A stretch of DNA of 64,000 bases. Source: Gluconobacter cerinus (GTDB lineage: Bacteria; Pseudomonadota; Alphaproteobacteria; Acetobacterales; Acetobacteraceae). The notes under the pieces are model-generated. The model ran no database searches. It was not told where the DNA came from and worked only from the letters and a program-made list of their open reading frames with translations. This document shows positions 1-64,000 of this stretch, piece after piece. The position numbers were made by a program, and so were the translations under genes. How positions within the stretch are numbered: the first letter of the stretch is position 1; every line of letters begins with the position of its first letter. The DNA lies in contig NZ_BEWM01000004.1 of the NCBI RefSeq assembly GCF_002723935.1, positions 186,001 through 250,000 of the forward strand, in the 5' to 3' direction.

Positions 1-902
1 ACGCAGGGCGGATCAAGGGATTTATCGTAAACAAAATGCGTGGAGACGCCTCGCTTTTTACCGACGGCATGAACATTATTTTACGCCAGACGGGGTGGGA
101 AAAGCTTGGTCTTGTCACACACTGTGCGCATGTTGGTGACCTGCCCGCTGAAGACGCATCTGATCTTGTGAACGAAACGCCAGTAGGCGACGGCTTACGG
201 GTTGTCGTGCCGCAGCTACCCACGATCGCCAATTTCGATGATTTAGACCCTTTGCGATCTGATCCGGGCGTCACTCTGGAGATCGTGGCACCTGGTCGGC
301 CACTTCCAGTTTGTGACCTTGTAATCATACCAGGCTCGAAGGCGACTATTTCTGATCTGGCATTTTTCAAGAAACAGGGATGGGACATAGACCTGAAGGC
401 GCATACCCGGCGTGGCGGTCGTGTTCTTGGCATCTGCGGCGGATATCAGATGCTTGGAAAATCTATTGAGGATAATGAAGGGATCGAAGGCCCCCCGGGT
501 CTCGTTGAGGGCTTGAGCGTACTAGACGTGCAGACAGTCCTGACGAGTGACAAGCGTTTGACCGAGGTAAGGGGATTACTGGTGCCGGAGGGCGTCCCGC
601 TCACGGGCTATGAAATTCATGTCGGGCGAACGACTGGTCCGGCTACTCAGAGGCCATTTGCAACGATAGACGGTGAGCCTGAAGGTGCCGTTTCGCCTGA
701 CGGTCGTATTTGGGGAACCTATCTACACGGGGTTCTGTCTGGTGGAAACGCGCGGAAAGCTCTTCTTTCACGTGTAGGGCGCGCCGGGTCTGACCTTCAG
801 GACCATGATGAGCGGGTTGAGGCTGCGCTGGATGCCTGGGCGGATCATCTTGAAGCCTGTATTGACCTGGATGCGCTACTTGCATTGGCCCGACCTGTCT
901 GA
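1..902 (+). CDS. cobQ: Cobyric acid synthase, C-terminal part (cut by window edge)
   Basis: CobQ amidates the b, d, e and g side chains of adenosylcobyrinic acid a,c-diamide with glutamine-derived ammonia in cytoplasmic B12 synthesis. The reading frame is already open at base 3 and ends at TGA 900-902, so the N-terminal synthetase part lies outside the window. Visible are the end of the ATP-binding fold (the segment KGFIVNKMRGD), the class I glutamine amidotransferase nucleophile in GICGGYQMLG (Cys codon 435-437) and the late conserved pieces YEIHVGRT and GTYLHGV, which carry the family's essential His. The next gene, cbiB, is convergent and its stop lies about 5 bases away. The identity is secure. 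Any remark about its start or promoter is impossible from here. Confidence 0.95.
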   Translation, partial: AGRIKGFIVNKMRGDASLFTDGMNIILRQTGWEKLGLVTHCAHVGDLPAEDASDLVNETPVGDGLRVVVPQLPTIANFDDLDPLRSDPGVTLEIVAPGRPLPVCDLVIIPGSKATISDLAFFKKQGWDIDLKAHTRRGGRVLGICGGYQMLGKSIEDNEGIEGPPGLVEGLSVLDVQTVLTSDKRLTEVRGLLVPEGVPLTGYEIHVGRTTGPATQRPFATIDGEPEGAVSPDGRIWGTYLHGVLSGGNARKALLSRVGRAGSDLQDHDERVEAALDAWADHLEACIDLDALLALARPV

Positions 903-906
903 TCCT

Positions 907-1899
907 TCAAATGCAGAATAGACCAGAAAGAACGGCCAGAGCCACGCCCTGAAAAATGCACGCCCGACGGTAGAGTTGAAGCGCACGCCAAAGATCATTA
1001 GCAGTCGCGGTGGCGCGTCCGTCGCCCATCCATGAATCATTGACCAGAATACCGTCATAAACTCTGGGGCCAGCTAATTTTAGTCCTAAGGCTCCTGCCA
1101 TAGCAGCTTCTGGCCATCCGGCGTTGGGGGAGCGATGATTGCGCGCATCACGCCGAACGGCACGAAATGCATTCGTTGAATTGGCACCGGGGATCGTGAA
1201 AGCCGCCAGAAAGATCCAGAGAGCGGAGAGGCGGGAGCCTGGGAGATTGACCAGATCATCCAGCTTCGCAGAGGCCCATCCGAAGGCTTTATGACGGGGG
1301 GTAAGGTGGCCGATCATGCTGTCTGCTGTGTTAATAGACTTGTAAGCCGTTGTGCCCGGCAAGCCAAAGAGGGCAGTCCAGAAAAGCGGCGCAACAATTC
1401 CATCTGAAAAATTCTCGGCCAGACTTTCAATGGCGGCCCGTATGACGCCAGCTTCATCCAGCTGTTCCGGATCGCGGCCAACAATCATGGACACGGCTTT
1501 CCTGCCCGCTGCCACACCGCTTTCCTGCAAGCCCGTGTGAACTGCCCTGACATGCTCCCACAGGGAGCGCTGGGCAATCAGAGTGCTGCCCACAGCGCCT
1601 TCGATCCCCCAGGCAACGAGAGGAGGAAAGAGAAGGTCCAGGGCCTGAATGGCCGTGTAGATAATCAGAGTGGGAAGACCGAAAAGAATGGCCAAACTTA
1701 CAATACCGCCTAGACGTTGCCGGAAAGCGCTATCGTGTGAGCGGTTGAGTGAACGATCCAGTCGCGCGATAAGGGCACCAATCCACATGACTGGATGGCC
1801 AATTTTGCGAAAAAGCCAGTTCGGGTAACCGAAAGCGGCTTCAATCGCACAGGCCAGACAGGCGACAGAGAATGTGTGGGACAGGGGAGAGAAAGTCAT
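907..1899 (-). CDS. cbiB: Adenosylcobinamide-phosphate synthase (CbiB/CobD)
   Basis: CbiB is an inner-membrane enzyme that joins adenosylcobyric acid to (R)-1-amino-2-propanol (phosphate) late in cobalamin synthesis. The 330-residue product opens with a hydrophobic stretch, followed by the family's N-terminal signature GHPVMWIGALIARLDR and later SLAENFSDGIVAPLFW, both typical of CbiB. The frame is open 37 codons further upstream, but the ATG at 1899 gives the expected family N-terminus, so I place the start there. It is divergent from the cobC gene with only about 36-60 bases between starts, so the two probably share a promoter region. Upstream starts are possible but would add a charged, His-rich extension unlike the family. 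Confidence 0.93.
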   Translation of the reverse strand: MTFSPLSHTFSVACLACAIEAAFGYPNWLFRKIGHPVMWIGALIARLDRSLNRSHDSAFRQRLGGIVSLAILFGLPTLIIYTAIQALDLLFPPLVAWGIEGAVGSTLIAQRSLWEHVRAVHTGLQESGVAAGRKAVSMIVGRDPEQLDEAGVIRAAIESLAENFSDGIVAPLFWTALFGLPGTTAYKSINTADSMIGHLTPRHKAFGWASAKLDDLVNLPGSRLSALWIFLAAFTIPGANSTNAFRAVRRDARNHRSPNAGWPEAAMAGALGLKLAGPRVYDGILVNDSWMGDGRATATANDLWRALQLYRRACIFQGVALAVLSGLFCI

Positions 1900-1935
1900 G
1901 GGCCTGCGTGTTTCATCCAGATGCCGTGATCTAGC

Positions 1936-2973
1936 ATGATGCCTACGGTGCTGGAAAACATGCCGATCCATGGTGGCCAGGTGCGGCAGGTTATGAAGCG
2001 GTTTCCCCACGCTCCAAAGCCCTTCATCGATCTCTCCACGGGTATCAGCCCGTACGAATACCCTCTTGCCCCCTTGGATGTCGCGGTTCTCACTAGGCTG
2101 CCAGAAGCAGCGGACGAGGAAGCGCTTTTAGCGGCCGCTACGACAGCCTACGGCGTACCGAATGCAGGCATGATTGTTGCGGGGCCAGGCACACAGCTGC
2201 TGATTGCGTTGCTGCCCTTGGCTCTGAAAGCGGAAAAAGTCGTTATTTTTGGTCCCACTTACTCCGGCCACGAACAGGCGTGGAGAAATGCGGGAGTGGG
2301 CGTGTCGATCGTGACGGATCTTCAGGCATTCAGGGCTGCTGCAGGACGAGCGGGGACTGTATATGTCGTCTGTAATCCGAATAATCCAGACGGACGACGC
2401 CTGCCTGTCGAGATACTTTTAGAACTCTCGGATCGTTGCGCGACATCCGGTGGCTGGTTAGTCGTCGATGAGGCGTATGCGGATTTCGATCATGAAAGTG
2501 CTGCCTCGTCTTTTCCTCGGGCAGGACTCTTGGTTTTGCGCTCTTTTGGGAAAACCTACGGGTTACCCGGTGTCCGCCTTGGTTTTTTAATCGCCTCTGA
2601 CGGAACAGCGGATCGACTTCGGTCCATGATGGGGGACTGGGCGGTAAGCGCTCTGGCTCTGTCCGCGGGACGGCAAGCACTGTCGGATCAGGAGTGGTTG
2701 AACAGCACCAAAGGTCGATTGGAGCGGGATGCCAAGCGCCTTGTAAACCTACTGAAGGGATCGGGTCTCGTCGTTAAAGGAAACACCCTTCTGTTCTGCC
2801 TGGTGAGTTTGAATGAGGCTGCTTCGCTGTGGACCTTCCTCTGTGAACGCGGGATCGTGACCCGTGCGTTCCCTGAGCGGCCAACGGAGCTGAGGTTTGG
2901 TTTGCCGCGGGATAGCGCGAGTTGGGACCGCTTGGAACGCGCGCTCCATGATTGGTCAGAGATCGCAAAATGA
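1936..2973 (+). CDS. cobC: Threonine-phosphate decarboxylase (CobC/CobD type)
   Basis: This PLP enzyme of the class I/II aminotransferase fold decarboxylates L-threonine-O-3-phosphate to (R)-1-amino-2-propanol phosphate, the linker used by CbiB. Seen in the 345 residues: the N-terminal IHGGQ and IDLSTGISPY segments, the CNPNNPDGRR aminotransferase motif near 146-155, VVDEAYADF near 176-184, and the PLP-binding SFGKTYGLPGVRLGF with Lys206. Two ATGs overlap at 1936 and 1939, and a third at 1960 gives MPIHGG, which is closer to the usual N-terminus of the family, so the true start may be 1960. The gene is divergent from cbiB and its stop overlaps the start of the next gene (ATGA at 2970), indicating translational coupling. 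Naming differs between organisms: cobC in Pseudomonas, cobD in Salmonella. Confidence 0.93.
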   Translation: MMPTVLENMPIHGGQVRQVMKRFPHAPKPFIDLSTGISPYEYPLAPLDVAVLTRLPEAADEEALLAAATTAYGVPNAGMIVAGPGTQLLIALLPLALKAEKVVIFGPTYSGHEQAWRNAGVGVSIVTDLQAFRAAAGRAGTVYVVCNPNNPDGRRLPVEILLELSDRCATSGGWLVVDEAYADFDHESAASSFPRAGLLVLRSFGKTYGLPGVRLGFLIASDGTADRLRSMMGDWAVSALALSAGRQALSDQEWLNSTKGRLERDAKRLVNLLKGSGLVVKGNTLLFCLVSLNEAASLWTFLCERGIVTRAFPERPTELRFGLPRDSASWDRLERALHDWSEIAK

Positions 2974-3551
2974 AGCTGTTCTGCTTTGCCCTTCCATCGC
3001 TCCCGTCTTCGAAGCGAAGCATTTTTCCACCGAAAGACGAACTGCGTGATGTGACGAGTATGGAACCTGCGTTCTGGCCAAAATCTCTACCCATCCTGAT
3101 AGGGCGTGCGGCAGATGTTGAGTGGATTGAGGCGTATTCCAAGTGCGCTGTCACCGTGGACGAACGGCTTCGCGGCCGTGATTACGGTGACTGGTGCGGG
3201 CAGAGCCTTAAAGCCTTATCGCCTGGAAGTCTGTCAGAGTGGATGACAGACCCCGATTTTTCGCCGCCTTCCGGTGAAAGCCATAAGGAGATGTATGTCC
3301 GTCTTGCAGAGTGGCTGTCGAATATCCGTGACGCGGAAAAGTCTGTGATCCTGGGTGTGGATGCTGATGTTGTGCGGGGGCTTGTTCTGCTAGCGATGGG
3401 CTTGAATGCAGAAGCGGCAGGGAAGCTTGATATTCTCCCGCAGAGCTGGAACGTCCTGTCTTTTTACAGGACGTGGAGGGTGCAGGCCCTTTCGGTTCCA
3501 GACAACAGAATAACGTCTGAAATTATTTTCGGTTCAGAAAGCGATCGTTAA
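2970..3551 (+). CDS. Histidine-phosphatase-like protein lacking catalytic histidines
   Basis: A 193-residue protein coupled to cobC by an ATGA overlap; I start it at 2970 rather than the in-frame upstream codon at 2952. Its middle segment LRGRDYGDWCGQSL matches the phosphoglycerate-mutase/histidine-phosphatase pattern LxExxxGxWxG, and the later GESHKEMYVRLAEWL matches the family's GES...R...L helix. Position in a cob cluster suggests descent from alpha-ribazole-phosphate phosphatase. However, the N-terminal RHG motif is absent (the start reads MKLFCFALPS) and the second catalytic His region reads GVDADVVRG instead of a SHG-type motif. By family knowledge it should not be an active histidine phosphatase. 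It could be a scaffold, a regulator or a decaying gene. Family membership is inferred from motif order; its function is unknown. Confidence 0.7.
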   Translation: MKLFCFALPSLPSSKRSIFPPKDELRDVTSMEPAFWPKSLPILIGRAADVEWIEAYSKCAVTVDERLRGRDYGDWCGQSLKALSPGSLSEWMTDPDFSPPSGESHKEMYVRLAEWLSNIRDAEKSVILGVDADVVRGLVLLAMGLNAEAAGKLDILPQSWNVLSFYRTWRVQALSVPDNRITSEIIFGSESDR

Positions 3552-3642
3552 TCCAAGCTGCGGCGCCCACGGCCACAAGGATGGGGCCGAGAATAAAAAG
3601 TACCGCTGCAAGGGCTACTAAAATAATAATACCGAAAGACAT
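3523..3642 (-). CDS. Small single-pass membrane protein, 39 aa
   Basis: A short ORF: ATG at 3640-3642, stop TAA at 3523-3525. The product begins MSFGIIILVALAAVLF, continues with a second hydrophobic run and ends in a short charged tail, INDRFLNRK. One long membrane helix with a positively charged C-terminus is the only predicted structure. A purine-rich stretch (GAAAAAAGAAA on the coding strand) lies immediately upstream as a weak ribosome site. It overlaps the 3' end of the phosphatase-like gene by 29 bases on the opposite strand. Function unknown; such tiny membrane proteins are often stress or complex-assembly proteins, but nothing here assigns a role. Confidence 0.6.
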   Translation of the reverse strand: MSFGIIILVALAAVLFILGPILVAVGAAAWINDRFLNRK

Positions 3643-3758
3643 TTTCTTTTTTCCTTATTCAGGATGAAAACTGTTACGCTCTGAAGCACGTTTGCCATAG
3701 TTCATGCGCATATTCGCCAAGTTTATGCTTCACAATAACCTCTGAAAAGGGGAACGAT

Positions 3759-3878
3759 ATGCGTTATTTTCTCATGATTCTACTCGGGGCTGTCGTCACC
3801 CGCTTCTGGCTGCGGATAGCCTCCGTTCAGACGGTTCCGCGTGTCTCGTCACCTGTCCGGGCTCTTCCAACTTTATGA
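3759..3878 (+). CDS. Possible small hydrophobic protein, 39 aa
   Basis: ATG at 3759 is preceded by AAAGGGGAACGAT, a good Shine-Dalgarno spacing. The product begins MRYFLMILLGAVVTRFWLRI, one hydrophobic helix flanked by Arg, followed by a polar Pro/Val/Ser-rich tail, and ends at TGA 3876-3878, three bases before the convergent dehydrogenase gene. It is divergent from the other 39-residue membrane protein, with about 116 bases between starts. No family is recognised. The ribosome site and the membrane helix are the only support, so it may be spurious. Confidence 0.4.
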   Translation: MRYFLMILLGAVVTRFWLRIASVQTVPRVSSPVRALPTL

Positions 3879-3881
3879 CAG

Positions 3882-4997
3882 TTATTTCTGTACGACAGGA
3901 GTATAGGTCAACCTGTAGAGCGACCCGGAAAAATCGTCGCTAACGAGGATACTGCCGTCGGGCATCGGCTGAACATCCACTGGGCGGCCAAAGGTCCGCC
4001 CATCGCGATGAAAGCCCCAGATTAACTTCTTTGGCTGTTGCGGATGGCCCTCTTTATCAAATTTGACGGAGACGACCTGATACCCTGATGGAACACTTCT
4101 GTTCCATGATCCATGCTCCGCAATCAGCAATGCACCTGTCAAAGAGCGCGCTGCGGCTGAGCCATCGTAAAATCGCAGCCCCAATGCGGCGACATGGGCT
4201 CCAAGCTTCAGGGCAGGCGGAGTAAACTCACCGCACGAGTGGCCTTTTCCGTAATGAGGGTCCGGGACGTCTCCCTGATGGCAATATGGATAGCCGAAAG
4301 ACTGCCGGGGCTGGGTAAGGGTGTTTAGTTCGTCAGAAGGGACGTCATCGCCCATCATGTCCCGGCCATTATCCGTAAACCACAGGTCTTTTCCTGTTCG
4401 CCGCCATGCGAGACCAACTGAATTGCGAATGCCGTAAGCAACGTCCTGCCTGTCCGTGCCGTCGGGATTCATGCTGATGATTTTTCCGAGATCGTGCCCC
4501 ACGTCGCAAACGTTGCAAGGTGCGCCAATGGTCACATACAGCCTGCCATCCGGCCCGAAAGCGATAAACTTCCAGAAATGGTCGCCGTCTTTAAAAGGCA
4601 GGTGATCCGTAATGACTTCCGGTTCGGGCGGATTGTCTAGGTAGTTCTCGATATTTCGTAGAACCAGAATGCGTTCGGGTTCCGCGATGTAGAGATCTCC
4701 ATCATGGTATGCCACGCCTGAAGGGGTTTCGAGGCCGCTGGCAAGTGTCCTGATTTGAACGGGACTGCCTGCATCACCCACTCCAGAGACTGCATAGACC
4801 TTTCCGGGCCCCATGGAGCCAAGGAAAACAGTTCCTCTGTCTCCAAGGGCGATTTCACGTGCTCCACGGACCTGTGCCGATATAACGTCCAAATGAAACC
4901 CGGGCGCGACAGACAGGCCTTCAGACAAAGGAGCACCCCATGCAGGCAGGGTCAGGCACGAGCCTATCACTGAGAATAGCAAAAGTTGCCGGAGCAT
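3882..4997 (-). CDS. PQQ-type soluble sugar (sorbosone/glucose) dehydrogenase family protein
   Basis: A 371-residue exported protein of the six-bladed beta-propeller family that includes soluble PQQ glucose dehydrogenase and L-sorbosone dehydrogenase; members oxidise aldoses or aldehydes in the periplasm and pass electrons to the respiratory chain. The ATG at 4997 is chosen because GAGGTG lies five bases upstream; the frame runs open to 5051. Residues 1-22 form a signal peptide (MLRQLLLFSV to PAWGA). Family signatures follow: GSMGPGKVYA, PSGVAYHDGDLYIAEPERI, DGRLYVTIGAPCNVC, GIRNSVGLAW, DELN and the C-terminal GSLYRL. The CNVC pair could form a disulphide or bind a cofactor. Natural substrate not deducible. 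The gene stands alone between a tiny ORF and glgP. Confidence 0.85.
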   Translation of the reverse strand: MLRQLLLFSVIGSCLTLPAWGAPLSEGLSVAPGFHLDVISAQVRGAREIALGDRGTVFLGSMGPGKVYAVSGVGDAGSPVQIRTLASGLETPSGVAYHDGDLYIAEPERILVLRNIENYLDNPPEPEVITDHLPFKDGDHFWKFIAFGPDGRLYVTIGAPCNVCDVGHDLGKIISMNPDGTDRQDVAYGIRNSVGLAWRRTGKDLWFTDNGRDMMGDDVPSDELNTLTQPRQSFGYPYCHQGDVPDPHYGKGHSCGEFTPPALKLGAHVAALGLRFYDGSAAARSLTGALLIAEHGSWNRSVPSGYQVVSVKFDKEGHPQQPKKLIWGFHRDGRTFGRPVDVQPMPDGSILVSDDFSGSLYRLTYTPVVQK

Positions 4998-5240
4998 GAT
5001 GCACCTCATCAATGTGAAGCAGGGCTTGAAGGACAGCGCTGGTAACCGCAACGGACGAATGGCTCAGAGGTTTTCAGGTGTTCAGTTACTCTTCCATTTG
5101 AAAATGTGATGTCACGAAGAATGTCTGGAGCTCCAAAGCCCTGATACTTCCTCGGTTCTGACGCGTTAGAGGTCCAGTTGCTGCCTTAATGAACGCATTC
5201 TGTCCGTCTCTCTGAACATGTTCACCATGTTGGAGAGCGA

Positions 5241-7778
5241 GTGAGAACAGTCATGGGAGTTTCCAGGTCTATGGTTGACACTTCCCCCCGTAAGCCGCGC
5301 GCAGCAGAAGCCGCACTGCGCATGCTGGCACTTGATCTGCATTGGACATGGAATCACGAGGCGGATCTGCTGTGGCAGACGATCAATCCGGATCTTTGGT
5401 CCCGAACGTGTAATCCCTGGATAACCCTGACCCGAACACCTAAAGCACAACTGTGGGAAGCTCTACAGAACCCGGATGTCCGCAATCTATTGAAGGCCAG
5501 TATGGAGCGCCGGAAATATGAGTTGGAGCGTTCCACCTGGTTTGCGGAGAAATATGCGGACGCGGAACTGTCTGAAGTCGCCTATTTCAGCATGGAGTAT
5601 ATGCTGAGCGAGGCACTTCCCATCTATTCTGGCGGGCTCGGGAATGTTGCTGCAGACCAGCTGAAAGCCGCGAGTGATCTGGGTGTTCCTGTTGTTGCGG
5701 TCGGGCTTCTCTATGCGCAGGGTTATTTTCGCCAGGTTATTACTCCGGCAGGTGAACAACGGGCGCTCTACCCATTCAATGACCCTGACCAGCTTCCGAT
5801 ACAGCCCGTCCTCACGCCGGATGGGGACTGGTTCCGGCTCTCTGTCCAAACGGCAACCGGAGAGATCTGGCTTCGCGCCTGGAAAGCCGTCGTAGGTCGG
5901 ACGACACTGTACCTTCTGGATACGAACGATCCCTCCAATCCGCCCGCTGTTCGCTGCATCACGACCCAACTCTACGGCGGAGATGCAGAACTGCGGCTGA
6001 GGCAGGAGATGGTTCTCGGGATCGGGGGGTGGAGGCTGCTTCATGCTCTAGGGCACCGGCCGGATATTTGCCACCTGAATGAGGGACATGCCGCGTTTGC
6101 AGCTCTGGAACGAGCTCGGTGTCTTTCCGAAGAAGAAGGTATTCCTTTCGCGCAGGCGCAGGTCATTGCCCGCGCGGGAACGGTCTTCACGACACATACT
6201 GCCGTGCCAGCTGGGTTTGATCGTTTTCCGCCTAAGCTGATTGAGAGCCATCTCACGTTCTATGCTGAAGACCGTCTGGGCATGCCAATTCAGGACTTTC
6301 TCGCGCTAGGGCGTCTTGATCCGGCGAATAAAGATGAATTTTTCAACATGGCTTATCTCGCCGTTCGGTGCAGCGGGGCCGTTAATGGCGTGAGCCAGTT
6401 GCATGGAGCTGTGAGCCGGTCCTTGTTCACGCCACTTTTCCCGCGTTGGCCGCAAAATGAAGTCCCGATCTCTCATGTGACGAACGGCGTGCACACCCCG
6501 ACGTGGGATTCAGCATCTGCTGACGAACTCTGGACCCAGGTGGGGGGAAGAAGCAGGTGGGAAGGAGATCTCGAAGGGCTAGGCGATGCCGTTCGTCATC
6601 TTGATGACGACACTCTTTGGCGCAGCAGGTGCAACTCCCGGGCGGAGTTTGTTCACGTACTGGGGCAGGAGCTTTCCGCAAGGCAATGCATCGTTGGCGA
6701 AGAAGGGTTATGGTGCCTGCCTGCGCCGTCGTTGAACCCGGAGGCGCTGACAATCGGATTTGCGCGCCGGTTTGCCACCTACAAGCGTCCAGACCTCTTG
6801 TTGTACGATGAGGAGCGACTTGTCCGGCTGTTGCGGGACGCTCATAGGCCGGTCCAGATCGTTCTATCCGGCAAGGCCCATCCGCAGGATCTGGAAGGGC
6901 AGGCCATGATCACACGCTGGGTCCAGTTCTGCCAGCGTCAGGATGTCGTGGGAAAAGTGGTATTCCTCGCGGATTACGACATGGCTCTGGCCCAGAAAAT
7001 GGTTCAGGGGGTGGATCTGTGGCTGAACACACCGCGGCGTCCCTGGGAGGCCAGCGGGACCAGCGGAATGAAGGTCCTGGTAAATGGCGGGCTTAACCTG
7101 TCAGAACTCGATGGATGGTGGGCCGAAGCCTACGCGCCAGAAGTCGGCTGGGCGTTAGGGGACGGCTTAGAGCACGCGGGAGATCCGGCCTACGACCATT
7201 CTGATGCACAGGAACTTTACAGGCTCTTGGAAGAGCACGTTCTTCCTGAGTTCTACGAACGCGATGCTGGCGGAATACCTAGGGCGTGGGTCGCGAAGAT
7301 GCGCGAAAGCATGGCGCGTCTGACGCCTCAGTTTTCCGCAAACCGTACAGTTCGCGATTATACTGAACAGTTTTATCTGACGGGTGCGCAGCGCTACAGG
7401 CGTCGCCTGTCTGACCATGGGGTGAGTGCTGGAACGGTTCTCGACAGGCAAAACGCCCTCTCTGCTGACTGGAGTGGCCTAAGGATCGGAGAGGTTATCA
7501 TTCCTGAGAACGGGGGGGATCAGAAAGCGCATGCCTTCATTCATCCCGGAACTCTCGATCCTACATTGCTGCGTGTTGAACTCTACGCCGACGCTCAGGA
7601 TGGGCACCCGCGCATCAAGTCCCTGACACAGGGAGAACATCTTCCGGATGGCTGGATTGCCTATACTCTTGAGACTGAGCTTCCTGCCCCCGCGGCAGAG
7701 TGTACACTGCGGATCATTCCAGCCGCGGAGATCATGAGTGTTCCGCTCGAAGCGCCTTTTATCCTCTGGCAACGGTAG
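5241..7778 (+). CDS. glgP: Alpha-glucan (glycogen/starch) phosphorylase
   Basis: A cytoplasmic GT35 enzyme that cleaves alpha-1,4-glucans with phosphate to give glucose-1-phosphate. At 845 residues it has the N-terminal extension of the alpha-glucan phosphorylase subgroup (LALDLHWTWNHEADLLW), rather than the shorter classical GlgP start. Motifs in order: YFSMEYMLSEALPIYSGGLG near the start of the catalytic core, HLNEGHAAF, FARRFATYKRPDL, and the PLP site EASGTSGMKVLVNGG with the cofactor Lys at residue 611 when counted from GTG 5241. That GTG has GGAG five bases upstream; an ATG at 5253 is an alternative start. No glycogen synthase or branching genes are in the window. The downstream CHAD gene follows after about 50 bases and may be co-transcribed. 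Confidence 0.95.
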   Translation: MRTVMGVSRSMVDTSPRKPRAAEAALRMLALDLHWTWNHEADLLWQTINPDLWSRTCNPWITLTRTPKAQLWEALQNPDVRNLLKASMERRKYELERSTWFAEKYADAELSEVAYFSMEYMLSEALPIYSGGLGNVAADQLKAASDLGVPVVAVGLLYAQGYFRQVITPAGEQRALYPFNDPDQLPIQPVLTPDGDWFRLSVQTATGEIWLRAWKAVVGRTTLYLLDTNDPSNPPAVRCITTQLYGGDAELRLRQEMVLGIGGWRLLHALGHRPDICHLNEGHAAFAALERARCLSEEEGIPFAQAQVIARAGTVFTTHTAVPAGFDRFPPKLIESHLTFYAEDRLGMPIQDFLALGRLDPANKDEFFNMAYLAVRCSGAVNGVSQLHGAVSRSLFTPLFPRWPQNEVPISHVTNGVHTPTWDSASADELWTQVGGRSRWEGDLEGLGDAVRHLDDDTLWRSRCNSRAEFVHVLGQELSARQCIVGEEGLWCLPAPSLNPEALTIGFARRFATYKRPDLLLYDEERLVRLLRDAHRPVQIVLSGKAHPQDLEGQAMITRWVQFCQRQDVVGKVVFLADYDMALAQKMVQGVDLWLNTPRRPWEASGTSGMKVLVNGGLNLSELDGWWAEAYAPEVGWALGDGLEHAGDPAYDHSDAQELYRLLEEHVLPEFYERDAGGIPRAWVAKMRESMARLTPQFSANRTVRDYTEQFYLTGAQRYRRRLSDHGVSAGTVLDRQNALSADWSGLRIGEVIIPENGGDQKAHAFIHPGTLDPTLLRVELYADAQDGHPRIKSLTQGEHLPDGWIAYTLETELPAPAAECTLRIIPAAEIMSVPLEAPFILWQR

Positions 7779-7828
7779 GACATGAAGGCTTACGCTTCAT
7801 GTGTCGCCATGCTGGAGGAGAAAGAATA

Positions 7829-9328
7829 ATGATCCGAAGCCTTTTGCCGCAACGTCTGACATTTCGCTTTCTACCAGAAGCATGGCCTCTCGTTCGTCAC
7901 CACACAGGCATAGCACCCGCTTTGAAAAGCGTGCGACCGAGGCATCGGATCCGGACATTTTACGATACCGCATCCGGCATATTGTCTCGCCACGATTGGG
8001 CACTCTCCACCGCGCGAGAAGGCCGTGCGTCAGTTCAGGTGCTTGAGCCTGTTTCCTGGGCCGGGTTACTCAACATGACGCGTCCTGAACAATGGGTCTG
8101 GTCCCGGAGAGGATTACGTCCAGATATCAAGCTGCTCGAAGGGACTGAAGCTGCAAAACTCGATTTTTCAGGCATAATTCTGCCAATATACCGCACAGAT
8201 TTTTGGCAGTTACAGGGGGAGGCAGAGGTTGGTACCAGCAGCCTCAAGGTGACTCTGTCTCGCGGGTCAGTTCAGGCTGGAGAGCAGGCGGAAGCTGTTT
8301 GTGCACTGGATTTGACGCTCCTGAGCGGTGAAGCGCGAGATCTGTATGCGTTTGCACACACTTTAAATGATCTTCCCATATGGCTGACGGGCGAGACGCT
8401 TCCCATGAGGGGAGTGCGGCTGGCGCTTGGACAGTATGATGAGGATGTCACAGTTCAATCGGCGCTACCTTTCGCGGGAGATATGACGGTTGGGAAAGGG
8501 TGGAGCCAGTCTGTTCGTGCTTTTCTGACGGTATTTCTTGCTGCGCAGCCTGCGGCTGAACACGGGAGCGTCGATGCTGTGCATGAGATGCGCGTCGCCG
8601 TCAGACGGCTTCGAACGATCCTGAAAGCTTTTCGCCCTCTGTTCCCTAAAGGTGCGTTAGCGAATGAGATGTCAGTTTTTCAGCAGATTGGACGGTTTCT
8701 CGGCAATGTTCGAGACTGGGATGTTTTTCAGACCGAAATTCTACCGGCTTATGTGAGCGGGGATATTGCGAGTGAATTCGTTCAGTTAGCCAAAGAAAAG
8801 CGAGTGTCTGCACTGGCGGAGATGCGACAGAAACTGACTGATCCGAGCATAACGTCTACGTTACTTTCTCTTGGACACAGCACGGAAGACCCGGCAGCTC
8901 TTTTCGGAGCCGAGACTGCTGACGCGCTTTTGGAAGACCATGCCCCTGTTCTGCTCGATCGAATGGCGCGTAAAGTCCAGCATCGGGGTCATCACATCGG
9001 GCACCTGTCAGACCGCCAGTTGCATGACGTCCGTAAATCTCTGAAGGGGTTGCGCTATAGTATTGAGAGCATTCTTCCTTTGTATAACGGGAGCCGCGTT
9101 GAAACCTATATGGGCCATTGCAAGGATTTGCAGGACCTGTTTGGTCGTTTCAACGATGCAGCAACGGCAGAGGCTCTGGTCAGGCAGGCGATAAAAGAAA
9201 GGCCTGACCTCACCGAAGCAGGAAATGCGATCGTTCACATGGCGCATCGGGAGCGGAAAAAGATCCTGAAAAAACTTCCCAAGCGATGGAAGATTTTTTC
9301 GAAGGACGTCCCGTTCTGGTGTCAGTGA
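7829..9328 (+). CDS. CHAD-domain protein with degenerate CYTH domain
   Basis: A 499-residue cytoplasmic protein. The start ATG 7829 has GGAGGAG eight bases upstream; the frame is open into glgP but that extension is unlikely. Residues about 1-200 align in layout with a CYTH triphosphate-tunnel fold, yet the diagnostic ExExK opening motif is replaced by RLTFRF, so hydrolysis of triphosphate is doubtful. Residues about 225-480 form a CHAD helical domain: VDAVHEMRVAVRRLRTILKAF and LHDVRKSLKGLRYSIE carry the repeated His/Arg/Lys pattern that in this family binds inorganic polyphosphate. It follows glgP closely. The role is probably polyphosphate-granule association; coupling to glucan phosphorolysis, which consumes phosphate, is my inference. 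Confidence 0.82.
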   Translation: MIRSLLPQRLTFRFLPEAWPLVRHHTGIAPALKSVRPRHRIRTFYDTASGILSRHDWALSTAREGRASVQVLEPVSWAGLLNMTRPEQWVWSRRGLRPDIKLLEGTEAAKLDFSGIILPIYRTDFWQLQGEAEVGTSSLKVTLSRGSVQAGEQAEAVCALDLTLLSGEARDLYAFAHTLNDLPIWLTGETLPMRGVRLALGQYDEDVTVQSALPFAGDMTVGKGWSQSVRAFLTVFLAAQPAAEHGSVDAVHEMRVAVRRLRTILKAFRPLFPKGALANEMSVFQQIGRFLGNVRDWDVFQTEILPAYVSGDIASEFVQLAKEKRVSALAEMRQKLTDPSITSTLLSLGHSTEDPAALFGAETADALLEDHAPVLLDRMARKVQHRGHHIGHLSDRQLHDVRKSLKGLRYSIESILPLYNGSRVETYMGHCKDLQDLFGRFNDAATAEALVRQAIKERPDLTEAGNAIVHMAHRERKKILKKLPKRWKIFSKDVPFWCQ

Positions 9329-9429
9329 GTTATTTCCTTGTGTGTAGCGGAAACCTTGGGTCCAGCTCTGATTTATGATCCAAACGGGCAGCCAAAAAGC
9401 GTGACTGATTGCCGCAAGGAGCAAAAATC

Positions 9430-9630
9430 ATGGAAAAACGCTGGGTTCTTCTGACAATCATTATCCTGATCGCCGGGCTTATCATGATACTGCTGTGGGC
9501 CAGACAGACCGACCCGGGCACGATTGGCCCGGACACCCATACGGAAAAGACGGCCCCTCAAGCTTTGAACGCGGCACATCCATATTTATGGAGCCCCGCG
9601 TACAATCAAAGAGTTTATGAAGTTGGCTGA
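9430..9630 (+). CDS. Small membrane-anchored protein, 66 aa
   Basis: ATG 9430 is preceded by AAGGAG (9415-9420) at nine bases. The product opens MEKRWVLLTIIILIAGLIMI, a clear single membrane helix, followed by a short polar domain of about 40 residues (ARQTDPGTIGPDTH onward) that would probably lie outside the cytoplasm. It sits about 100 bases after the CHAD gene on the same strand and ends eight bases before the convergent TonB receptor gene. I do not recognise the family. Ribosome site and helix make a real gene likely; function unknown. Confidence 0.6.
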   Translation: MEKRWVLLTIIILIAGLIMILLWARQTDPGTIGPDTHTEKTAPQALNAAHPYLWSPAYNQRVYEVG

Positions 9631-9638
9631 GATTTGCT

Positions 9639-11951
9639 TCAGAAATTAGAACGGAGCGTAAACATGAAGTTCCGCGGCTCTCCGTAGTAGTTGTAGTAAT
9701 ACAGATTTCCCAGTCGCTGATAATATCGTTTGTTGGCGATATTGTTCAGTGTTGCGGAGAGGGAAAGATATTTGTTCCATTGGTATCCAGCCTGGATGGA
9801 CCCAATAATGTATCCGCCCTGCGTCACGGTGCGGTTTGTTCCGAATGTACTTGTTTGAGCGTTGAACCCGCCGCCGATACTCCAGACATTCTTTTGTGCC
9901 CCGCGATATGGCTCGAACCGGTAGTGTGTCCAGAGCTTCCACAGATGCTTGGGCGAGTTGCCAGCATAGGTTAGGCCAGACTGTGTGGCGCTACCGTTAT
10001 TGACGATCCGGTTGTCGTTATAAGTATAGCTGGCATTGATATCCCAGCCCTCAAGAGGACGGCCAATCAGCTCTGCTTCAGCACCTTGGCTGCGTGTCTT
10101 GCCTGTCGCGACGTAGCAGTCATCCACGCCACCGGGTCCACAGATAGCGCCGATGGTGCCGTTATAGATGGCTTCGTTTTTCTGAATAATTTTGTAGCCG
10201 GACAGGGTCATGCCCAGGTGCCCGTGGAAGAACTCTCCCTTGATACCACCTTCGAGCTGATTGCCTCGGACCGGTGCGAGGCGGCCGGTGGTATCAAACG
10301 CAGACTGAGGCGAAAAAGTCGAAACGTAGCTGACATAAGCCGTGACATTCGGCCACAGGTGCAGAACGCCGCCGATGTAAGGGGTCAGGATGCCTTGCTG
10401 GTCGATATCGGTGCTGGTGGCACCAACAGTTGGGGAAATACGACGTGTTTTGCTGACATACCCGCTCACCCGGCCACCAATCAGGATGGAAAAGCGTGAA
10501 ACAGGCTTGATCTGTGCCTGACCATACACGCCCCACTGCGTGGATGGCTCCCAGTAGCGGTTGGTAATGGTAGGGAGAGCCAGAGACGGAATGGCATTGT
10601 TCGCATTAATCGGGATACCGGCCAGCGCCGTGTAGGTCCGGGAGTTTGCACTGGCACCGCCGCCTTCATAGAGATAGCGATCGTAGTTCGCTCCCATCAT
10701 CAGAACATGTTTCTGCCCGAAGAGGTGAAGCGGCCCGGTGACGTAGGCGTCCAGGCCATCATTCGTCTCGTCATACCGTGTATTGGCTGCGACGAAATTG
10801 CCAGTCTTTGCGGACGCGTTATACGCGTTGAGATAAGCGTATTGCAGTGTGGTGGCTGCGGTTCGGTGACGGTAGTTGAGGCGCCCGCGCCAGCCATGAG
10901 AGAACAGATGCTCCAGTTGTGCCTCAACTTCAGTCATCGGGACTTCGGATTTGCCCCAGTTGGCACCCACCAACGTGCTCGTCGGCAAGTTCAGATCCGC
11001 GCCATTACTGGCACGGGGAAGCCCCATATAACGGGTTGTATCGTTGCTTTGAGACGTGACGGAGACTGTCAGGGTATCATGCCGCGTTAAGTGCACATCT
11101 GTGACGCCATAAATCGTCCAGCGACGATCATAGGCATTGTTGTAGAACTGGTTGCGGTCGGTGCCTGCGACGACAAGTCGTGCCGAGACAATTTTTGAGT
11201 GCGCGAGAGGGCCGCCGACATCAAGGGTGGCATGGTAATTGTTCCATGAGCCAGCCGAGAACGAAGCATTGCCCTGAAAGTCATCGGTCGGGCGCTTGTG
11301 GACGAAATTGACACTCCCGCCGGGTGTGCTGGAGCCCTGAAGCATGCCGTCTGGTCCACGCAGGACTTCAATACGATCGTAGATGGCCAGATCATACTGT
11401 TGGCTTAAAGTCAGCCCACTCATGGACGGAACACCGTCATACTGGGCCTGTAACGAGAAGCCGCGGGCAGTGTATCCGCCCGTTCCGTCGCCATACATAT
11501 TGACGTTCACGCCCGCGACCTGTTTGAGCGCAGCATCAACCGTATTGAGGTTCTGGTCTTTCATCTGCTGGCTGCTGAGAACCGAAATGGATTGTGGAAC
11601 GTCCAACGGTTTGAGGAGCATTTTCGTCGTAGAGACCGCAGAAACCGTGTAAGTGCCGGTACCATCCGTAGAGGCATTGCGGCGATGACCTTGCACCAGA
11701 AGCTGCTCAATGCTGCCGGGGGTCTCATCTTCTTGTGACGCGTGTTTCTGTTGCGTGCGCTGCGATTTTGATGAAGCGGAACGTTCCTCTTTAAGACCGG
11801 TCGTTGAAGCTGATTTCTTACGAGCTTCTGGAGATACGTCATCGGTGGTGGCGGCAAAGGCGCCATTCCACGTGCCTGACAGCAAAAGTGCTGTAAAAAG
11901 CATTGGGCCTAGATGTGTACGTTGAGGAACGTTCGACGCTGGAAGTCTCAT
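9639..11951 (-). CDS. TonB-dependent siderophore receptor
   Basis: A 770-residue outer-membrane active transporter. A signal sequence ends near FAATTDD, followed by a Ser/Lys/Gln-rich linker; the plug domain begins around residue 105 with DVPQSISVLSSQQMKDQNL, the standard opening of siderophore receptors, followed by VDAALKQVAGVNV and IEVLRGPDGMLQGSSTPGGSVNFV. The 22-strand barrel ends in the classic aromatic terminus FMFTLRSNF. Substrate is probably a ferric hydroxamate-type siderophore by general similarity (FhuE/FoxA-like), but specificity cannot be read. A Fur-like site lies about 75 bases upstream of the start, consistent with iron-repressed expression. There is no adjacent ABC importer or reductase, so it is an orphan receptor. 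Confidence 0.92.
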   Translation of the reverse strand: MRLPASNVPQRTHLGPMLFTALLLSGTWNGAFAATTDDVSPEARKKSASTTGLKEERSASSKSQRTQQKHASQEDETPGSIEQLLVQGHRRNASTDGTGTYTVSAVSTTKMLLKPLDVPQSISVLSSQQMKDQNLNTVDAALKQVAGVNVNMYGDGTGGYTARGFSLQAQYDGVPSMSGLTLSQQYDLAIYDRIEVLRGPDGMLQGSSTPGGSVNFVHKRPTDDFQGNASFSAGSWNNYHATLDVGGPLAHSKIVSARLVVAGTDRNQFYNNAYDRRWTIYGVTDVHLTRHDTLTVSVTSQSNDTTRYMGLPRASNGADLNLPTSTLVGANWGKSEVPMTEVEAQLEHLFSHGWRGRLNYRHRTAATTLQYAYLNAYNASAKTGNFVAANTRYDETNDGLDAYVTGPLHLFGQKHVLMMGANYDRYLYEGGGASANSRTYTALAGIPINANNAIPSLALPTITNRYWEPSTQWGVYGQAQIKPVSRFSILIGGRVSGYVSKTRRISPTVGATSTDIDQQGILTPYIGGVLHLWPNVTAYVSYVSTFSPQSAFDTTGRLAPVRGNQLEGGIKGEFFHGHLGMTLSGYKIIQKNEAIYNGTIGAICGPGGVDDCYVATGKTRSQGAEAELIGRPLEGWDINASYTYNDNRIVNNGSATQSGLTYAGNSPKHLWKLWTHYRFEPYRGAQKNVWSIGGGFNAQTSTFGTNRTVTQGGYIIGSIQAGYQWNKYLSLSATLNNIANKRYYQRLGNLYYYNYYGEPRNFMFTLRSNF

Positions 11952-12025
11952 GGAAAGGGCTAACTGCCTCCTGGAAAATGAATTTTCACGAGAATTTCAG
12001 CTGACTTTCCCGCATTTCTAAAGTT

Positions 12026-12044
12026 ACAAATGATATTCATTCTC
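12026..12044 (-). promoter_or_regulatory. Putative Fur box upstream of the siderophore receptor
   Basis: Read on the minus strand, the 19 bases GAGAATGAATATCATTTGT match the classical Fur consensus GATAATGATAATCATTATC at 14 positions, by direct comparison. The site lies about 75-93 bases upstream of the receptor start, in an AT-rich stretch suitable for a promoter. Alphaproteobacterial iron regulators vary, so iron control is likely but not proven. Confidence 0.55.
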
Positions 12045-12203
12045 AGAAACTTCAATCTTTAATTCACGTACCTTCGCAGTTGTTACATTGTAGGCAGCAT
12101 TCCTGCGACGTTGAGCGGGCAAGTCGTTCGTACAAAAAAATAATTATGAAAATGGGTGTTTTTTAAGAATCGCTTCGTAAGAGACGTTTTCCTGTCGATT
12201 CAG

Positions 12204-13049
12204 CTAAGAATTGGCCTTCACGGTCTGCCTTTGAATGCCAAGCCCTTCGATTTCCAGCTCTACGACATCCCCTGGTTCGAGATAGACTGGGTGAGGCTTG
12301 ATGCCCATTCCGACGCCGGCAGGTGTGCCTGTAGCAATAATATCGCCCGGCATCAGGGTCATGTAGTTGCTGACATGTGAAATGATGCTGCGGACGTCAA
12401 AGATCATGTTGGAGGTATGCCCCGTCTGCCGACGGTGTCCGTTGACATCTAACCGCATGGAGAGTGCTTGCGGATCGGCGATTTCATCGGTCGTCACAAG
12501 CCATGGTCCCAAAGGCCCGAATGTGTCGCAGCCTTTGCCTTTGTCCCACTGGCTTGTCTGCATCTGAAATGAGCGTTCAGAGATATCATTGGCGACACAA
12601 TATCCCGCAACATGCTCCAAAGCCTTCTCCGGGGAGACGTAAGACGCTTTTGTGCCAATAATGACTGCGAGTTCGACTTCCCAGTCCAATTTGGTGGCAT
12701 GTTGGGGGACCAGAATACCATCGCTCGGACCCGTCAGGGCAGAGATGGCTTTCATGAAGACGATTGGCTCTGAGGGGAGGGGAAGGCCTGCTTCCTCGGC
12801 ATGATCCCGATAGTTCAGGCCAATGCAGATGTACTTTCCGGCACCGGAGAACGGAATACCGTAGCGTGGTGCTTCTGAAACGACAGGGAGAGTGTTCGGA
12901 TTAATCGCCCGCAAGGCGTCAAGCTGCTCTGGAGACAGGTGGCCAACCGTAATATCAGGCAGAATCCCTTTGAGGCTTCGCAGCATGCCAGTGTCATCAA
13001 TGAGTCCGGGTGTTTCCTGATCCAAGGGACCAAAACGACAGAGCTTCAT
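12204..13049 (-). CDS. Fumarylacetoacetate hydrolase (FAH) family protein
   Basis: A 281-residue cytoplasmic enzyme of the FAH superfamily, metal-dependent C-C bond hydrolases, decarboxylases or lyases acting on 2-oxo-acid or ureidoglycolate-type substrates. Visible motifs: YICIGLNYRDHAEEAGLPLP near residue 75, PIVFMKAISALTGP, the metal-binding region KLDWEVELAVIIG with its acidic residues, GYCVANDISERSFQ, and the C-terminal GDIIATGTPAGVGMG. The start ATG 13049 gives the usual MKLCRFG opening; the frame is open for about 140 codons upstream but that sequence runs into the riboswitch region and is not coding. It stands alone, divergent from the B12 receptor. Subfamily resemblance is to 2,4-diketo-3-deoxy-fuconate hydrolase or ureidoglycolate lyase-type proteins; substrate uncertain. 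Confidence 0.85.
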   Translation of the reverse strand: MKLCRFGPLDQETPGLIDDTGMLRSLKGILPDITVGHLSPEQLDALRAINPNTLPVVSEAPRYGIPFSGAGKYICIGLNYRDHAEEAGLPLPSEPIVFMKAISALTGPSDGILVPQHATKLDWEVELAVIIGTKASYVSPEKALEHVAGYCVANDISERSFQMQTSQWDKGKGCDTFGPLGPWLVTTDEIADPQALSMRLDVNGHRRQTGHTSNMIFDVRSIISHVSNYMTLMPGDIIATGTPAGVGMGIKPHPVYLEPGDVVELEIEGLGIQRQTVKANS

Positions 13050-13160
13050 CCTGCGACACTTTCTGTCCAGAGTGGGGAAGCATGAGATTAGGCATGTTTT
13101 GGTTTTTCTTCCAAGGATCGAAGGGCCTCCATTGTTCAAATTGATAACTTCAGTTATTGA

Positions 13161-13174
13161 TATGTTATAACATA
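13161..13174. promoter_or_regulatory. 14-bp perfect palindrome in the divergent FAH/btuB region
   Basis: TATGTTATAACATA is a perfect inverted repeat located 112 bases upstream of the FAH gene and about 20-30 bases before the riboswitch. It contains TATAAC, which could serve as a -10 element for the riboswitch transcript, and a TTGATA at 13141 could be a loosely spaced -35. The symmetry also suits a dimeric repressor operator. No regulator gene is adjacent. Confidence 0.35.
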
Positions 13175-13194
13175 CGTGTTTGACTATATGGGAG

Positions 13195-13389
13195 TTTCGG
13201 TTATGCCCCTGCTCAATGATGGTTCCCCGGAAGGGGATGAAAAGGGAACGCAGTGAAATGCTGCGGCTGCCCCCGCAACTGTGAGCGGTGAGGCTGATCA
13301 CGATGGGTTCTATGAACCCGGCCACTGGGGCGTCAGCCTTGGGAAGGCTCGCGATTTGCCGATGATCCGCAAGCCAGGAGACCTGCCAT
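13195..13389 (+). ncRNA. Cobalamin (AdoCbl) riboswitch
   Basis: The leader contains the conserved blocks of the cobalamin riboswitch in order: GGTTCCCCGG with its partner AAGGGAACGCAGTG, GCTGCGGCTGCCCCCGCAACTG, GAGCGGTGAG, GCCACTGGG, TTGGGAAGGC and the B12 box AGCCAGGAGACCTGCC ending at 13387. It ends about 90 bases before the TonB receptor and presumably lowers expression of the whole uptake operon when adenosylcobalamin is plentiful. Mechanism (transcription or translation) is not clear; I did not find an obvious intrinsic terminator before the start codon. Boundaries are approximate. Confidence 0.95.
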
Positions 13390-13478
13390 CGAAAATGGTC
13401 ATGGACGAAGCGAAAGGGCGGGGTGCACCTGACGCAGCAGGATGGTTCATCCTGCTCATCGTAGTGACGCATTGTTGA

Positions 13479-15722
13479 GTGAAGTTTGCGTTATCTATGA
13501 GGAAAATCAGTTTTGTCGGTGTGTTGCCCGTCGCAGCATTGACCGTTTTTCAGCCTGCGTTCGCCCAGACAGAAGACGTCAGGAAGGCGGCGGCCAAAGC
13601 GAAAGAAGAACACATTACGGCGCATGGTCGGGCGCAGCCGCTGAAGGATAGTGCTGTTATCGGGGGCAGACTTGGGCTGACGGTTCAACATAATCCTGCG
13701 ACGATCAATGTGATTCAGCGCAGCGTGATGGAGCAGCGCGGTTATGCGCACGCTGAAGACGCCGCAGACAGTGCACCGGGTGTTTCTTCCGGTGGATCTC
13801 CAGGAAGTCCGGCGCAGATGATGATGCGCGGCTTCAGCGGAAATCAGGTTCTGATCCTGCGAGATGGCATTTATTACGGCCCGACCACGATGGTGAACCG
13901 TCCGCTCAACAGCTTCAATCTTGAGAGCGTTCAGGTTCTCAAGGGGCCGTCGTCTGTTCTGTACGGGCAGGGCGCTGTTGGGGGCACGGTGGACATGCGA
14001 ACGCGTGACCCTGCGTTTGATGGGCCGCATGCTAATGCTCTGGTATCTTATGGCAGTTTCAATACATGGAATGCTGGTGTTGGCAGTTCGGTTCCCATTA
14101 CTGACACTTTGGCCATTCGAAGTGATTTCAGTCGTACCTCGTCTGATGGATACGTTGCTGGCGCAGACCCACACAGCAACGATTTCACGACAACGTTGCT
14201 CTGGCACCCTTCGAAGAAATTTACAGCTCGCTTTGGCGTCGACTATCTGACAGATCGCTTGTCGACGTACTATGGAACCCCTTTGGTCCCGCTGGCGCAG
14301 GTCCATGATGGCGTGGGCGGCCTGCTGTCGTCTTCCAAGGGATTAGGCGTAAGCCGATCATCGCTCTGGCGGTATTACAATGCCAAGGATGCAAAAGCTG
14401 GCTCGGTTAATGTGACTCCGACGCTCCATCTGACGTGGCAGCCAACGGAGAACATGACGTTCCACAATAAAACCTATGTCCTTTATGCCAAGCGCAACTG
14501 GAATAACGCTGAATCCTACAGCTATATCGGTTCAGCCGGGCAGACGGACGCAGCGGGAAATGCCATTGCACCCGGTCGGGTCGGCCGGGATCGGTTCTAT
14601 GTTTATATGAACCAGCACCAGGTGGGTGACACGCTGGATGGTCAGTTTGATTTTCATGTTTTCGGAATGAAGAACCGTCTGGTCGTCGGTGGAGACGCGT
14701 ATTATGTGCGGCTCATCCGGAACCGTGGTTTTCCGGACGCGACATATGCGGACAGTGTTTCTCTGAGTAGTCCTGAGAGTACGGCCGTTGGGAGTTTTGC
14801 GGGGGAGTATCCATATACCAAATCTCCCACAACCATGGTGGACGCAGGCATTTTCATGGAAGACGTCCTGACCGTGCGGGACGATCTGCGTGTAGTGGGT
14901 GGATTTCGCTATGACTGGCTGAAACTGGACCGTCAGAATTATAGCCAGACCGGTGCGTTCAATCCTGCGACCAGCTTCAAGGGGAACTACAATCCTGCCA
15001 ACTTTAGGATTGGCCCTGTTTATGATCTGACAGACAACATCAGCCTCTATGGCGTGTACACAACGGCTGAAGATCCGCCGGGCTCCAATATCTTCCTGGT
15101 TAATAAAGGGCAGTTTTCACGCCTGAGTCAGTCCAGGCAGGGAGAAATCGGCGCCAAGGGTTCTTTCTGGAAAGGGCGCCTGTCCTCTACGCTGTCTCTG
15201 TACGATATCCGCCGTACCCGAGTTCTCGTTGCTACCGGTGTGGACAGCGTGGCAACGGCGGGCGTTCAGAAGTCACGGGGTTTGGAATGGCAGGGAGACC
15301 TCACGCTGGGGAAACACTGGAGCCTGTCGGGAAATGTTGCCTATACGTGGTCTCGTTATGGATCATTCCATCCTTCAGCGTCAGTGAATGCTTCCGGGAA
15401 CGAGGTCCCGAACGTTCCGGCTGTAACGGCTAACCTGTGGGGTGTCTGGTCCCGGGTTGCAGATCTGCCGGTCGATCTGGGGGCTGGTATGCGTTACGTA
15501 TCTGCCCGTAAGGGCGATTACGCCAACACCCTGAGTCTGAAAGACTATGCGCTCGTCAATCTTTTCGCGGCATGGCACGCCTATCGTGGCGTGACGGTTT
15601 ATGGCCGGGTAGACAATGTGGGAAACAAGCACTTCATTCAGTGGGCTGATACCAGTTATCCGAGTGAAGTGATGTTGGGGGCGCCGCGGTCCTTCTCGAT
15701 CAGTGTTCAGGCCGGTTTCTGA
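13479..15722 (+). CDS. btuB: TonB-dependent vitamin B12 receptor (BtuB-like)
   Basis: An outer-membrane receptor of 747 residues (741 from ATG 13497) that probably imports cobalamin or corrinoids. Residues MRKISFVGVLPVAALTVF to PAFAQ form the signal peptide; the plug carries TVQHNPATINVIQRSVMEQRGY, the stretch MMMRGFSGNQVLILRDGI and VQVLKGPSSVLYGQGAVGGTVDM; the barrel ends with FSISVQAGF. The function rests mostly on context: it is directly behind a cobalamin riboswitch and ahead of an ABC importer in one tight operon. By sequence alone it resembles siderophore receptors as much as enterobacterial BtuB. The start is uncertain between GTG 13479 and ATG 13497, since neither has a strong ribosome site; both keep the signal peptide. 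Confidence 0.88.
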   Translation: MKFALSMRKISFVGVLPVAALTVFQPAFAQTEDVRKAAAKAKEEHITAHGRAQPLKDSAVIGGRLGLTVQHNPATINVIQRSVMEQRGYAHAEDAADSAPGVSSGGSPGSPAQMMMRGFSGNQVLILRDGIYYGPTTMVNRPLNSFNLESVQVLKGPSSVLYGQGAVGGTVDMRTRDPAFDGPHANALVSYGSFNTWNAGVGSSVPITDTLAIRSDFSRTSSDGYVAGADPHSNDFTTTLLWHPSKKFTARFGVDYLTDRLSTYYGTPLVPLAQVHDGVGGLLSSSKGLGVSRSSLWRYYNAKDAKAGSVNVTPTLHLTWQPTENMTFHNKTYVLYAKRNWNNAESYSYIGSAGQTDAAGNAIAPGRVGRDRFYVYMNQHQVGDTLDGQFDFHVFGMKNRLVVGGDAYYVRLIRNRGFPDATYADSVSLSSPESTAVGSFAGEYPYTKSPTTMVDAGIFMEDVLTVRDDLRVVGGFRYDWLKLDRQNYSQTGAFNPATSFKGNYNPANFRIGPVYDLTDNISLYGVYTTAEDPPGSNIFLVNKGQFSRLSQSRQGEIGAKGSFWKGRLSSTLSLYDIRRTRVLVATGVDSVATAGVQKSRGLEWQGDLTLGKHWSLSGNVAYTWSRYGSFHPSASVNASGNEVPNVPAVTANLWGVWSRVADLPVDLGAGMRYVSARKGDYANTLSLKDYALVNLFAAWHAYRGVTVYGRVDNVGNKHFIQWADTSYPSEVMLGAPRSFSISVQAGF

Positions 15723-15724
15723 TC

Positions 15725-16483
15725 GTGCCTGAGGTTGTGCTTCAGACACATGGTGCCGGGTATGACTGCATACTCTCTTTGACGGATCTCTCCGTCAGGG
15801 AGGGTGAGCATGTTGCACTTATTGGCCCCAATGGTGCTGGGAAAAGCACGCTTCTGAAGCTCCTTGCTGGATTAATTTCGCCCACGGAAGGGGAGATATT
15901 TCTGGAAGGAACGCTGCTCAGCACCCTGTCCAGACCAGCGGTAGCGCGCGAGATTGCATGGCTTTCCCAGACCGATGATGTAACTCCTGAATTCATAGTT
16001 GAGGATTATATCGCACTTGGTCGTCTCCCGTTTCGGGGCACTGTCCAAGCGCAGCAGGATACTGCGGCTCTGCAAACAGCAATCCAGTATTTCCGTGTCG
16101 AACCTTTTTTAAAACGGTCGATTGGCAGTCTTTCTGGTGGCGAGCGTCAGCGTGTGATGCTGGCGCGATGTCTGGCCCAGACCCCCAAAATACTGTTGCT
16201 GGATGAGCCCACCAATCACCTGGACTTTGCGGCGAGAGCAGAACTGTTAAGTTTGTTGCGTGACCTTCCTCTAACAATCGTGGCCGTCCTGCATGACCTG
16301 TCTTTCGTGCCTAATTTTGCGCCGCGAGCTCTCTTGATGAGGGACGGAAAAATCATTCTGGATGGGGCGTCTTCTGAGGTTCTGCTCTCTTCGGAACTAG
16401 GGCATGCGTTCGGCTTGAATGTTCATCCCGTTCAACTGGATGATGGCAGCACGACGTTCGTTTTTAGGCCGCGAGGCGCATGA
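15725..16483 (+). CDS. btuD: Cobalamin ABC transporter ATP-binding protein
   Basis: A 252-residue FecE/BtuD-type ATPase. Walker A is GPNGAGKST (residues 34-42), the ABC signature is LSGGERQR (from 136), and Walker B with the D-loop reads LLLDEPTNHLD (157-167). It begins with GTG at 15725, two bases after the receptor stop, and ends overlapping the next start (ATGA). It would energise the BtuC-type permease encoded two genes downstream. Assignment to cobalamin rather than iron chelates follows from the riboswitch at the head of the operon. Confidence 0.88.
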   Translation: MPEVVLQTHGAGYDCILSLTDLSVREGEHVALIGPNGAGKSTLLKLLAGLISPTEGEIFLEGTLLSTLSRPAVAREIAWLSQTDDVTPEFIVEDYIALGRLPFRGTVQAQQDTAALQTAIQYFRVEPFLKRSIGSLSGGERQRVMLARCLAQTPKILLLDEPTNHLDFAARAELLSLLRDLPLTIVAVLHDLSFVPNFAPRALLMRDGKIILDGASSEVLLSSELGHAFGLNVHPVQLDDGSTTFVFRPRGA

Positions 16484-17433
16484 AAACGCCTGCCTTTATG
16501 CTGTTTCTGGGGATTTGTGGCTTTGCCCTGCAAACGGCTTTCGCCTACCCGGTTACCGTGCAGAGCTGCGGGAAGCCCGTAACGATCACGCATCAGCCAG
16601 AGCATGCTGTCATCCACGACGTTAATATGGCGGAAATGGCTTTTGCTCTGCATTTGCAGCCCTATATTCGTGGTTTGACGGGGATATCAGGCTGGAACAA
16701 ATACACACCGGGTTTCAAAGCTCAGCAGGGCGATATCCCGGAAATTGCGACTCATTATCCCAGTCTCGAACAACTGCTTGATGCCGGAACAGATTTTTTC
16801 TTTGCCGGCTGGAATTATGGGATGCATGTCGGTGGAGATGTGACACCCGAGACCTTGGCAATTCAGGGTATCCCGACGCTTGTTCTGTCTGAAAGCTGCT
16901 TCCGGGCCGGGCACTCCACAGCTCTCCCGACATTAGACCTTCTGTATGGCGACGAAGAAAAACTTGGAGAGGTTTTTGACCGGGAGCAACAGGCTCGGCA
17001 ATTGGTCGAAGGCTGGCAGAGGCGCGTTCAGCACATTCAGGATCGTCTCAATGGCCATCGTCCGTTACGTGTTTTCCTTTATGACAGTGGACGCGATCGG
17101 CCATTTACAGCTGGCCAATATGCCCTCGCGACAGAGCTGATCCGGCTGGGCGGGGGCGAAAATATTTTTCGTGATTTACCAACAAACTGGGGTGCTGCTT
17201 CGTGGGAAAACGCGGGTTTGCGTGATCCTGAAGCTATCTTGGTGATGGATTACGGGGCAGGTGTTTCAGACAGTCTGAAATTTCTGCGAAGCCAGCCATT
17301 GCTGACGGAAAGTACGGCCCTGAAGACAAACCGTGTTTTGGTTGTGCGCTATGATGAAATGACGCCGTCTCCCGCGAATATCGATGTGATCGAAAAAATT
17401 GCAGCCTTTCTCCACCCGGACGCAGCACCTTGA
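16480..17433 (+). CDS. btuF: Cobalamin ABC transporter substrate-binding protein
   Basis: A periplasmic binding protein of 317 residues of the FecB/BtuF class. The signal peptide runs to about QTAFAYP. The mature part shows VTVQSCGKPVTITHQPEHAVIHDVN, a typical opening, then EIATHYPSLEQLLDAGTDFFFAGWNYG, the lobe that in this family follows the PSLE pattern, and a long backbone helix around EQQARQLVEGWQRRV. It overlaps the ATPase gene by four bases and the permease start by one base. Two Cys residues (SCGKP and SESCFRAG) may form a disulphide. Ligand preference (cobalamin versus cobinamide) cannot be told. Confidence 0.85.
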   Translation: MKTPAFMLFLGICGFALQTAFAYPVTVQSCGKPVTITHQPEHAVIHDVNMAEMAFALHLQPYIRGLTGISGWNKYTPGFKAQQGDIPEIATHYPSLEQLLDAGTDFFFAGWNYGMHVGGDVTPETLAIQGIPTLVLSESCFRAGHSTALPTLDLLYGDEEKLGEVFDREQQARQLVEGWQRRVQHIQDRLNGHRPLRVFLYDSGRDRPFTAGQYALATELIRLGGGENIFRDLPTNWGAASWENAGLRDPEAILVMDYGAGVSDSLKFLRSQPLLTESTALKTNRVLVVRYDEMTPSPANIDVIEKIAAFLHPDAAP

Positions 17434-18425
17434 TGAAGCGCGTTCTTAGCATCAGCGCTTTACCGGCTCTGAGTGTGCTGGCATTTTTGGAAGTTACGCT
17501 CGGAAGTGCTTCTCTTCCCTGGCATTCGTTGCAAGCGGGACTTTTGGCCGGTCCCGCCAGTCATGATATTGCCGCCCGGATTATCTGGTCCCTGCGAATG
17601 CCAAGGCTGGTTCTGGCCTTCTTGACCGGAGCAATTCTTGCCGGTGCAGGAGCACTTCTTCAGGCCGTAACCCGCAACCCCTTGGCAGATCCGTTTCTCT
17701 TCGGGTTATCTTCGGGCTCAGCAACAGGGGCTGTTGCTGTCATCGTATTGTTGGGGGACGTTTTCGGCGTCTGGACGATCGCTTTTGGTGCAGTCGGTGG
17801 GGCATTTGTAGCAACCTTCGCACTTCTATTGCTAGTATCGTTCAGATCCCGGTCTGGCGCACGGGTTTCAACGGAACGGATGCTGCTGTCTGGTCTGGCG
17901 ATTTCCTTTGTCTTCTCTACTCTGACAAATCTGCTGATTTTCTGGGGTGACCGTAATACGGCGCAATCCGTTCTGTTCTGGACGATGGGCAGTTTTTCCG
18001 CCGCTCGCTGGTCGGCCCTGCCACTTGTCGTGTTGGGGCTTCTGCCCGTGATCTTCGGTAAATGGGCTTTTGGCGCTGATCTGGATGCCTTGATGGCCGG
18101 GGAGGAAACCGCAGCGTCCCTCGGGGTGCAAACAAGAAAGCTACGGCTTTGTGTTCTCGGCCTTTGCGCCTTTAGCTGTGCAACGACAGTGGCTTTGTGT
18201 GGGCCGATCGGCTTCGTCGGACTGATTGTGCCTCATCTCATAAGGCCCTTCTGGGGACGGTCTGTTCGAAATATCCTTATCCCCGCTATGGTCGCGGGGG
18301 GGATGCTGACAATCCTTTCAGATCTTCTCAGCCGCTGTCTTTTGCCGTCTCAGGAGCTGCCGGTTGGGATAGTCATTTCTGCGATAGGCGCCTGTTTCCT
18401 GATGGGACTTCTGACACGGCGTTGA
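17433..18425 (+). CDS. btuC: Cobalamin ABC transporter permease (FecCD/BtuC family)
   Basis: A 330-residue inner-membrane permease of the FecCD family, about ten membrane helices. Diagnostic stretches are RIIWSLRMPRLVLAFLTGAILAGAGALLQAVTRNPLADP (residues about 50-88), FLFGLSSGSATGAVAV, and the cytoplasmic coupling segment GPIGFVGLIVPHLIR. The ATG at 17433 overlaps the preceding stop (TGATG); a TTG at 17430 is an alternative. It ends the four-gene operon in the order receptor, ATPase, binding protein, permease. The next gene is convergent after about 20 bases. Confidence 0.88.
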   Translation: MKRVLSISALPALSVLAFLEVTLGSASLPWHSLQAGLLAGPASHDIAARIIWSLRMPRLVLAFLTGAILAGAGALLQAVTRNPLADPFLFGLSSGSATGAVAVIVLLGDVFGVWTIAFGAVGGAFVATFALLLLVSFRSRSGARVSTERMLLSGLAISFVFSTLTNLLIFWGDRNTAQSVLFWTMGSFSAARWSALPLVVLGLLPVIFGKWAFGADLDALMAGEETAASLGVQTRKLRLCVLGLCAFSCATTVALCGPIGFVGLIVPHLIRPFWGRSVRNILIPAMVAGGMLTILSDLLSRCLLPSQELPVGIVISAIGACFLMGLLTRR

Positions 18426-18446
18426 TGTGTCCTTGGCGCGTTTGCC

Positions 18447-19202
18447 TCAGAGAGACACCGTGATACCGCCGTCCACATACAAAACATGGCCATTCACAAA
18501 CGACGATGCGCCGGAAGCAAGGAAAATACAGGCCCCCGTCAGCTCATCAAGCTGTCCCCATCGACCCGCCGGTGTTCGCTTTTCCAACCACGTTGAAAAT
18601 TCTGCATCATTTACGAGCGCAGCGTTGAGAGGCGTATCGAAGTAACCCGGCGCAATGGCATTGCACTGAAGGCCGTGTCTTGCCCACTCGGTCGCCATCC
18701 CCTTCGTCAGATTCCCCACGGCACCCTTGGTGGCCGTGTAGGGGGAGATATTCGGGCGGGCAAGGGCCGTCTGGACGCTGGCAATATTGATGATTTTACC
18801 CTGCCTACGGCCTAGCATATGTCTTGCAACAGCCTGTCCAACATTAAAAATGGACGTCAGGTTTGTCTGAAGAACCTTCTGAAACATTTCTGGTGGGAAG
18901 TCTTCCAACGGCGCGCGGTGCTGCATTCCTGCGTTGTTGACCAGAATATCAATGGGCCCGGTATCTTCTTCGAAGCGATCGACTGCCGTTCGAACAGCCG
19001 CGTGGTCGGTCACGTCAAAAACAAGTGTCTCGACACCTCCCAGTTCCTCGGCTGCGGCCGAGAGTTTGGAAGCATCCCGCCCATTCAGAACGACTTCAGC
19101 CCCGGCGGCTTGAAGTCCTTTGGCCAAACTGAAGCCGATACCTTGAGACGATCCCGTAATCAGAGCGCGACGTCCCGTCAGGTCAAAAAAAGATATACTC
19201 AT
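18447..19202 (-). CDS. SDR dehydrogenase, gluconate 5-dehydrogenase type
   Basis: A 251-residue classical short-chain dehydrogenase. Cofactor motif TGSSQGIG (16-23), NNAG (89-92), catalytic Ser142, Tyr155 and Lys159 (PYTATKG), and the C-terminal GHVLYVDGGITVSL. The N-terminal LVTG-like region and the ending closely resemble gluconate 5-dehydrogenase of Gluconobacter and IdnO, which interconvert gluconate and 5-ketogluconate with NADP(H). An Asn-Gly-Arg-Asp after the second strand (VLNGRD) fits NADP use. It lies 46 bases downstream of the gluconate permease on the same strand, so the pair probably takes up and metabolises gluconate or ketogluconate. Substrate is inferred from family and context. 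Confidence 0.82.
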   Translation of the reverse strand: MSISFFDLTGRRALITGSSQGIGFSLAKGLQAAGAEVVLNGRDASKLSAAAEELGGVETLVFDVTDHAAVRTAVDRFEEDTGPIDILVNNAGMQHRAPLEDFPPEMFQKVLQTNLTSIFNVGQAVARHMLGRRQGKIINIASVQTALARPNISPYTATKGAVGNLTKGMATEWARHGLQCNAIAPGYFDTPLNAALVNDAEFSTWLEKRTPAGRWGQLDELTGACIFLASGASSFVNGHVLYVDGGITVSL

Positions 19203-19248
19203 GGAAAATCCTTCTTCCTTTGCTGTGTCAGCGCTCTGTCAACGCGGA

Positions 19249-20589
19249 TCAGATGAACATTGAAATACCAACGCAGAAGACCAGTCCCAGAACGGCAATG
19301 ATCGTTTCCAGAACTGACCAGGTCTTGATTGTCTGCGGCACGGTCAGGCCAAGATATTCTTTCATCTGCCAGAAGCCCGCGTCGTTCATGGGGCCGAAAG
19401 CTACGGACCCTGCGCCGGTGGCAATCACCATGAGTTCTGGCGATACGCCCTGCGAGTGCGCGAGGATCGGACCCGCAATGCCGGAGGCCGTACTCATTGC
19501 AACGGTAGAAGACCCGCAAGCGACGCGGACGATCGCGGCCAGAAGCCATGCGAGCACGAGAAGTGGAACGTGCGCGCTGACGGCCGCGTCCGTGATGGCT
19601 TTTGAAACGCCACTATCAATGAGTTCACGACCAAAGCCACCGCCCGCACCAACCAGAAGCATGATCAGGGCCGTTGGGCCAAGACACTCATTAGTGAAGC
19701 GAAGAATGGTTTCTCGTGAAAAGCCGCGGGCCAGCCCCAGCACGTAAAACGACATGACGGTTGCCAGAAGCAGCGCAATGTCCGTGTTGCCGATGAAGTG
19801 CAGGAACATGTTTGCTGCGCTTCTCGGCGTCGTAAACATGTCCGCGGAAGAGCCGATCAGCATCAGAATGACCGGGCATGTGATGGTCAGGACGGTAACC
19901 ATAAAGCCTGGGAGGTTTGTCGGGATTTCACGCTGTACAAACTGTTCTGCCAACGCATTCTTTTCTGTGATGAGAACACGGGGGCTGATGAAGCGCGCAA
20001 ATAGCGGGCCTGAGATGGCCGCAATCGGTGTTCCCAACAGAACGCCCCAGAAAATCGTTGTGCCCGTGTTGGCGTGATAGGCCGAGAGGGCGAGCAGCGT
20101 TGCCGGGTGAGGCGGGATCATGGCGTGCGTAACGGAAAGCGCCGCACCCATGGGAAGGGCCACTCGCAGCAGCGATGTTTCCGTTCGGGCTGCAAGAACG
20201 AAAGCGAGCGGGAAGAGCAGGACAACGCCAACTTCGAAGAAGACTGGCAGTCCCACAAGCAGGCCAATCACCATCATCGCCCAGTCAATCCGTTGACGAC
20301 CCGCGCGCTCTGAAATTGTCAGGGCAATCCGGTCAGCACCGCCGGACTCAGCCAGCATTTTGCCAAGCATGGTGCCGAGCGCAATGATCGTGCCAACGTG
20401 CCCGAGGACGTGTCCGGCACCGGCTTCGAAAGATGCGACAACCTTGTCCGCAGGCATACCCGCGCAAAGAGCCAGCAGAATAGAGACGCTGAAGAGAACG
20501 ATGAAAGGATTTAGACGAAAACGCGCAATGAGTACGACGACTGCAATGATTGCGGCTGTTGCCAGCAGAATGGCAAAGGTTGTTGTCAT
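19249..20589 (-). CDS. gntP: Gluconate:H+ symporter (GntP family)
   Basis: A 446-residue inner-membrane transporter of the GntP family with about 12-14 hydrophobic helices. Typical GntP pieces are GAGHVLGHVGTIIALGTMLGKMLAESGGADRIA near residues 60-90, IPPHPATLLALSAY, and VACGSSTVAMSTASGIAGP followed by GAGSVAFGPMNDAGFW in the last third. It imports gluconate or related sugar acids into the cytoplasm by proton symport. First gene of the pair with the gluconate 5-dehydrogenase-type SDR. Start at ATG 20589 is the natural N-terminus (MTTTFAILLATAAIIA). Confidence 0.93.
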   Translation of the reverse strand: MTTTFAILLATAAIIAVVVLIARFRLNPFIVLFSVSILLALCAGMPADKVVASFEAGAGHVLGHVGTIIALGTMLGKMLAESGGADRIALTISERAGRQRIDWAMMVIGLLVGLPVFFEVGVVLLFPLAFVLAARTETSLLRVALPMGAALSVTHAMIPPHPATLLALSAYHANTGTTIFWGVLLGTPIAAISGPLFARFISPRVLITEKNALAEQFVQREIPTNLPGFMVTVLTITCPVILMLIGSSADMFTTPRSAANMFLHFIGNTDIALLLATVMSFYVLGLARGFSRETILRFTNECLGPTALIMLLVGAGGGFGRELIDSGVSKAITDAAVSAHVPLLVLAWLLAAIVRVACGSSTVAMSTASGIAGPILAHSQGVSPELMVIATGAGSVAFGPMNDAGFWQMKEYLGLTVPQTIKTWSVLETIIAVLGLVFCVGISMFI

Positions 20590-20988
20590 ATGGAACGCAG
20601 CCCTGTCAGAACGAGGAAACAGTTCAGAAGCGGAAACCAGAAAAAACCGTTACGTGAGAGGCTCCTGCAGAGAACTGAAACTTTCTCAGACCCATACGCC
20701 GATTGCCTCAAAGAACGGATGTAAAGTCTGCGTCATGATCTCGGCAGAAGGCTTCCACCATCGCTCAAATGCGTGCGTTGAAAAATATGAAAGCTGTGAA
20801 TTTTTAAATTATTCCTGCATTTTTCGGTCTTGGCTCGACAGTAATGAAGCGCCTGAATGACGGGAACTTGAACGCAACGCATCAGTGAAGTGCCGCGTCA
20901 GGAGTCTGTACGGTGACAATGGCTACGGCTTTGTCGGTTCGTGCTACGATGCCGCAAGTCTGAACGCATTGACCTCAAGGACCACACA
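20590..20988. other. Intergenic region, no gene seen
   Basis: About 400 bases separate the divergent gluconate permease and the flavin oxidoreductase. Short open frames exist on both strands but none has a convincing ribosome site or family look. An AT-rich patch around 20785-20820 could hold a promoter. I found no clear palindrome, riboswitch or RNA gene. Confidence 0.5.
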
Positions 20989-21987
20989 ATGATCCCGTTT
21001 TCTGTTCTTGATCTTTCAATCATCACACGGGGCGCAGGCCCTCGTGAGGCGTTCAGGAATACAATCGATTTTGCCAAATTAGCAGAAAATCTGGGGTTTC
21101 ATCGGTACTGGCTGGCTGAACACCATTCAATGCCGGGAATTGCGTCTGCGGCAACGGCTATTCTGATTGGTCAGGTGGCTGGGGCAACGACCCGTATCCG
21201 AGTGGGCTCTGGCGGGATCATGCTCCCAAATCACTCGCCCCTTGTTGTCGCAGAGCAATTTGGAACATTGGAGACGCTCTTTCCTGGCCGCATAGATCTG
21301 GGTCTAGGCCGGGCACCAGGGGCTGATCAGAGAACAGCCCGTGCTCTGCGGCGCGATCCATCAGCACCTGACAGGTTTCCGGAAGATGTGGTTGAGCTTC
21401 TGCATTACTTCGAGCCCATGGCGGCGGAAGATACGCATTTGATACGTGCCATTCCCGGAATGGGCCTGCGCGTTCCGGTCTGGATTTTGGGATCGTCTCT
21501 GTTTTCGGCCGTTCTCGCCGCCCAGTTAGGGCTACCGTATGCCTTTGCATCTCACTTCGCGCCAGCACAGATGGAGGAAGCCATTGCCCTCTATCGGTCG
21601 CGGTTTGAGCCGTCTGAGAGGTGTGCGCGGCCTCACGTGATGCTGACCGTCAATGTCATTGCAGCGGATGAGGAAGCGGATGGCAAGCGTCTCGCGACGT
21701 CGCTATACCAGTATTTTATGGCTTTGCGCCGCGGGCGGCCTATCGCGTTTCCACCTCCTGTCAACAATATCCTGTCGTTGTGGTCGGTAGAGGAGCAGGC
21801 GTTGCTTGAGCAGACACTGGCTTATACGTTTTCTGGGTCCAGAGAGAGTGTGACGGGACAACTGAGACATTTCTTGGAACGCCACAAACCTGACGAGCTG
21901 ATGGTGGCAGTCCCGATTCATGATCAGGACAGTCGCAAGCGTTCGCTTGAAATTACAGCCAGGATCAAGGCAGACGTGGGGGCTTGA
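20989..21987 (+). CDS. LLM-class flavin-dependent oxidoreductase (YhbW-like)
   Basis: A 332-residue luciferase-like monooxygenase fold protein. The start ATG 20989 is preceded by AAGGA at nine bases. Motifs typical of this single-subunit subgroup are [23 protein letters not shown] (from residue 38), [43 protein letters not shown], and the late SGSRESV segment. The family binds reduced FMN or F420 and oxidises small molecules; here FMN is likely, but substrate is unknown. It is monocistronic and converges with the nine-gene operon: its TGA abuts the opposite-strand stop at 21988, with no spacer and the two stops forming TGATCA. A link to that operon is not shown. Confidence 0.85.
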
Positions 21988-23199
21988 TCAAGCCTTTGAC
22001 ATGCGCCGCTTCAGGTCCTGATGGATTTGAATGAACAGGTCTCTCTGGGCGTGACTGCCACCAATGTCCTGCAAGTGAGGAAGCGCAGCGTTGAAGGAGA
22101 GCAGGGCTGAAGCGTTTTCATTGTGAAGATAGGCGTTTAGCCCACGGGCTAAAGGAATGCCCACCAGATCCCACGCTCGCTGATCTGGTAGGCTTTGCCC
22201 GGAGAGGCCCTCGATACGGCGCAGCAGATGCTGCCCTTCCGGACGATGGGCGCGGAGTAGTCCGTAAAGATATTGCAGGGTCAGAAAGGGCTGACTGACA
22301 TCGTCTTGCCGTGAAGCGAGCCAGTTCGCAAGGTCCGTCCATCGGTCCTCGACATCAGCTCCCGCCAGCTCCAGACGGACCAGAAGGGATACTGCGCCAA
22401 CCTGATCCTGTGAGAAGCTGCGTTCTCTGGTCCAGCAATGCTGGTCATAAACGGAGACAGCGTCGCTTACCCGATTGCGTGCAAGGTAAAAGAGAGCCAG
22501 ATGCCACCATAGGTGCGTGTCCATGAAGGAGGTCAGCGTTTTCCAGCCAGCACACCGCTCTTCAAGAAACGCGGTACCTTCATCAATGCGTCCCTGCGTC
22601 AGGTAAACATGAGCAAGGGCATGTTGGGCCCACGGCTCCGATGCATCCATGGCAAGGGCTGTGCGGGCAGAACGCTCAGCAGCAGGTAAATCGTGGCACT
22701 GCTCATAGGCAAAAGCCAGCATACCGTGCAGGGCGGCAACGTCTCCGGCGGCATCTTCGCTGCGTAACGCAACGGCCAGCATGTCCTCAAAGCGGCCTCG
22801 AATGAAATCGTGATACTGGCGAAGCTTCAAAGTCACCAGATCACGCGGCCATTGGGAAAGAATACAATCTGTCAGGCGAATAATAGCCTCTGGATCGTCC
22901 GCAATAGAGGCCTCCAGAACTGAAAACAGAAGCTTTTCACGCGGAAGGGCATTGGTAACGGATTGAGCTGCGCGTTCATGATATCGGCGCGCTTCCGACG
23001 GAACATCACCTGTTTCAGACAGCATCCAGAGCAACCCGGCATAGGTGTTTGCCAGACAGTCTTCGGACTGATCTGCAACTTCAAGAATTTTGACCAGACG
23101 CAGGTCATATCCAAGGTAACCAAGGATAAAATCATTGATGCCAGCGATCGTGGACGCTTGGTCAGCAGAAATATCGTTGTTCAGAACGTCCTGAGTCAT
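21988..23199 (-). CDS. Tetratricopeptide-repeat protein, TTC38-like
   Basis: A 403-residue alpha-helical protein without signal peptide or membrane helix. Helical-repeat character is clear in AALHGMLAFAYEQCHDLPAAERSARTALAMD and PWAQHALAHVYLTQGRIDEGTAFLEE. The overall layout (VTLKLRQYHDFIRGRFEDM, DTHLWWHLALFYLARN, LAWDLVGIPLARG-like end) matches TTC38-type proteins found in many bacteria and animals, whose function is not established. It is the last gene of the nine-gene operon and overlaps the hydrolase gene by four bases, so it is translated together with uptake and catabolic enzymes. A scaffold role is possible, but that is only inference. Confidence 0.75.
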   Translation of the reverse strand: MTQDVLNNDISADQASTIAGINDFILGYLGYDLRLVKILEVADQSEDCLANTYAGLLWMLSETGDVPSEARRYHERAAQSVTNALPREKLLFSVLEASIADDPEAIIRLTDCILSQWPRDLVTLKLRQYHDFIRGRFEDMLAVALRSEDAAGDVAALHGMLAFAYEQCHDLPAAERSARTALAMDASEPWAQHALAHVYLTQGRIDEGTAFLEERCAGWKTLTSFMDTHLWWHLALFYLARNRVSDAVSVYDQHCWTRERSFSQDQVGAVSLLVRLELAGADVEDRWTDLANWLASRQDDVSQPFLTLQYLYGLLRAHRPEGQHLLRRIEGLSGQSLPDQRAWDLVGIPLARGLNAYLHNENASALLSFNAALPHLQDIGGSHAQRDLFIQIHQDLKRRMSKA

Positions 23200-24059
23200 G
23201 GCGCCTCTCCGGGAGAGGGGGAAAGTCGCTGAAGTTCTTTTTCAATGTACTGGTTTACGACATCAGGCTGTTCCAGCATGATTTGATGACCACAGTCTGG
23301 CAGGATATCCAAGGTGCTGGCGGGAAGGAAATCATCTACTTTTCTGACTTCCGCCAGAGGGACGATGCCATCGTTCTGACCCGCAAGAATATGCACGGGT
23401 TTGTCAAAATGGCGCAGGATTTCCGTATTGACCGGGGCCGCACCTGAACGGACAGCATTGATCATGAACAGGCTGTTGCGCTTCGTCGCCTGACGCTCGG
23501 TTTTGAGTATCTCTGGATCTACGTCTGGAGCCCATGCCAGCTTCTCGAAGCGCGCCTGTAAAGCCGGTCTTGCAAACGAGGCGATCCAGAAGGGCAGACG
23601 GTCCATCCAGTTTCCAAACATCGGTCCCTTCAGGGACGGGGCAAGAGATGCTGGCCCCAACAGAATGAGGCCATCAACGGGTATGTCCTCTCCAGCAGCA
23701 AGTAATCCGGAAATCCATTCCAGCGTGATGCGGCATCCAAATGAATGAGCGACGATGATACGTTTGCGCGAGGGGAACGCTGCCAGAACAGCGGCAAGGT
23801 CTTGTACCGAAAACCGACTGGCAAAAACCTGTTCGTGCTTGGAGCGCGCACTCTCGCCATGTCCAAGCGCATCCCATGCGACGAGATTGACAGGCTCTTT
23901 GGAAAACCGGTCCCATTGCAGCCGCCACTGCTGACGGTTCCCACCCAATCCGTGCACGAAAAAGAGCGTTGTGTCACTTCCTGCCTGTTTTGAAGAGACG
24001 GCAAGCCTGCGGCCTGGAACGCGGAAAAATGTTTCTGCTGGTGGAATTGTCTCAGTCAT
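23196..24059 (-). CDS. Alpha/beta-fold hydrolase
   Basis: A 287-residue cytoplasmic hydrolase. ATG 24059 is chosen although the frame is open to 24296, because it gives a compact family-sized protein and overlaps the upstream stop by eight bases. Seen are the oxyanion motif HGLGGNRQQW (36-45), WDALGHGES (62-70), the nucleophile elbow AHSFG with Ser106, the acid in GQNDGIVP and the catalytic His in LPDCGHQIMLEQP. By family it could cleave an ester, amide or C-C bond. It is eighth in the operon between the P1 peptidase and the TTC38-like protein, suggesting that it processes a product of the imported compound. Confidence 0.83.
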   Translation of the reverse strand: MTETIPPAETFFRVPGRRLAVSSKQAGSDTTLFFVHGLGGNRQQWRLQWDRFSKEPVNLVAWDALGHGESARSKHEQVFASRFSVQDLAAVLAAFPSRKRIIVAHSFGCRITLEWISGLLAAGEDIPVDGLILLGPASLAPSLKGPMFGNWMDRLPFWIASFARPALQARFEKLAWAPDVDPEILKTERQATKRNSLFMINAVRSGAAPVNTEILRHFDKPVHILAGQNDGIVPLAEVRKVDDFLPASTLDILPDCGHQIMLEQPDVVNQYIEKELQRLSPSPGEAP

Positions 24060-25080
24060 GGCTGGTATTCCTCCCAAAACGTTCCTGCCACGTGGGGCGA
24101 GTGGGCTCACCCGGCAAGGGCGATGCCTCATAAACGCCGCGCGCGATCGCTCGGGCTGTGACCTGCGTGGCCGTATGCAGAATTTCGGTCCACTCCTCAA
24201 TGGAAGCGGGCGCGGGTGCATCGCCTGTAGCGATGCCGAACACTGCGTCTCCATCCTGTGGGAGATGCGCGGGGAAAACGCCCCGTGCGACGCCATCCTG
24301 CGCCAGAATGGCCAGCCGTTTGGCTTGCGCTTTCGTCAGGGTGGCATCAGTTGCAATAACGCCGATTGTGGTTCCAGCGACGTAATTCGGCTTCATGCGG
24401 AGTTTGAGGTCATCTGCTGTCAAATGAGGCGGGAAACCGAGCCCTCCGAATTCCGCGTCCTGTTCGAAAGGCGCGCTCCAGAAGTGCGGTCCGTCTCCAA
24501 CTGTGGCCGTCCCGACAGCATTGACGACCATAAGCGCTGCGACCGTGTGCCCGCTGGAGGTTATGGCGCTGGCTGATCCAAGTCCCCCTCTCACGGTCGC
24601 GGTGGTTGCGCCCGTTCCGGCGCCTTCGGTCCCTAGTTTGAAGGGACCGTGAGATGCTGTTTGTGCGGCCTGATAGCCCAGTTCCGCATAAGGCGAGTAT
24701 CGCCCCCAGTCTTTATCCCCTCCGTTCACGAGGTCAAAAAGACTGGCCTGCACCACAATAGGCACACGGACCTGGCCTTCCGGCGTAGGAAGAGCGTCAA
24801 ACTCTCCCCTTAGCCATGCCTGAACGCCGGCAGTTGCATCCAGACCATACGTCGATCCACCGGAGAGTACGATGGCGTGAATGCCATCGACCAGCATTTC
24901 TGGCTCCAGTAGCGCGTTTTCCCGAAGTGCAGGGGCTCCGCCAAGAAAGCTGCCTGAAGCGACAACTGGCCGGTCGAACACAAGCGCCGTCACGCCAGTT
25001 CTTTGTTGAACATTGCGCACATTTCCGACGCGAATGCCCGGAATGTCCGTGATGAGATTATGGCGAGTTCTGGAAGTCAT
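24052..25080 (-). CDS. P1-family (DmpA-like) aminopeptidase
   Basis: A 342-residue member of the P1/S58 Ntn-hydrolase-like family, which self-cleaves into two chains and includes DmpA and beta-peptidyl aminopeptidases that remove unusual N-terminal residues such as D-Ala or beta-Ala. Seen: NLITDIPGIRVGNV at the N-terminus, IVLSGGSTYGLDATAGVQAWL (70-90), GTEGAGTGATTATVRGGLGSAS (150-171), and GTTIGVIATDA (236-246), where the predicted self-cleavage and nucleophile (Thr here, Ser in DmpA) should lie. No signal peptide, so it acts in the cytoplasm on imported material. It begins 12 bases after the upstream ATPase gene, the only non-overlapping junction in this operon. Confidence 0.85.
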   Translation of the reverse strand: MTSRTRHNLITDIPGIRVGNVRNVQQRTGVTALVFDRPVVASGSFLGGAPALRENALLEPEMLVDGIHAIVLSGGSTYGLDATAGVQAWLRGEFDALPTPEGQVRVPIVVQASLFDLVNGGDKDWGRYSPYAELGYQAAQTASHGPFKLGTEGAGTGATTATVRGGLGSASAITSSGHTVAALMVVNAVGTATVGDGPHFWSAPFEQDAEFGGLGFPPHLTADDLKLRMKPNYVAGTTIGVIATDATLTKAQAKRLAILAQDGVARGVFPAHLPQDGDAVFGIATGDAPAPASIEEWTEILHTATQVTARAIARGVYEASPLPGEPTRPTWQERFGRNTSHD

Positions 25081-25092
25081 GGTGGTGTGATT

Positions 25093-25869
25093 TCAGAGGC
25101 TGGCGTTGATGAGGGCGCGGGTTGTTGGGTGTTGAGGGTGCGTCAAAACGTCCGCTGCAGGCCCCGTTTCGACAATTCTCCCACCATCTAAAACAGCAAT
25201 ACGATGTGAAATGTGTCGGATTACAGCCAAGTCATGGCTGACAAAAATATATGACAACCCATGACGCTCCTGCAGATCCAGCAAAAGGTTCAGAACGATG
25301 GCCTGAGTGGAGACGTCCAGCGCCGAAACAGCCTCGTCGGCCACGATAACATCGGGGCGGGTTACGAGCGCGCGGGCAATTGCGATACGCTGTCTCTGGC
25401 CACCTGAAAATTCCCTCGGATAGCGGCTGATGGCGTCTTCCGGCAGAGCTACGTCCGCCAGAACGTCAAGAACACGACGGTTCCTCTCTTCAGCATTCAA
25501 ACCGGTCTGATAAAGAGGTTCTGCGACGATTTTTTCAACGGTCTGCCGAGGGTCCAGAGCTCCTTGTGGGTCTTGGAAAATCATCTGGATGTGGGGTCTG
25601 AAGCGGTGTCGGGCAGTGCCGGTGGGGGAGGTAATATCCTGTTCTTCAAAGAAAATCAGACCACTTTTGGCACCGACCAAACCCGTAAGGATACGAGCCA
25701 ACGTGGATTTTCCGCTCCCAGAGGACCCAATAAGTCCCAGTGTTTCGCCCCTATCTACGTGAAGCGAGACATCTTGTAGAATGGTCCTCGGTTTCTGGGG
25801 GCGAAACAGCGATGTTCCCCGGCCTGCAACATCGTACTGGATATTCCGGGCTTCCAGAAGGTGGCTCAT
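25093..25869 (-). CDS. Peptide-type ABC transporter ATP-binding protein (DppF-like)
   Basis: A 258-residue ATPase of the dipeptide/nickel importer family. Walker A GSSGSGKST (48-56), MIFQDPQGALDPR (96-108), signature SGGQRQR (155-161), Walker B VIVADEA (174-180) and the switch HD in FVSHDLAV. Its start overlaps the stop of the DppD-like gene by four bases. With the DppD-like ATPase it would form the heterodimeric motor of the importer. It ends shortly after the HPTTRALI motif, without the usual C-terminal zinc or oligopeptide extension, so it is compact for the family. Confidence 0.9.
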   Translation of the reverse strand: MSHLLEARNIQYDVAGRGTSLFRPQKPRTILQDVSLHVDRGETLGLIGSSGSGKSTLARILTGLVGAKSGLIFFEEQDITSPTGTARHRFRPHIQMIFQDPQGALDPRQTVEKIVAEPLYQTGLNAEERNRRVLDVLADVALPEDAISRYPREFSGGQRQRIAIARALVTRPDVIVADEAVSALDVSTQAIVLNLLLDLQERHGLSYIFVSHDLAVIRHISHRIAVLDGGRIVETGPAADVLTHPQHPTTRALINASL

Positions 25870-26699
25870 GGCTCCACCCCAGACGCCAGATTTTCTGGCA
25901 CTGGCAGGCGTGTCAGCGGCGGATGGTTCACTCCGTGCAGGGACATGCTCAGTAAAGCACGTGTATATGGGTGCTGAGGTGCTGAAAAAAGTGTTTCCGT
26001 CTTTGCGTTTTCCACGAGTGTCCCGTGTTGAAGAACCAGAACATGACGGGCTTTATGGCGGATCAGGCCCAGATCATGGGAAATCATCAGAATGGCCATC
26101 TGATTTTCAGAAGCAAGATCCTGGACCAGATCCATGATCTCGGCTTGGGTTTGGCTATCCAGTGCGGTTGTGAACTCGTCAGCAATCAGCAGTGCTGGTT
26201 TGCACGCGATTGCGATAGCCAAGAGCACACGCTGTCGCTGACCGCCTGACAGCGTGTGAGGGTAGTCGCTGGCTGAGATGCCTGCGCGACTGAGGCCAAC
26301 ACGATCCAGAAGCTGATGAACGGCCTCTTTGATTTCGCGACCTGTCATGGCGGTGTGCAGTCGGAACGTATCCCCGATTTGCTGACCAATCCGACGGATT
26401 GGGTTAAGCGCGGTCATGGGTTCCTGAAAAACCATGGCAATCTTCTGACCGCGCAGGCTTCGAAACTGGTGCTCCGGAAGAGAAATGAGGTTCTGGTCTT
26501 CAAACAGAGCCTGACCTGACGTTTCAAAGCCATCAGGGAGCAATCCCATAAGCGTACGGGCAAGCGTGGATTTTCCCGACCCAGACTCTCCTGTGACAGC
26601 AACGGTTTCACCAGCGTTTATGGTGAAGGACAAAGGATGCAAAATAGCTGTGGAGCCAGCATGGACTGACAAATTTTGAACGGACAGAAGGCTGGTCAT
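25866..26699 (-). CDS. Peptide-type ABC transporter ATP-binding protein (DppD-like)
   Basis: A 277-residue ATPase paired with the DppF-like subunit. Walker A GESGSGKST (37-45), the Q-loop region MVFQEPMTALNPIRRIGQQ (89-107), signature LSGGQRQR (150-157), Walker B LLIADEFTTALD and HPYTRALL near the end, which is the C-terminal mark of oligopeptide ATPases. ATGA overlaps at both ends tie it to the permease and to the DppF-like gene. Substrate of the importer is not determined by this subunit. Confidence 0.9.
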   Translation of the reverse strand: MTSLLSVQNLSVHAGSTAILHPLSFTINAGETVAVTGESGSGKSTLARTLMGLLPDGFETSGQALFEDQNLISLPEHQFRSLRGQKIAMVFQEPMTALNPIRRIGQQIGDTFRLHTAMTGREIKEAVHQLLDRVGLSRAGISASDYPHTLSGGQRQRVLLAIAIACKPALLIADEFTTALDSQTQAEIMDLVQDLASENQMAILMISHDLGLIRHKARHVLVLQHGTLVENAKTETLFSAPQHPYTRALLSMSLHGVNHPPLTRLPVPENLASGVEP

Positions 26700-27529
26700 G
26701 ACGGCTGTCCTTTCAGCCGATTGAAAGGGCGCTCCAGAAGGTCACGCAGGCCGTCGCCAAGCAGATTAAACCCGAGCACCAAAACCATCACGGTCACACC
26801 TGGAATTGCAACAAGCAGGGGATGGTCAAAAATATGGATTTGATAAGACGCGAGCGTTCGTCCCAGATCCGGCTGAGGAGGCGGTGCCCCAAGCCCCAAG
26901 TAGGATAGGCCGGCCTCTGAGAGAAGGGCCAACGCCAGAGAGGTCGAGGCATGAACGATCAGGATAGGCGCGATGTTCGGAAGAACATGGCGAAGGATCG
27001 TATCGATTGAGTTCAGTCCGGCCATGCGTGCGGCTGCAATGTAATCGAGCACAAGAATGGAGTGTGCAGCCTGGCGTGTAATCCGGATCTGGGCTGGAAT
27101 GCCGAAAAGGGCAATAGCGAGAATTTCGCCCGTGGCAGAGGCGCCTTGCGCTGTGACGAGCATGGCGGCGATCAGAATAGGTGGAAAAGCCAGTCCCAGA
27201 TCTGCTGTGCTCATCACGGCTTTGCCGCGCACACCGCCGTAAGCCGCGACGAGCCCCAAGGCTGTCCCGATGACTGTCGCGAGTGTCACCGCAATTACGG
27301 CGATTACCGTGCTGTTGAAAGCCCCTGTCAGGACATAACTCGCAATGTCACGTCCGAACGGGTCCGTCCCCAGCGGGTGGGAGAAAGAGATCGGAGCGTA
27401 ACGATGCGCGATATCAATCAGAGGAGAGCGGCCACTCCGCCAGATCCACGTAAGTGTTGCTGGGACAAGGCACGCCAAAAGAAGGGCACTTCCAGCAATC
27501 AAACTCCTGTTCGTGCGAAGCCGGGTCAT
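26696..27529 (-). CDS. Peptide-type ABC transporter permease (DppC-like)
   Basis: A 277-residue inner-membrane permease. The N-terminal helix is followed by HPLGTDPFGRDIASYVL, a DppC/OppC signature, and the coupling loop is AARMAGLNSIDTILRHVLPNIAPILIVHAS. About six membrane helices are visible. Overlaps both neighbours by four bases. Forms the channel with the DppB-like subunit. Confidence 0.9.
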   Translation of the reverse strand: MTRLRTNRSLIAGSALLLACLVPATLTWIWRSGRSPLIDIAHRYAPISFSHPLGTDPFGRDIASYVLTGAFNSTVIAVIAVTLATVIGTALGLVAAYGGVRGKAVMSTADLGLAFPPILIAAMLVTAQGASATGEILAIALFGIPAQIRITRQAAHSILVLDYIAAARMAGLNSIDTILRHVLPNIAPILIVHASTSLALALLSEAGLSYLGLGAPPPQPDLGRTLASYQIHIFDHPLLVAIPGVTVMVLVLGFNLLGDGLRDLLERPFNRLKGQPS

Positions 27530-28476
27530 GCCCTTTCTCCTGCAAGGCGCGGGTCTAACCAGCGCACAACGATGGAAAGTGCCAGATTGAGCAGCAGGAC
27601 ACCCGCGACAATCAGCATGACAAGGTTTTGTACGACCGGAATGTCACGCTGGTTCACGGCTTCCAGAAGCAGTTTTCCGCAACCGGGAATATTGAACACG
27701 CTTTCGACAATGATTGCCCCAGTCACCAGAACGGGAAGCTGAATGCCGATCAGTGTTAGAACTGGGATCAGTGCGTTTGGAATGGCGACTTTCCAGAGAA
27801 CGCCCTTGCCGCTGTAGCCTTGAGCACGTGCTGTCCGGATAAAGTCCTGATTCAGAACATCGATGAGAGAGGAGCGCATGAAGCGTGCTGTGATGGCTGC
27901 CTGGGGGATGGCCAGCGCGACTGTGGGCAGGAAAAGAGCTCGCAGTCCGGTAAAAAATCCTGCGTTCCAGCCCGTAAATCCTCCTGCCGGAAACCAGTGC
28001 AGCGTCAGGGAAAACAGCAGCGTCATCATCATGGCCAGCCAGAAATCCGGAATGGATTTGAGGAACTGCAACGTTGCCATGACGGCAAGATCAAGACCTT
28101 TTCCACGATGAGTGGCTGCGATGGCGCCCGTGGGTAACCCAATGAGAAGAGCGAGGCCCGTAGCCAGCAGGATCAGAGGGAGGGTGCTCTGGAAGCGCTC
28201 AAAGATCAGCCCACGAACGGGGACATCATAGGCGTAACTCGTGCCAGCCTCTCCGTGCAGCAGGCCAGAAATCCAGCGCACATACCGTGTTGCGGGGGAA
28301 ACATCGAGGCCTAGCTGGTGATGGAGAGCCGCAATGCTGTCCGGGCTTGCATCCAGCCCAAGCATCACTGTGGCCGGATCCCCCGGAAGGAGGTTCAACA
28401 GAGCGAACACGATCACACTGGCGACTGTGAGCACCACCAGTCTTCCTGAAATGGCAGAGGCAAGATTGGTCATCAT
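27526..28476 (-). CDS. Peptide-type ABC transporter permease (DppB-like)
   Basis: A 316-residue inner-membrane permease. The start ATG 28476 overlaps the binding-protein stop (ATGA), so I prefer it over the upstream in-frame ATG at 28530, which would lie inside the binding-protein gene. N-terminal helix RLVVLTVASVIVFALLNLLPGDPATVMLG is the classic DppB opening; the coupling segment is TARAQGYSGKGVLWKVAIPNALIPVLTLIG, and the segment ESVFNIPGCGKLLLEA is also diagnostic. Third gene of the operon. Confidence 0.9.
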   Translation of the reverse strand: MMTNLASAISGRLVVLTVASVIVFALLNLLPGDPATVMLGLDASPDSIAALHHQLGLDVSPATRYVRWISGLLHGEAGTSYAYDVPVRGLIFERFQSTLPLILLATGLALLIGLPTGAIAATHRGKGLDLAVMATLQFLKSIPDFWLAMMMTLLFSLTLHWFPAGGFTGWNAGFFTGLRALFLPTVALAIPQAAITARFMRSSLIDVLNQDFIRTARAQGYSGKGVLWKVAIPNALIPVLTLIGIQLPVLVTGAIIVESVFNIPGCGKLLLEAVNQRDIPVVQNLVMLIVAGVLLLNLALSIVVRWLDPRLAGERA

Positions 28477-29951
28477 GGTTGCCACGTCACATCTGCCATA
28501 GGGCAGGCTGCGATCTGCTGGTCGATCCATAACCCGGAGATACGCCGGTTCAGAACTGTGTCCCGAGGGCGGGAATACAGGAAGACGTTGGGCTCGTCCT
28601 GCGCGAGGCGATCTTGCAGGGCGACGGAAAGCCGATGCCGATCCTCCGCGTTGTCACTGGCTTCATACTGTTCGAATAGCTCATGAAACTGCGGGTTCTT
28701 GTAATGAAAGTAGATGTTATCCCGATCGTAGATTCCGATGTCATGCGGCTCTGTATGGGCAATGACTGTCATGTCAAAAGAGCCCTGCCCAAAAACGCGT
28801 CCCAGCCATGATGGCCATTCCAGCGGTTGCAACGTGACGATCAGGCCAACCTGCTCCAGATAGGCGGCAACGATTTCGCTCGTATCGCGAGCATAGGTGA
28901 TGGGCGGGTAAGAGAGCGTCAGCTGCGTTCCCGGTTTGATGCCAGCCTCTTTGAGAAGCTCCCGTGCGCGCTCCGGATTATATGGATACCGATCGGGGAG
29001 TGCAGCATAGTCTGGGTCATTGGGAGCCATATGAGATTGCAGGACCGTTCCGTCTCCATCGGCCCCAGCCTGAATGAGGGCTTTTCGATCGATAGCGTAG
29101 GCAAGAGCCTGACGGACGCGTAGGTCATTGAATGGCCTGCGCGCATTGTTCAGTGCCAGAATGGCTTTGAACGGAAAGGTTCCACGTACGACCTTGAGGT
29201 TCGGGTTTCCTGCAAAACGGCCAAGAATTTCAGGGGCAGGGAATGACGGATAAGCATCCAGTTCTCCCGCCAGAAGCGCATTGCTGGCAGCAAGCGGATC
29301 AGGCATGAACCGGAATGTGACAGCCTTTAGTTCTGGCGCCTTTCCCCAATAATCGGGATTACGAAACAGCGTGACATGATCGCCTCTTTGCCAGGCTTGG
29401 AAGAGAAACGGACCTGTCCCTATGGGATGGCTGGCGTTCTTGTCTGCTGATGAGGGTGACAGGATGGAGGCATCATTCCACGTAAGCTCATAGGTGAAGC
29501 TGCCATGGGCTTTTTTGAGTGTGATATCTGCGTGGGTAGTGTCGGGGCAGCTCACATCCGCGATGTTTGTAAAGAATGTACGATCGGGGTTTGTGCTGGA
29601 CGTTGCTCCCGCACGTAAAAGAGAGAACCGCACATTTTCACAGGTGAGAGGAGTTCCATCATGAAAATGAACGTTCTCTTGCAAAGTAAAGTGATAAACG
29701 CGGCCCTCGTCTGAGACAGTCCAAGCCCGTGCAAGCAGAGGTTGGACGTGCCCGTCACGGTCTAGCCGGGTCAGGCCTTCAAAGACGTTGTTATATGTGA
29801 TTGTGCCGATGGCCTCGCTTGGGCTGCGGGTCGGGTCCAGGCCAGGCGGCTCAATGGAGACGCCAATGCTCATTGTATCGCGCGTCTGGGCCAGTGCGGA
29901 CGTACCCAGACTCAGACCAGCCATGGTTAAAAGCGCAAAAGATGACTTCAT
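28473..29951 (-). CDS. Peptide-type ABC transporter substrate-binding protein
   Basis: A 492-residue periplasmic binding protein of the SBP_bac_5 (DppA/NikA/GsiB) family. Signal peptide of about 21 residues ending TSALAQ, no lipobox Cys, so soluble in the periplasm. Family marks: IGVSIEPPGLDPTRSPSEAIG, the segment YNNVFEGLTRLDRDGHVQPLLARAW, the region HDGTPLTCENVRFSL, IGTGPFLFQAWQRGDHVTLFRNPDYWGK, and VRQALAYAIDRKALIQ. This family binds peptides, glutathione, nickel chelates, opines and aminopolycarboxylates; the ligand is not readable here. Overlaps the monooxygenase stop and the permease start by four bases each. Confidence 0.88.
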   Translation of the reverse strand: MKSSFALLTMAGLSLGTSALAQTRDTMSIGVSIEPPGLDPTRSPSEAIGTITYNNVFEGLTRLDRDGHVQPLLARAWTVSDEGRVYHFTLQENVHFHDGTPLTCENVRFSLLRAGATSSTNPDRTFFTNIADVSCPDTTHADITLKKAHGSFTYELTWNDASILSPSSADKNASHPIGTGPFLFQAWQRGDHVTLFRNPDYWGKAPELKAVTFRFMPDPLAASNALLAGELDAYPSFPAPEILGRFAGNPNLKVVRGTFPFKAILALNNARRPFNDLRVRQALAYAIDRKALIQAGADGDGTVLQSHMAPNDPDYAALPDRYPYNPERARELLKEAGIKPGTQLTLSYPPITYARDTSEIVAAYLEQVGLIVTLQPLEWPSWLGRVFGQGSFDMTVIAHTEPHDIGIYDRDNIYFHYKNPQFHELFEQYEASDNAEDRHRLSVALQDRLAQDEPNVFLYSRPRDTVLNRRISGLWIDQQIAACPMADVTWQP

Positions 29952-31276
29952 GGGGTCTCGCCGGGAGCCGGACGCTTGAGGCCCAGGTGCTCGCGCAGGG
30001 TGGAGCCCTCATAGGCTGTACGAAACAGGCCGCGTCTCTGAAGTTCTGGCACCACATGATCCACAAATGTTTCAAGGCTCTGCGGCAGAATGGGAGGCAT
30101 GACGTTAAACCCGTCTGCCGCACCTTCCACAAACCACTCTTCAAGCTGATCTGCAATCTCCTTTGGGCCACCATAAATGGACCAGTGGCCGCGAGCGCCG
30201 CTGACCTCCAGATACAGGTCTCGCAGGGTCATGTTGCGCTTTTTGGCCATCTTTACCAGAAGTGTCTGACGGCTACGGTTTCCGTTGAAGTCCGCGGGGG
30301 CTTCTGGAAGGGGCGCATCAAGGGGCAGACCACGCAGATCTGTGCCCGTCATGCCTCCTAGCAAAAACAACCCGACGTCAGGATGGGTAAGTTCATCAAG
30401 TTCACCCTTCAGATCTTCTGCTTCCATCTGTGTGCGACCAACGAGCGGATATACGCCTGGCATAACTTTCAGAGATGCAGGGTCCCGCCCGATTTCTTTC
30501 ATGCGGCGGTGGAGATCAAGGCGAAAAGCTTTTGCTTCCTCAAGGTCTTGCTGGGCGGTGAAGACCATTTCGGCAGTTTCCGCAGCCAGTTGGCGCCCCG
30601 GCTCGGAAGAGCCCGCCTGCACGAGAACAGGTCTGCCCTGCGGCGAGCGGGGAATATCGATCTGCCCCGCTGCAGAGAGAAACTCGCCTTTGAAATCAAA
30701 TGGACGCCGGCCTTCAGGCGCGAAGAATGCTCCGCTTTCTGTATCTCTCAGGAATGCATCGTCGGTCCAGCTATCCCAGAAATTCTCTACAATCTGTGCA
30801 AATTCGCGGGCCTGACGGTAACGGTCTGCATGCGGGACATGGCTTGGACGCCCGTAATGAATGGACTCCTTGACGTTGGCTGTCGTGACAAGGTTCCATC
30901 CAGCGCGTCCGCCGCTGATCTGGTCAAGCGAGAGGAACTGCCGGGCGAGGTGATAAGGCACCGAATAGGTGGTGCTGACAGTACCAATCAGGCCGATCTT
31001 ATCTGTTGTGGCAGCCAGTGCGGAAAGGAGCGTCAGAGGTTCGAAAGACGCCGCATATGTCATCCTGCGGAAGCCATCGATTGTCGCTTCGTCAATGGAG
31101 CTTGTAAAATCAGCGATAAACACGGCATCAAACAGCCCCCGTTCAGCGAGGCGTGCCTGTTCAAGCTGGCGTTTGAAATTGCTTCCTGCGTCAGGGGCGG
31201 ATCCTGAATGGCGCCAGGCTGCCGCATGATGGCCGGTCGGGAGAAGAAATGCGGCGAGTTTCATCTGGGGAGCCAT
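29948..31276 (-). CDS. FMNH2-dependent monooxygenase, NtaA/SnaA/DszA family
   Basis: A 442-residue flavin monooxygenase of the NtaA/SnaA/DszA group of luciferase-like proteins. These cytoplasmic enzymes use reduced FMN from a separate reductase to oxidise chelators (NTA, EDTA), organosulfur compounds or related amines. Start ATG 31276 gives MAPQMKLAAFLLPTGHH, the group's normal opening; the frame is open to 31333. Motifs: LAERGLFDAVFIADF, FEPLTLLSALAATTDKIGLIGT, the stretch DQISGGRAGWNLVTT with the RAGWNxVT signature, GRPVLVQAGSSEPGRQLAAETAEMVF, and GGPKEIADQLEEWF. It heads the operon, divergent from a TonB receptor. No flavin reductase is present nearby, so reduced flavin must come from elsewhere. 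Confidence 0.88.
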   Translation of the reverse strand: MAPQMKLAAFLLPTGHHAAAWRHSGSAPDAGSNFKRQLEQARLAERGLFDAVFIADFTSSIDEATIDGFRRMTYAASFEPLTLLSALAATTDKIGLIGTVSTTYSVPYHLARQFLSLDQISGGRAGWNLVTTANVKESIHYGRPSHVPHADRYRQAREFAQIVENFWDSWTDDAFLRDTESGAFFAPEGRRPFDFKGEFLSAAGQIDIPRSPQGRPVLVQAGSSEPGRQLAAETAEMVFTAQQDLEEAKAFRLDLHRRMKEIGRDPASLKVMPGVYPLVGRTQMEAEDLKGELDELTHPDVGLFLLGGMTGTDLRGLPLDAPLPEAPADFNGNRSRQTLLVKMAKKRNMTLRDLYLEVSGARGHWSIYGGPKEIADQLEEWFVEGAADGFNVMPPILPQSLETFVDHVVPELQRRGLFRTAYEGSTLREHLGLKRPAPGETP

Positions 31277-31331
31277 GGATCTTGATCTCTTGCTTATATC
31301 GCGGTCAGAAACACAAAAAATTGTTGCATCC

Positions 31332-31348
31332 ACAACATAACCTGTTGT
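31332..31348. promoter_or_regulatory. Inverted repeat ACAACA-N5-TGTTGT
   Basis: A perfect 6-bp inverted repeat with a 5-base spacer lies in the 153-base gap between the monooxygenase operon and the divergent TonB receptor. It shares the GTTGT/ACAAC half-site with the second, longer repeat 35 bases further on. It is too short and lacks a T tract for a terminator, so an operator is more likely. Confidence 0.45.
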
Positions 31349-31381
31349 GAATCGTTTTTCTATCCCTTAAACGCAATTAAA

Positions 31382-31403
31382 TAGTTGTTTCTATTAACAA
31401 CTA
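31382..31403. promoter_or_regulatory. Inverted repeat TAGTTGTT-N6-AACAACTA
   Basis: A perfect 8-bp inverted repeat with a 6-base spacer, 27 bases upstream of the TonB receptor ATG and in the shared promoter region of the nine-gene operon. Its half-site is like that of the repeat at 31332-31348. This pair is the best candidate binding site for a regulator controlling both directions; no regulator gene lies in the cluster. Confidence 0.5.
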
Positions 31404-31429
31404 AAAAACTTAGTTATTAGGCGGAACCG

Positions 31430-33787
31430 ATGCACGACGTACTTACTGCTCCGTACCGCAGGAATGCCCTCCTTGTTCGTGGGCGTATTGCACTGATTTC
31501 CAGCGTTGCATTTCTGCCGCTCTGGAATGTTGCTGCGGCTGCGGACGAGAATGCCCAGACGAAGAAGCCTGCTCAGGCTACGTCACGCAAGGGCAGCGCG
31601 CTTTCTGCAAAAGCTGCTCATGCACCGGCTGCGCCTAAAGTTCACGCATCTGAAGCCTCCCGCGTGGAAAACGTTGTCGTGACGTCGGAGCGCAAGGCAG
31701 ACAGCCCACAGAACATCGGTACGTCAATCAGCGTCGTTTCCGCAAAGATGCTGGAAAATCGGAACATCAACAATGTGTTCGATCTCCAGTACGCTACGCC
31801 CTCGCTTCAGATCCAGCCGTCCTACGGCAGTGGGCAGTTCACTTATACGATCCGCGGTGTCGGATTTAGCAATTACTCCAGCAACAATTCCCCGACTGTG
31901 GGTATCTATATTGATGAGGTAGCGAACCCGGTCCCGTTCGGTATCAACGGAATGATGTTTGATATGCAGCGCGTGGAAGTTCTGCGCGGGCCGCAGGGCA
32001 CGCTGTATGGTCGGAATACGACAGGCGGTGCGATCAACTATATCACGAACAAACCGACCGATAAGCTGGCGGGAGGCGTGAGTGCCCAGTATGGTCGTTT
32101 CGATAGCGCCAAGATCGGCGGATATATTTCCGGTCCAATCAACGACAAGCTGAAGTTTCGCCTGTCTGGCGAAACACAGCAGGGCGGGGCATGGCAGTAC
32201 AATCCTGAGGCTCAGGCCCATCTCGGGAACGTCAATCGTGGCGCGGCTCGCCTGTTGGTGGATTATACCCCGTCAGAGAGCTGGAAGGTGGAGTGGAACC
32301 TTCACGGTAGTCGGGATCGCTCTGACGGAACGGGCGTCTATGCGTGGGAGCCTATCACCAGCCTCAGTTCCACCAATCCAATGCCTGCGTCCACCAGTCG
32401 TTATAATACCCGCTGGGGGACTTCGGAGCAGTTTGCCAAAGAAACTGGTCTGACGCCGGATCAAAAGCCATACAGCCATATCGATACAGGTGGCAGCAGT
32501 CTACGGGTTGAGAAGCATCTCCGTGATTTCACGATTACGAACCTCGCCAGCTACGATTACATGCAGCGCGACGAATACGACAATTTCGATGATTCCTCAT
32601 TGTCTCTGGCGGACGTGAAGTTCAATACGCGGGCTAATGTCGTGGCCGATGAACTGCGTTTCTCATCCAATACATCTGGTCGGCTTCACTGGATTGGAGG
32701 CATTTACTACGGTCATCAGTGGCTGAATGACCGGTACCAGTCGGGGTTTGAGGCTCTTTACAATACGGATGGAGACGTCCGTTATTCGCAGACGGTCAAT
32801 ACAATCAGCGGTTTTGGTCAGGTGACGTATGACCTTACGCCAAAGCTGCAATTGGTTGGTGGCATTCGCGTCGAGCACGAGAAGCGCACCCTTGATAACG
32901 CCTATGCTCATTACCTCGTCGGCGGGGTGGTGACGAACCCGCAGAACGCTGTCGCCCAGCAGTCGCAATCCTATACGTTGCCATCTGCAAAATTCAGCAT
33001 TCAGTATCATCCGTTCAGCCATGACATGACGTATTTCACCTTCAGCAAGGGTGTAAAATCCGGTGGCTTCACGGTGTACAATTCATCTGACGTTACGCAG
33101 ATGACCAATCCGTTCAAGCCTGAACAGCTTTATTCTTTCGAAGTCGGAAACAAGCTGATCCTGCCAAGGTATAACCTGCGGGTGAATGCTGACTTCTTTT
33201 ATTATGATTATTTTGACCGTCAGGTTCAGTCCATCGCCTACAGCCCGACGACAGGCTCCGCGATTGGTCTGTTCGTAAATGCGCCGCGCTCCCATATGTT
33301 TGGTGGCGAATACGAAGTCGAATGGTCCCCGATCCCGGGGCTGCACGTGGCGCAGTCTGGGGCTTATGTCGAAGGTGCCTATGACAAGTTCAGTGCTGTT
33401 ACGAGCTCAAAGCAGGTCAATGGTGTTTGGGTCGGTGTCACGCAGGATGTATCTGGACGTGGAATTGAGGTGCCTCATTTTACGGCCAATGGTTCCGTCG
33501 ATTATACGTGGCGCGTTGGAAAATATGATCTCGTTTCAGGTGTGGATTACAGCCTGCGCACCACGAGTACGGCTCTGAACTCAGCCAATACCATTCCAGG
33601 CTATACGTTATGGGGCGGGTATATTTCGTTTGCGCCCCATAAGGGCCATTGGAAAATCGAGGGTATTGGTCGCAACATCACCGACAAGCACTATGACGTG
33701 ACACGCGGCTATTTTGTGGGTGGAGACAACATTGCAGTTGCTGGCCGACCAGCAACCTGGGAAGTCCGTGTTCGCGCAGACTTCTAA
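31430..33787 (+). CDS. TonB-dependent receptor divergent from the monooxygenase operon
   Basis: A 785-residue outer-membrane receptor. A signal sequence ends near NVAAAADE, then a Lys/Ala/Pro-rich linker (to about residue 75) leads to a TonB-box-like VENVVVTSERKAD. The plug has QNIGTSISVVSAKMLENRN, YTIRGVGFSNYSSNNSPTVGIYIDEV and VEVLRGPQGTLYGRNTTGGAINYIT. The barrel ends VRVRADF. This plug type (VGIYIDEV, NTTGGAINY) belongs to the large group of receptors in alphaproteobacteria that often carry non-siderophore substrates. Shared promoter region with the operon suggests that both handle the same compound: receptor across the outer membrane, ABC importer across the inner one. Start ATG 31430 has GGCGGA upstream. 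Confidence 0.9.
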   Translation: MHDVLTAPYRRNALLVRGRIALISSVAFLPLWNVAAAADENAQTKKPAQATSRKGSALSAKAAHAPAAPKVHASEASRVENVVVTSERKADSPQNIGTSISVVSAKMLENRNINNVFDLQYATPSLQIQPSYGSGQFTYTIRGVGFSNYSSNNSPTVGIYIDEVANPVPFGINGMMFDMQRVEVLRGPQGTLYGRNTTGGAINYITNKPTDKLAGGVSAQYGRFDSAKIGGYISGPINDKLKFRLSGETQQGGAWQYNPEAQAHLGNVNRGAARLLVDYTPSESWKVEWNLHGSRDRSDGTGVYAWEPITSLSSTNPMPASTSRYNTRWGTSEQFAKETGLTPDQKPYSHIDTGGSSLRVEKHLRDFTITNLASYDYMQRDEYDNFDDSSLSLADVKFNTRANVVADELRFSSNTSGRLHWIGGIYYGHQWLNDRYQSGFEALYNTDGDVRYSQTVNTISGFGQVTYDLTPKLQLVGGIRVEHEKRTLDNAYAHYLVGGVVTNPQNAVAQQSQSYTLPSAKFSIQYHPFSHDMTYFTFSKGVKSGGFTVYNSSDVTQMTNPFKPEQLYSFEVGNKLILPRYNLRVNADFFYYDYFDRQVQSIAYSPTTGSAIGLFVNAPRSHMFGGEYEVEWSPIPGLHVAQSGAYVEGAYDKFSAVTSSKQVNGVWVGVTQDVSGRGIEVPHFTANGSVDYTWRVGKYDLVSGVDYSLRTTSTALNSANTIPGYTLWGGYISFAPHKGHWKIEGIGRNITDKHYDVTRGYFVGGDNIAVAGRPATWEVRVRADF

Positions 33788-33793
33788 AAATGC

Positions 33794-33820
33794 GAGGGAT
33801 GGCGTTTTTTGCCATCCCTC
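33794..33820. terminator. Bidirectional intrinsic terminator
   Basis: GAGGGATGGC and GCCATCCCTC form a perfect 10-bp stem with a T-rich 7-base loop between two convergent TonB receptor genes. T runs follow on the plus strand (GTTTTT at 33825-33830) and, on the minus strand, GCATTTTTAG follows the stem, so it can serve both genes. Confidence 0.8.
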
Positions 33821-33829
33821 TGACGTTTT

Positions 33830-36520
33830 TCAGAACGAGGCCGCCACCGTGCCAAAGAACATGCGCGGAGGTGTAGGATAACCCACATACGTTGAGCCAT
33901 CTCCCGCGGTGATGGTGGACCAGGAGCGCGTGTTCGTCAGGTTGCTGACGTTGAACTGGAGCTTCAGGCTCTGCATGTGTGGGATATGCTTGAATGTATA
34001 ACCAGAGCTGAAACCAAGCTGGAACCTTGGTGGCACCATGACGGTATTCGTGATTGTACCTGGACGAACACCCATATAGGTTCCGAAGAGCTGAGCGTTG
34101 AAGCCTGCCTGATTGTAGTTGATGGCGAACTTGTCAGACCAGACGGGAATAGCCGGGACTTTCTCGCCTTTTGTTGCGTAAAGCGTGGTGCCGTCCATGA
34201 AATCGCTGCCATAAATGCTGCTGACATAGGATACGGCATCATAGATCGAGAAGTGCTGCCCGAACCGGAGTGTGAAGGACAGATCCATACCATTTGTTGA
34301 AACGCTGCCCAGGTTGGCTACAGTGCCACCCACGCCGGAAATTCCCTGATTAGGCGGCTTGATCGAGCCAAGACGATTGAAGAAATCGACATGGTAATAC
34401 TCAAGCTGACCACTGATCCCCGTGAGTGGGCCAAGAAACAGCGGCCGATTGGTTCGGATGCCTGTTTCATAGGTCCAGGACGTTTCCGGTTTTCCTGTTT
34501 TCTTGAAGTCTTCGAACGCTTCCTGGCTGGTCACGGCCCAAGGTGACGTGCTGCCATATCCGGTCTGGGCAAACGAATTCATGTTTTCCTGAATGTTGGC
34601 AAATAGCTGCTCATGGGGCGTGAAGCTCCACAAGGCACCAAAAGCAGGAAGAAAGGGTTTGTAAGACGGGATCGTTCCACCAGCCACTGTGTGAGTGCTG
34701 GTATCAACAATCGTTTTTGCACCTTTAACCGATGCTGCAAGTGACTGTGGCAAAGCAGCGACGGGCAACGTGCCGTTGGTATAAACCATCTCGGACTTGA
34801 AGCCTGCTGTCAGGGTCAGATGGGGCGTTACGCGCCAGCTATCCTGCAGGTGTGTGACAAACGTGTTCGTGTAGAACGCATTCATCCACTGAGTAAAAAG
34901 AGGATTGGTCGCGCGCTTATAAGGCGTCAGCGTGTCCGTTGCGGTGAGCGGATACCAAAGACGCCCTTGTGTATTGTTGTTGCGTTCGTACCATCCGCCA
35001 ATCTCAATATTATGGTGGCCCAGATGATAGTGCAGGGTGCTGGTCAGGCCTCCGCGATAGTCTTCATACTCCGTCGTACGAACAGCAAAACCCGTCCCGC
35101 CGGTTGCATTCCAGACCTTCGGGTCAATTCCGGCATTGCTATACGTAAACTGACCATTCTTGATGTATTTGGATCCAGTCGGGTCCAGGTAGCTCCCAAG
35201 GATCGTCAGGATAGCGTTGGTGCGAATAGACGTTGCGACCACGCCCGCGCCATCGTCATAATGAAAATAAAGCTGGTTATCCCACGTCAGATTTGGGGAA
35301 AATTTGTGCGAAATTTTCAGATAGGTGAAGTAATCGGTTCGCTGCGCTGCTGAGTAATAGTATTTATTATTGGGTGTTCCTGGAGCAGCGGATTTGGAGG
35401 TCATGGCAGGATAGTTGGCCATGGCAGCGTTCAAATCAGGGAAAAACGCACCGCGAGCATAGAGGTCTGTAGGCGCCGTCAGTCCTTGTGTGTTGGGCTC
35501 TGCCTTGTCCTGCCAGTCAAAATACGCCGTGATGGTGGTTTTTTCACCTTTATGAACAAACTTGCCATTTACCTGATAGCCACCCTGATTGTTTCCTTCA
35601 CCAAGATTCCAGGGTCTGGCGTCCTGTCGTGAGAAAGAGACATAGGCCGCGTTTCCATTACCAAAATTACCGGTGTCTAGGCGGGCATAGGTGCGAAACG
35701 TGGAATAGCTGCCGAAAGTCTGCCGGATTGTTGCGCCGGCTTTTGCTTTCGGGTCCCGCGTATTAAACTCAATCGTTCCGCCCAGGTTACTGGTGGACGC
35801 TGTTCCGAGTGCGCCCGCCCCAGAGGACAGGGACGTTTGGCCGATATTTTCGCTGATGGCTGCTCGTTGCGGGGAAAGGCCATTATAATTGCCATAAGCG
35901 CCTGCACCGAGCGGCACGCCATCAAGGGTGTAGCCAAGCTGGCTGTTGGAAAAACCGTGAACGTAAATGCTTGAGTTCTGCTCGTTGTTGCCCCAAGGAT
36001 CAACATTGGTGAACGTCACGCCCGGCAAGAGATCCAGAGCCTGCATCGGGTTCTGACCCGGCATCATTTCCTGCATCTGGTCGCCGCTGATGCTCAAGAC
36101 AGACCGCGTGCGATGGCCTGTTGCAACAATCTGCTCAATGTCGCGCTCATCCCGGGTCCGCGATGCGCGTATGTGCTTTGGGAGGCGTTTTGTAGCGGCA
36201 CCACGTCGAATGACCATGCCGCCGCCTGGAGCAACCTCGGCAACCAGGCCGCTCCCATTGAGCAACCGTGTTACGGCTGCGTCAGCTGACAGGTCGCCAT
36301 TAACGGACGGAGCCTCAAGGTGGTCCACCAGTTCAGGGGAGAAAATGACGCTCTGTCCGGTCTGTTGGCTCAGGGATTCCAGTGCCTGTGCCATTGGCTG
36401 ACGATTAATGTGAATATTCGCTGTGGCTGACGGTGTAGCCAGAGCAGAATGGGTCAGAATGGTCGTCCCTACAGTCAGAAGCAGAGCTGCGCGAAGGGGG
36501 CACCGGACGTTGACGGCCAT
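33830..36520 (-). CDS. TonB-dependent receptor with STN signalling domain (FecA-like architecture)
   Basis: An 896-residue transducing receptor. After the signal peptide (to about LATPS) there is an STN domain, residues about 35-105 (INRQPMAQALESLSQQTGQSV, then LNGSGLVAEVAPGGGMVIRR), which signals to a FecR-type anti-sigma factor. A TonB-box-like IEQIVATGH follows, then the plug with PMQALDLLPGVTF, the region YVHGFSNSQLGYTLDGVPLGAGAYGNYNG and GTASTSNLGGTIEF, and a large barrel ending FFGTVAASF. Encoded just downstream of FecR- and FecI-like genes. The plug is closely related to that of the receptor at 56359. Substrate unknown; the adjacent PhoD and the paralogue's phosphate genes point to a phosphorus compound rather than iron, which is inference. 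Confidence 0.9.
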   Translation of the reverse strand: MAVNVRCPLRAALLLTVGTTILTHSALATPSATANIHINRQPMAQALESLSQQTGQSVIFSPELVDHLEAPSVNGDLSADAAVTRLLNGSGLVAEVAPGGGMVIRRGAATKRLPKHIRASRTRDERDIEQIVATGHRTRSVLSISGDQMQEMMPGQNPMQALDLLPGVTFTNVDPWGNNEQNSSIYVHGFSNSQLGYTLDGVPLGAGAYGNYNGLSPQRAAISENIGQTSLSSGAGALGTASTSNLGGTIEFNTRDPKAKAGATIRQTFGSYSTFRTYARLDTGNFGNGNAAYVSFSRQDARPWNLGEGNNQGGYQVNGKFVHKGEKTTITAYFDWQDKAEPNTQGLTAPTDLYARGAFFPDLNAAMANYPAMTSKSAAPGTPNNKYYYSAAQRTDYFTYLKISHKFSPNLTWDNQLYFHYDDGAGVVATSIRTNAILTILGSYLDPTGSKYIKNGQFTYSNAGIDPKVWNATGGTGFAVRTTEYEDYRGGLTSTLHYHLGHHNIEIGGWYERNNNTQGRLWYPLTATDTLTPYKRATNPLFTQWMNAFYTNTFVTHLQDSWRVTPHLTLTAGFKSEMVYTNGTLPVAALPQSLAASVKGAKTIVDTSTHTVAGGTIPSYKPFLPAFGALWSFTPHEQLFANIQENMNSFAQTGYGSTSPWAVTSQEAFEDFKKTGKPETSWTYETGIRTNRPLFLGPLTGISGQLEYYHVDFFNRLGSIKPPNQGISGVGGTVANLGSVSTNGMDLSFTLRFGQHFSIYDAVSYVSSIYGSDFMDGTTLYATKGEKVPAIPVWSDKFAINYNQAGFNAQLFGTYMGVRPGTITNTVMVPPRFQLGFSSGYTFKHIPHMQSLKLQFNVSNLTNTRSWSTITAGDGSTYVGYPTPPRMFFGTVAASF

Positions 36521-36607
36521 GTATTCTCTATCCTGTTGGTGATCGCAGAAGGCGGTCTCAACAGGAAGACAAACGAAAACTGAAAAACCTCAGCATTGTT
36601 CAACGGT

Positions 36608-36617
36608 TTTCATGAAA
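36608..36617. promoter_or_regulatory. TTTCATGAAA palindrome, copy 1 (upstream of STN receptor)
   Basis: This 10-bp palindrome lies 88 bases before the receptor start, overlapping the end of the fecR-like gene. Read toward the receptor it is part of a 7-4-7 arrangement: ATGACGG-TTTC-ATGAAAA. Pho boxes have the same 7-4-7 geometry with heptamers related to CTGTCAT, whose complement is ATGACAG. It is also flanked by CGG/CCG, giving a longer imperfect inverted repeat. Confidence 0.5.
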
Positions 36618-36620
36618 CCG

Positions 36621-37559
36621 TCATAAAGCACGAAAGATGAAAACGTTTCCCTGTTCCTGGAGCGTCAAGGGAAGAAGGCGCGGAAGCATCCGCAAAAACA
36701 TCTCGCCCTGCGACACAAAATAAACCCCGCTTAACCGCATATTTGAAACAGTTGGCGACGCTAGGATGATCTGACGTTGGCTATACCGTCGGATTTCTGA
36801 AACAGCCTCCTCCAGAGGCGTATTGCGAAAAATCAGACGTCCGGTCTGCCAGGAAAGAAGCGCTTCGATGTTGGGATAATCGATGCTCACCGCACCATTC
36901 TGGGCGATGCGAAAGCGCTGCCCCGTGCGGATCCAGATATCACGCGCGGCAGTTGTTCCGCTTCGGAGCAATATCCTGCCCCGCAGCGCCGTGATGTCTG
37001 TGCAGTTCTGTTCCATGCGGACATTCGCTGAGGTCTGTCGTGAGAGCCGAACTGTGACGTTTCGAACTGAGAGGTGAAAATCTGATGGGCTTTCAGGGGA
37101 AAGCAGCACTTGTCCGTGTTCCAGTCTCGCGCGGTGCCCATCTTCAGACAGCGTCATTCGGCTTCCTGAATCCAGAAGACATGTGCCGTAATCAGGCAAT
37201 GCAATGCGCAGAGTATGCCCAGTCGATGCCTGCAGAACACGGGATGCCCGAGCAGTCTTGTTCATCGGCACAAGTGCTATGAGCGCAGCTGAGGCAAGGG
37301 CCAGTGCACTTCTACGCCCTAACGGAAAACCATGCGTATCTGAGCGTTTTGCGGGCGTTGCAGGAATGCTTTGTGTTTGAACGCCGCCGCCAAGCTCCCA
37401 GTAATCCGTCAGGAGTTCAAAAGTATTGGCGTTACAGGTGTCCTCACGCATCCACTGTACAAAGCGGGCACGGTCCGTGTCGTTACAATCATCAGCGTGC
37501 AGGCGCGCAATCCAGAGGGCGGCCTGTTCCCGAACTGCGAACTGCTTTTCGGAGGGCAT
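36621..37559 (-). CDS. FecR-type anti-sigma factor / sigma regulator
   Basis: A 312-residue inner-membrane regulator. Residues 1-60 hold the N-terminal FecR segment (AVREQAALWIARLHADD), which binds the sigma factor; one hydrophobic segment at about 78-95 (RRSALALASAALIALVPM) crosses the membrane; the periplasmic FecR domain follows (QASTGHTLRIALPDYGTCLLDSGSRMTL) and ends with a secretin/STN-like C-terminal part. It would receive the signal from the STN domain of the receptor. Its ATG overlaps the sigma-factor stop by one base (TAATG), and the receptor gene follows about 100 bases later. Confidence 0.9.
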   Translation of the reverse strand: MPSEKQFAVREQAALWIARLHADDCNDTDRARFVQWMREDTCNANTFELLTDYWELGGGVQTQSIPATPAKRSDTHGFPLGRRSALALASAALIALVPMNKTARASRVLQASTGHTLRIALPDYGTCLLDSGSRMTLSEDGHRARLEHGQVLLSPESPSDFHLSVRNVTVRLSRQTSANVRMEQNCTDITALRGRILLRSGTTAARDIWIRTGQRFRIAQNGAVSIDYPNIEALLSWQTGRLIFRNTPLEEAVSEIRRYSQRQIILASPTVSNMRLSGVYFVSQGEMFLRMLPRLLPLTLQEQGNVFIFRAL

Positions 37560-38059
37560 TAATGGTCCATCCAGGAAGCAAGGAAGACAAGGGCTTTTGC
37601 AATATGCTTTTCCACGCTGCTTTCGCTCATTCCCAGCGTTAAAGCAATCTCCCGATACTTCATTTTTTCAACACGATTGAGAAGAAAGGCCTGCCTTGTC
37701 TTTTCGGGAAGCTGTCTGCAACCCTCGTGAAAGCGATCCATTCTTTGGCCTGACGCATAAACGTCTTCCTGGGATGGCCCAGGATCTTCTATTTCTAATG
37801 TAATATCCCGATCATCGCTGAAAGATTGTAGGCGCGATGAGGCTTTTTTCAAATCATTGAGATGCAGGTTGAGCGCACTTCTGGTGATGTATGCCTCCGG
37901 ATGCGTCACGTCGTCTTTGGCGCGTTCATAATAATTCGCCAGCGCCGTCTGCAGATGATCTTCCGCATCGTCGCGATGCGTCAGGCTCTTGATGCGGCGG
38001 CAAAGGCGCAGCCATTCCTGCTGACAGGGAAACCAGTTTTCCGCCAAAGCTTCTATCAT
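37559..38059 (-). CDS. ECF sigma factor (FecI-like)
   Basis: A 166-residue extracytoplasmic-function sigma factor. Region 2 covers residues about 15-80 (DDAEDHLQTALANYYERAK and HPEAYITRSALNLHLND); region 4 carries LPEKTRQAFLLNRVEKMKYREIALTLGMSESSVEKHIAKAL, the helix-turn-helix that reads the -35 element. Together with the FecR-like and STN-receptor genes it forms a complete cell-surface signalling unit: ligand at the outer membrane activates transcription of its own receptor gene. The unit runs on the minus strand, divergent from phoD. Confidence 0.92.
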   Translation of the reverse strand: MIEALAENWFPCQQEWLRLCRRIKSLTHRDDAEDHLQTALANYYERAKDDVTHPEAYITRSALNLHLNDLKKASSRLQSFSDDRDITLEIEDPGPSQEDVYASGQRMDRFHEGCRQLPEKTRQAFLLNRVEKMKYREIALTLGMSESSVEKHIAKALVFLASWMDH

Positions 38060-38125
38060 CCTGTTTTAAAGATGGACTGCCTGAAGCGCTCCATTACGGA
38101 TTTTGGCGGGGTGGGTCTGTGACAG

Positions 38126-38135
38126 TTTCATGAAA
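38126..38135. promoter_or_regulatory. TTTCATGAAA palindrome, copy 2 (upstream of phoD)
   Basis: Copy 2 lies 86 bases before the phoD start, in the divergent fecI/phoD gap. In the phoD direction it begins a 7-4-7 repeat ATGAAAA-GAGG-CTGAAAG (38130-38147). A CTGTGAC at 38117-38123, resembling a Pho heptamer, lies just upstream. Confidence 0.5.
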
Positions 38136-38220
38136 AGAGGCTGAAAGGCATGGGCAAACGCTCTCATTCGCTGTCTTGGAAAGAGTGCGACCGCTCGATT
38201 TCAGCGAAAGATTTTTCATC

Positions 38221-39816
38221 ATGCTTTTAAACCGCCGACGGGTACTGACAGGTCTGGGAGCCGGGCTCCTGTTTTCCTACCGCCTGAAGCAATTGTCTGC
38301 TGCCGCCCCGCATAATCTGGACAAAACTCCTGAGTTTGATGCATCGCCCTTTCAGTTGGGTGTAGCATCCGGAGATCCGGCACCAGACGGTTGCGTAATA
38401 TGGACACGCCTTGCGCCGCACCCGCTGGAAGAGGCAGGAGGAATGAAGCGCCTGAAGCCCGTTCTGGTGGACTGGGAAATCAGCGAGGATGAGCGTTTTT
38501 CAACACGCCTGCGGTCGGGGCAAACCATTGCTCACCCAGAACTCGCTCATTCCGTTCATGTTGAAGTTGATGGGCTCCTTCCAGATCGGCCTTACTGGTA
38601 TCGTTTCCATATTGCCGGACATGAGAGCCCGATAGGTCGTGCCCGTACTTTGCCGATGCCCGGTGCAAGCGTGCAGCGTGTAAGGTTCGCCGCCGCAGGG
38701 TGTCAGCACTACGAATTTGGATATTACAGTGCCTGGCGGGCTATCGCGAACGAGAACGTCGATTTTGTTTTCCACTACGGGGACTATATTTACGAAGGAG
38801 CCGATATCGGCGCAGGTGTACACACCGTTTATGGAAAGCCATTTACGGCGGTCCGTCGGCACATCGGGCCAGAAATCTATTCCCTCGACGAGTATCGCCG
38901 CCGTTACGCGCAGTACAAAATTGACCCGGATCTACAGGCTGCTCATGCCGCTGCCCCCTGGCTGGTGAGCTTTGATGATCATGAAGTTGATAATAACTGG
39001 GCAGGGGATACCGATCAGGACGGTACTCCGGCGGATATTTTCCGTCTGCGTCGGGCATCCGCCATGCAGGCCTATTACGAACATATGCCCCTTCGTATCA
39101 GCTCTCTTCCGGACGCCAGTCACATGCAGATGTACCGAAGCTTCCGCTTTGGTGATCTGATGAATACGTTCGTGCTGGATACCCGTCAGTACCGGAGCGA
39201 TCAGGCTTATGGTGATAAAGACGTTCCGCAGGGACCGGATGTCTGGTCACCCGAACGTACCATGATGGGACAACAGCAGGAGGCCTGGCTTTTCAACGGG
39301 CTGGGACAGTCTGACACGCGGTGGAACCTGCTGGCGCATCAGGTCATGGTTATGGATCTTGCTCACCGCAAGTCAGCCCATTCGGAGCTGCTTTACAGTA
39401 TGGATCAGTGGTCCGGTTATATGCATAGCCGTAACAGACTGCTTCAGTTCATCGGAGAGCACTGCCCCGGAAACGTGGTCAACGTGACAGGCGACGCACA
39501 TCGGCATTATGCGGGTAATCTCGTGATTGATCCCGCCAAGCAGAAGCCAGTGTCGGTGGAATTTCTGGCGACGTCCATTTCGTCAGGCGGTGATGGCGTG
39601 GGGGATAATGACGCCCATAGCCAGTCGGTTCGGCGTGAAAACCCGCATCTTAAGGCAACGACAGACAAGCGTGGCTATGTGTTGTGTGATGTTGGCCGGG
39701 ATGTCTGGCGAGCAGATCTTAAAACTCTGGATCAGGTGAGCAATCACGACGGGCAGCTCTCAACCTACGCCAGTTTTGCAGTTGAGCGTGGTAACCCAGG
39801 CCTTCAAAAGGCCTGA
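38221..39816 (+). CDS. phoD: Alkaline phosphatase D family protein (PhoD-like)
   Basis: A 531-residue exported phosphodiesterase/phosphatase that releases phosphate from esters in the periplasm or outside the cell. Start ATG 38221 opens directly into a twin-arginine signal, MLLNRRRVLTGLGAG, as expected for PhoD, which is exported folded with its metals. The N-terminal PhoD domain has FQLGVASGDPAPDGCVIWTRLAP; metal ligands are suggested by HYGDYIYE (His185 to Glu192), SFDDHEVDNNW, and the late GDAHRHYAGN. Length fits the family. The frame is open 15 codons upstream, but that would bury the Tat signal. It is divergent from the ECF sigma gene; a TTTCATGAAA palindrome precedes it. Confidence 0.92.
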   Translation: MLLNRRRVLTGLGAGLLFSYRLKQLSAAAPHNLDKTPEFDASPFQLGVASGDPAPDGCVIWTRLAPHPLEEAGGMKRLKPVLVDWEISEDERFSTRLRSGQTIAHPELAHSVHVEVDGLLPDRPYWYRFHIAGHESPIGRARTLPMPGASVQRVRFAAAGCQHYEFGYYSAWRAIANENVDFVFHYGDYIYEGADIGAGVHTVYGKPFTAVRRHIGPEIYSLDEYRRRYAQYKIDPDLQAAHAAAPWLVSFDDHEVDNNWAGDTDQDGTPADIFRLRRASAMQAYYEHMPLRISSLPDASHMQMYRSFRFGDLMNTFVLDTRQYRSDQAYGDKDVPQGPDVWSPERTMMGQQQEAWLFNGLGQSDTRWNLLAHQVMVMDLAHRKSAHSELLYSMDQWSGYMHSRNRLLQFIGEHCPGNVVNVTGDAHRHYAGNLVIDPAKQKPVSVEFLATSISSGGDGVGDNDAHSQSVRRENPHLKATTDKRGYVLCDVGRDVWRADLKTLDQVSNHDGQLSTYASFAVERGNPGLQKA

Positions 39817-39832
39817 ACGGATATGTCGACCA

Positions 39833-41050
39833 TCAGGGCGTTTCGTCCTGATGGCTTGAGGTCATGCGAAAGCAGGTCAGCAAGCCTGCAAGAGAGGTAA
39901 AGAACAGAACCAGTCCCATCGGTAAGGCACTGGTTTTGCTCAGTCCGACGAGAGGAGCAGCAACGCCGCCAACCAGGAGGTTGAGAGAGCCAAGGATGGC
40001 ACTCGCACTTCCTGCACGGTGGCCCTGCTTGGCAATGGCGAGAACAAATGTGGCCGTCAAAATCATGCCGATGCACATCATGTAAAGGAAGATGGCTGCC
40101 ACTAACAGGAAGAGCGGTCCTTTCAGTGTCGCGATAAGTGTGATGAGTGCGGCTGCGGTGGTGATGCAGATCACAGATGCCCGAAGCATTGTATTGGTTC
40201 GCGCCATGCTGCCTGCACGGCCAATCAGCCAGCTCCCCCCGACGAGTGCCAGACCATTGATTCCAAACAGAAGACTGAATGTCTGGGGCGAGACGCCGTA
40301 GATGTCCTGATAGACGAACGGCGTACCGGCCACATAGGCAAAGCTGCCGCCATGGATCAGTCCCACAGTCAACGCATGCCCAATGAATTCCCGGTCCGTC
40401 AATAGACTATGGAATGTCTCTAGCGTCGAGCGTGCTGAATTGGGGAGGCGACGGTGTAATTCAAGCGTTTCATTCAGGCGCCCGCCGACGAGACCTAGCG
40501 CCACGACGCCGAAGCCTGTCAGGAACCAGAACATGGTGCGCCATGTTGCTGATGGCAGGGCCAGAATGGCTCCACCCATCATTGGTGCCACCATAGGGGC
40601 GACAGCATTGATGATCATGAGTCGGGAAAAGAAGCGGGCAAGTTCCGGTCCATTAAACACGTCTCGCACCACCGCCCGGGACAGAACCAGTCCGGCTGAT
40701 GCTGTGAGGCCTTGAAGAAAGCGGGCAACGATGAACGCTGTGATGCTGGATGAAATGGCGCAGAACAGGGATGACAGCGCAAAAAGCGCCATCGCTGCTA
40801 GCAACGGCCCTTTCCGGCCACGTGAATCGCTGAACGGGCCCACCATGAGCTGTCCCAGAGCCAACCCGATCAGGGTGCTGGTCAGGCTGAACTGAACCGC
40901 GGTCTCTCCAGCGTGGAAATCATGCCCGATACTGGGGAAACCCGGCAGGTACATGTCGATGTTAAGCGGACCGAGACAGGTCAGCAGCCCGAGGATAAGG
41001 ATAAGATCCCGTTGGGCGGGACGTGATGTCTCGGTAGTGGGATCAGTCAT
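39833..41050 (-). CDS. MFS multidrug efflux transporter, Bcr/CflA family
   Basis: A 405-residue inner-membrane proton antiporter with 12 predicted helices. Family marks: LGLLTCLGPLNIDMYLPGFPSIGHDF at the N-terminus, ALGQLMVGPFSDSRGRKGPLL (the motif A loop) and RFLQGLTASAGLVLSRAVVRDVF, which is the Bcr/CflA motif C region. Probable role is drug or metabolite export. Its start overlaps the deoR-like stop by eight bases, so it is translated after that regulator at the end of the ethanolamine operon strand; whether it belongs functionally is unclear. A hairpin (CCATCAGG ... CCTGATGG, 39830-39854) covers its stop codon. Confidence 0.9.
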   Translation of the reverse strand: MTDPTTETSRPAQRDLILILGLLTCLGPLNIDMYLPGFPSIGHDFHAGETAVQFSLTSTLIGLALGQLMVGPFSDSRGRKGPLLAAMALFALSSLFCAISSSITAFIVARFLQGLTASAGLVLSRAVVRDVFNGPELARFFSRLMIINAVAPMVAPMMGGAILALPSATWRTMFWFLTGFGVVALGLVGGRLNETLELHRRLPNSARSTLETFHSLLTDREFIGHALTVGLIHGGSFAYVAGTPFVYQDIYGVSPQTFSLLFGINGLALVGGSWLIGRAGSMARTNTMLRASVICITTAAALITLIATLKGPLFLLVAAIFLYMMCIGMILTATFVLAIAKQGHRAGSASAILGSLNLLVGGVAAPLVGLSKTSALPMGLVLFFTSLAGLLTCFRMTSSHQDETP

Positions 41051-41807
41051 GGACTGGAACCTTGATAATGGTGACGCCAGAGGCAGTCATGCGGGTGAGT
41101 TCGTCTGTTGGGGCATCATCGGTAACGATCAGGGTCTGGACAGTTTCAAGAGGGGCAACAGGGAAGCGCCCCCCGGACCCGATCTTGCTTGCTTCGGCCA
41201 TGATCACCACGCTTTCGCTCCGGCTCAGAACCTCACGTTTGAAGGCGGCTTCCTCATGATCCCAGACACTTGGTCCTTCGGCGGAAATGGCCCAGACGCC
41301 CAAAGAGCAGAGATCAAAACGGTAATGCTGAAGAGCCTGGACGGCGACCGAACCTGTCACGCCACCCGTTGTTCCTTCCAGACGTCCGCCAATCATAATG
41401 GTTTCAATCTGGTCTGCGTCGCTCAAAGCAACAGCAACGGCGGGACTGGATGTGACCACAGTCAAAGGTGTATCGCGGGGAAGCGATCCAGCCAGCGCAA
41501 TATTGGTTGAACCTGTGTCAATGAAGACAACCTGCCGTGGCTTGAAAAGCGTTGCGGCCTGCCGTGCGAGAGCGTTCTTCAGCGGAACTTTTTCGCCCAT
41601 TCTCGCCCGGATATGAGACGCATTGGGCTGTAGCCTCAGTGCACCGCCATAAACGCGGCGACATTCTCCTGCTTCAGAGAGCTCACGCAAATCGCGCCGG
41701 ATCATATCGACCGGGACGGTCCATTCCGTGGCCAGATCAGCCGCGACAACACGGCCGTGGCTTCGCAGACGGGCCCGAATATGGCTGAGACGTTCGTCCT
41801 TGAGAAT
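41043..41807 (-). CDS. DeoR/GlpR-family transcription regulator with probable ATT start
   Basis: A 254-residue repressor-type regulator. From 41807 the frame encodes ILKDERLSHIRARLRSHGRV (with fMet for Ile at the start), then the helix-turn-helix ending IRRDLRELSEAG, followed by the sugar-phosphate sensor domain with the DTGSTN motif and ESVVIMAEASKIG. No ATG, GTG or TTG lies between the upstream in-frame stop and the helix-turn-helix. ATT at 41805-41807 has GGAGAA seven bases upstream, so ATT initiation is the best reading. The first ATG (41705) would delete half the DNA-binding domain. It is the distal gene behind the porin of the ethanolamine operon and overlaps the MFS gene. Effector unknown. 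Confidence 0.8.
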   Translation of the reverse strand: MLKDERLSHIRARLRSHGRVVAADLATEWTVPVDMIRRDLRELSEAGECRRVYGGALRLQPNASHIRARMGEKVPLKNALARQAATLFKPRQVVFIDTGSTNIALAGSLPRDTPLTVVTSSPAVAVALSDADQIETIMIGGRLEGTTGGVTGSVAVQALQHYRFDLCSLGVWAISAEGPSVWDHEEAAFKREVLSRSESVVIMAEASKIGSGGRFPVAPLETVQTLIVTDDAPTDELTRMTASGVTIIKVPVHD

Positions 41808-41915
41808 GGGACTTTCTCCGAAACGGGTTAAAACACGCGCAAACCGTCATAAACGCGCACAACCTGTCAAGAAGTTTTGCATGTCTCTCTGTTTTGAAAG
41901 GGAAGGTGTGGCAGA

Positions 41916-43361
41916 TCAGAAACTCAGGACAGCATCCAGATTGAACCACAGCATGTTGTTCGTCCCGTTATTCACCGTTCTGGAAGAGACTGTGCCGGAT
42001 TGATTGAAGGGGTGTGTTCCATTCAGGGATTTGTCCAGACGGATTTCAGGTCGGACGGTCAGGCTGGCTGGACCCAGATGTCGATTGATGAAGCTGGGCC
42101 GGTATGCCACCCCAACTGTCAGGTCTCCGTATATGGTCGGCAGGGCGTTATAATACCCGAACGGGCGGTTTCTCAGCGAGTTTGTGTAGGACATGTCGCT
42201 GGAATACTGGTTGATGATGCCGCCAGTGTTGTCTCGGAAAATCTCACCTCGGACGTTAAGTGTGAGGGATGGCCGGATGTCCCACGATAGATATGAAGAA
42301 ACGCCATACGCATCGTCGCGCGACGCATCGTCGTGCAGATAGAGGGCTTCTGCCATGACGGACAGGGCATCTGTCACGTGATAGGTGGCGAGAAGATCCG
42401 CGTTATACTGCATGAGATCGTTGGCGGACCGCCCGATGCCTGCACTGCTCCATCCAGCGGGTGAGACGATCGTGCGGCCATTATTTGCCTGCGGGCCGAA
42501 ATGGCCAATGGCATGGACATTCAGCTTGCCGCCCATCAGATTATTCCAGGCAAAGCCAAAGTAGCCTTTGGGTCTGCTGTTGTTTCCAGCGCCTCCGAAG
42601 GTTGTGGAATTGCCTGCATCGATGCCAAGGATCCAGTCCATGTGATGGCTTAAATGCATCGTGGCCACGACGCCTACCGTCTCGAAGGGAACGATATAGT
42701 CGGCAGCGTAGTTGAAAGAATAGAACGGACGGGCGAGGGCTGGCGTGCCTTCAGCGCCCATCAGGCCGTACATTTGACCGGCCTGGAAATCGATGCCGTG
42801 ATGGAAAATCCATGGCGTATGGATGTCGATATGGGCCTGTGTGGGTGCCCACTGGTACAAGCCGCTAATCGTGCCGTCGCCCATTCCGATCGTCGGGTCG
42901 AAACGTGAGTCAGATCCGTACATCATCTCTACGACAAACCCGATCCCGTAACCGCTTCCGATGGAGGTGACGGGATGGGAGAGAGAACCCATGATCTGGT
43001 TAAGGGTCACGGTATTCGCACGATCCAGATAAAACTGCCCGAAATTGCGTCCAGATCTCGTCCACGGGTTCCCGCTTATACCAGCTTCGACCGTGAGATG
43101 TCCGACCAGCCCATCCCAATAGGTAAGGGGACGTCCTGCTTTGGGAGAGAAAAGATTTCCGGCTTTCAACGCTGGAAGATCAGGATCTCCGGCATCGTTG
43201 GTATGGGATGCTGTTGGCGGTGGTGTAGGGTGATTGGGGTTGGGCGTGCCGTTTGGTGTGATAGTCGTGTTTGAAGAGGCCGCCGCCTGCGCATAGGCGA
43301 AAGACGGCAGGGCGGTTCCGGCCAGCAGACAAAAGACTGCCATGACGTGTTTTTTTGACAC
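41916..43361 (-). CDS. Outer-membrane beta-barrel porin (BBP2-like)
   Basis: A 481-residue exported protein. Signal peptide of about 24 residues ending SFAYAQA, then a Thr/Pro/Asn-rich linker to about residue 60. The rest alternates short hydrophobic strands and loops rich in Gly, Asn and Asp, and ends with the aromatic barrel terminus MLWFNLDAVLSF. Segments LTYWDGLVGHLTVEAGISGN and YGIGFVVEMMYGSDSRFDPTIG resemble putative beta-barrel porin-2 proteins. It directly follows the ethanolamine permease on the same strand (50 bases), so it probably admits ethanolamine or a related small amine through the outer membrane. Specificity is inferred from position only. Confidence 0.8.
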   Translation of the reverse strand: MSKKHVMAVFCLLAGTALPSFAYAQAAASSNTTITPNGTPNPNHPTPPPTASHTNDAGDPDLPALKAGNLFSPKAGRPLTYWDGLVGHLTVEAGISGNPWTRSGRNFGQFYLDRANTVTLNQIMGSLSHPVTSIGSGYGIGFVVEMMYGSDSRFDPTIGMGDGTISGLYQWAPTQAHIDIHTPWIFHHGIDFQAGQMYGLMGAEGTPALARPFYSFNYAADYIVPFETVGVVATMHLSHHMDWILGIDAGNSTTFGGAGNNSRPKGYFGFAWNNLMGGKLNVHAIGHFGPQANNGRTIVSPAGWSSAGIGRSANDLMQYNADLLATYHVTDALSVMAEALYLHDDASRDDAYGVSSYLSWDIRPSLTLNVRGEIFRDNTGGIINQYSSDMSYTNSLRNRPFGYYNALPTIYGDLTVGVAYRPSFINRHLGPASLTVRPEIRLDKSLNGTHPFNQSGTVSSRTVNNGTNNMLWFNLDAVLSF

Positions 43362-43410
43362 GCGAAATTCCGTTCCTGAAGGTTTCGGAAGGGTCGTGAG
43401 GAAAAACGGA

Positions 43411-44775
43411 TCAGATTTCTGACGCTGCCTGCTTCTGCCTGTTCTGGTATTTCCGCATGAAGAAGAGGCTCAGTATCGTCATGAAGGCCACGTAAATCAG
43501 GCAGACTTCTGGGTTGTAATACGTGACGGCGACCAGAAGGATCACAGCGCCTGCCAAGGCAACGCCCGGAAGAACGGGGTAGAGCGGGGCACGATAACTG
43601 CGCGCAAGATCTGGTTCCGTCTGGCGTAGGCGAAACAAGCTTACCATGCTGAGAATGTACATCGTCAGGGACCCGAAGACGGCCATGGTGACAAGCGTTG
43701 CCGTCAAAGACTGACCGTGGATCGAAATGACGTCATCAGAGAAAATGGCAGCAATGCCAATAACGCCACCGGCAATCGTCGCGGTGTAGGGTGTGTGGAA
43801 GCGTGGATGCACCTTGCCGAGAACAGCGGGCAGAAATCCTGCTCGCGCCATTGCGAAAATCTGGCGCGCATACCCCATGATGATCCCGTGCAGAGACGCG
43901 ACAAGTCCAAACAGACCCAGCCAGACCAGCATATGCAGCCAGCCGCTATGTGCGCCGACAACATGCTTCATCGCCTGAGGCAGGGGATCATTCAGGTTGG
44001 CTAAAGCGTGCCAATCTCCCGCACCACCAGCGAATACCATGACGCCGAAAGCCAGTGCGACCAGCGTCAGAACACCCGCAACGTAAGCGATGGGGATGGA
44101 TCGGCGAGGATTGCTGGCTTCTTCCGCCGCCATGGCGACGCCTTCGATCGCCAGGAAGAACCAGATGGCAAAAGGAATGGCCGCGAAGATGCCACCCATG
44201 GCCTCCAGTCCGAAATGAGGTGCAACGCCCCATCCGTCGTGCAGGAAATTGTCCCATGAAAAAGCGGGAGCAACGACGCCCATGAATACCAGCAGTTCTA
44301 TGATTGCGGCGATTGTTATGAACAGTTCGAACGTGGCGGCAATATGGACCCCCACGATATTGAGCGCCATGAAGACGATATAGGCGCCCAGTGCTGCCAC
44401 CTTTGGGTTCAGATGAGGAAACTGAACGTTCAGATAGGCTCCGATGGCAAGCGCGATGGCTGGCGGTGCGAAAATGAATTCAACCAGTGTGGCCAGACCC
44501 GCAATCAAACCACCCCAGCGGCCAAGCGCACGCTGGCTGTAAGCGAACGGGCCCCCTGCCTGCGGGATGGCACATGTCAGTTCCGTGAAGCTGAAAATGA
44601 AACTGGTATAAACGAGCGCGACAAAGACTGTGGCAATCAGAAAACCTAGTGTTCCTGCTGTTGCCCAGCCGTAGCTCCATCCAAAATATTCACCCGAAAT
44701 GACGAGACCAACCGCAATTCCCCAGAGATGAAACGCACTAAGGGACTTGTTGAGATGCGTCGGAGCAGTGCTCAT
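43411..44775 (-). CDS. eat: Ethanolamine permease (APC superfamily)
   Basis: A 454-residue inner-membrane transporter with about 12 helices. N-terminal LSAFHLWGIAVGLVISGEYFGWSYGW is nearly diagnostic of ethanolamine permeases; FTELTCAIPQAGGPFAYSQRALGRWGG and AAEEASNPRRSIPIAY are APC signatures. It would supply EutBC with ethanolamine. The start overlaps the eutC stop by four bases, giving eutB-eutC-eat-porin order on the minus strand. Confidence 0.93.
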   Translation of the reverse strand: MSTAPTHLNKSLSAFHLWGIAVGLVISGEYFGWSYGWATAGTLGFLIATVFVALVYTSFIFSFTELTCAIPQAGGPFAYSQRALGRWGGLIAGLATLVEFIFAPPAIALAIGAYLNVQFPHLNPKVAALGAYIVFMALNIVGVHIAATFELFITIAAIIELLVFMGVVAPAFSWDNFLHDGWGVAPHFGLEAMGGIFAAIPFAIWFFLAIEGVAMAAEEASNPRRSIPIAYVAGVLTLVALAFGVMVFAGGAGDWHALANLNDPLPQAMKHVVGAHSGWLHMLVWLGLFGLVASLHGIIMGYARQIFAMARAGFLPAVLGKVHPRFHTPYTATIAGGVIGIAAIFSDDVISIHGQSLTATLVTMAVFGSLTMYILSMVSLFRLRQTEPDLARSYRAPLYPVLPGVALAGAVILLVAVTYYNPEVCLIYVAFMTILSLFFMRKYQNRQKQAASEI

Positions 44776-45569
44776 TGGTCATTGTCCTTTTCCAGGGTGG
44801 GAGTGGTGTTTTCAATCAGAGGGGCATCTGGCGCCGCGTCTTTGAGGCCGACGCCAGTGAATTTCAGATGGCGGGCTTCACGCATGAGCCAGGCCAGCTT
44901 TGTCGCAGCGGCCGGGATGGTCATGCCATGAGCATGAATGTTGGAGAGGCAATTCCGTGCTGAATCCGGGCAGCCCACAAAAGGCGCATATGTCAGGTAC
45001 ACGCCCAGACTATCCGCGACGCTGAGACCGGGTCGCTCGCCAATCATCATCACAACCATTTTCGCTCCGAGACTGGCGGCAATGTCGTCCCCCAGAGCGA
45101 CGCGTGCTTGTGTCGCAATAACCAGCGGGGCGATTTTCCAGTCCGGAAGGCGGCTCTTCATGGCCTGAAAGAGCGGGATGGCGTTTTGCTGGGTGGCAAA
45201 AGAAGACAGGCCATCGCCCGCGACGAACACCACGTCCCAGTCTCCTTTTGTGAGAGTGCCGAGCGTTTCTGGGGCCAGCCGGCGGCCAAGATCGGGGCGA
45301 CGCAAATAAGTGGACCGGTCTGATGCGCGGCTATGGACGATCAGATAGGGCTCAGGCCTTAAAGTCGCTGTCAGGGCTGAAACGTCCAAAGGTGTGTGGA
45401 CCGCGTCGCGGGCCTGAGCATGAGAGGCCTGAAAATCGAGCACATCCCCGGTTTTCAACGCGTTTCCGGTGCGACCCAAGCCGATCCGGGCACGGGTCAG
45501 ACGCCGCAAATCCTGCCAGAGGTCTGCTGTGTGCAGTGGGGCGGAGGGCGCGTCGCGATCATCCGTCAT
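44772..45569 (-). CDS. eutC: Ethanolamine ammonia-lyase small subunit
   Basis: A 265-residue subunit that helps bind adenosylcobalamin in ethanolamine ammonia-lyase, which converts ethanolamine to acetaldehyde and ammonia. Typical stretches are TRARIGLGRTGNALKT, the region LDFQASHAQARDAVH, VFVAGDGLSSFATQQ, and VMMIGERPGLSVADSLGVYLTYAP near the end, with GCPDSARNCLSNIH after it. It starts two bases after the eutB stop and overlaps the permease gene by four. Length is normal for non-microcompartment species. Confidence 0.95.
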   Translation of the reverse strand: MTDDRDAPSAPLHTADLWQDLRRLTRARIGLGRTGNALKTGDVLDFQASHAQARDAVHTPLDVSALTATLRPEPYLIVHSRASDRSTYLRRPDLGRRLAPETLGTLTKGDWDVVFVAGDGLSSFATQQNAIPLFQAMKSRLPDWKIAPLVIATQARVALGDDIAASLGAKMVVMMIGERPGLSVADSLGVYLTYAPFVGCPDSARNCLSNIHAHGMTIPAAATKLAWLMREARHLKFTGVGLKDAAPDAPLIENTTPTLEKDNDQ

Positions 45570-45571
45570 GG

Positions 45572-46954
45572 TCAGCGCGCCATTTCACCAAGAAGGGTCT
45601 GGCCGGGTGGAATATCCAGCATGCGCTCCGTTTGCGGATCATAGAGGCCCATTTTTTCCAGCCAGCCAGAAAATTCCGGAGCGGGCTTGAGGCCCAGAAG
45701 CTTCCGAAGGCTCAGAAGGTCGTGGAACGACAGGCTCTGGTAATTGAGCATGATGTCATCAGCTCCGGGCACCCCGATCAGAAAGGTGATCCCGGCAGCT
45801 CCAAGAAGAACCATCAGGTTGTCCATATCATCCTGATCCGCTTCGGCATGATTGGTATAGCAGGCGTCACACCCCATCGGGACGCCCAGCAACTTCGCAC
45901 AGAAATGATCCTCCAGCGCGGCACGGATGATCTGCTTTCCATCGTACAGATACTCCGGCCCGATGAATCCGACGACGGTATTGACGAGAAGGGGGTCGTA
46001 GGCGCGAGCCACAGCATAGGCGCGGGCTTCTACAGTCTGCTGATCAACACCGTGATGGGCATCGGCGGAGAGTGCAGCACCCTGACCCGTCTCGAAATAC
46101 ATGACATTGTTGCCAATCGTACCGCGGTTCAGCGTTCGAGCGGCCTCATGGGCTTCCTTCAGAATTGAGAGGCTGACTCCGAAACCTTCGTTGGCTTTCT
46201 GGGTGCCTGCGATGGACTGAAACACCAGATCAACCGCGCCGCCACGGTTCATGATCTCGAGCGTGTTGGTGACGTGCGTCAGAACGCATGTCTGTGTGGG
46301 AATGTCATAGCGCTGGCGGGCATGGTCCAGCATCTCCAGCAGGGCAAGACCATTGGAGACGCTGTCTGTCGCCGGGTTGATGCCAATGACGGCATCGCCC
46401 ATGCCGCGCAAAAGACCATCAAGCGTAGAAGCGGCAATACCCCTCAGATCATCTGTAGGATGGTTGGGTTGCAGCCGTGTGGACAGACAACCTTCGAGGC
46501 CGATGGTGTTGCGAAACTTTGTGAGGACGCGGATCTTGCGCGACACTGTCATAAGATCCTGATTTCTCATGATCTTACTGACGGCAGCGGCCATTTCCGG
46601 TGTGATGCCTGGAGCTACGGCTGCCAGTGCTTCTGTCGTGGCGTCTTCGGACAGCAGCCAGTCCCGGAGGCCAGCAACAGTCAACGATGAGAGCCGGGAG
46701 AAGGCGTTCCGGTCATGTGTATCCAGAATCAGGCGCGTCACGTCATCCGTTTCGTAAGGGATGAGCTCTGATTTCAGGAATGTGTCGAGGGGGAGGTCTG
46801 CGAGAGCGTAACGGGCGGCAACGCGTTGAGCATCGGAAGAGGCAGATAGGCCCGCGAGTTCATCACCAGAGCGGGCAGGAGACGCTTTGGCCAGCAGCGT
46901 CTTCAGATCATCAAAGGTGTACTGTTCCCCTCGCAGGGTGCATCTGTAAGCCAT
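45572..46954 (-). CDS. eutB: Ethanolamine ammonia-lyase large subunit
   Basis: The catalytic TIM-barrel subunit, 460 residues. ATG 46954 is preceded by GAGGA at eight bases and gives MAYRCTLRGEQYTFDDLKTL, the normal opening; the frame is open to 47143 but crosses the promoter region. Diagnostic pieces are the sequence TRLQPNHPTDDLRGIAAS, GIGDAVIGINPATDSVSN-like GDAVIGINPATD, YFETGQGAALSADAHHG and FIGPEYLYDGKQIIRAALEDHF. No eutD, eutE or shell genes accompany it, so acetaldehyde must go to aldehyde dehydrogenases encoded elsewhere. The enzyme needs adenosylcobalamin, which links it to the B12 genes at the left of the window. Confidence 0.96.
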   Translation of the reverse strand: MAYRCTLRGEQYTFDDLKTLLAKASPARSGDELAGLSASSDAQRVAARYALADLPLDTFLKSELIPYETDDVTRLILDTHDRNAFSRLSSLTVAGLRDWLLSEDATTEALAAVAPGITPEMAAAVSKIMRNQDLMTVSRKIRVLTKFRNTIGLEGCLSTRLQPNHPTDDLRGIAASTLDGLLRGMGDAVIGINPATDSVSNGLALLEMLDHARQRYDIPTQTCVLTHVTNTLEIMNRGGAVDLVFQSIAGTQKANEGFGVSLSILKEAHEAARTLNRGTIGNNVMYFETGQGAALSADAHHGVDQQTVEARAYAVARAYDPLLVNTVVGFIGPEYLYDGKQIIRAALEDHFCAKLLGVPMGCDACYTNHAEADQDDMDNLMVLLGAAGITFLIGVPGADDIMLNYQSLSFHDLLSLRKLLGLKPAPEFSGWLEKMGLYDPQTERMLDIPPGQTLLGEMAR

Positions 46955-47048
46955 GGCCAGAGTCCTCTGCCTTTGCTCATCCCAAAAGTCGGAATTGGGA
47001 GAATCAAGGTTTTGTCCGTTATCGCAATTATATCTCTTTCGGACCGAG

Positions 47049-47087
47049 TTTGACTTGACCCGAAACAACAACGTTTTGACATTTGAC
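47049..47087. promoter_or_regulatory. TTTGAC repeats in the eutB/araC promoter region
   Basis: Three direct copies of TTTGAC occur at 47049-47054, 47075-47080 and 47082-47087, plus a TTGAC at 47055-47059, within the 180-base gap between the divergent eutB and araC-type genes. AraC-family regulators commonly bind direct repeats, so these are candidate operator half-sites; one copy could also be a -35 element. Confidence 0.4.
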
Positions 47088-47136
47088 GACAATGCGCCCA
47101 ACACTCGTGTCAAGTGAGCAGCAACAGGAAGACACC

Positions 47137-48195
47137 ATGTCATCCTTTCCCAAGTCTTCCGGATCAGACGTCTATGTCTTGGCGGCCGCCGCTGCCGGTG
47201 TGGAAAAATTCCTTACGGAGCAAGGTGGAGACATGGACCGGATCGCTGGGCGGTCGGGTCTTTCAACGCATCAATTCGCCATGCCAACAGATGCATTGAA
47301 CCTAGGCGCGTACTGCCGTCTGTTTTCCGAAGCCGAAACAGATACGCACGACGGAAACATCGGTCTGCATTTCGGGCAACAGTTCAGACCGAGGCAACTC
47401 GGGCTGATTGGTTACATCGCGCTTTGTTCAGAAACAGTGGGGCAGGCGGCGCAGAATCTGGCGACTTATTTCGGGTACCATCAGGCCCAGACCATTACAC
47501 GGTTTGTTGAAGCGGATGATCATGTCCGGCTCGAATATATGATCGCAGACACGGCCATTCAGGACAAACGTCATGATGCCGAGCTGACGATGGGCATGTT
47601 TGCCAATATTTTAAGGGCTGGTCTTGGTGCAGACTGGTGCCCGCAGGCCGTTCTTTTTGCTCACGAGCAACCGGAACAGGCTTCTGAACATCGAGAAGCG
47701 TTTCAGGCCGATATACGCTTTTCCGCCGGGATGAATGCTTTAATGTTCCGGAAAGAGGGGCTGAAAAAGCCAATGCCAGACGCCGATGCTGCCCTGCTGC
47801 AGGTGATGAAATCTTCACTTGTGACTTTGGCACGAGGGGCAGGGCACACGGTGCCTGATTCAGGGCAGAGCCTCAAAGAACAGGTTATGGTTCAGGTTCG
47901 CAAGTCGATGCGGCAGGGCAGCTCTGAATTCTCTGACGTGGCGGAAAAACTGTCCCTTTCGCCCTGGACCCTTCAACGCAGACTTGCCCAACTCGGCCTT
48001 TCATATTCCGGGCTTCTGGATGAGACACGTCAGATCGATGCGTTGCGATATCTGGCAGAGCCGAACAAAGATGTTAGTGAGATTGCGTCTCTCCTTGGAT
48101 ATACTGAAACCAGTGCTTTCAGCCGTGCATTCAGACGATGGTTCGGGGTGTCTCCGCGGGTCTGGAGACAGCAGAACAGCGTTCCACCGATCTAA
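47137..48195 (+). CDS. AraC-family regulator, probably of the ethanolamine operon
   Basis: A 352-residue regulator of the long AraC type with an N-terminal ligand-binding domain (RIAGRSGLSTHQFAMPTDALNLGAYCRLF, then GLIGYIALCSETVGQAAQNLATYF, typical of the arabinose-binding-like domain) and a C-terminal double helix-turn-helix: SEFSDVAEKLSLSPWTLQRRLAQLGLSY and DVSEIASLLGYTETSAFSRAFRRWFGVSPRVWR. ATG 47137 has AGGAAGA upstream; an earlier in-frame ATG is less likely. Divergent from eutB with about 180 bases between starts, so it probably activates the operon in response to ethanolamine, alone or with B12 as EutR does in enterobacteria. That role is inferred from position. Confidence 0.85.
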   Translation: MSSFPKSSGSDVYVLAAAAAGVEKFLTEQGGDMDRIAGRSGLSTHQFAMPTDALNLGAYCRLFSEAETDTHDGNIGLHFGQQFRPRQLGLIGYIALCSETVGQAAQNLATYFGYHQAQTITRFVEADDHVRLEYMIADTAIQDKRHDAELTMGMFANILRAGLGADWCPQAVLFAHEQPEQASEHREAFQADIRFSAGMNALMFRKEGLKKPMPDADAALLQVMKSSLVTLARGAGHTVPDSGQSLKEQVMVQVRKSMRQGSSEFSDVAEKLSLSPWTLQRRLAQLGLSYSGLLDETRQIDALRYLAEPNKDVSEIASLLGYTETSAFSRAFRRWFGVSPRVWRQQNSVPPI

Positions 48196-48238
48196 CTGAT
48201 GGTCGCACGTTTAGCCGTCTGTGTGGTATGGCAGAGGA

Positions 48239-48661
48239 ATGAGTGTTGAAGTCATGCCCGGCCTGTCCCTGCGGGAAGAGGATCTAAGAGTTACCTATAT
48301 TCTGGCGTCTGGCCCAGGTGGTCAGAACGTCAACAAGGTTGCAACTGCCGCCCAGTTGCGTTTCGATGTCTCCGGTTCTGCTGTTCTTTCAGAGCGGATA
48401 CGAACCCGCCTTTTGGAAATTGCGGGAAGTCGTGCGACCCGGGATGGGGAGATCGTTTTGACCGGGCGGCGTTTTCGGACGCAGTTACGCAATCGGGAAG
48501 ATGTTATCGAGCGTTTGGCAGAAATGATCCGTGAAGCTGCGCATCGACAGGCCTACCGGGTGCCAACACGCCCCGGAAAAGGGGCGCGGCAGCGCCGACT
48601 GGATGGCAAAGCCCATAGGGCCGGGATCATACGCAATCGTCGCATCCGGCTTGATGATTGA
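48239..48661 (+). CDS. arfB: Alternative ribosome-rescue factor (ArfB/YaeJ)
   Basis: A 140-residue peptidyl-tRNA hydrolase that frees ribosomes stalled without a stop codon. The catalytic motif GPGGQNVNK sits at 25-33 with GGQ at 27-29. The C-terminal tail is highly basic (RPGKGARQRRLDGKAHRAG), as needed to enter the empty mRNA channel. ATG 48239 has AGAGGA close upstream. Not related to its neighbours in function; the downstream DsbA-like gene starts 16 bases after its stop. Confidence 0.93.
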   Translation: MSVEVMPGLSLREEDLRVTYILASGPGGQNVNKVATAAQLRFDVSGSAVLSERIRTRLLEIAGSRATRDGEIVLTGRRFRTQLRNREDVIERLAEMIREAAHRQAYRVPTRPGKGARQRRLDGKAHRAGIIRNRRIRLDD

Positions 48662-48677
48662 GAGGGAGAACAGACAC

Positions 48678-49235
48678 ATGACCTTCCAGCTTTCTGCTTT
48701 GGAATGGGGCGCAGGACCCAAGGTTCTTGAAGTCTTTCTGGAACCGACCTGCCCATTTTCCGTCAAGACCCTACGCAAAATACCAGATCTCCTTCAACTT
48801 GCGGGGCAAGACCGCCTGACGGTTCGCGTGCGGCTCCAGTCCCAACCGTGGCATATGTTCTCCGGCGTCATTGTACGGGCCATTCTGGCTGCGTCTTCGC
48901 TGGACGAAGGCCGGGATGCTGCCTTAGCCGTCATGATGGCTGTTGCAGATCATCGGGAAGAGTTCGAATTTACCGATCACTGCCGTGGACCGAATATGGA
49001 CGCTACACCGGCAGACATTCTACGGCGTATCGAGGTTTATAGCGGCGTTCCGCTTACTGAGACCTTTGTTCGTCCCGAGGTGACGGCAGCGGTCAAATGG
49101 CATGCTCGTTACGGTCGCCAGAACGGTATCCATGTCTCGCCAACCTTCATGGTGGATGGTCTGATTGATCCAGCCTTCAGTAGTGGCGACACTGTGGACG
49201 AGTGGGGAGTCAAGCTGTTTCCCGTAAAGGGCTGA
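48678..49235 (+). CDS. DsbA-like thioredoxin-fold protein
   Basis: A 185-residue thioredoxin-fold protein without a signal peptide. Start ATG 48678 follows GGGAGAA; the frame is open upstream inside arfB but is not used. The fold is suggested by KVLEVFLEPTCPFSVKTLRKIPDL near the N-terminus and GIHVSPTFMVDGLIDPAFSSG, where the cis-Pro loop VSPTF lies. The active site has a single cysteine, CPFS, in place of CxxC. It is therefore unlikely to be a disulphide oxidase and may be a monothiol reductase or a carrier. It is probably co-transcribed with arfB. Confidence 0.78.
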   Translation: MTFQLSALEWGAGPKVLEVFLEPTCPFSVKTLRKIPDLLQLAGQDRLTVRVRLQSQPWHMFSGVIVRAILAASSLDEGRDAALAVMMAVADHREEFEFTDHCRGPNMDATPADILRRIEVYSGVPLTETFVRPEVTAAVKWHARYGRQNGIHVSPTFMVDGLIDPAFSSGDTVDEWGVKLFPVKG

Positions 49236-49309
49236 CGAGACAGAGAGATTGGACGTTATGCGGCTTCTTCAATACAGTCGCCATAACGTTTAGCAGTCAG
49301 GACTTTTCA

Positions 49310-51439
49310 ATGACTTCCAACCTCTGGACCAGAGCGGCTTTTGCACTCTCGTTTGCCGCGCTCGTTGGCACTGAAGCACATGCTGCCGCAGAAAATCCGT
49401 TCTTCAGCGCCAGCACGCTCCCCTATCAGGCTCCCCGTTTTGACCTGATCAAGGACAGTGACTACGCGCCCGCTTTTGAGCGCGGTATGGCAGATCATCT
49501 GCGCGAGATCACAGCGATTGCCAACAACAAGGCCGCTCCGACATTCGAGAACACGATTGTCGCCATGGAGAAGTCTGGTCGCTTGCTGGATCGTGTGCAG
49601 GAGACGTTCTTTGGTGTTTATCAAGCCAACAGTGATGCCGAACTGGACAAGGTTGAAAGCCGTGAAGCGCCGCGTCTGTCTCAGCATGAAGATGAAGTCT
49701 ATCTGAATGAGCGGCTGTTTACGCGCGTAAAGGCAATCTACGATGCTCGCGCAAGCCTGAATCTGAATGCCGAGCAGGCGCAGCTTCTGGATGTTTATTA
49801 CCAGCAGTTCGTCCATGCGGGCGCCCAGCTTTCCAAAGCGGACAAGGTCAAGCTGCGGGCCATCAACACGAAACTTGCTAATCTTGAATCTGCCTATCAG
49901 CAGAAGCTGATTGCCGCTGCAAAAAATGGGGCTCTCGTCGTTGATAGCAAGGAGGCGCTTGCAGGACTGGATGACGGGACGATCGCCTCCGCGCAGAAAG
50001 ATGCTGAAAGCCGCAAGCTTTCCGGTAAGTGGGTTCTGCCGCTCCAGAACACAACGCAGCAGCCAGCGCTGGAAAACCTGAGCAAGCGTGAAACGCGTCA
50101 GGCCTTGTTCGATCAGAGCTGGAACCGTGCGGAGAAGGGCGACAAGAACGATACGCGGTCCACAATCTCAGAACTCGCCCAGCTTCGTGCGCAGAAGGCG
50201 GCTCTGTTTGGTTACCCGAGCTTTGCGGCATACACGCTGTATGATCAGATGGCCAAGACGCCGGAAGCTGCCGAAAATTTCATGAAGCAGCTTGTTCCTG
50301 CGGTTGCAGCTGAACAGAAGCGGGAAGCTGGTGTCCTTCAGGATGCCATCCATCGGGATGGTGAGAACTTCACACTGAAGCCCTGGGACTGGAGCCGTTA
50401 CGCGGAGCAGGTGCGTCATGAGAAGTATGCGCTCAACCAGGATGAAGTGAAGCCATATTTCGAACTGAAGACCGTTCTGACAGACGGTGTTTTCTTTGCT
50501 GCCAACCAGCTTTACGGAGTGACCTTCAAACAGCGCACTGACATCCCGGTTTATAACCCTGACGTCATGGTGTTTGAGGTTTTTGATAAGGATGGTTCAC
50601 AGCTTGGCCTGATGTATTTTGATTACTTCAAGCGTGATACCAAATCCGGCGGCGCATGGATGTCCAACTTCGTTGGTCAGTCCACGCTGTTGGGCACGAA
50701 GCCGGTCATCTACAACGTAGCCAATTTCACAAAGGCCGCACCAGGTCAGCCGCAGCTCATCACGTCTGATGATGTGACGACCATGTTCCATGAGTTTGGG
50801 CATGCCTTGCATGGACTGTTTGCCAGCCAGACATATCCTTCGATTTCAGGGACCAGTGTCGCACGGGATTTCGTTGAGTTTCCGTCTCAGTTTAACGAGA
50901 ACTGGGCGCTCGATCCGAAAGTGCTCTCCCATTACGCTCGGCACTACAAGACTGGCGCTCCGATGCCGCAGGAACTGGTCGCCAAGATCAAGAAGGCTGC
51001 CCGTTTCAATCAGGGCTACGCCTTGGGTGAGATCGTCGCTGCAGCAGAACTGGACATGAAATGGCATGCTCTCCCGGCGTCAGCACCACGTCAGGATGTG
51101 GACAAGTTTGAAGCTGATGCCCTGAACAGCATGGGACTGGACGTGGCCAACGTGCCACCGCGCTATCGTTCCAGCTACTTCCTGCATATCTGGTCCAATG
51201 GCTATTCTGCTGGATACTATGCGTATCTGTGGACCGAAATGCTGGATCAGGATGCCTTTGCCTGGTTCACGCAGCATGGTGGCTTGACGCGTGAGAATGG
51301 TCAGCGTTTCCGCGACATGATCCTCTCCAAGGGGCACACGATGGATTATGGCCCGATGTTCAGTGCATTTTACGGGAAAGACCCGGACATTGAGCCGATG
51401 CTGGCGCATCGCGGGCTGACGGCTGATAGCCAGAAGTAA
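49310..51439 (+). CDS. dcp: M3-family zinc metallopeptidase (Dcp-like dipeptidyl carboxypeptidase)
   Basis: A 709-residue peptidase with a signal peptide (MTSNLWTRAAFALSFAAL to AHAAAE), so probably periplasmic. Zinc motif HEFGHALHG with HEFGH at 494-498, and the third ligand region NFVEF-like DFVEFPSQFNENW downstream. N-terminal ENPFFSASTLPYQAPRFDLIKDSDYAPAF is typical of Dcp. It removes C-terminal dipeptides from oligopeptides. The frame is open for 36 codons upstream, but ATG 49310 gives the signal peptide. Stand-alone gene ending at a strong hairpin shared with the convergent peroxidase gene. Confidence 0.92.
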   Translation: MTSNLWTRAAFALSFAALVGTEAHAAAENPFFSASTLPYQAPRFDLIKDSDYAPAFERGMADHLREITAIANNKAAPTFENTIVAMEKSGRLLDRVQETFFGVYQANSDAELDKVESREAPRLSQHEDEVYLNERLFTRVKAIYDARASLNLNAEQAQLLDVYYQQFVHAGAQLSKADKVKLRAINTKLANLESAYQQKLIAAAKNGALVVDSKEALAGLDDGTIASAQKDAESRKLSGKWVLPLQNTTQQPALENLSKRETRQALFDQSWNRAEKGDKNDTRSTISELAQLRAQKAALFGYPSFAAYTLYDQMAKTPEAAENFMKQLVPAVAAEQKREAGVLQDAIHRDGENFTLKPWDWSRYAEQVRHEKYALNQDEVKPYFELKTVLTDGVFFAANQLYGVTFKQRTDIPVYNPDVMVFEVFDKDGSQLGLMYFDYFKRDTKSGGAWMSNFVGQSTLLGTKPVIYNVANFTKAAPGQPQLITSDDVTTMFHEFGHALHGLFASQTYPSISGTSVARDFVEFPSQFNENWALDPKVLSHYARHYKTGAPMPQELVAKIKKAARFNQGYALGEIVAAAELDMKWHALPASAPRQDVDKFEADALNSMGLDVANVPPRYRSSYFLHIWSNGYSAGYYAYLWTEMLDQDAFAWFTQHGGLTRENGQRFRDMILSKGHTMDYGPMFSAFYGKDPDIEPMLAHRGLTADSQK

Positions 51440-51443
51440 GATG

Positions 51444-51475
51444 TTACGGACGGGTGGGAGACCATCCGTCCGTAA
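51444..51475. terminator. Bidirectional hairpin between convergent genes
   Basis: TTACGGACGG and CCGTCCGTAA form a perfect 10-bp stem around a 12-base loop in which TGG and CCA can pair further. It sits between the M3 peptidase stop and covers the stop codon of the convergent peroxidase gene. No long T run follows on either strand, so it is a good hairpin but a less certain intrinsic terminator. Confidence 0.6.
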
Positions 51476-52781
51476 GCGTCTTTAGAAACTGGATGATTTG
51501 ACTGCGCTCCTGAGGTGTCAGGGCAGGCAGGTCATTTGATTTTCGATCCATCGGTGCGTCAGTGCGATCAAGGTTAGAGCGATACTGAGGCGGGATATCA
51601 TCCGGAACCTGAAGATGGCCGTGTGTGTCACGGCTGTAGAAGCGTTCTGGGTGGATGTCTCGCAGGACGTAGAAATCCAGAACCTGATGAAGGTCATGAA
51701 ACACGCCATTGTGGAAGAATACCTTGCGTTCTGCCACATTGCGGAGAGTTGGCGTGGCGAACACACCGCAATAGGCCGATGACGTTTCGACCCCTCCCGG
51801 CATGACTTCACACAATCCCAGATCGAAATGCCCTGTGTCGTACGGCCCCATCAAAGCCTGATTGCGCGGGGCGCCTAGTGCTTCGTATTGGCGATCCGTG
51901 AAAAGTGGTGGGAGATTACCGGGAAGCGGACGATCCAGGTGACAGGCTGCGCAGTTGCCTTTTGTCGGATCGTTGAAGAGCCGATATCCGGCACTCTCTT
52001 CCGGTGTAAAACGAGCTTTCCCTTCAAGCCACGCATCGAACTTGCTGTCATAGGCATGAAAAGACGGGTCTTCGATCTGGTAGCGCGCAAGAGCAAACAA
52101 GGCTTCAGACAGCAGCAGGTCACGGGATGCGTCAGTCGCGGGCCCGCCTAGAGCTTTTAGCCGTTGGATGTACCGGGCATTTTCAAGCCGATGAAGCGCA
52201 ATCTCCGGGGTAGAGGCCATTTCAGCCGGATCATAAAGGGGGCCTGAAGCCTGCTGCTGGAGCGTATCGGCCCGACCGTCCCAGAACATTCCTCCTTGAG
52301 GCACCATACTGATCGTTGGGGACGCGGCTGCATTCTTCGGTGACCGATTAGCATCGGGTGCTGCCGAAGCCAGAACGGGAGCAGTCTCACTTTCTGGATT
52401 ATCCGGGCCAATGCTGAAATTTGGCACGTGCTCCAGATATGTCAGGGACGGAATGGCTCTGCGGCCATGGCTTGCCAGTGTTGGGCCTCCCAGAAACACG
52501 GAAGCAGCACCGGAAGGCCCGTAATGATGTTTGGGGCTGTGGCAGGATGCACAGGACAGACGTCCTGACCCTGAGAGCAAGGGGTCGTGAAAGATTTCAC
52601 GCCCGATCTTCGCCATCTCGGAAAGCGGTGCATGAGCCGGCCGATGTAATTCGACCGGACATGGATTGCTGCCGTCCTGGGTTGGCAAACATTGATCCGA
52701 AGCGACGGCTTGACTGGCCAGCATGGCGGACATCAGGCCGCCAGCCAATACGACTGTGAAAGAACGGAGTGAGACGGTCAA
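51444..52781 (-). CDS. Di-haem cytochrome c peroxidase family protein
   Basis: A 445-residue periplasmic protein of the CcpA/MauG family. Signal peptide of about 27 residues ending SQAVASD. Two c-type haem sites: CASCH at 77-81 and CAACH at 277-281. Other family features are GREIFHDPLLSGSGRLSCASCH, the segment MFWDGRADTLQQQA, and the segment FATPTLRNVAERKVFFHNGVF. Members reduce hydrogen peroxide or oxidise protein residues. Its start overlaps the phosphoesterase stop by four bases, so it is translated with that enzyme; why a peroxidase is paired with a phosphoesterase is unknown. A haem protein could relate to maturation of, or protection around, the phosphoesterase metal site. Confidence 0.9.
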   Translation of the reverse strand: MTVSLRSFTVVLAGGLMSAMLASQAVASDQCLPTQDGSNPCPVELHRPAHAPLSEMAKIGREIFHDPLLSGSGRLSCASCHSPKHHYGPSGAASVFLGGPTLASHGRRAIPSLTYLEHVPNFSIGPDNPESETAPVLASAAPDANRSPKNAAASPTISMVPQGGMFWDGRADTLQQQASGPLYDPAEMASTPEIALHRLENARYIQRLKALGGPATDASRDLLLSEALFALARYQIEDPSFHAYDSKFDAWLEGKARFTPEESAGYRLFNDPTKGNCAACHLDRPLPGNLPPLFTDRQYEALGAPRNQALMGPYDTGHFDLGLCEVMPGGVETSSAYCGVFATPTLRNVAERKVFFHNGVFHDLHQVLDFYVLRDIHPERFYSRDTHGHLQVPDDIPPQYRSNLDRTDAPMDRKSNDLPALTPQERSQIIQFLKTLTDGWSPTRP

Positions 52782-54430
52782 AGCGGTGTAGCAGGAGCGT
52801 GCTTAACAGGTTCGCCTGTCTCAGGGTTCAGGAAAACGGGTGTAAGATGCGGGGTTTGCGTGAAGTCGAACAGATCAGACATATCAGTAGCATCTGCGTC
52901 AAATGATCCCTGTCCAAGGCGCTGACTCTGAAGCCAGTTATCTTCGATAAAGCGCGTGATGGAACTCTGGGTAATCTGGATATGGCTGACGTAGTTAGGT
53001 TTAGCCCATGGAGATAAAACGATCAGCGGTGTTCTTGTTCCTGGGCCACAACGGCCGTTTACAGGCTGACCCGAAACTCCGCTCGGCGCCGGGGCTGTGC
53101 CGCAGCGGCCAGGGCCGTTGAGCTGATCTGCCGGATTATCGTAGGAGCCATGCGACGGCGTGACATAGGCATGATCGTACCAGCCATCGGAATCATCATA
53201 GGCGATGATGATGGCTGTATCGTGCCATTGCGGGCTGTGCTGAATAAGGTTGATGGCCTCTACCACGCCATGCTGCTCGTCCAGTGGGTCCGAGTAACCG
53301 GCATGGCCATCCTGAAAGGCTGGCATTTTCAGGAATGAAACAGCAGGAAGGTTTCCTGCAGCGACAGTTTTGTAGAAGTCTTTCAGGTCATACTGATGGT
53401 TGGCCGGGTCCCGGTGGATACCGTCCTGCTGAAAAGTACGGCCAATGACGGCGAGAGAGGATGGTCTCGCATGTGTCGGATTTGATGTGCTGGCGTAATA
53501 CTGAAACCAGTTGTGGTGAGGGATATAGTCAACCACATTTTGGGCCACGACAGATGAGTAGGTCTGGCGGTTGCAGCCTGTCGTGCCGTCAGGGTTGCGA
53601 GCAGTCAGATCGAAGCCACCCATGAAGCCGCCCCAGGTCAGGTGCTTGTCGTTCAACAGGTCACCGATGTTTTTGCTGGTCATCATGACCTGTTCGGTCG
53701 GGACGGAACAGACATCTTCAGCAGGGTCGATATCGTTGACCATCGTCCAGCCCCCTTGTCCGTCCGGAATGAACGGAGACTGGACTGTCAGGGTTGACCG
53801 TCCTTGAGCGCTTTTGACGATCTTCATGCCGTTGGTTTGTCCGGAAACCACTTCCAGAGCACCAGGAGTGGATGGACCGTATGTGTCCGTATAGGCGGCG
53901 TCGCTCATGGCGAAATTCTGAGCGTAGTTCCATAGGGCTGTGACGGTGTTACCGTCAAAATAACCCATCACCTGGCCGCGTGTTGAAAATGCTCCGACGC
54001 CACCCGGTGCGCCGCGACCGGTGTGAAGAGGGAACAGGTCTGCCAGGCCATGATGATAAGCCTGTTGCTCAGCAGTATAGGCGTGGTTCTGATCGGCGGT
54101 GCTGGCTTGTGTCCTGTCCAGACGGAAGGGCAGAGCTGCATCCCGGCCGTTTTCAGCGCGCGTATTGGGGTTTTTCAACAAAAGGTCAGCCGCGATGAGC
54201 GTATTGGCCTTTGGGGTTTCTGCCGCGGCATGAAAAGCGGGCTCTCCGGCAGGGTTCGCTGCGGACGGATATGTTCCGAAGTAATGATCAAAGGAGACGT
54301 TTTCCTGATAGATCACAACAAGATGGTGAATTGGCGTTGCAGGTTCCGGAGCCTGCGTTTCCGCGGCTTGAGCCGGAGCAAGCAGGAACGGAATGAACGT
54401 CGTGAGGAGGAGAGCTGAACGTAAAGTCAT
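52778..54430 (-). CDS. Exported phosphoesterase (acid phosphatase/phospholipase C superfamily)
   Basis: A 550-residue periplasmic or secreted enzyme of the phosphoesterase family shared by phospholipase C and AcpA-type acid phosphatases. Signal peptide ends about PAQAAET. Catalytic family motifs: HHLVVIYQENVSFDHYFGTYP (residues 35-55), DAAYTDTYGPSTPGALEVVSGQTNG, the stretch IAYDDSDGWYDHAY with the metal-binding Asp/His cluster, and RTPLIVLSPWAKPNYV. AcpA-like acid phosphatase is my first choice because the phosphocholine-specific features of the later PLC (Tat signal, C-terminal domains) are missing. It follows a possible 55-residue ORF by 12 bases and is coupled to a di-haem peroxidase downstream. 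Confidence 0.9.
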   Translation of the reverse strand: MTLRSALLLTTFIPFLLAPAQAAETQAPEPATPIHHLVVIYQENVSFDHYFGTYPSAANPAGEPAFHAAAETPKANTLIAADLLLKNPNTRAENGRDAALPFRLDRTQASTADQNHAYTAEQQAYHHGLADLFPLHTGRGAPGGVGAFSTRGQVMGYFDGNTVTALWNYAQNFAMSDAAYTDTYGPSTPGALEVVSGQTNGMKIVKSAQGRSTLTVQSPFIPDGQGGWTMVNDIDPAEDVCSVPTEQVMMTSKNIGDLLNDKHLTWGGFMGGFDLTARNPDGTTGCNRQTYSSVVAQNVVDYIPHHNWFQYYASTSNPTHARPSSLAVIGRTFQQDGIHRDPANHQYDLKDFYKTVAAGNLPAVSFLKMPAFQDGHAGYSDPLDEQHGVVEAINLIQHSPQWHDTAIIIAYDDSDGWYDHAYVTPSHGSYDNPADQLNGPGRCGTAPAPSGVSGQPVNGRCGPGTRTPLIVLSPWAKPNYVSHIQITQSSITRFIEDNWLQSQRLGQGSFDADATDMSDLFDFTQTPHLTPVFLNPETGEPVKHAPATPL

Positions 54431-54442
54431 GCAGGCAGAAAT

Positions 54443-54610
54443 CTAGCTTCTCTGGTGAGACTGGGAAGTACGGCGTTTGTCAGCCTGTTCTGTACTGGCA
54501 AACAGGAGGTGGAGGCCAGAACTTTTGTCCTGCCCGATCCGGTCGTTCCAGGCGGTCATGAGTGTTTCCCGCCAGAGTTCGTGAGGCTGCTTTTTCGTGG
54601 GCTGGTTCAT
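54443..54610 (-). CDS. Possible small protein upstream of the phosphoesterase, 55 aa
   Basis: ATG 54608-54610 is preceded by AGAAGG at about eight bases, and the frame stops with TAG at 54443-54445, 12 bases before the phosphoesterase start on the same strand. The hydrophilic product begins MNQPTKKQPHELWRETLMTA and ends in a basic Gln/Ser/Arg tail; no signal peptide, membrane helix or known family. Position suggests a leader or co-translated small protein. It could be spurious. Confidence 0.4.
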   Translation of the reverse strand: MNQPTKKQPHELWRETLMTAWNDRIGQDKSSGLHLLFASTEQADKRRTSQSHQRS

Positions 54611-54814
54611 TGGAAAGCCTTCTGGGTGAAGCAGGCGACAGAGCCAATGGCACCATAACGGATTAATGGACGGGGAAATATTATGGTTCGGTTAAATATA
54701 AATCAGTTTCAGGGTGTGATGAAACTTTCATGAAAGAAGTTCCCTGGATCTTTAGTAAAATTACCGAAACAGCTACCAGATTAGACATACCTTTATTTGG
54801 AGATGGCATCCGGA
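54611..54814. other. Divergent promoter region between phosphoesterase and pit genes
   Basis: About 200 bases, AT-rich from 54660 onward, hold the divergent promoters. It contains the TTTCATGAAA palindrome (separate entry). On the minus strand, TTTATATTT near 54692-54702 could be a -10 element, placed 17 bases beyond the repeat. No other gene is seen. Confidence 0.45.
54719..54736. promoter_or_regulatory. TTTCATGAAA palindrome, copy 3, within a tandem 7-4-7 repeat
   Basis: ATGAAAC-TTTC-ATGAAAG is an 11-bp-period direct repeat containing the 12-bp palindrome CTTTCATGAAAG (54725-54736). It lies about 80 bases before pit and about 110 bases before the small ORF and phosphoesterase on the other strand, so it could serve both. 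The geometry is that of a Pho box with weak heptamers. Confidence 0.5.
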
Positions 54815-56167
54815 ATGCTGCACTTCGCCCCAGAGTCAACATGGTCAATCATTGCGCTTGGGATCTGCTTCCTGCTGGTCTGCGTATTTGAATTTGCCAA
54901 TGGCTTCCATGATACCGCAAATGCTGTTGCGACAGTCATTTACACGAATTCCCTCAAACCGAAGGTTGCGGTTGTCTGGTCCGGCCTAATGAACCTTCTG
55001 GGTGTGTTGCTCGGCGGTATTGCCGTTGCTTACACGCTCGTAGAGTTGCTGCCGCCGGATGTTTTGTCTCCGCCGAATGGAAATCCGGCAGTTCCAATGC
55101 TGGTCGCCCTGTTTGGCACAGCTCTCGCCTGGAACCTTCTTACATGGTGGTTCGGTATTCCGAACTCTTCCTCTCACTGTGTGATTGGCTCCCTGGTCGG
55201 TATCGCCATTGGTGATTCCTTCCTGCATGCCCGCGACCTGGGGCACAGCGTGGACTGGAACCAGATCTGGAAGGTCCTGACGACGCTGGCCGTATCTCCG
55301 CCGCTCGGCTTTATTGGGGCAGGCATTCTGTTCCTGATCATTCGGAAATTCGTGCATCTTCCGGCCCTTTATCAGCGCCCTGAGCCGCATCACAAGCCGA
55401 ACCCGGTTGTTCGTGCTCTGTTGGTCACCACCTGTACGCTGGTCAGCTTTTCGCATGGTAACAATGATGGGCAGAAGAGCATTGGCCTGATCATGTTGAC
55501 GATCATCGGTCTGATGCCAGCGACGTTTGCCCTGAACCCTCAGGTGCCGGTGCAGTACGATATTATTCGTCAGGACGTGCAGGCTGCTCGCCCGCTTGTT
55601 GCTGAGTTTGATCGTTATTCGTTCAAATCGGATGCCCTTGCATCCATTGATCGACTGGAAAAGGGCGCGGAAATTCATGCCAGCCCGGCTGAAACACGCG
55701 GGGACATCTATCAGGTTCTGTCTGGCCTGCGTTCCGTAGCGTCTAATCCTGCTGCATCCAACGAGCAGAAGAAAGAAGCCGGATCTCTGGCCAAGAAGCT
55801 TCGCCCCACAGTGGAATACGCGCCTTTCTGGGTTCGACTGCTGAGTGCACTTTGCCTGGGCGTGGGAACAATGATCGGTTATCGCCGGATTGTTCAGACA
55901 CTGGGTGAGGGCATTGGCAAGGCACACCTTACGCCTGCACAGGGCGCTGCTTCCGAAGTTGTTGGCGCAGGCCTGATCATGACGGCTGGCTACACGGGCC
56001 TTCCGGTCTCCACTACGCACATCATTACATCAGGTGTGGCTGGAACCATGGTTGCCTCAGGCTCCGGGATCAACATGCACATGTTGACCAAGATTGCTCT
56101 GGCTTGGCTGTTTACACTGCCTGTAACGATCACTGTCTCGGCGATCCTTTTCTATATTCTCGCTTGA
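54815..56167 (+). CDS. pit: Low-affinity inorganic phosphate transporter (Pit family)
   Basis: A 450-residue inner-membrane symporter for metal-phosphate and protons. Both family signatures are present: FEFANGFHDTANAVATVIYT (26-44) and its duplicate SFSHGNNDGQKSIGLIMLT with HGNND at 214-218; GIPNSSSHCVIGSLVG and GLPVSTTHIITSGVAGT are the paired pore motifs of the two halves. A hydrophilic loop of about 120 residues (DIIRQDVQAARPLVAEF onward) separates them. Start choice is awkward: ATG 54803 follows GGAG too closely, ATG 54815 gives the family-like MLHF opening with GGAG 12 bases before; TTG 54797 is a third option. A strong terminator follows. Located beside phosphoesterase genes and behind the palindrome. 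Confidence 0.93.
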   Translation: MLHFAPESTWSIIALGICFLLVCVFEFANGFHDTANAVATVIYTNSLKPKVAVVWSGLMNLLGVLLGGIAVAYTLVELLPPDVLSPPNGNPAVPMLVALFGTALAWNLLTWWFGIPNSSSHCVIGSLVGIAIGDSFLHARDLGHSVDWNQIWKVLTTLAVSPPLGFIGAGILFLIIRKFVHLPALYQRPEPHHKPNPVVRALLVTTCTLVSFSHGNNDGQKSIGLIMLTIIGLMPATFALNPQVPVQYDIIRQDVQAARPLVAEFDRYSFKSDALASIDRLEKGAEIHASPAETRGDIYQVLSGLRSVASNPAASNEQKKEAGSLAKKLRPTVEYAPFWVRLLSALCLGVGTMIGYRRIVQTLGEGIGKAHLTPAQGAASEVVGAGLIMTAGYTGLPVSTTHIITSGVAGTMVASGSGINMHMLTKIALAWLFTLPVTITVSAILFYILA

Positions 56168-56198
56168 TCGTCAATTTCACAATAAGACAGTATTCAAG

Positions 56199-56229
56199 AA
56201 GGATCTGCCGTGAGGCAGGTCCTTTTTTT
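56199..56229 (+). terminator. Intrinsic terminator after pit
   Basis: AAGGATCTGCC and GGCAGGTCCTT pair over 11 positions (one G-T wobble) around GTGA, followed directly by seven T. A textbook Rho-independent terminator about 30 bases after the pit stop; it separates pit from the next receptor gene. Confidence 0.9.
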
Positions 56230-56358
56230 ATAGGTGAACTGCAAATTGTTAAAGTGGTGTGGCAATGTCTTGAAACGATCACAAGACACAAATGAACCGT
56301 CTGCATAACGTTCCCGCGAATTCACGGGCAGTGCCGTGCCCTTTGCAGGAATACATTG

Positions 56359-58728
56359 ATGAAGCTGATGCTTGCACTGACGACTTGCCTGAGCGGCGTT
56401 TTCGTCTTCTCCAGTGTACAGTCTGCCTTTGCAGATGATCTGAGCCCGTCACAATCTGCCCGTAAGGCCGCTCCGTCGAGTGTGCCGGTTAAGAAAGCAT
56501 CAGCAAAAAGGACGGTTGCGCAGCCTGTTGAAGCAACAACGTCGGAATCCGTTGTCGTCCTCGGAGCGGGCGCCGCTCGCGAAACACAAACCGTGTCGCG
56601 CCGTGCCATTCAGGAGATGACGCCGGGAACCAGCCCGTTCAAAACACTCTCCAAACTGCCGGGCGTCATGTTCACGTCGTCTGATCCCTTGGGATCTTAC
56701 GAATGGTCTCAGCAGATTGTCATCCGAGGTTTTGACCAGAGCCGTCTTGGCTTCACGATGGACGGCATTCCGCTCGGTAATCTTGCTTATGGTAATGATA
56801 ACGGCCTTTCGATCGGGCGGGCCCTTGAAACTGAAAATAACGGGCCATCAACCCTGACACAGGGCGCCGGTGCTCTTGGTGTGGCAGCATCCAACGATCT
56901 GGGCGGTGCTCTTCAGTTCACGTCTGTTGATCCCACAAAGAAATTTGGCGTCGATGTTGCGGGAACGATTGGCTCTGCTTCGACCTGGCGCACATTTGCC
57001 CGCATTAACAGCGGAGAGCTGAAGGGTGGCGGTCGCTTCTACGTGTCCTACAACCATCAGGATGCCAACAAGTGGAAGGGTGATGGCGTTCAGGTGCAGG
57101 ACCAGGCGAACGCCAAGTACATTCAGCCGTTTGGAGAGCATGTAAAGCTTACGGTTTATGGAGACTGGTCCAAGCGTAAGGAAAACGATTATCAGGATCT
57201 CTCGCTCGCTCAGATCAGCAAATACGGGTATAATCTCGACAATATTACGGGGAATTATGCCCTCGCCAAGCAAATTGCTACGGCTTACCAGACGGGCACA
57301 GCTTTCCCCTCAAGCGTTCAGGACCAGGACACTGTCTACTACAACGCAGCAGGTCTGCGTGAAGATGCGATGGGATATGGCCGTCTGGATTTTGACATTA
57401 CGAGCCGCCTTAAAGGATTCGTGACCGGATATGGCCACACCAATACGGGTGAGGGCGCATGGATCACGCCTTATCTCGCCACCCCCGCGGCTCTTGGTGG
57501 ATCACCGCTCACGACCCGTACTACGGAATATGACATCCATCGTGCAGGCTTTATCGGTGGTCTGAGCTACAAGATTGCTAATCACACGATCGACTGGGGC
57601 TTCTGGTTCGAAAATAACAATTTTGAGCAGGCGCGGCGTTTCTACCCGCTTCAGGACAGCGGATCTCCGTCATCCATTCACTGGTATCAGGGCAATTCCT
57701 TCTACACGCAGTGGCAGAGCACATTTAATACCAAGACTTATCAGGTCCACCTGGGCGATACCTGGCAGATCATGCCAGCGCTGAAGCTGACTTACGGGTT
57801 CAAGTCCCTGATCGTGGACAACTCTGCTCGCGCACTCAGTGGCAACCTGATGGGTACGCCAACCGGCACGACCTATCCGTCGGGTTCGCTGAGCGCCTCG
57901 AATGGCTTCCTGCCGCAGATTGGTGCGAACTACCGCATTAACCAGCATAATGAAATCTTTGCTGATTTCGCTCGCAACATGGCAGCTTTCGATAGCGCGC
58001 AGACATCAGGCCCGTTCTCTACAACGACGGCTGGCTTCGAGGTGCTTCAAAAGAAGCTGAAGCCGGAAATGTCCAATACTGAAGAGCTGGGATATCGCTT
58101 CCATAACCATACATTCCAGGCTTCTGTCACCGGCTACTATGTCGAGTTCCAGAACCGCCTTCTGGCTGTGACGCAGGGTGTTGGCATTCAGGGCAATGCG
58201 TCGGTTCTGAGCAATGTTGGTGGTGTAACAGCGCGTGGCGTGGACGTTGCCGCGAACTGGAAATTTGCCCGGAATTGGTCGCTCTTTGCATCCTACGCGT
58301 TCAACAACTCCCTGTATGATAACAACGTTTACGCAGACGGCGTGGTCTCTGCGCGCATCAAGGGCAAGCACACAGTCGGGATGCCGTCCAATCTCGCCAA
58401 TGTGGAACTCGGATATGATGATGGCGCGATCTGGGGCAATGTTCTGATGCAGTTTCAGGACAAGCGATACTACACCTACACCAACGATGCCTCTGTGCCG
58501 GCCAATGCGATCTTCAACCTGAACGTTGGCTACCGTTTCCAGAGCCAGAACTGGTTCCTGCGTGGCATGGATGCTCAGATCAACGTCACCAATCTGTTTA
58601 ACAAGCGTTATGTGGCAACAGTCGGAAGCAACGGCTTCGTCAATTCCGACCCCTCGGGGACTTTCCAGACACTACAGGCTGGTGCTCCGCGCATGGTCTT
58701 CTTTACAATTCGCAAGCATTTCGACTGA
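56359..58728 (+). CDS. TonB-dependent receptor, paralogue of the STN receptor, in phosphate cluster
   Basis: A 789-residue outer-membrane receptor; ATG 56359 has AGGA nine bases upstream (a TTG at 56356 is also in frame). Signal peptide ends near QSAFADD. The plug has QEMTPGTSPFKTLSKLPGVMF, the segment IVIRGFDQSRLGFTMDGIPLG, and GAGALGVAASNDLGGALQF, which parallel the receptor at 33830 motif by motif, but it lacks the STN domain and a FecIR pair. Barrel ends MVFFTIRKHFD. It sits between pit and a phospholipase C that begins 12 bases after its stop, so the pair is almost surely one operon. Substrate may be a phospholipid-derived or phosphate-containing compound; this is inference from neighbours. 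Confidence 0.9.
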   Translation: MKLMLALTTCLSGVFVFSSVQSAFADDLSPSQSARKAAPSSVPVKKASAKRTVAQPVEATTSESVVVLGAGAARETQTVSRRAIQEMTPGTSPFKTLSKLPGVMFTSSDPLGSYEWSQQIVIRGFDQSRLGFTMDGIPLGNLAYGNDNGLSIGRALETENNGPSTLTQGAGALGVAASNDLGGALQFTSVDPTKKFGVDVAGTIGSASTWRTFARINSGELKGGGRFYVSYNHQDANKWKGDGVQVQDQANAKYIQPFGEHVKLTVYGDWSKRKENDYQDLSLAQISKYGYNLDNITGNYALAKQIATAYQTGTAFPSSVQDQDTVYYNAAGLREDAMGYGRLDFDITSRLKGFVTGYGHTNTGEGAWITPYLATPAALGGSPLTTRTTEYDIHRAGFIGGLSYKIANHTIDWGFWFENNNFEQARRFYPLQDSGSPSSIHWYQGNSFYTQWQSTFNTKTYQVHLGDTWQIMPALKLTYGFKSLIVDNSARALSGNLMGTPTGTTYPSGSLSASNGFLPQIGANYRINQHNEIFADFARNMAAFDSAQTSGPFSTTTAGFEVLQKKLKPEMSNTEELGYRFHNHTFQASVTGYYVEFQNRLLAVTQGVGIQGNASVLSNVGGVTARGVDVAANWKFARNWSLFASYAFNNSLYDNNVYADGVVSARIKGKHTVGMPSNLANVELGYDDGAIWGNVLMQFQDKRYYTYTNDASVPANAIFNLNVGYRFQSQNWFLRGMDAQINVTNLFNKRYVATVGSNGFVNSDPSGTFQTLQAGAPRMVFFTIRKHFD

Positions 58729-58740
58729 TCGGACGACATC

Positions 58741-60768
58741 ATGACCGGACCGCTTTCCAGCCGACGCAGATTTCTTGAACTGGGAGCAGCTTTTGCTGCT
58801 GCAGGGTCACTGCCGGGTAATCTGCGGCAGGCCCTTGCGGTTCCGGCCAACCGGAAAACCGGCACAATTCAGGACGTCGAGCATGTGGTGATCCTGATGC
58901 AGGAAAACCGCTCTTTCGATCACTATTTCGGTTGCTTGCAAGGTGTTCGGGGGTATGGAGACCCGCGTGCCCCGCATCAACCGGATGGAACGTCAGTTTT
59001 CGCACAGAAAGCTGCGGATGGGGCTGCGGTTATGCCCTTCCGCATGAACACAGTTCATACCTCGAGTGCCTGCATTGCCAGTCTGGATCATAGCTGGAAA
59101 GGCAGTCAGAAAACCTGGAATGAGTGGGACTGCTGGGTCCCTCACAAAACCGCCATGACGATGGGGCATTTCACCCGCCGTGACATCCCTTACTACTATG
59201 CTCTGGCGGACGCATTTACGATCTGCGATGCCTATCATTGTTCGATTTTCGGTCCGACCAACCCCAACCGCCTGTTTTTGTTCTCAGGTACGAATGGTCT
59301 GAGTGTCGGGCATGACGGCAGGCAGGCCGTTGAAAATGTTGATGATGGCAACACGTCGGCTGATATGCGGCATGACAATCCGAAGTTTCAGGCCTTCCAA
59401 TGGACCACTTATGCAGAAGAGCTGCAGAAGGCGGGCGTGTCGTGGAAAGTATATCAGGAGTACGACAATTTCGGTGATAATGCCCTCGCTGGATTTAGTG
59501 CCTTTCGTGGGTTGTCAGAGGCGTCATGGCAATATCAGCGAGGTCGGGCGATTGTTGAAGGCTCAACCGCCGGAAATGCTGCGACATCTGAAGGACAGTT
59601 TCTTGTAGAGGCGTTTGAGAAAGATATTGCTTCGGGTACTCTTCCGCAGGTCTCCTGGATTGTGCCGTCCGCCGCTCTTTCTGAACATCCTAATGCTCCG
59701 CCCGGATATGGCGAACATCTGATTTCAAGACTGATGGACGTGTTCGTTCGACATCCGGACGTCTGGTCAAAAACCGTTTTTATCTTGAATTATGATGAAA
59801 ATGACGGGTTCTTTGATCATGTTCCAGCGCCTGTTCCGGCTTTGCATCCGGATGAGGGCAGCAGCACTGTTTCAGTTAGCGGAGAAACCTATCACGGTGT
59901 TGCTGTGGGGCTAGGTCCTCGGGTTCCGGCAATTCTGATCTCGCCATGGAGTAAAGGAGGACGTGTCAATTCGGAGCTGTTTGATCACACATCCGTCCTG
60001 ATGTTCCTTGAAGCCAGGTTTGGGGTGCGTGCTCCGAACATCACGCCTTGGCGTCGGTCTGTGTGTGGCGATCTGACATCGGCTTTTGATTTTTCCGAGA
60101 CTGACACATCATGGCAAGCGAGCCTGCCAAATACAGACGACTATATGCCTCGGACGCGAAAGTCCTGCATGCTTCCGCTGCCGTTGGTTCCACAATATCA
60201 AACGTTACCGCGACAGGAGGAAGGGCAGCGAACAACTTGTGTGCTGCCATATAAGTTATCAGTTGATGTTCAGGTCACGGGGCAATTGCAAAATCTGATA
60301 ATCGCCAACAGTGGGACGCGTGGGGCGGTGTTCCGGCTTTCCGGCCAGGAGGTATCACGTCAATACACTGTTGGGGCAGGGCACGCGCAAAATATCCCGC
60401 TAGAGATTGAGCATGATTTCACGCTGCATGGTCCAGCCGGGTTTTATCGGGCGGGCAAAGGATTTTCCGGATTGCAGGTCCAGCTTTTGGAAGAGCACGA
60501 TGGAGTGAGACTTGCGCTCAAGAACGTCCAATCAGAGACTGCAGAATTGACCGTTGAAGATGCTTACGGTCCTGCAGGAGAATGGACGACCACACTACCT
60601 GCTGGGCAGGAGACGTCACGCTTTTATCCGTTGGTCGGAAGTGACTTCTGGTATGATCTGACCGTGACCAGCCGAAGCGGGAAAACTGGAGGACACGTCC
60701 ATTTTGCCGGCCGGATCGAAACGGGGCGGCCGGGGAAGACAGACCCTCTTATGGCCCGGCGTTCCTGA
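58741..60768 (+). CDS. plcC: Phospholipase C (phosphocholine-specific type)
   Basis: A 675-residue enzyme that cleaves phospholipids such as phosphatidylcholine to diacylglycerol and the phosphorylated head group. A twin-arginine signal is seen at 7-14 (SSRRRFLELG), as in Pseudomonas PlcH/PlcN. Catalytic domain: VEHVVILMQENRSFDHYFG (from residue 46), HSWKGSQKTWNEWDCWVPHKT, the segment FGPTNPNRLFLFSGTNG, and NYDENDGFFDHVPAP. Two C-terminal beta domains (GAVFRLSGQEVSRQYTVGAGH and GRI-ending) of the PLC-specific type follow. Length and domain order are normal. Encoded directly behind a TonB receptor; may be exported across the outer membrane or act in the periplasm. A hairpin covers its stop codon. 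Confidence 0.92.
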   Translation: MTGPLSSRRRFLELGAAFAAAGSLPGNLRQALAVPANRKTGTIQDVEHVVILMQENRSFDHYFGCLQGVRGYGDPRAPHQPDGTSVFAQKAADGAAVMPFRMNTVHTSSACIASLDHSWKGSQKTWNEWDCWVPHKTAMTMGHFTRRDIPYYYALADAFTICDAYHCSIFGPTNPNRLFLFSGTNGLSVGHDGRQAVENVDDGNTSADMRHDNPKFQAFQWTTYAEELQKAGVSWKVYQEYDNFGDNALAGFSAFRGLSEASWQYQRGRAIVEGSTAGNAATSEGQFLVEAFEKDIASGTLPQVSWIVPSAALSEHPNAPPGYGEHLISRLMDVFVRHPDVWSKTVFILNYDENDGFFDHVPAPVPALHPDEGSSTVSVSGETYHGVAVGLGPRVPAILISPWSKGGRVNSELFDHTSVLMFLEARFGVRAPNITPWRRSVCGDLTSAFDFSETDTSWQASLPNTDDYMPRTRKSCMLPLPLVPQYQTLPRQEEGQRTTCVLPYKLSVDVQVTGQLQNLIIANSGTRGAVFRLSGQEVSRQYTVGAGHAQNIPLEIEHDFTLHGPAGFYRAGKGFSGLQVQLLEEHDGVRLALKNVQSETAELTVEDAYGPAGEWTTTLPAGQETSRFYPLVGSDFWYDLTVTSRSGKTGGHVHFAGRIETGRPGKTDPLMARRS

Positions 60769-60780
60769 GGAACGCCGGGC
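60754..60780 (+). terminator. Hairpin overlapping the phospholipase stop codon
   Basis: GCCCGGCGTTCC and GGAACGCCGGGC form a perfect 12-bp stem with the stop codon TGA as the 3-base loop. Very stable, but without a T run after it; either a transcription terminator variant or an mRNA-stabilising end. It lies between convergent genes. Confidence 0.65.
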
Positions 60781-60814
60781 CCTTCACCGAGAGGCCCGAT
60801 TGCAGAATTGATAC

Positions 60815-61588
60815 TTACCAGACAGTAAAACCGGCATCGACGTTAACGATGGCACCGGTCATGAGGCTGGCGGCGTCGGAAGCCAGGAACTGAACGACGG
60901 ATGCCACTTCATCCGGCTGGCCCACTCGGCCCATTGGGGTTCCGGCGATCCAGGCGTCATAGAGTTCCGGCTTTTCCATGCCGAAACGCGTCAGGGTTGT
61001 CTCAATGTAAGTCGGGGCGACAGCATTCGCGCGGATGCCATGAGGGGCCCATTCTGCGGCCAGCGAACGAATATACTGGTGTACGCCCGCTTTTGACGCG
61101 TTGTAAGCCGCCTGCTGCTGGGGGCGATTGACGATTTGTCCGGACATGGAGCCAATCGCAACGATGGCGCCCTTTTTCTGCTCGATCATGATCCGGCCAA
61201 CAGCTTGGCAGCACCGGAACATGCCGTTCAGGTTGATGTCCACCTGTTTGAGCCACTGCCCATCCGTCATATCCTCGGCTTTGACCTCTGAAATACAGAT
61301 ACCGGCACAGGCAACCAGGATATCCAGATGCCCCTCTTTCTCGTGAAGGGTTTTGATTGCGGACTGAACGCTCTCCGTGCTGGTGACATCCATCCGGATG
61401 CTATCCACATTCAGGTCCTGCTTGCGCAGGTCTTCTGCGGATTGTGCAGCAAGTGTTTCATCCAGATCTGCGATGATGACGCGTGCGCCTGCTTCTGCCA
61501 GAGCCGTGACGCAGGCGAGGCCAATATTCTGTGCACCGCCCGTAACCACTGCGACGCGACCGTCAAGGCGAAGTTTTTCCATGTACAT
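60815..61588 (-). CDS. SDR polyol dehydrogenase
   Basis: A 257-residue classical short-chain dehydrogenase, last gene of the polyol ABC transporter strand. Cofactor motif TGGAQNIG (16-23); Asp41 after the second strand (IIADLDE) predicts NAD; CAG, SMSG and catalytic Tyr162/Lys166 (AAYNASKAG) follow, ending GAIVNVDAGFTVW. In this family and place it would oxidise a polyol (for example mannitol, sorbitol, arabitol or xylitol) to a ketose. It starts about 25 bases after the transporter ATPase stop. The exact polyol cannot be told; similar gene order is known to me from Gluconobacter polyol loci. Confidence 0.85.
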   Translation of the reverse strand: MYMEKLRLDGRVAVVTGGAQNIGLACVTALAEAGARVIIADLDETLAAQSAEDLRKQDLNVDSIRMDVTSTESVQSAIKTLHEKEGHLDILVACAGICISEVKAEDMTDGQWLKQVDINLNGMFRCCQAVGRIMIEQKKGAIVAIGSMSGQIVNRPQQQAAYNASKAGVHQYIRSLAAEWAPHGIRANAVAPTYIETTLTRFGMEKPELYDAWIAGTPMGRVGQPDEVASVVQFLASDAASLMTGAIVNVDAGFTVW

Positions 61589-61612
61589 GATGTATATTCC
61601 TGGGAAGAAAAA

Positions 61613-62716
61613 TCAGGCGGCAAGGGGATGACGGCGGCAGGCCTCGAACGCCAAACCATCAGGGGCGAAAAGGTGGCAATGCTGCGGAGGAAGCTTCAGG
61701 CTGACCGGCGTGTCGACTTCGAGGGTTGTGAAACCGTCTGTCTGAACAACGATGATCTGCCCGTCGGCACAGCGGACATGAACCAGCGTGATGGCACCGA
61801 GGCGCTCGATAACTTCCACAACCCCGCTATCATCACTCGCGGGAGCCAGCTCAACGTGTTCTGGGCGAATACCGACCGTAATCTTGGTTCCGGGCAGAAT
61901 ATCCGGTGGCGAGACCGGGACATGAAGAAGAGTACCGTCCCGGAGCTGAACACTCGATCCGTCGTGCCCGCCGTTCTGGAAGATTGCGGAGAAGAAGTTC
62001 ATGGGAGGTGAGCCGATGAACTTGGCGACAAACAGGTTGCGCGGGTGGTGATAAAGCTCCAGCGGTGAGCCAATCTGTTCCACAACACCCTTCTGGAGAA
62101 CCACGATCTTGTCCGCCATTGTCATGGCTTCTACCTGGTCATGGGTCACATAGATGGTGGTTGCGTTCAGCTTGCGATGAAGGGCCGAAAGCTCCACTCG
62201 CATCTGGCCTCGCAGGGCTGCATCCAGGTTTGAGAGAGGTTCATCAAACAGGAAGACCTTCGGGTTACGCACAATGGCGCGGCCGATAGCAACGCGCTGC
62301 CGCTGACCGCCTGAGAGCTGACCCGGCTTGTGATGCAGGTAGGGTTCAAGCTGAAGCGTGGCGGCAACATGCTGGATCTTCTCGCTCCGTTCTTTCTCCG
62401 GTACCCCCGCGAGTTTGAGGCCAAATTCCATGTTCTTGTAGACGTCCATGTGCGGATAGAGCGCGTAGGACTGAAACACCATGGCGAGGCCGCGTTTTCC
62501 CGGTTCCACGTCATTAACGCGCTGTCCATCAATCAGAAGGTCTCCGGAGGTGATGTCTTCAAGGCCTGCAATCATACGAAGCAGCGTGGATTTTCCGCAG
62601 CCGGACGGGCCGACAAAAACCACGAATTCTCGGTCCTCGATCGATAGCGAAATGCCTTTGATGATTTCTTCCGTAAGATAGGTTTTACGGAGGCTTTTGA
62701 GTTCAAGAGTTGCCAT
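61613..62716 (-). CDS. Polyol/sugar ABC transporter ATP-binding protein (MalK/SmoK type)
   Basis: A 367-residue CUT1-family ATPase. Walker A GPSGCGKST (36-44), QSYALYPHMDVYKNMEFGLKLAG (82-104), signature LSGGQRQR (134-141), Walker B VFLFDEPLSNLDAALR and THDQVEAM. The C-terminal TOBE-like regulatory domain (GIRPEHVELA) is present. Family members energise uptake of maltose, glycerol-3-phosphate or polyols; polyol is preferred because of the SDR partner. Starts 53 bases after the upstream permease stop. Confidence 0.9.
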   Translation of the reverse strand: MATLELKSLRKTYLTEEIIKGISLSIEDREFVVFVGPSGCGKSTLLRMIAGLEDITSGDLLIDGQRVNDVEPGKRGLAMVFQSYALYPHMDVYKNMEFGLKLAGVPEKERSEKIQHVAATLQLEPYLHHKPGQLSGGQRQRVAIGRAIVRNPKVFLFDEPLSNLDAALRGQMRVELSALHRKLNATTIYVTHDQVEAMTMADKIVVLQKGVVEQIGSPLELYHHPRNLFVAKFIGSPPMNFFSAIFQNGGHDGSSVQLRDGTLLHVPVSPPDILPGTKITVGIRPEHVELAPASDDSGVVEVIERLGAITLVHVRCADGQIIVVQTDGFTTLEVDTPVSLKLPPQHCHLFAPDGLAFEACRRHPLAA

Positions 62717-62769
62717 GAATCAGGTCCCGTTCCTGAGCGTTTGGGGGACGGAGAATGCTAGGGTAGCCA

Positions 62770-63597
62770 TCATTTGACGGCTCCAAAGGTGAGGCCACGT
62801 ACGAGCTGTTTCTGGCTGATCCAGCCCAGCACAAGGATCGGAGCGACTGCGAGTGTGGATGCGGCGGATAGCTTGCCGAAAAACAGTCCTTCCGGTGAGG
62901 AGAAGGAAGCAATGAATGCTGTGAGCGGAGCGGCATTGGAGGAGGTGAGATTGAGAGACCAGAAAGCCTCATTCCAACACAGGATCAGCGACAACAGAGC
63001 TGTGGAGGCGATCCCCGGGAGGGCAAGCGGAAGCAGGACCATTGTCATTTCCTGCCAGCGTGTTGCCCCATCCATGCGACCAGCCTCAAGAATTGGGGCA
63101 GGAACTTCCCGGAAGAAAGTAAACAGCATCCAGACGATGATGGGCAGGTTCGTCAGCATGTTGACGATGGCCAGGCCTGTGCAGGTGTCCAGAAGGTGGG
63201 TGCTGCGAGCCAGAAGATAGATTGGTACGAGCACCCCAACAGGAGGCAGCATGCGTGTCGACAGCATCCACAGCAACGTCCCGCGTGTGCGCTTTGAGGG
63301 CATGAAGGCCATCGAGTATGCCGCCGGAATGGCAAGCAGGAGCGCCCCCACAGTAGCGCCAACCGAGATGATGACGGTGTTGAAGGTGAAGTGCCAGTAA
63401 CTCGCGCGCTCGAACACTTCCGCGTAGCTGCTAAGGGTTGGCGCGAAGATCAGTTTTGGCGGTGTTGAGACCGCCTGAACTTCGCTTTTGAAGCCCGTCA
63501 AGATCATCCAGAAAATGGGAAAGAAGAGCCATAGCGCGATCCCCCAGCCCAGACAGGTGACGGCGATTTTTGTACTGCGTTTTGTCTTGATCGCCAT
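62770..63597 (-). CDS. Polyol/sugar ABC transporter permease (MalG-like)
   Basis: A 275-residue inner-membrane permease with six helices. ATG 63597 is chosen (MAIKTKRSTK) although the frame is open to 63792 inside the upstream permease. CUT1 permease marks are FPIFWMILTGFKSEVQAVSTPP near the N-terminus and the coupling loop EAGRMDGATRWQEMTMVLLPLALPGI. One base separates its start from the upstream stop. Pairs with the MalF-like permease. Confidence 0.9.
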   Translation of the reverse strand: MAIKTKRSTKIAVTCLGWGIALWLFFPIFWMILTGFKSEVQAVSTPPKLIFAPTLSSYAEVFERASYWHFTFNTVIISVGATVGALLLAIPAAYSMAFMPSKRTRGTLLWMLSTRMLPPVGVLVPIYLLARSTHLLDTCTGLAIVNMLTNLPIIVWMLFTFFREVPAPILEAGRMDGATRWQEMTMVLLPLALPGIASTALLSLILCWNEAFWSLNLTSSNAAPLTAFIASFSSPEGLFFGKLSAASTLAVAPILVLGWISQKQLVRGLTFGAVK

Positions 63598-63598
63598 C

Positions 63599-64000
63599 TC
63601 ACACCTCCAGGTTGCGTGCGACGGAGCGCACGAGGAACATCGCAGCGACATTCGCGATAATGATGGCCAGCACACCACCGGCAGAGGCACCGCCGACATC
63701 AAACTGAAGCAATGCGCGGGAGTAGATGAGATACGCCAAGTTGGTGGATGCCACTCCAGGGCCGCCTGCCGTCGTGACGGAGATCTCCGCAAAGATTGTC
63801 AGCAGATAAATCGTCTCGATCATCACGACGACGCTGATTGCGCGGCTGAGGTGAGGGAGAATGATATGACGGAACTGAGCGATCGGACCGGCACCATCCA
63901 TCCGTGCGGCCTCTTTCTGCTCGCTATCCAGTGACTGGACGGCTGTAAGGAGAATGAGGACGGCAAATGGCAACCATTCCCAACTGACAATCATCATGAC
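63599..64000 (-). CDS. Polyol/sugar ABC transporter permease (MalF-like), 5' end beyond window
   Basis: The open frame runs off the right edge, so only about 133 C-terminal residues are visible. They include SWEWLPFAVLILLTAVQSLDSEQ, the coupling loop EAARMDGAGPIAQFRHIILPHLSRA, and helices of a CUT1 permease. First of the two permeases in order of transcription as far as seen; the substrate-binding protein gene is probably just outside the window. Confidence 0.88.
   Translation of the reverse strand, partial: VMMIVSWEWLPFAVLILLTAVQSLDSEQKEAARMDGAGPIAQFRHIILPHLSRAISVVVMIETIYLLTIFAEISVTTAGGPGVASTNLAYLIYSRALLQFDVGGASAGGVLAIIIANVAAMFLVRSVARNLEV

Follow-up and report, generated by a model that had tools for sequence, protein, structure and literature searches.

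Whether ten adjoining genes of Gluconobacter cerinus act together on one compound, and on what kind of compound, is the question that this locus raises. The window analysed is a stretch of 64,000 nt (GCF_002723935.1, NZ_BEWM01000004.1, 186,001-250,000 of the forward strand), and all coordinates below are positions in it. Nine minus-strand genes run from 31276 to 21988, and a TonB-dependent receptor (TBDT; 31430-33787, plus strand) diverges from them across a gap of 153 bases. At seven of the eight junctions within the operon the neighbouring genes overlap, by 4 bases at six and by 8 at one; the eighth is a gap of 12 bases. This arrangement had been described in the initial annotation and was reproduced in full from the open reading frames, with an internal ATG in place of the longest frame as the start of four of the ten genes. 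The Pfam and NCBIfam assignments also match its family labels, except that the TTC38 name and a proposed likeness to DmpA are treated separately below. A second gene of the same type as the operon's FMNH2 monooxygenase (LLM) ends one base before the last stop of the operon and is found in four of the five sister loci. We consider it rather probable that the products of the ten genes work as one unit to import and cleave a scarce amide-bonded, peptide-like compound.

The divergent promoter region (31277-31429) contains a block conserved between genomes, with an inverted repeat at 31329-31351 whose arms differ by one mismatch. A genome search allowing up to two mismatches returned one other site, itself with two mismatches; the backwards control likewise gave one, and no regulon was found with this repeat. 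Because 24 of 100 shuffled windows hold a site at up to three mismatches, the strength of the repeat lies in its conservation between genomes and not in rarity alone. Scans of the window gave fewer promoter sites than the shuffles (3 vs 7.3) and no excess of terminators (12 vs 12.8). The longest stem in the terminator scan is a two-way terminator-like hairpin (33794-33820) between the receptor and a further, STN-bearing TonB receptor (33830-36520).

The operon encodes a complete, contiguous Dpp-type importer, all on the minus strand: a family 5 solute-binding protein (SBP; 28473-29951, SBP_bac_5), permeases of the DppB (27526-28476) and DppC (26696-27529) types, both matching BPD_transp_1, and ATPases of the DppD (25866-26699) and DppF (25093-25869) types, both matching ABC_tran. 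It resembles the Dpp, Opp and Gsi importers in having all five components side by side, but differs from them in its link to a TonB receptor, an S58 hydrolase, an alpha/beta hydrolase (ABH) and a TTC38-like protein; moreover, none of its proteins reaches the cut-off of any listed equivalog model (dipeptide, glutathione, nickel and opine; for the ATPases, the best 25 models each). The N-terminus of the SBP resembles a signal peptide by eye. In Pfam and NCBIfam the receptor matched the Plug and barrel but not the STN domain. Together, receptor and importer would carry the compound into the cytoplasm. NikA and opine-type binding proteins are among the solved matches of the SBP, which, with a TonB receptor in the cluster, would suit uptake of a metal chelate or metallophore that the monooxygenase then breaks in an EDTA- or NTA-like manner. 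However, the importer proteins do not reach the NikA and Cnt equivalog cut-offs in NCBIfam, and the receptor scores 125.6 bits against the siderophore-receptor model TIGR01783, under its cut-off of 223.5.

The complete ten-gene synteny was found in 5 of the 25 other Gluconobacter genomes, in one of them with different flanks; counting the source genome, 6 of 26 carry the cluster. Outside the genus, an Acetobacteraceae MAG and, with the gene order changed, Caulobacter (ten loci, with the receptor in nine, the Dpp set in eight and S58 in seven) share a core that consists of the TonB receptor, the Dpp-type importer, the S58 hydrolase, the alpha/beta hydrolase and the TTC38-like protein. Parts of it occur in Endobacter, on a Tateyamaria plasmid (L107, S58-ABH-TTC38 with Dpp genes) and in one further family. 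One locus reads TBDT-amidase-SBP-B-C-D-F-S58-ABH-TTC38 (L060), another holds the genes from SBP through to TTC38 (L062), and a third has the Dpp set, S58 and a TTC38-like gene (L164). Distance matrices of the components correlate with r of 0.82-0.99, mirror-tree values that species descent inflates. At eight Reyranella and other alphaproteobacterial TTC38-like loci the other nine genes were sought and none was found. Recurrence in five congeners, together with the core elsewhere, makes the grouping more than chance, and the recurrence of the core across lineages indicates, at the level of sequence, a real uptake-and-hydrolysis module. The initial annotation had proposed that receptor and importer are paired in a unit for uptake and cleavage, a reading against which a lack of conserved synteny in relatives would have counted; synteny is conserved and bears the proposal out. 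That the module imports and hydrolyses amides or peptides is, in our judgement, likely. Systems that couple TonB and ABC import to dedicated hydrolases are familiar, but the literature searched contained no description of this combination of parts. Four Acetobacteraceae TBDT-(amidase)-S58-sodium symporter clusters (L040, L041, L046 and L047) have a receptor of the same family (48-54% identity) and an S58 gene, with an amidase in L041 and L046. In these a symporter replaces the ABC importer, and no TTC38-like or alpha/beta hydrolase gene was found by tblastn, which also missed the Caulobacter alpha/beta hydrolase.

Two hydrolases follow the importer genes. The S58 (P1) protein (342 aa, 24052-25080, minus strand) belongs to Peptidase_S58, with 184.9 bits against a cut-off of 23.9. 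Its earlier designation as a DmpA-like P1 peptidase stands as to family but needs correcting as to the nearest relative: among solved structures the closest is ThnT (PDB 3tm1; E 2e-71), an enzyme of thienamycin biosynthesis, whereas 1b65, which we take to be DmpA, ranks last of 22 solved matches (E 7e-6). Thr237, preceded by Gly236, aligns with a position that reads T, C or A in three ThnT sequences, and is the predicted nucleophile, which self-cleavage would place at the N-terminus, at a threonine position shared with ThnT. ThnT is encoded in a biosynthetic cluster, whereas the S58 gene here lies in an import operon. The alpha/beta hydrolase (287 aa, 23196-24059, minus strand; Pfam abhydrolase) has a nucleophile elbow, AHSFG, at residues 104-108. 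We suggest that the S58 Ntn-hydrolase, with its ThnT-like threonine nucleophile, and the alpha/beta hydrolase would open amide or ester bonds. ThnT acts on pantetheine, A. suboxydans responds to pantothenate conjugates, and a need for pantothenate is generally described for Gluconobacter as a genus. It could thus be argued that the locus scavenges pantetheine or CoA fragments, S58 freeing cysteamine and pantothenate as ThnT would; consistent with such a need, PanC was not found in the source genome. We regard this as very improbable, since Caulobacter strains carry the core although PanC is present in the control genome, that of Caulobacter vibrioides, since only 6 of 26 Gluconobacter genomes have the cluster as against a genus-wide need (PanC having been sought in one of them, the source genome), and since the M81 and amidase genes that lie beside TTC38-like genes, described below, do not suggest pantetheine.

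The first gene of the operon (29948-31276, minus strand; Bac_luciferase) encodes a monooxygenase of the NtaA/DmoA family, with 527.7 bits to TIGR03860 (cut-off 279.7) over positions 1-422 of the 422 in the model. Its close orthologues were found only in the six Gluconobacter clusters among the 26 genomes of the genus; relatives elsewhere reach at most 54% identity in 150 genomes of the family and less than 60% on plasmids, and the core loci outside Gluconobacter yielded no LLM. Its slot there is taken by an amidase (L060) or by a protein that is tentatively ATP-grasp-like (L062 and L026), tentatively because the Endobacter slot protein has no Pfam match and only a weak match to cyanophycin synthase (E 2.3e-4). 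Judged by gene content, the monooxygenase is a variable part of the module, contrary to its earlier casting as the defining step. EDTA and NTA degradation operons have EmoAB beside a peptide-type importer, and the locus is like them in that a TIGR03860 monooxygenase adjoins such an importer; the top solved match, 3sdo (322 bits), is indeed labelled nitrilotriacetate monooxygenase. Nevertheless, the enzyme lies closer to YtnJ (319 bits), MoxC and DszA (299-322 bits with 3sdo, 299-319 without) than to EDTA monooxygenase (5dqp, 222 bits). No NADH:FMN reductase was found among the ten genes; the four genes of the Flavin_Reduct family, for which the genome was searched, lie elsewhere. The remaining enzymes are amide or ester hydrolases, which dominate here and stay in the other core loci where the monooxygenase was not found. 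The chelate analogy drawn in the initial annotation is thereby weakened, and we hold chelate uptake to be very unlikely.

The similarity to YtnJ, MoxC and DszA raises the alternative of organosulfur scavenging, in which an S-substituted peptide or an N-acyl cysteamine or cysteine is imported, the monooxygenase releases sulfur and the hydrolases recover the rest. This is a narrower form of our preferred explanation, with which its probability overlaps. Genomic contexts were opened for 4 of 25 listed plasmid matches (52-55% identity). One of these relatives (54%) has ssuD and a gene for an aliphatic sulfonate binding protein nearby, two adjoin unspecified ABC importers and one adjoins no such importer; the gene tables of the four contexts, which are incomplete, list neither an S58 nor a TTC38-like gene. 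The second LLM gene abutting the operon end in four of five sister loci also fits. The operon has no sulfur-specific gene, however, and the monooxygenase was not found in the cores outside Gluconobacter, so that organosulfur scavenging seems possible but on the unlikely side, and the same holds for the idea that the substrate in Gluconobacter is an amide containing sulfur. In the general amide-import explanation, which we prefer, the monooxygenase, supplied by a flavin reductase encoded elsewhere, would probably perform an equivalent opening step, an oxidative C-S or C-N cleavage of a modified substrate, because an amidase holds its place in a relative.

The last gene (403 aa, 21988-23199, minus strand) encodes the TTC38-like protein, to which the initial annotation assigned no function. 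This name is the label of the initial annotation, used independently of sequence comparison to human TTC38; neither Pfam-A nor NCBIfam returned a match to a model of that name, nor is any of the 13 matching solved chains so named. The TPR_19 match is at 27.9 bits (cut-off 25). The model, a confident prediction (pLDDT 93.8), is a TPR superhelix with HxxxH motifs H193/H197 and H229/H233 in helices 189-201 and 224-240, which follow one another as the first members of TPR pairs. All 81 distinct sequences retain H193 and H233, and H197 and H229 are each retained in 80; without the rows found by peptide pattern, the counts are 62 of 62 for H193 and H233 and 61 of 62 for H197 and H229. A Trp, an Asp and an Arg are also near-invariant. 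We tentatively propose a metal-dependent enzyme, in which the four histidines on two neighbouring inner-face helices would form the metal site for a further step on the compound or a fragment; they could bind a ligand or partner instead. At 40 sampled TTC38-like loci a hydrolase gene lies within 1 kb in 19 (10 M81, 8 amidase, 1 S58), amidase and M81 having been made queries only after being noticed beside TTC38-like genes at other loci, and at least two Dpp components (at least 35% identity) are present at 10. Neither feature occurs in any of 20 control regions. As 21 of the 40 loci show none of the three hydrolase types within the 11.5-19.9 kb read, and S58 adjoins only one, the range of TTC38-like proteins extends beyond this system. 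Dpp-type importers are common and TPR proteins are usually scaffolds; indeed, the fold search gave generic TPR matches only (Rap, APC/C and similar), and the solved structures matched are TPRs of the ordinary kind, which bind peptides and proteins. Ordinary dipeptide import, with unrelated hydrolases grouped by chance and the TTC38-like protein as a structural adaptor, would account for this much. Against it stand the recurrence of the genes in several lineages, in part with a changed order, the empty result in all 20 control regions, and the near-invariant histidines, Trp, Asp and Arg; we think it distinctly unlikely.

StaR of the A47934 cluster is grouped with TTC38-like proteins in CDD; the two papers listed by a literature search on it were off topic. 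Panobinostat is a hydroxamate. Human TTC38, a TPR protein that is like ours by name, through the annotation label, is stabilized by this drug in thermal profiling, according to the parts of the reports consulted (PMC6885700, PMC7666118), and rare, potentially damaging TTC38 variants accompany raised urinary X-22162, a metabolite of unknown structure, in the consulted part of a further study (PMC7878905). The portions of the TTC38 literature covered by our search report no enzymatic function. A bolder and more doubtful proposal is that TTC38-like proteins, the bacterial and by label the human, constitute a new class of metal-dependent TPR-superhelix enzymes. The HxxxH pairs on successive inner helices would hold a metal where other TPRs hold a peptide carboxylate, bacteria would dismantle unusual amides by combining the enzyme with TonB/Dpp import and hydrolases of the S58, amidase or M81 type, and human TTC38 would perform related chemistry on X-22162. 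If borne out, a metal centre would be an unusual feature of a TPR solenoid. Through the operon the biochemistry of the TTC38-like family becomes testable, as the SBP offers a route to the substrate and the four residues are targets for mutation.

The initial annotation had proposed an uptake-and-cleavage system in which a monooxygenase opens the imported compound. Its gene coordinates and junctions match the open reading frames exactly (nine minus-strand genes, 31276-21988, and a divergent TonB receptor, 31430-33787), and profile matches bear out the family labels of the cluster genes other than TTC38: the receptor, an LLM monooxygenase, a Dpp-type importer (substrate-binding protein, two permeases and two ATPases), an S58 enzyme and an alpha/beta hydrolase. 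As an uptake-and-hydrolysis operon the system is real and conserved. The TTC38-like gene was found in 5 of 25 other Gluconobacter genomes (Gluconobacter sp. Gdi, G. frateurii, G. thailandicus, G. japonicus and G. wancherniae). Each of these has the entire set of ten genes, arranged as in the window; one sister locus, L025, has flanking genes unlike those of the other ten-gene loci. The GC content of the cluster equals that of the window (0.553 versus 0.550), and there is therefore no compositional hint of recent import into this 3.58 Mb genome. We did not find the operon described in the literature searched, mostly without subscription journals.

The 153-base region between operon and receptor includes a block conserved in all six Gluconobacter genomes. 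It also contains an inverted repeat at 31329-31351, TTCACAAC-N7-GTTGTGAA, with one mismatch in the window. The repeat is exact in L021, has one mismatch each in L022 and L023, three in L024, and is degraded in L025; its only other site in the window's genome has 2 mismatches. Beside the cluster, the minus-strand stretch 33830-38059 encodes a FecI-like protein with sigma-70 region 4, FecR and a second TonB receptor, which bears an STN domain; a two-way terminator-like hairpin separates the two receptor genes. At the other end, a second luciferase-like monooxygenase gene (20941-21987, plus strand) converges with the operon and ends 1 base short of its last stop codon; it is present in four of the five sister loci and was not found in L025.

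The operon's own monooxygenase is a local addition. Orthologues (86-98% identity) occur in 6 of 26 Gluconobacter genomes, the same six that carry the cluster, and the next best matches in the genus reach at most 41% identity. Within the genus it is better conserved than the other nine proteins, the receptor ranking second in most genomes. Outside the genus, the top-scoring matches among 150 family genomes share 50-54% identity. The protein belongs to TIGR03860, with 3sdo, YtnJ and MoxC as its nearest matches. Among four plasmid-borne relatives opened, one has sulfonate genes in its vicinity, two adjoin unspecified ABC importers and the fourth adjoins no such importer; no S58 gene is annotated near any of them. 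The operon contains no flavin reductase gene; four candidates, all of one family, are encoded at other places in the genome.

A TTC38-like alignment scan gave 25 loci (5 in Gluconobacter, 1 in an Acetobacteraceae MAG, 1 in Endobacter, 10 in Caulobacter and 8 in Reyranella or other alphaproteobacterial records). In the MAG locus, L060, the gene order is that of Gluconobacter except that the receptor is reversed, and a confirmed amidase holds the monooxygenase slot, followed by substrate-binding protein, permeases, ATPases, S58, hydrolase and TTC38-like genes. The Endobacter locus, L062, runs from substrate-binding protein through TTC38-like gene after a tentative ATP-grasp protein. Caulobacter loci have the receptor in 9/10 (38-42% identity), the Dpp set in 8/10 and S58 in 7/10; L063 and L066 end at a contig edge, and S58 was not found in L065 though the stretch continues. 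In the three receptor-bearing Caulobacter loci with frames listed (L061, L065 and L069), inspection by eye places an alpha/beta hydrolase gene between those of the receptor and the TTC38-like protein, and Pfam confirms it in L069; an amidase lies past S58 in L061 and L069 (confirmed in L069). L068 has only TTC38-like and S58 genes of the cluster: receptor and importer were not found there, nor was the hydrolase seen adjoining the TTC38-like gene. A Tateyamaria omphalii plasmid has consecutive genes for a P1 peptidase, an alpha/beta hydrolase and a TTC38-like protein, with dipeptide importer genes ~5-8 kb away, and in L164, from another family, ATPases, permeases, substrate-binding protein, S58 and TTC38-like genes are consecutive. 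Component distance matrices correlate (r 0.82-0.99), which shared descent explains in part.

The TTC38-like protein is the operon's surprising member. Class-wide, 102 of 385 genomes gave a match at 1e-60, and 40 places (11.5-19.9 kb each, not independent) were read alongside 20 controls of 19.5 kb each, drawn from genomes of the same sample. A hydrolase gene lay within 1 kb in 19/40 places (10 M81, 8 amidase, 1 S58), the amidase and M81 queries having been picked after both had been noticed as neighbours of the TTC38-like gene in L060, L069 and L027, loci outside the 40; these 19 spread over 8 of 22 families. At least two Dpp-type components at ≥35% identity were present in 10/40. Control stretches gave 0/20 for each. 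The remaining 21 places contained no M81, amidase or S58 gene and had varied neighbours. The TTC38-like gene directly adjoins an M81 (MlrC-type) metallopeptidase gene in alphaproteobacterial loci L158, L160, L163, L166, L167, L168, L171, L174, L176 and L185. In the homologue at L172 (G339:C39:3000-22500, ~9364-10557), D and L replace H197 and H229, two of four near-invariant histidines, and it may be an inactive or divergent paralogue.

For human TTC38, published reports list panobinostat as an interactor, with stabilisation in thermal profiling (PMC6885700, PMC7666118). Histone deacetylase inhibitor off-targets are reported to include iron-containing aromatic amino acid hydroxylases (PMC11587510). 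Provided that the bacterial and human proteins are homologous, these data would be consistent with a metal site, but zinc-finger factors and desaturases are among the other proteins that panobinostat stabilises. A TTC38 missense variant is associated with the metabolite X-22162 (PMC5780481), and rare potentially damaging variants with raised urinary X-22162 (PMC7878905).

The best match of the S58 profile is ThnT (E 2e-71), with polyamide (nylon) hydrolases and an L-aminopeptidase/D-esterase next; at the bottom of the 22 matches stand BapA and 1b65 (DmpA). The predicted nucleophile threonine is in alignment register. Pantoate-beta-alanine ligase (PanC, PF02569) was not found across the whole genome, which suggests that the strain requires pantothenate. 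S58 was found in 80 of 150 family genomes. Of 18 S58 loci opened by choice from these, 4 have a same-family receptor close by (48-54% identity), 9 a sodium-solute symporter (the query's own locus included) and 2 a substrate-binding protein together with both permeases. L040, L041, L046 (a separate locus of the Endobacter genome) and L047 combine receptor, S58 and sodium symporter, with an amidase in L041 and L046, and apparently represent the same idea with a different inner-membrane transporter. The combination of receptor, inner-membrane transporter and S58 therefore recurs among the opened loci, with ABC importer or symporter as alternatives.
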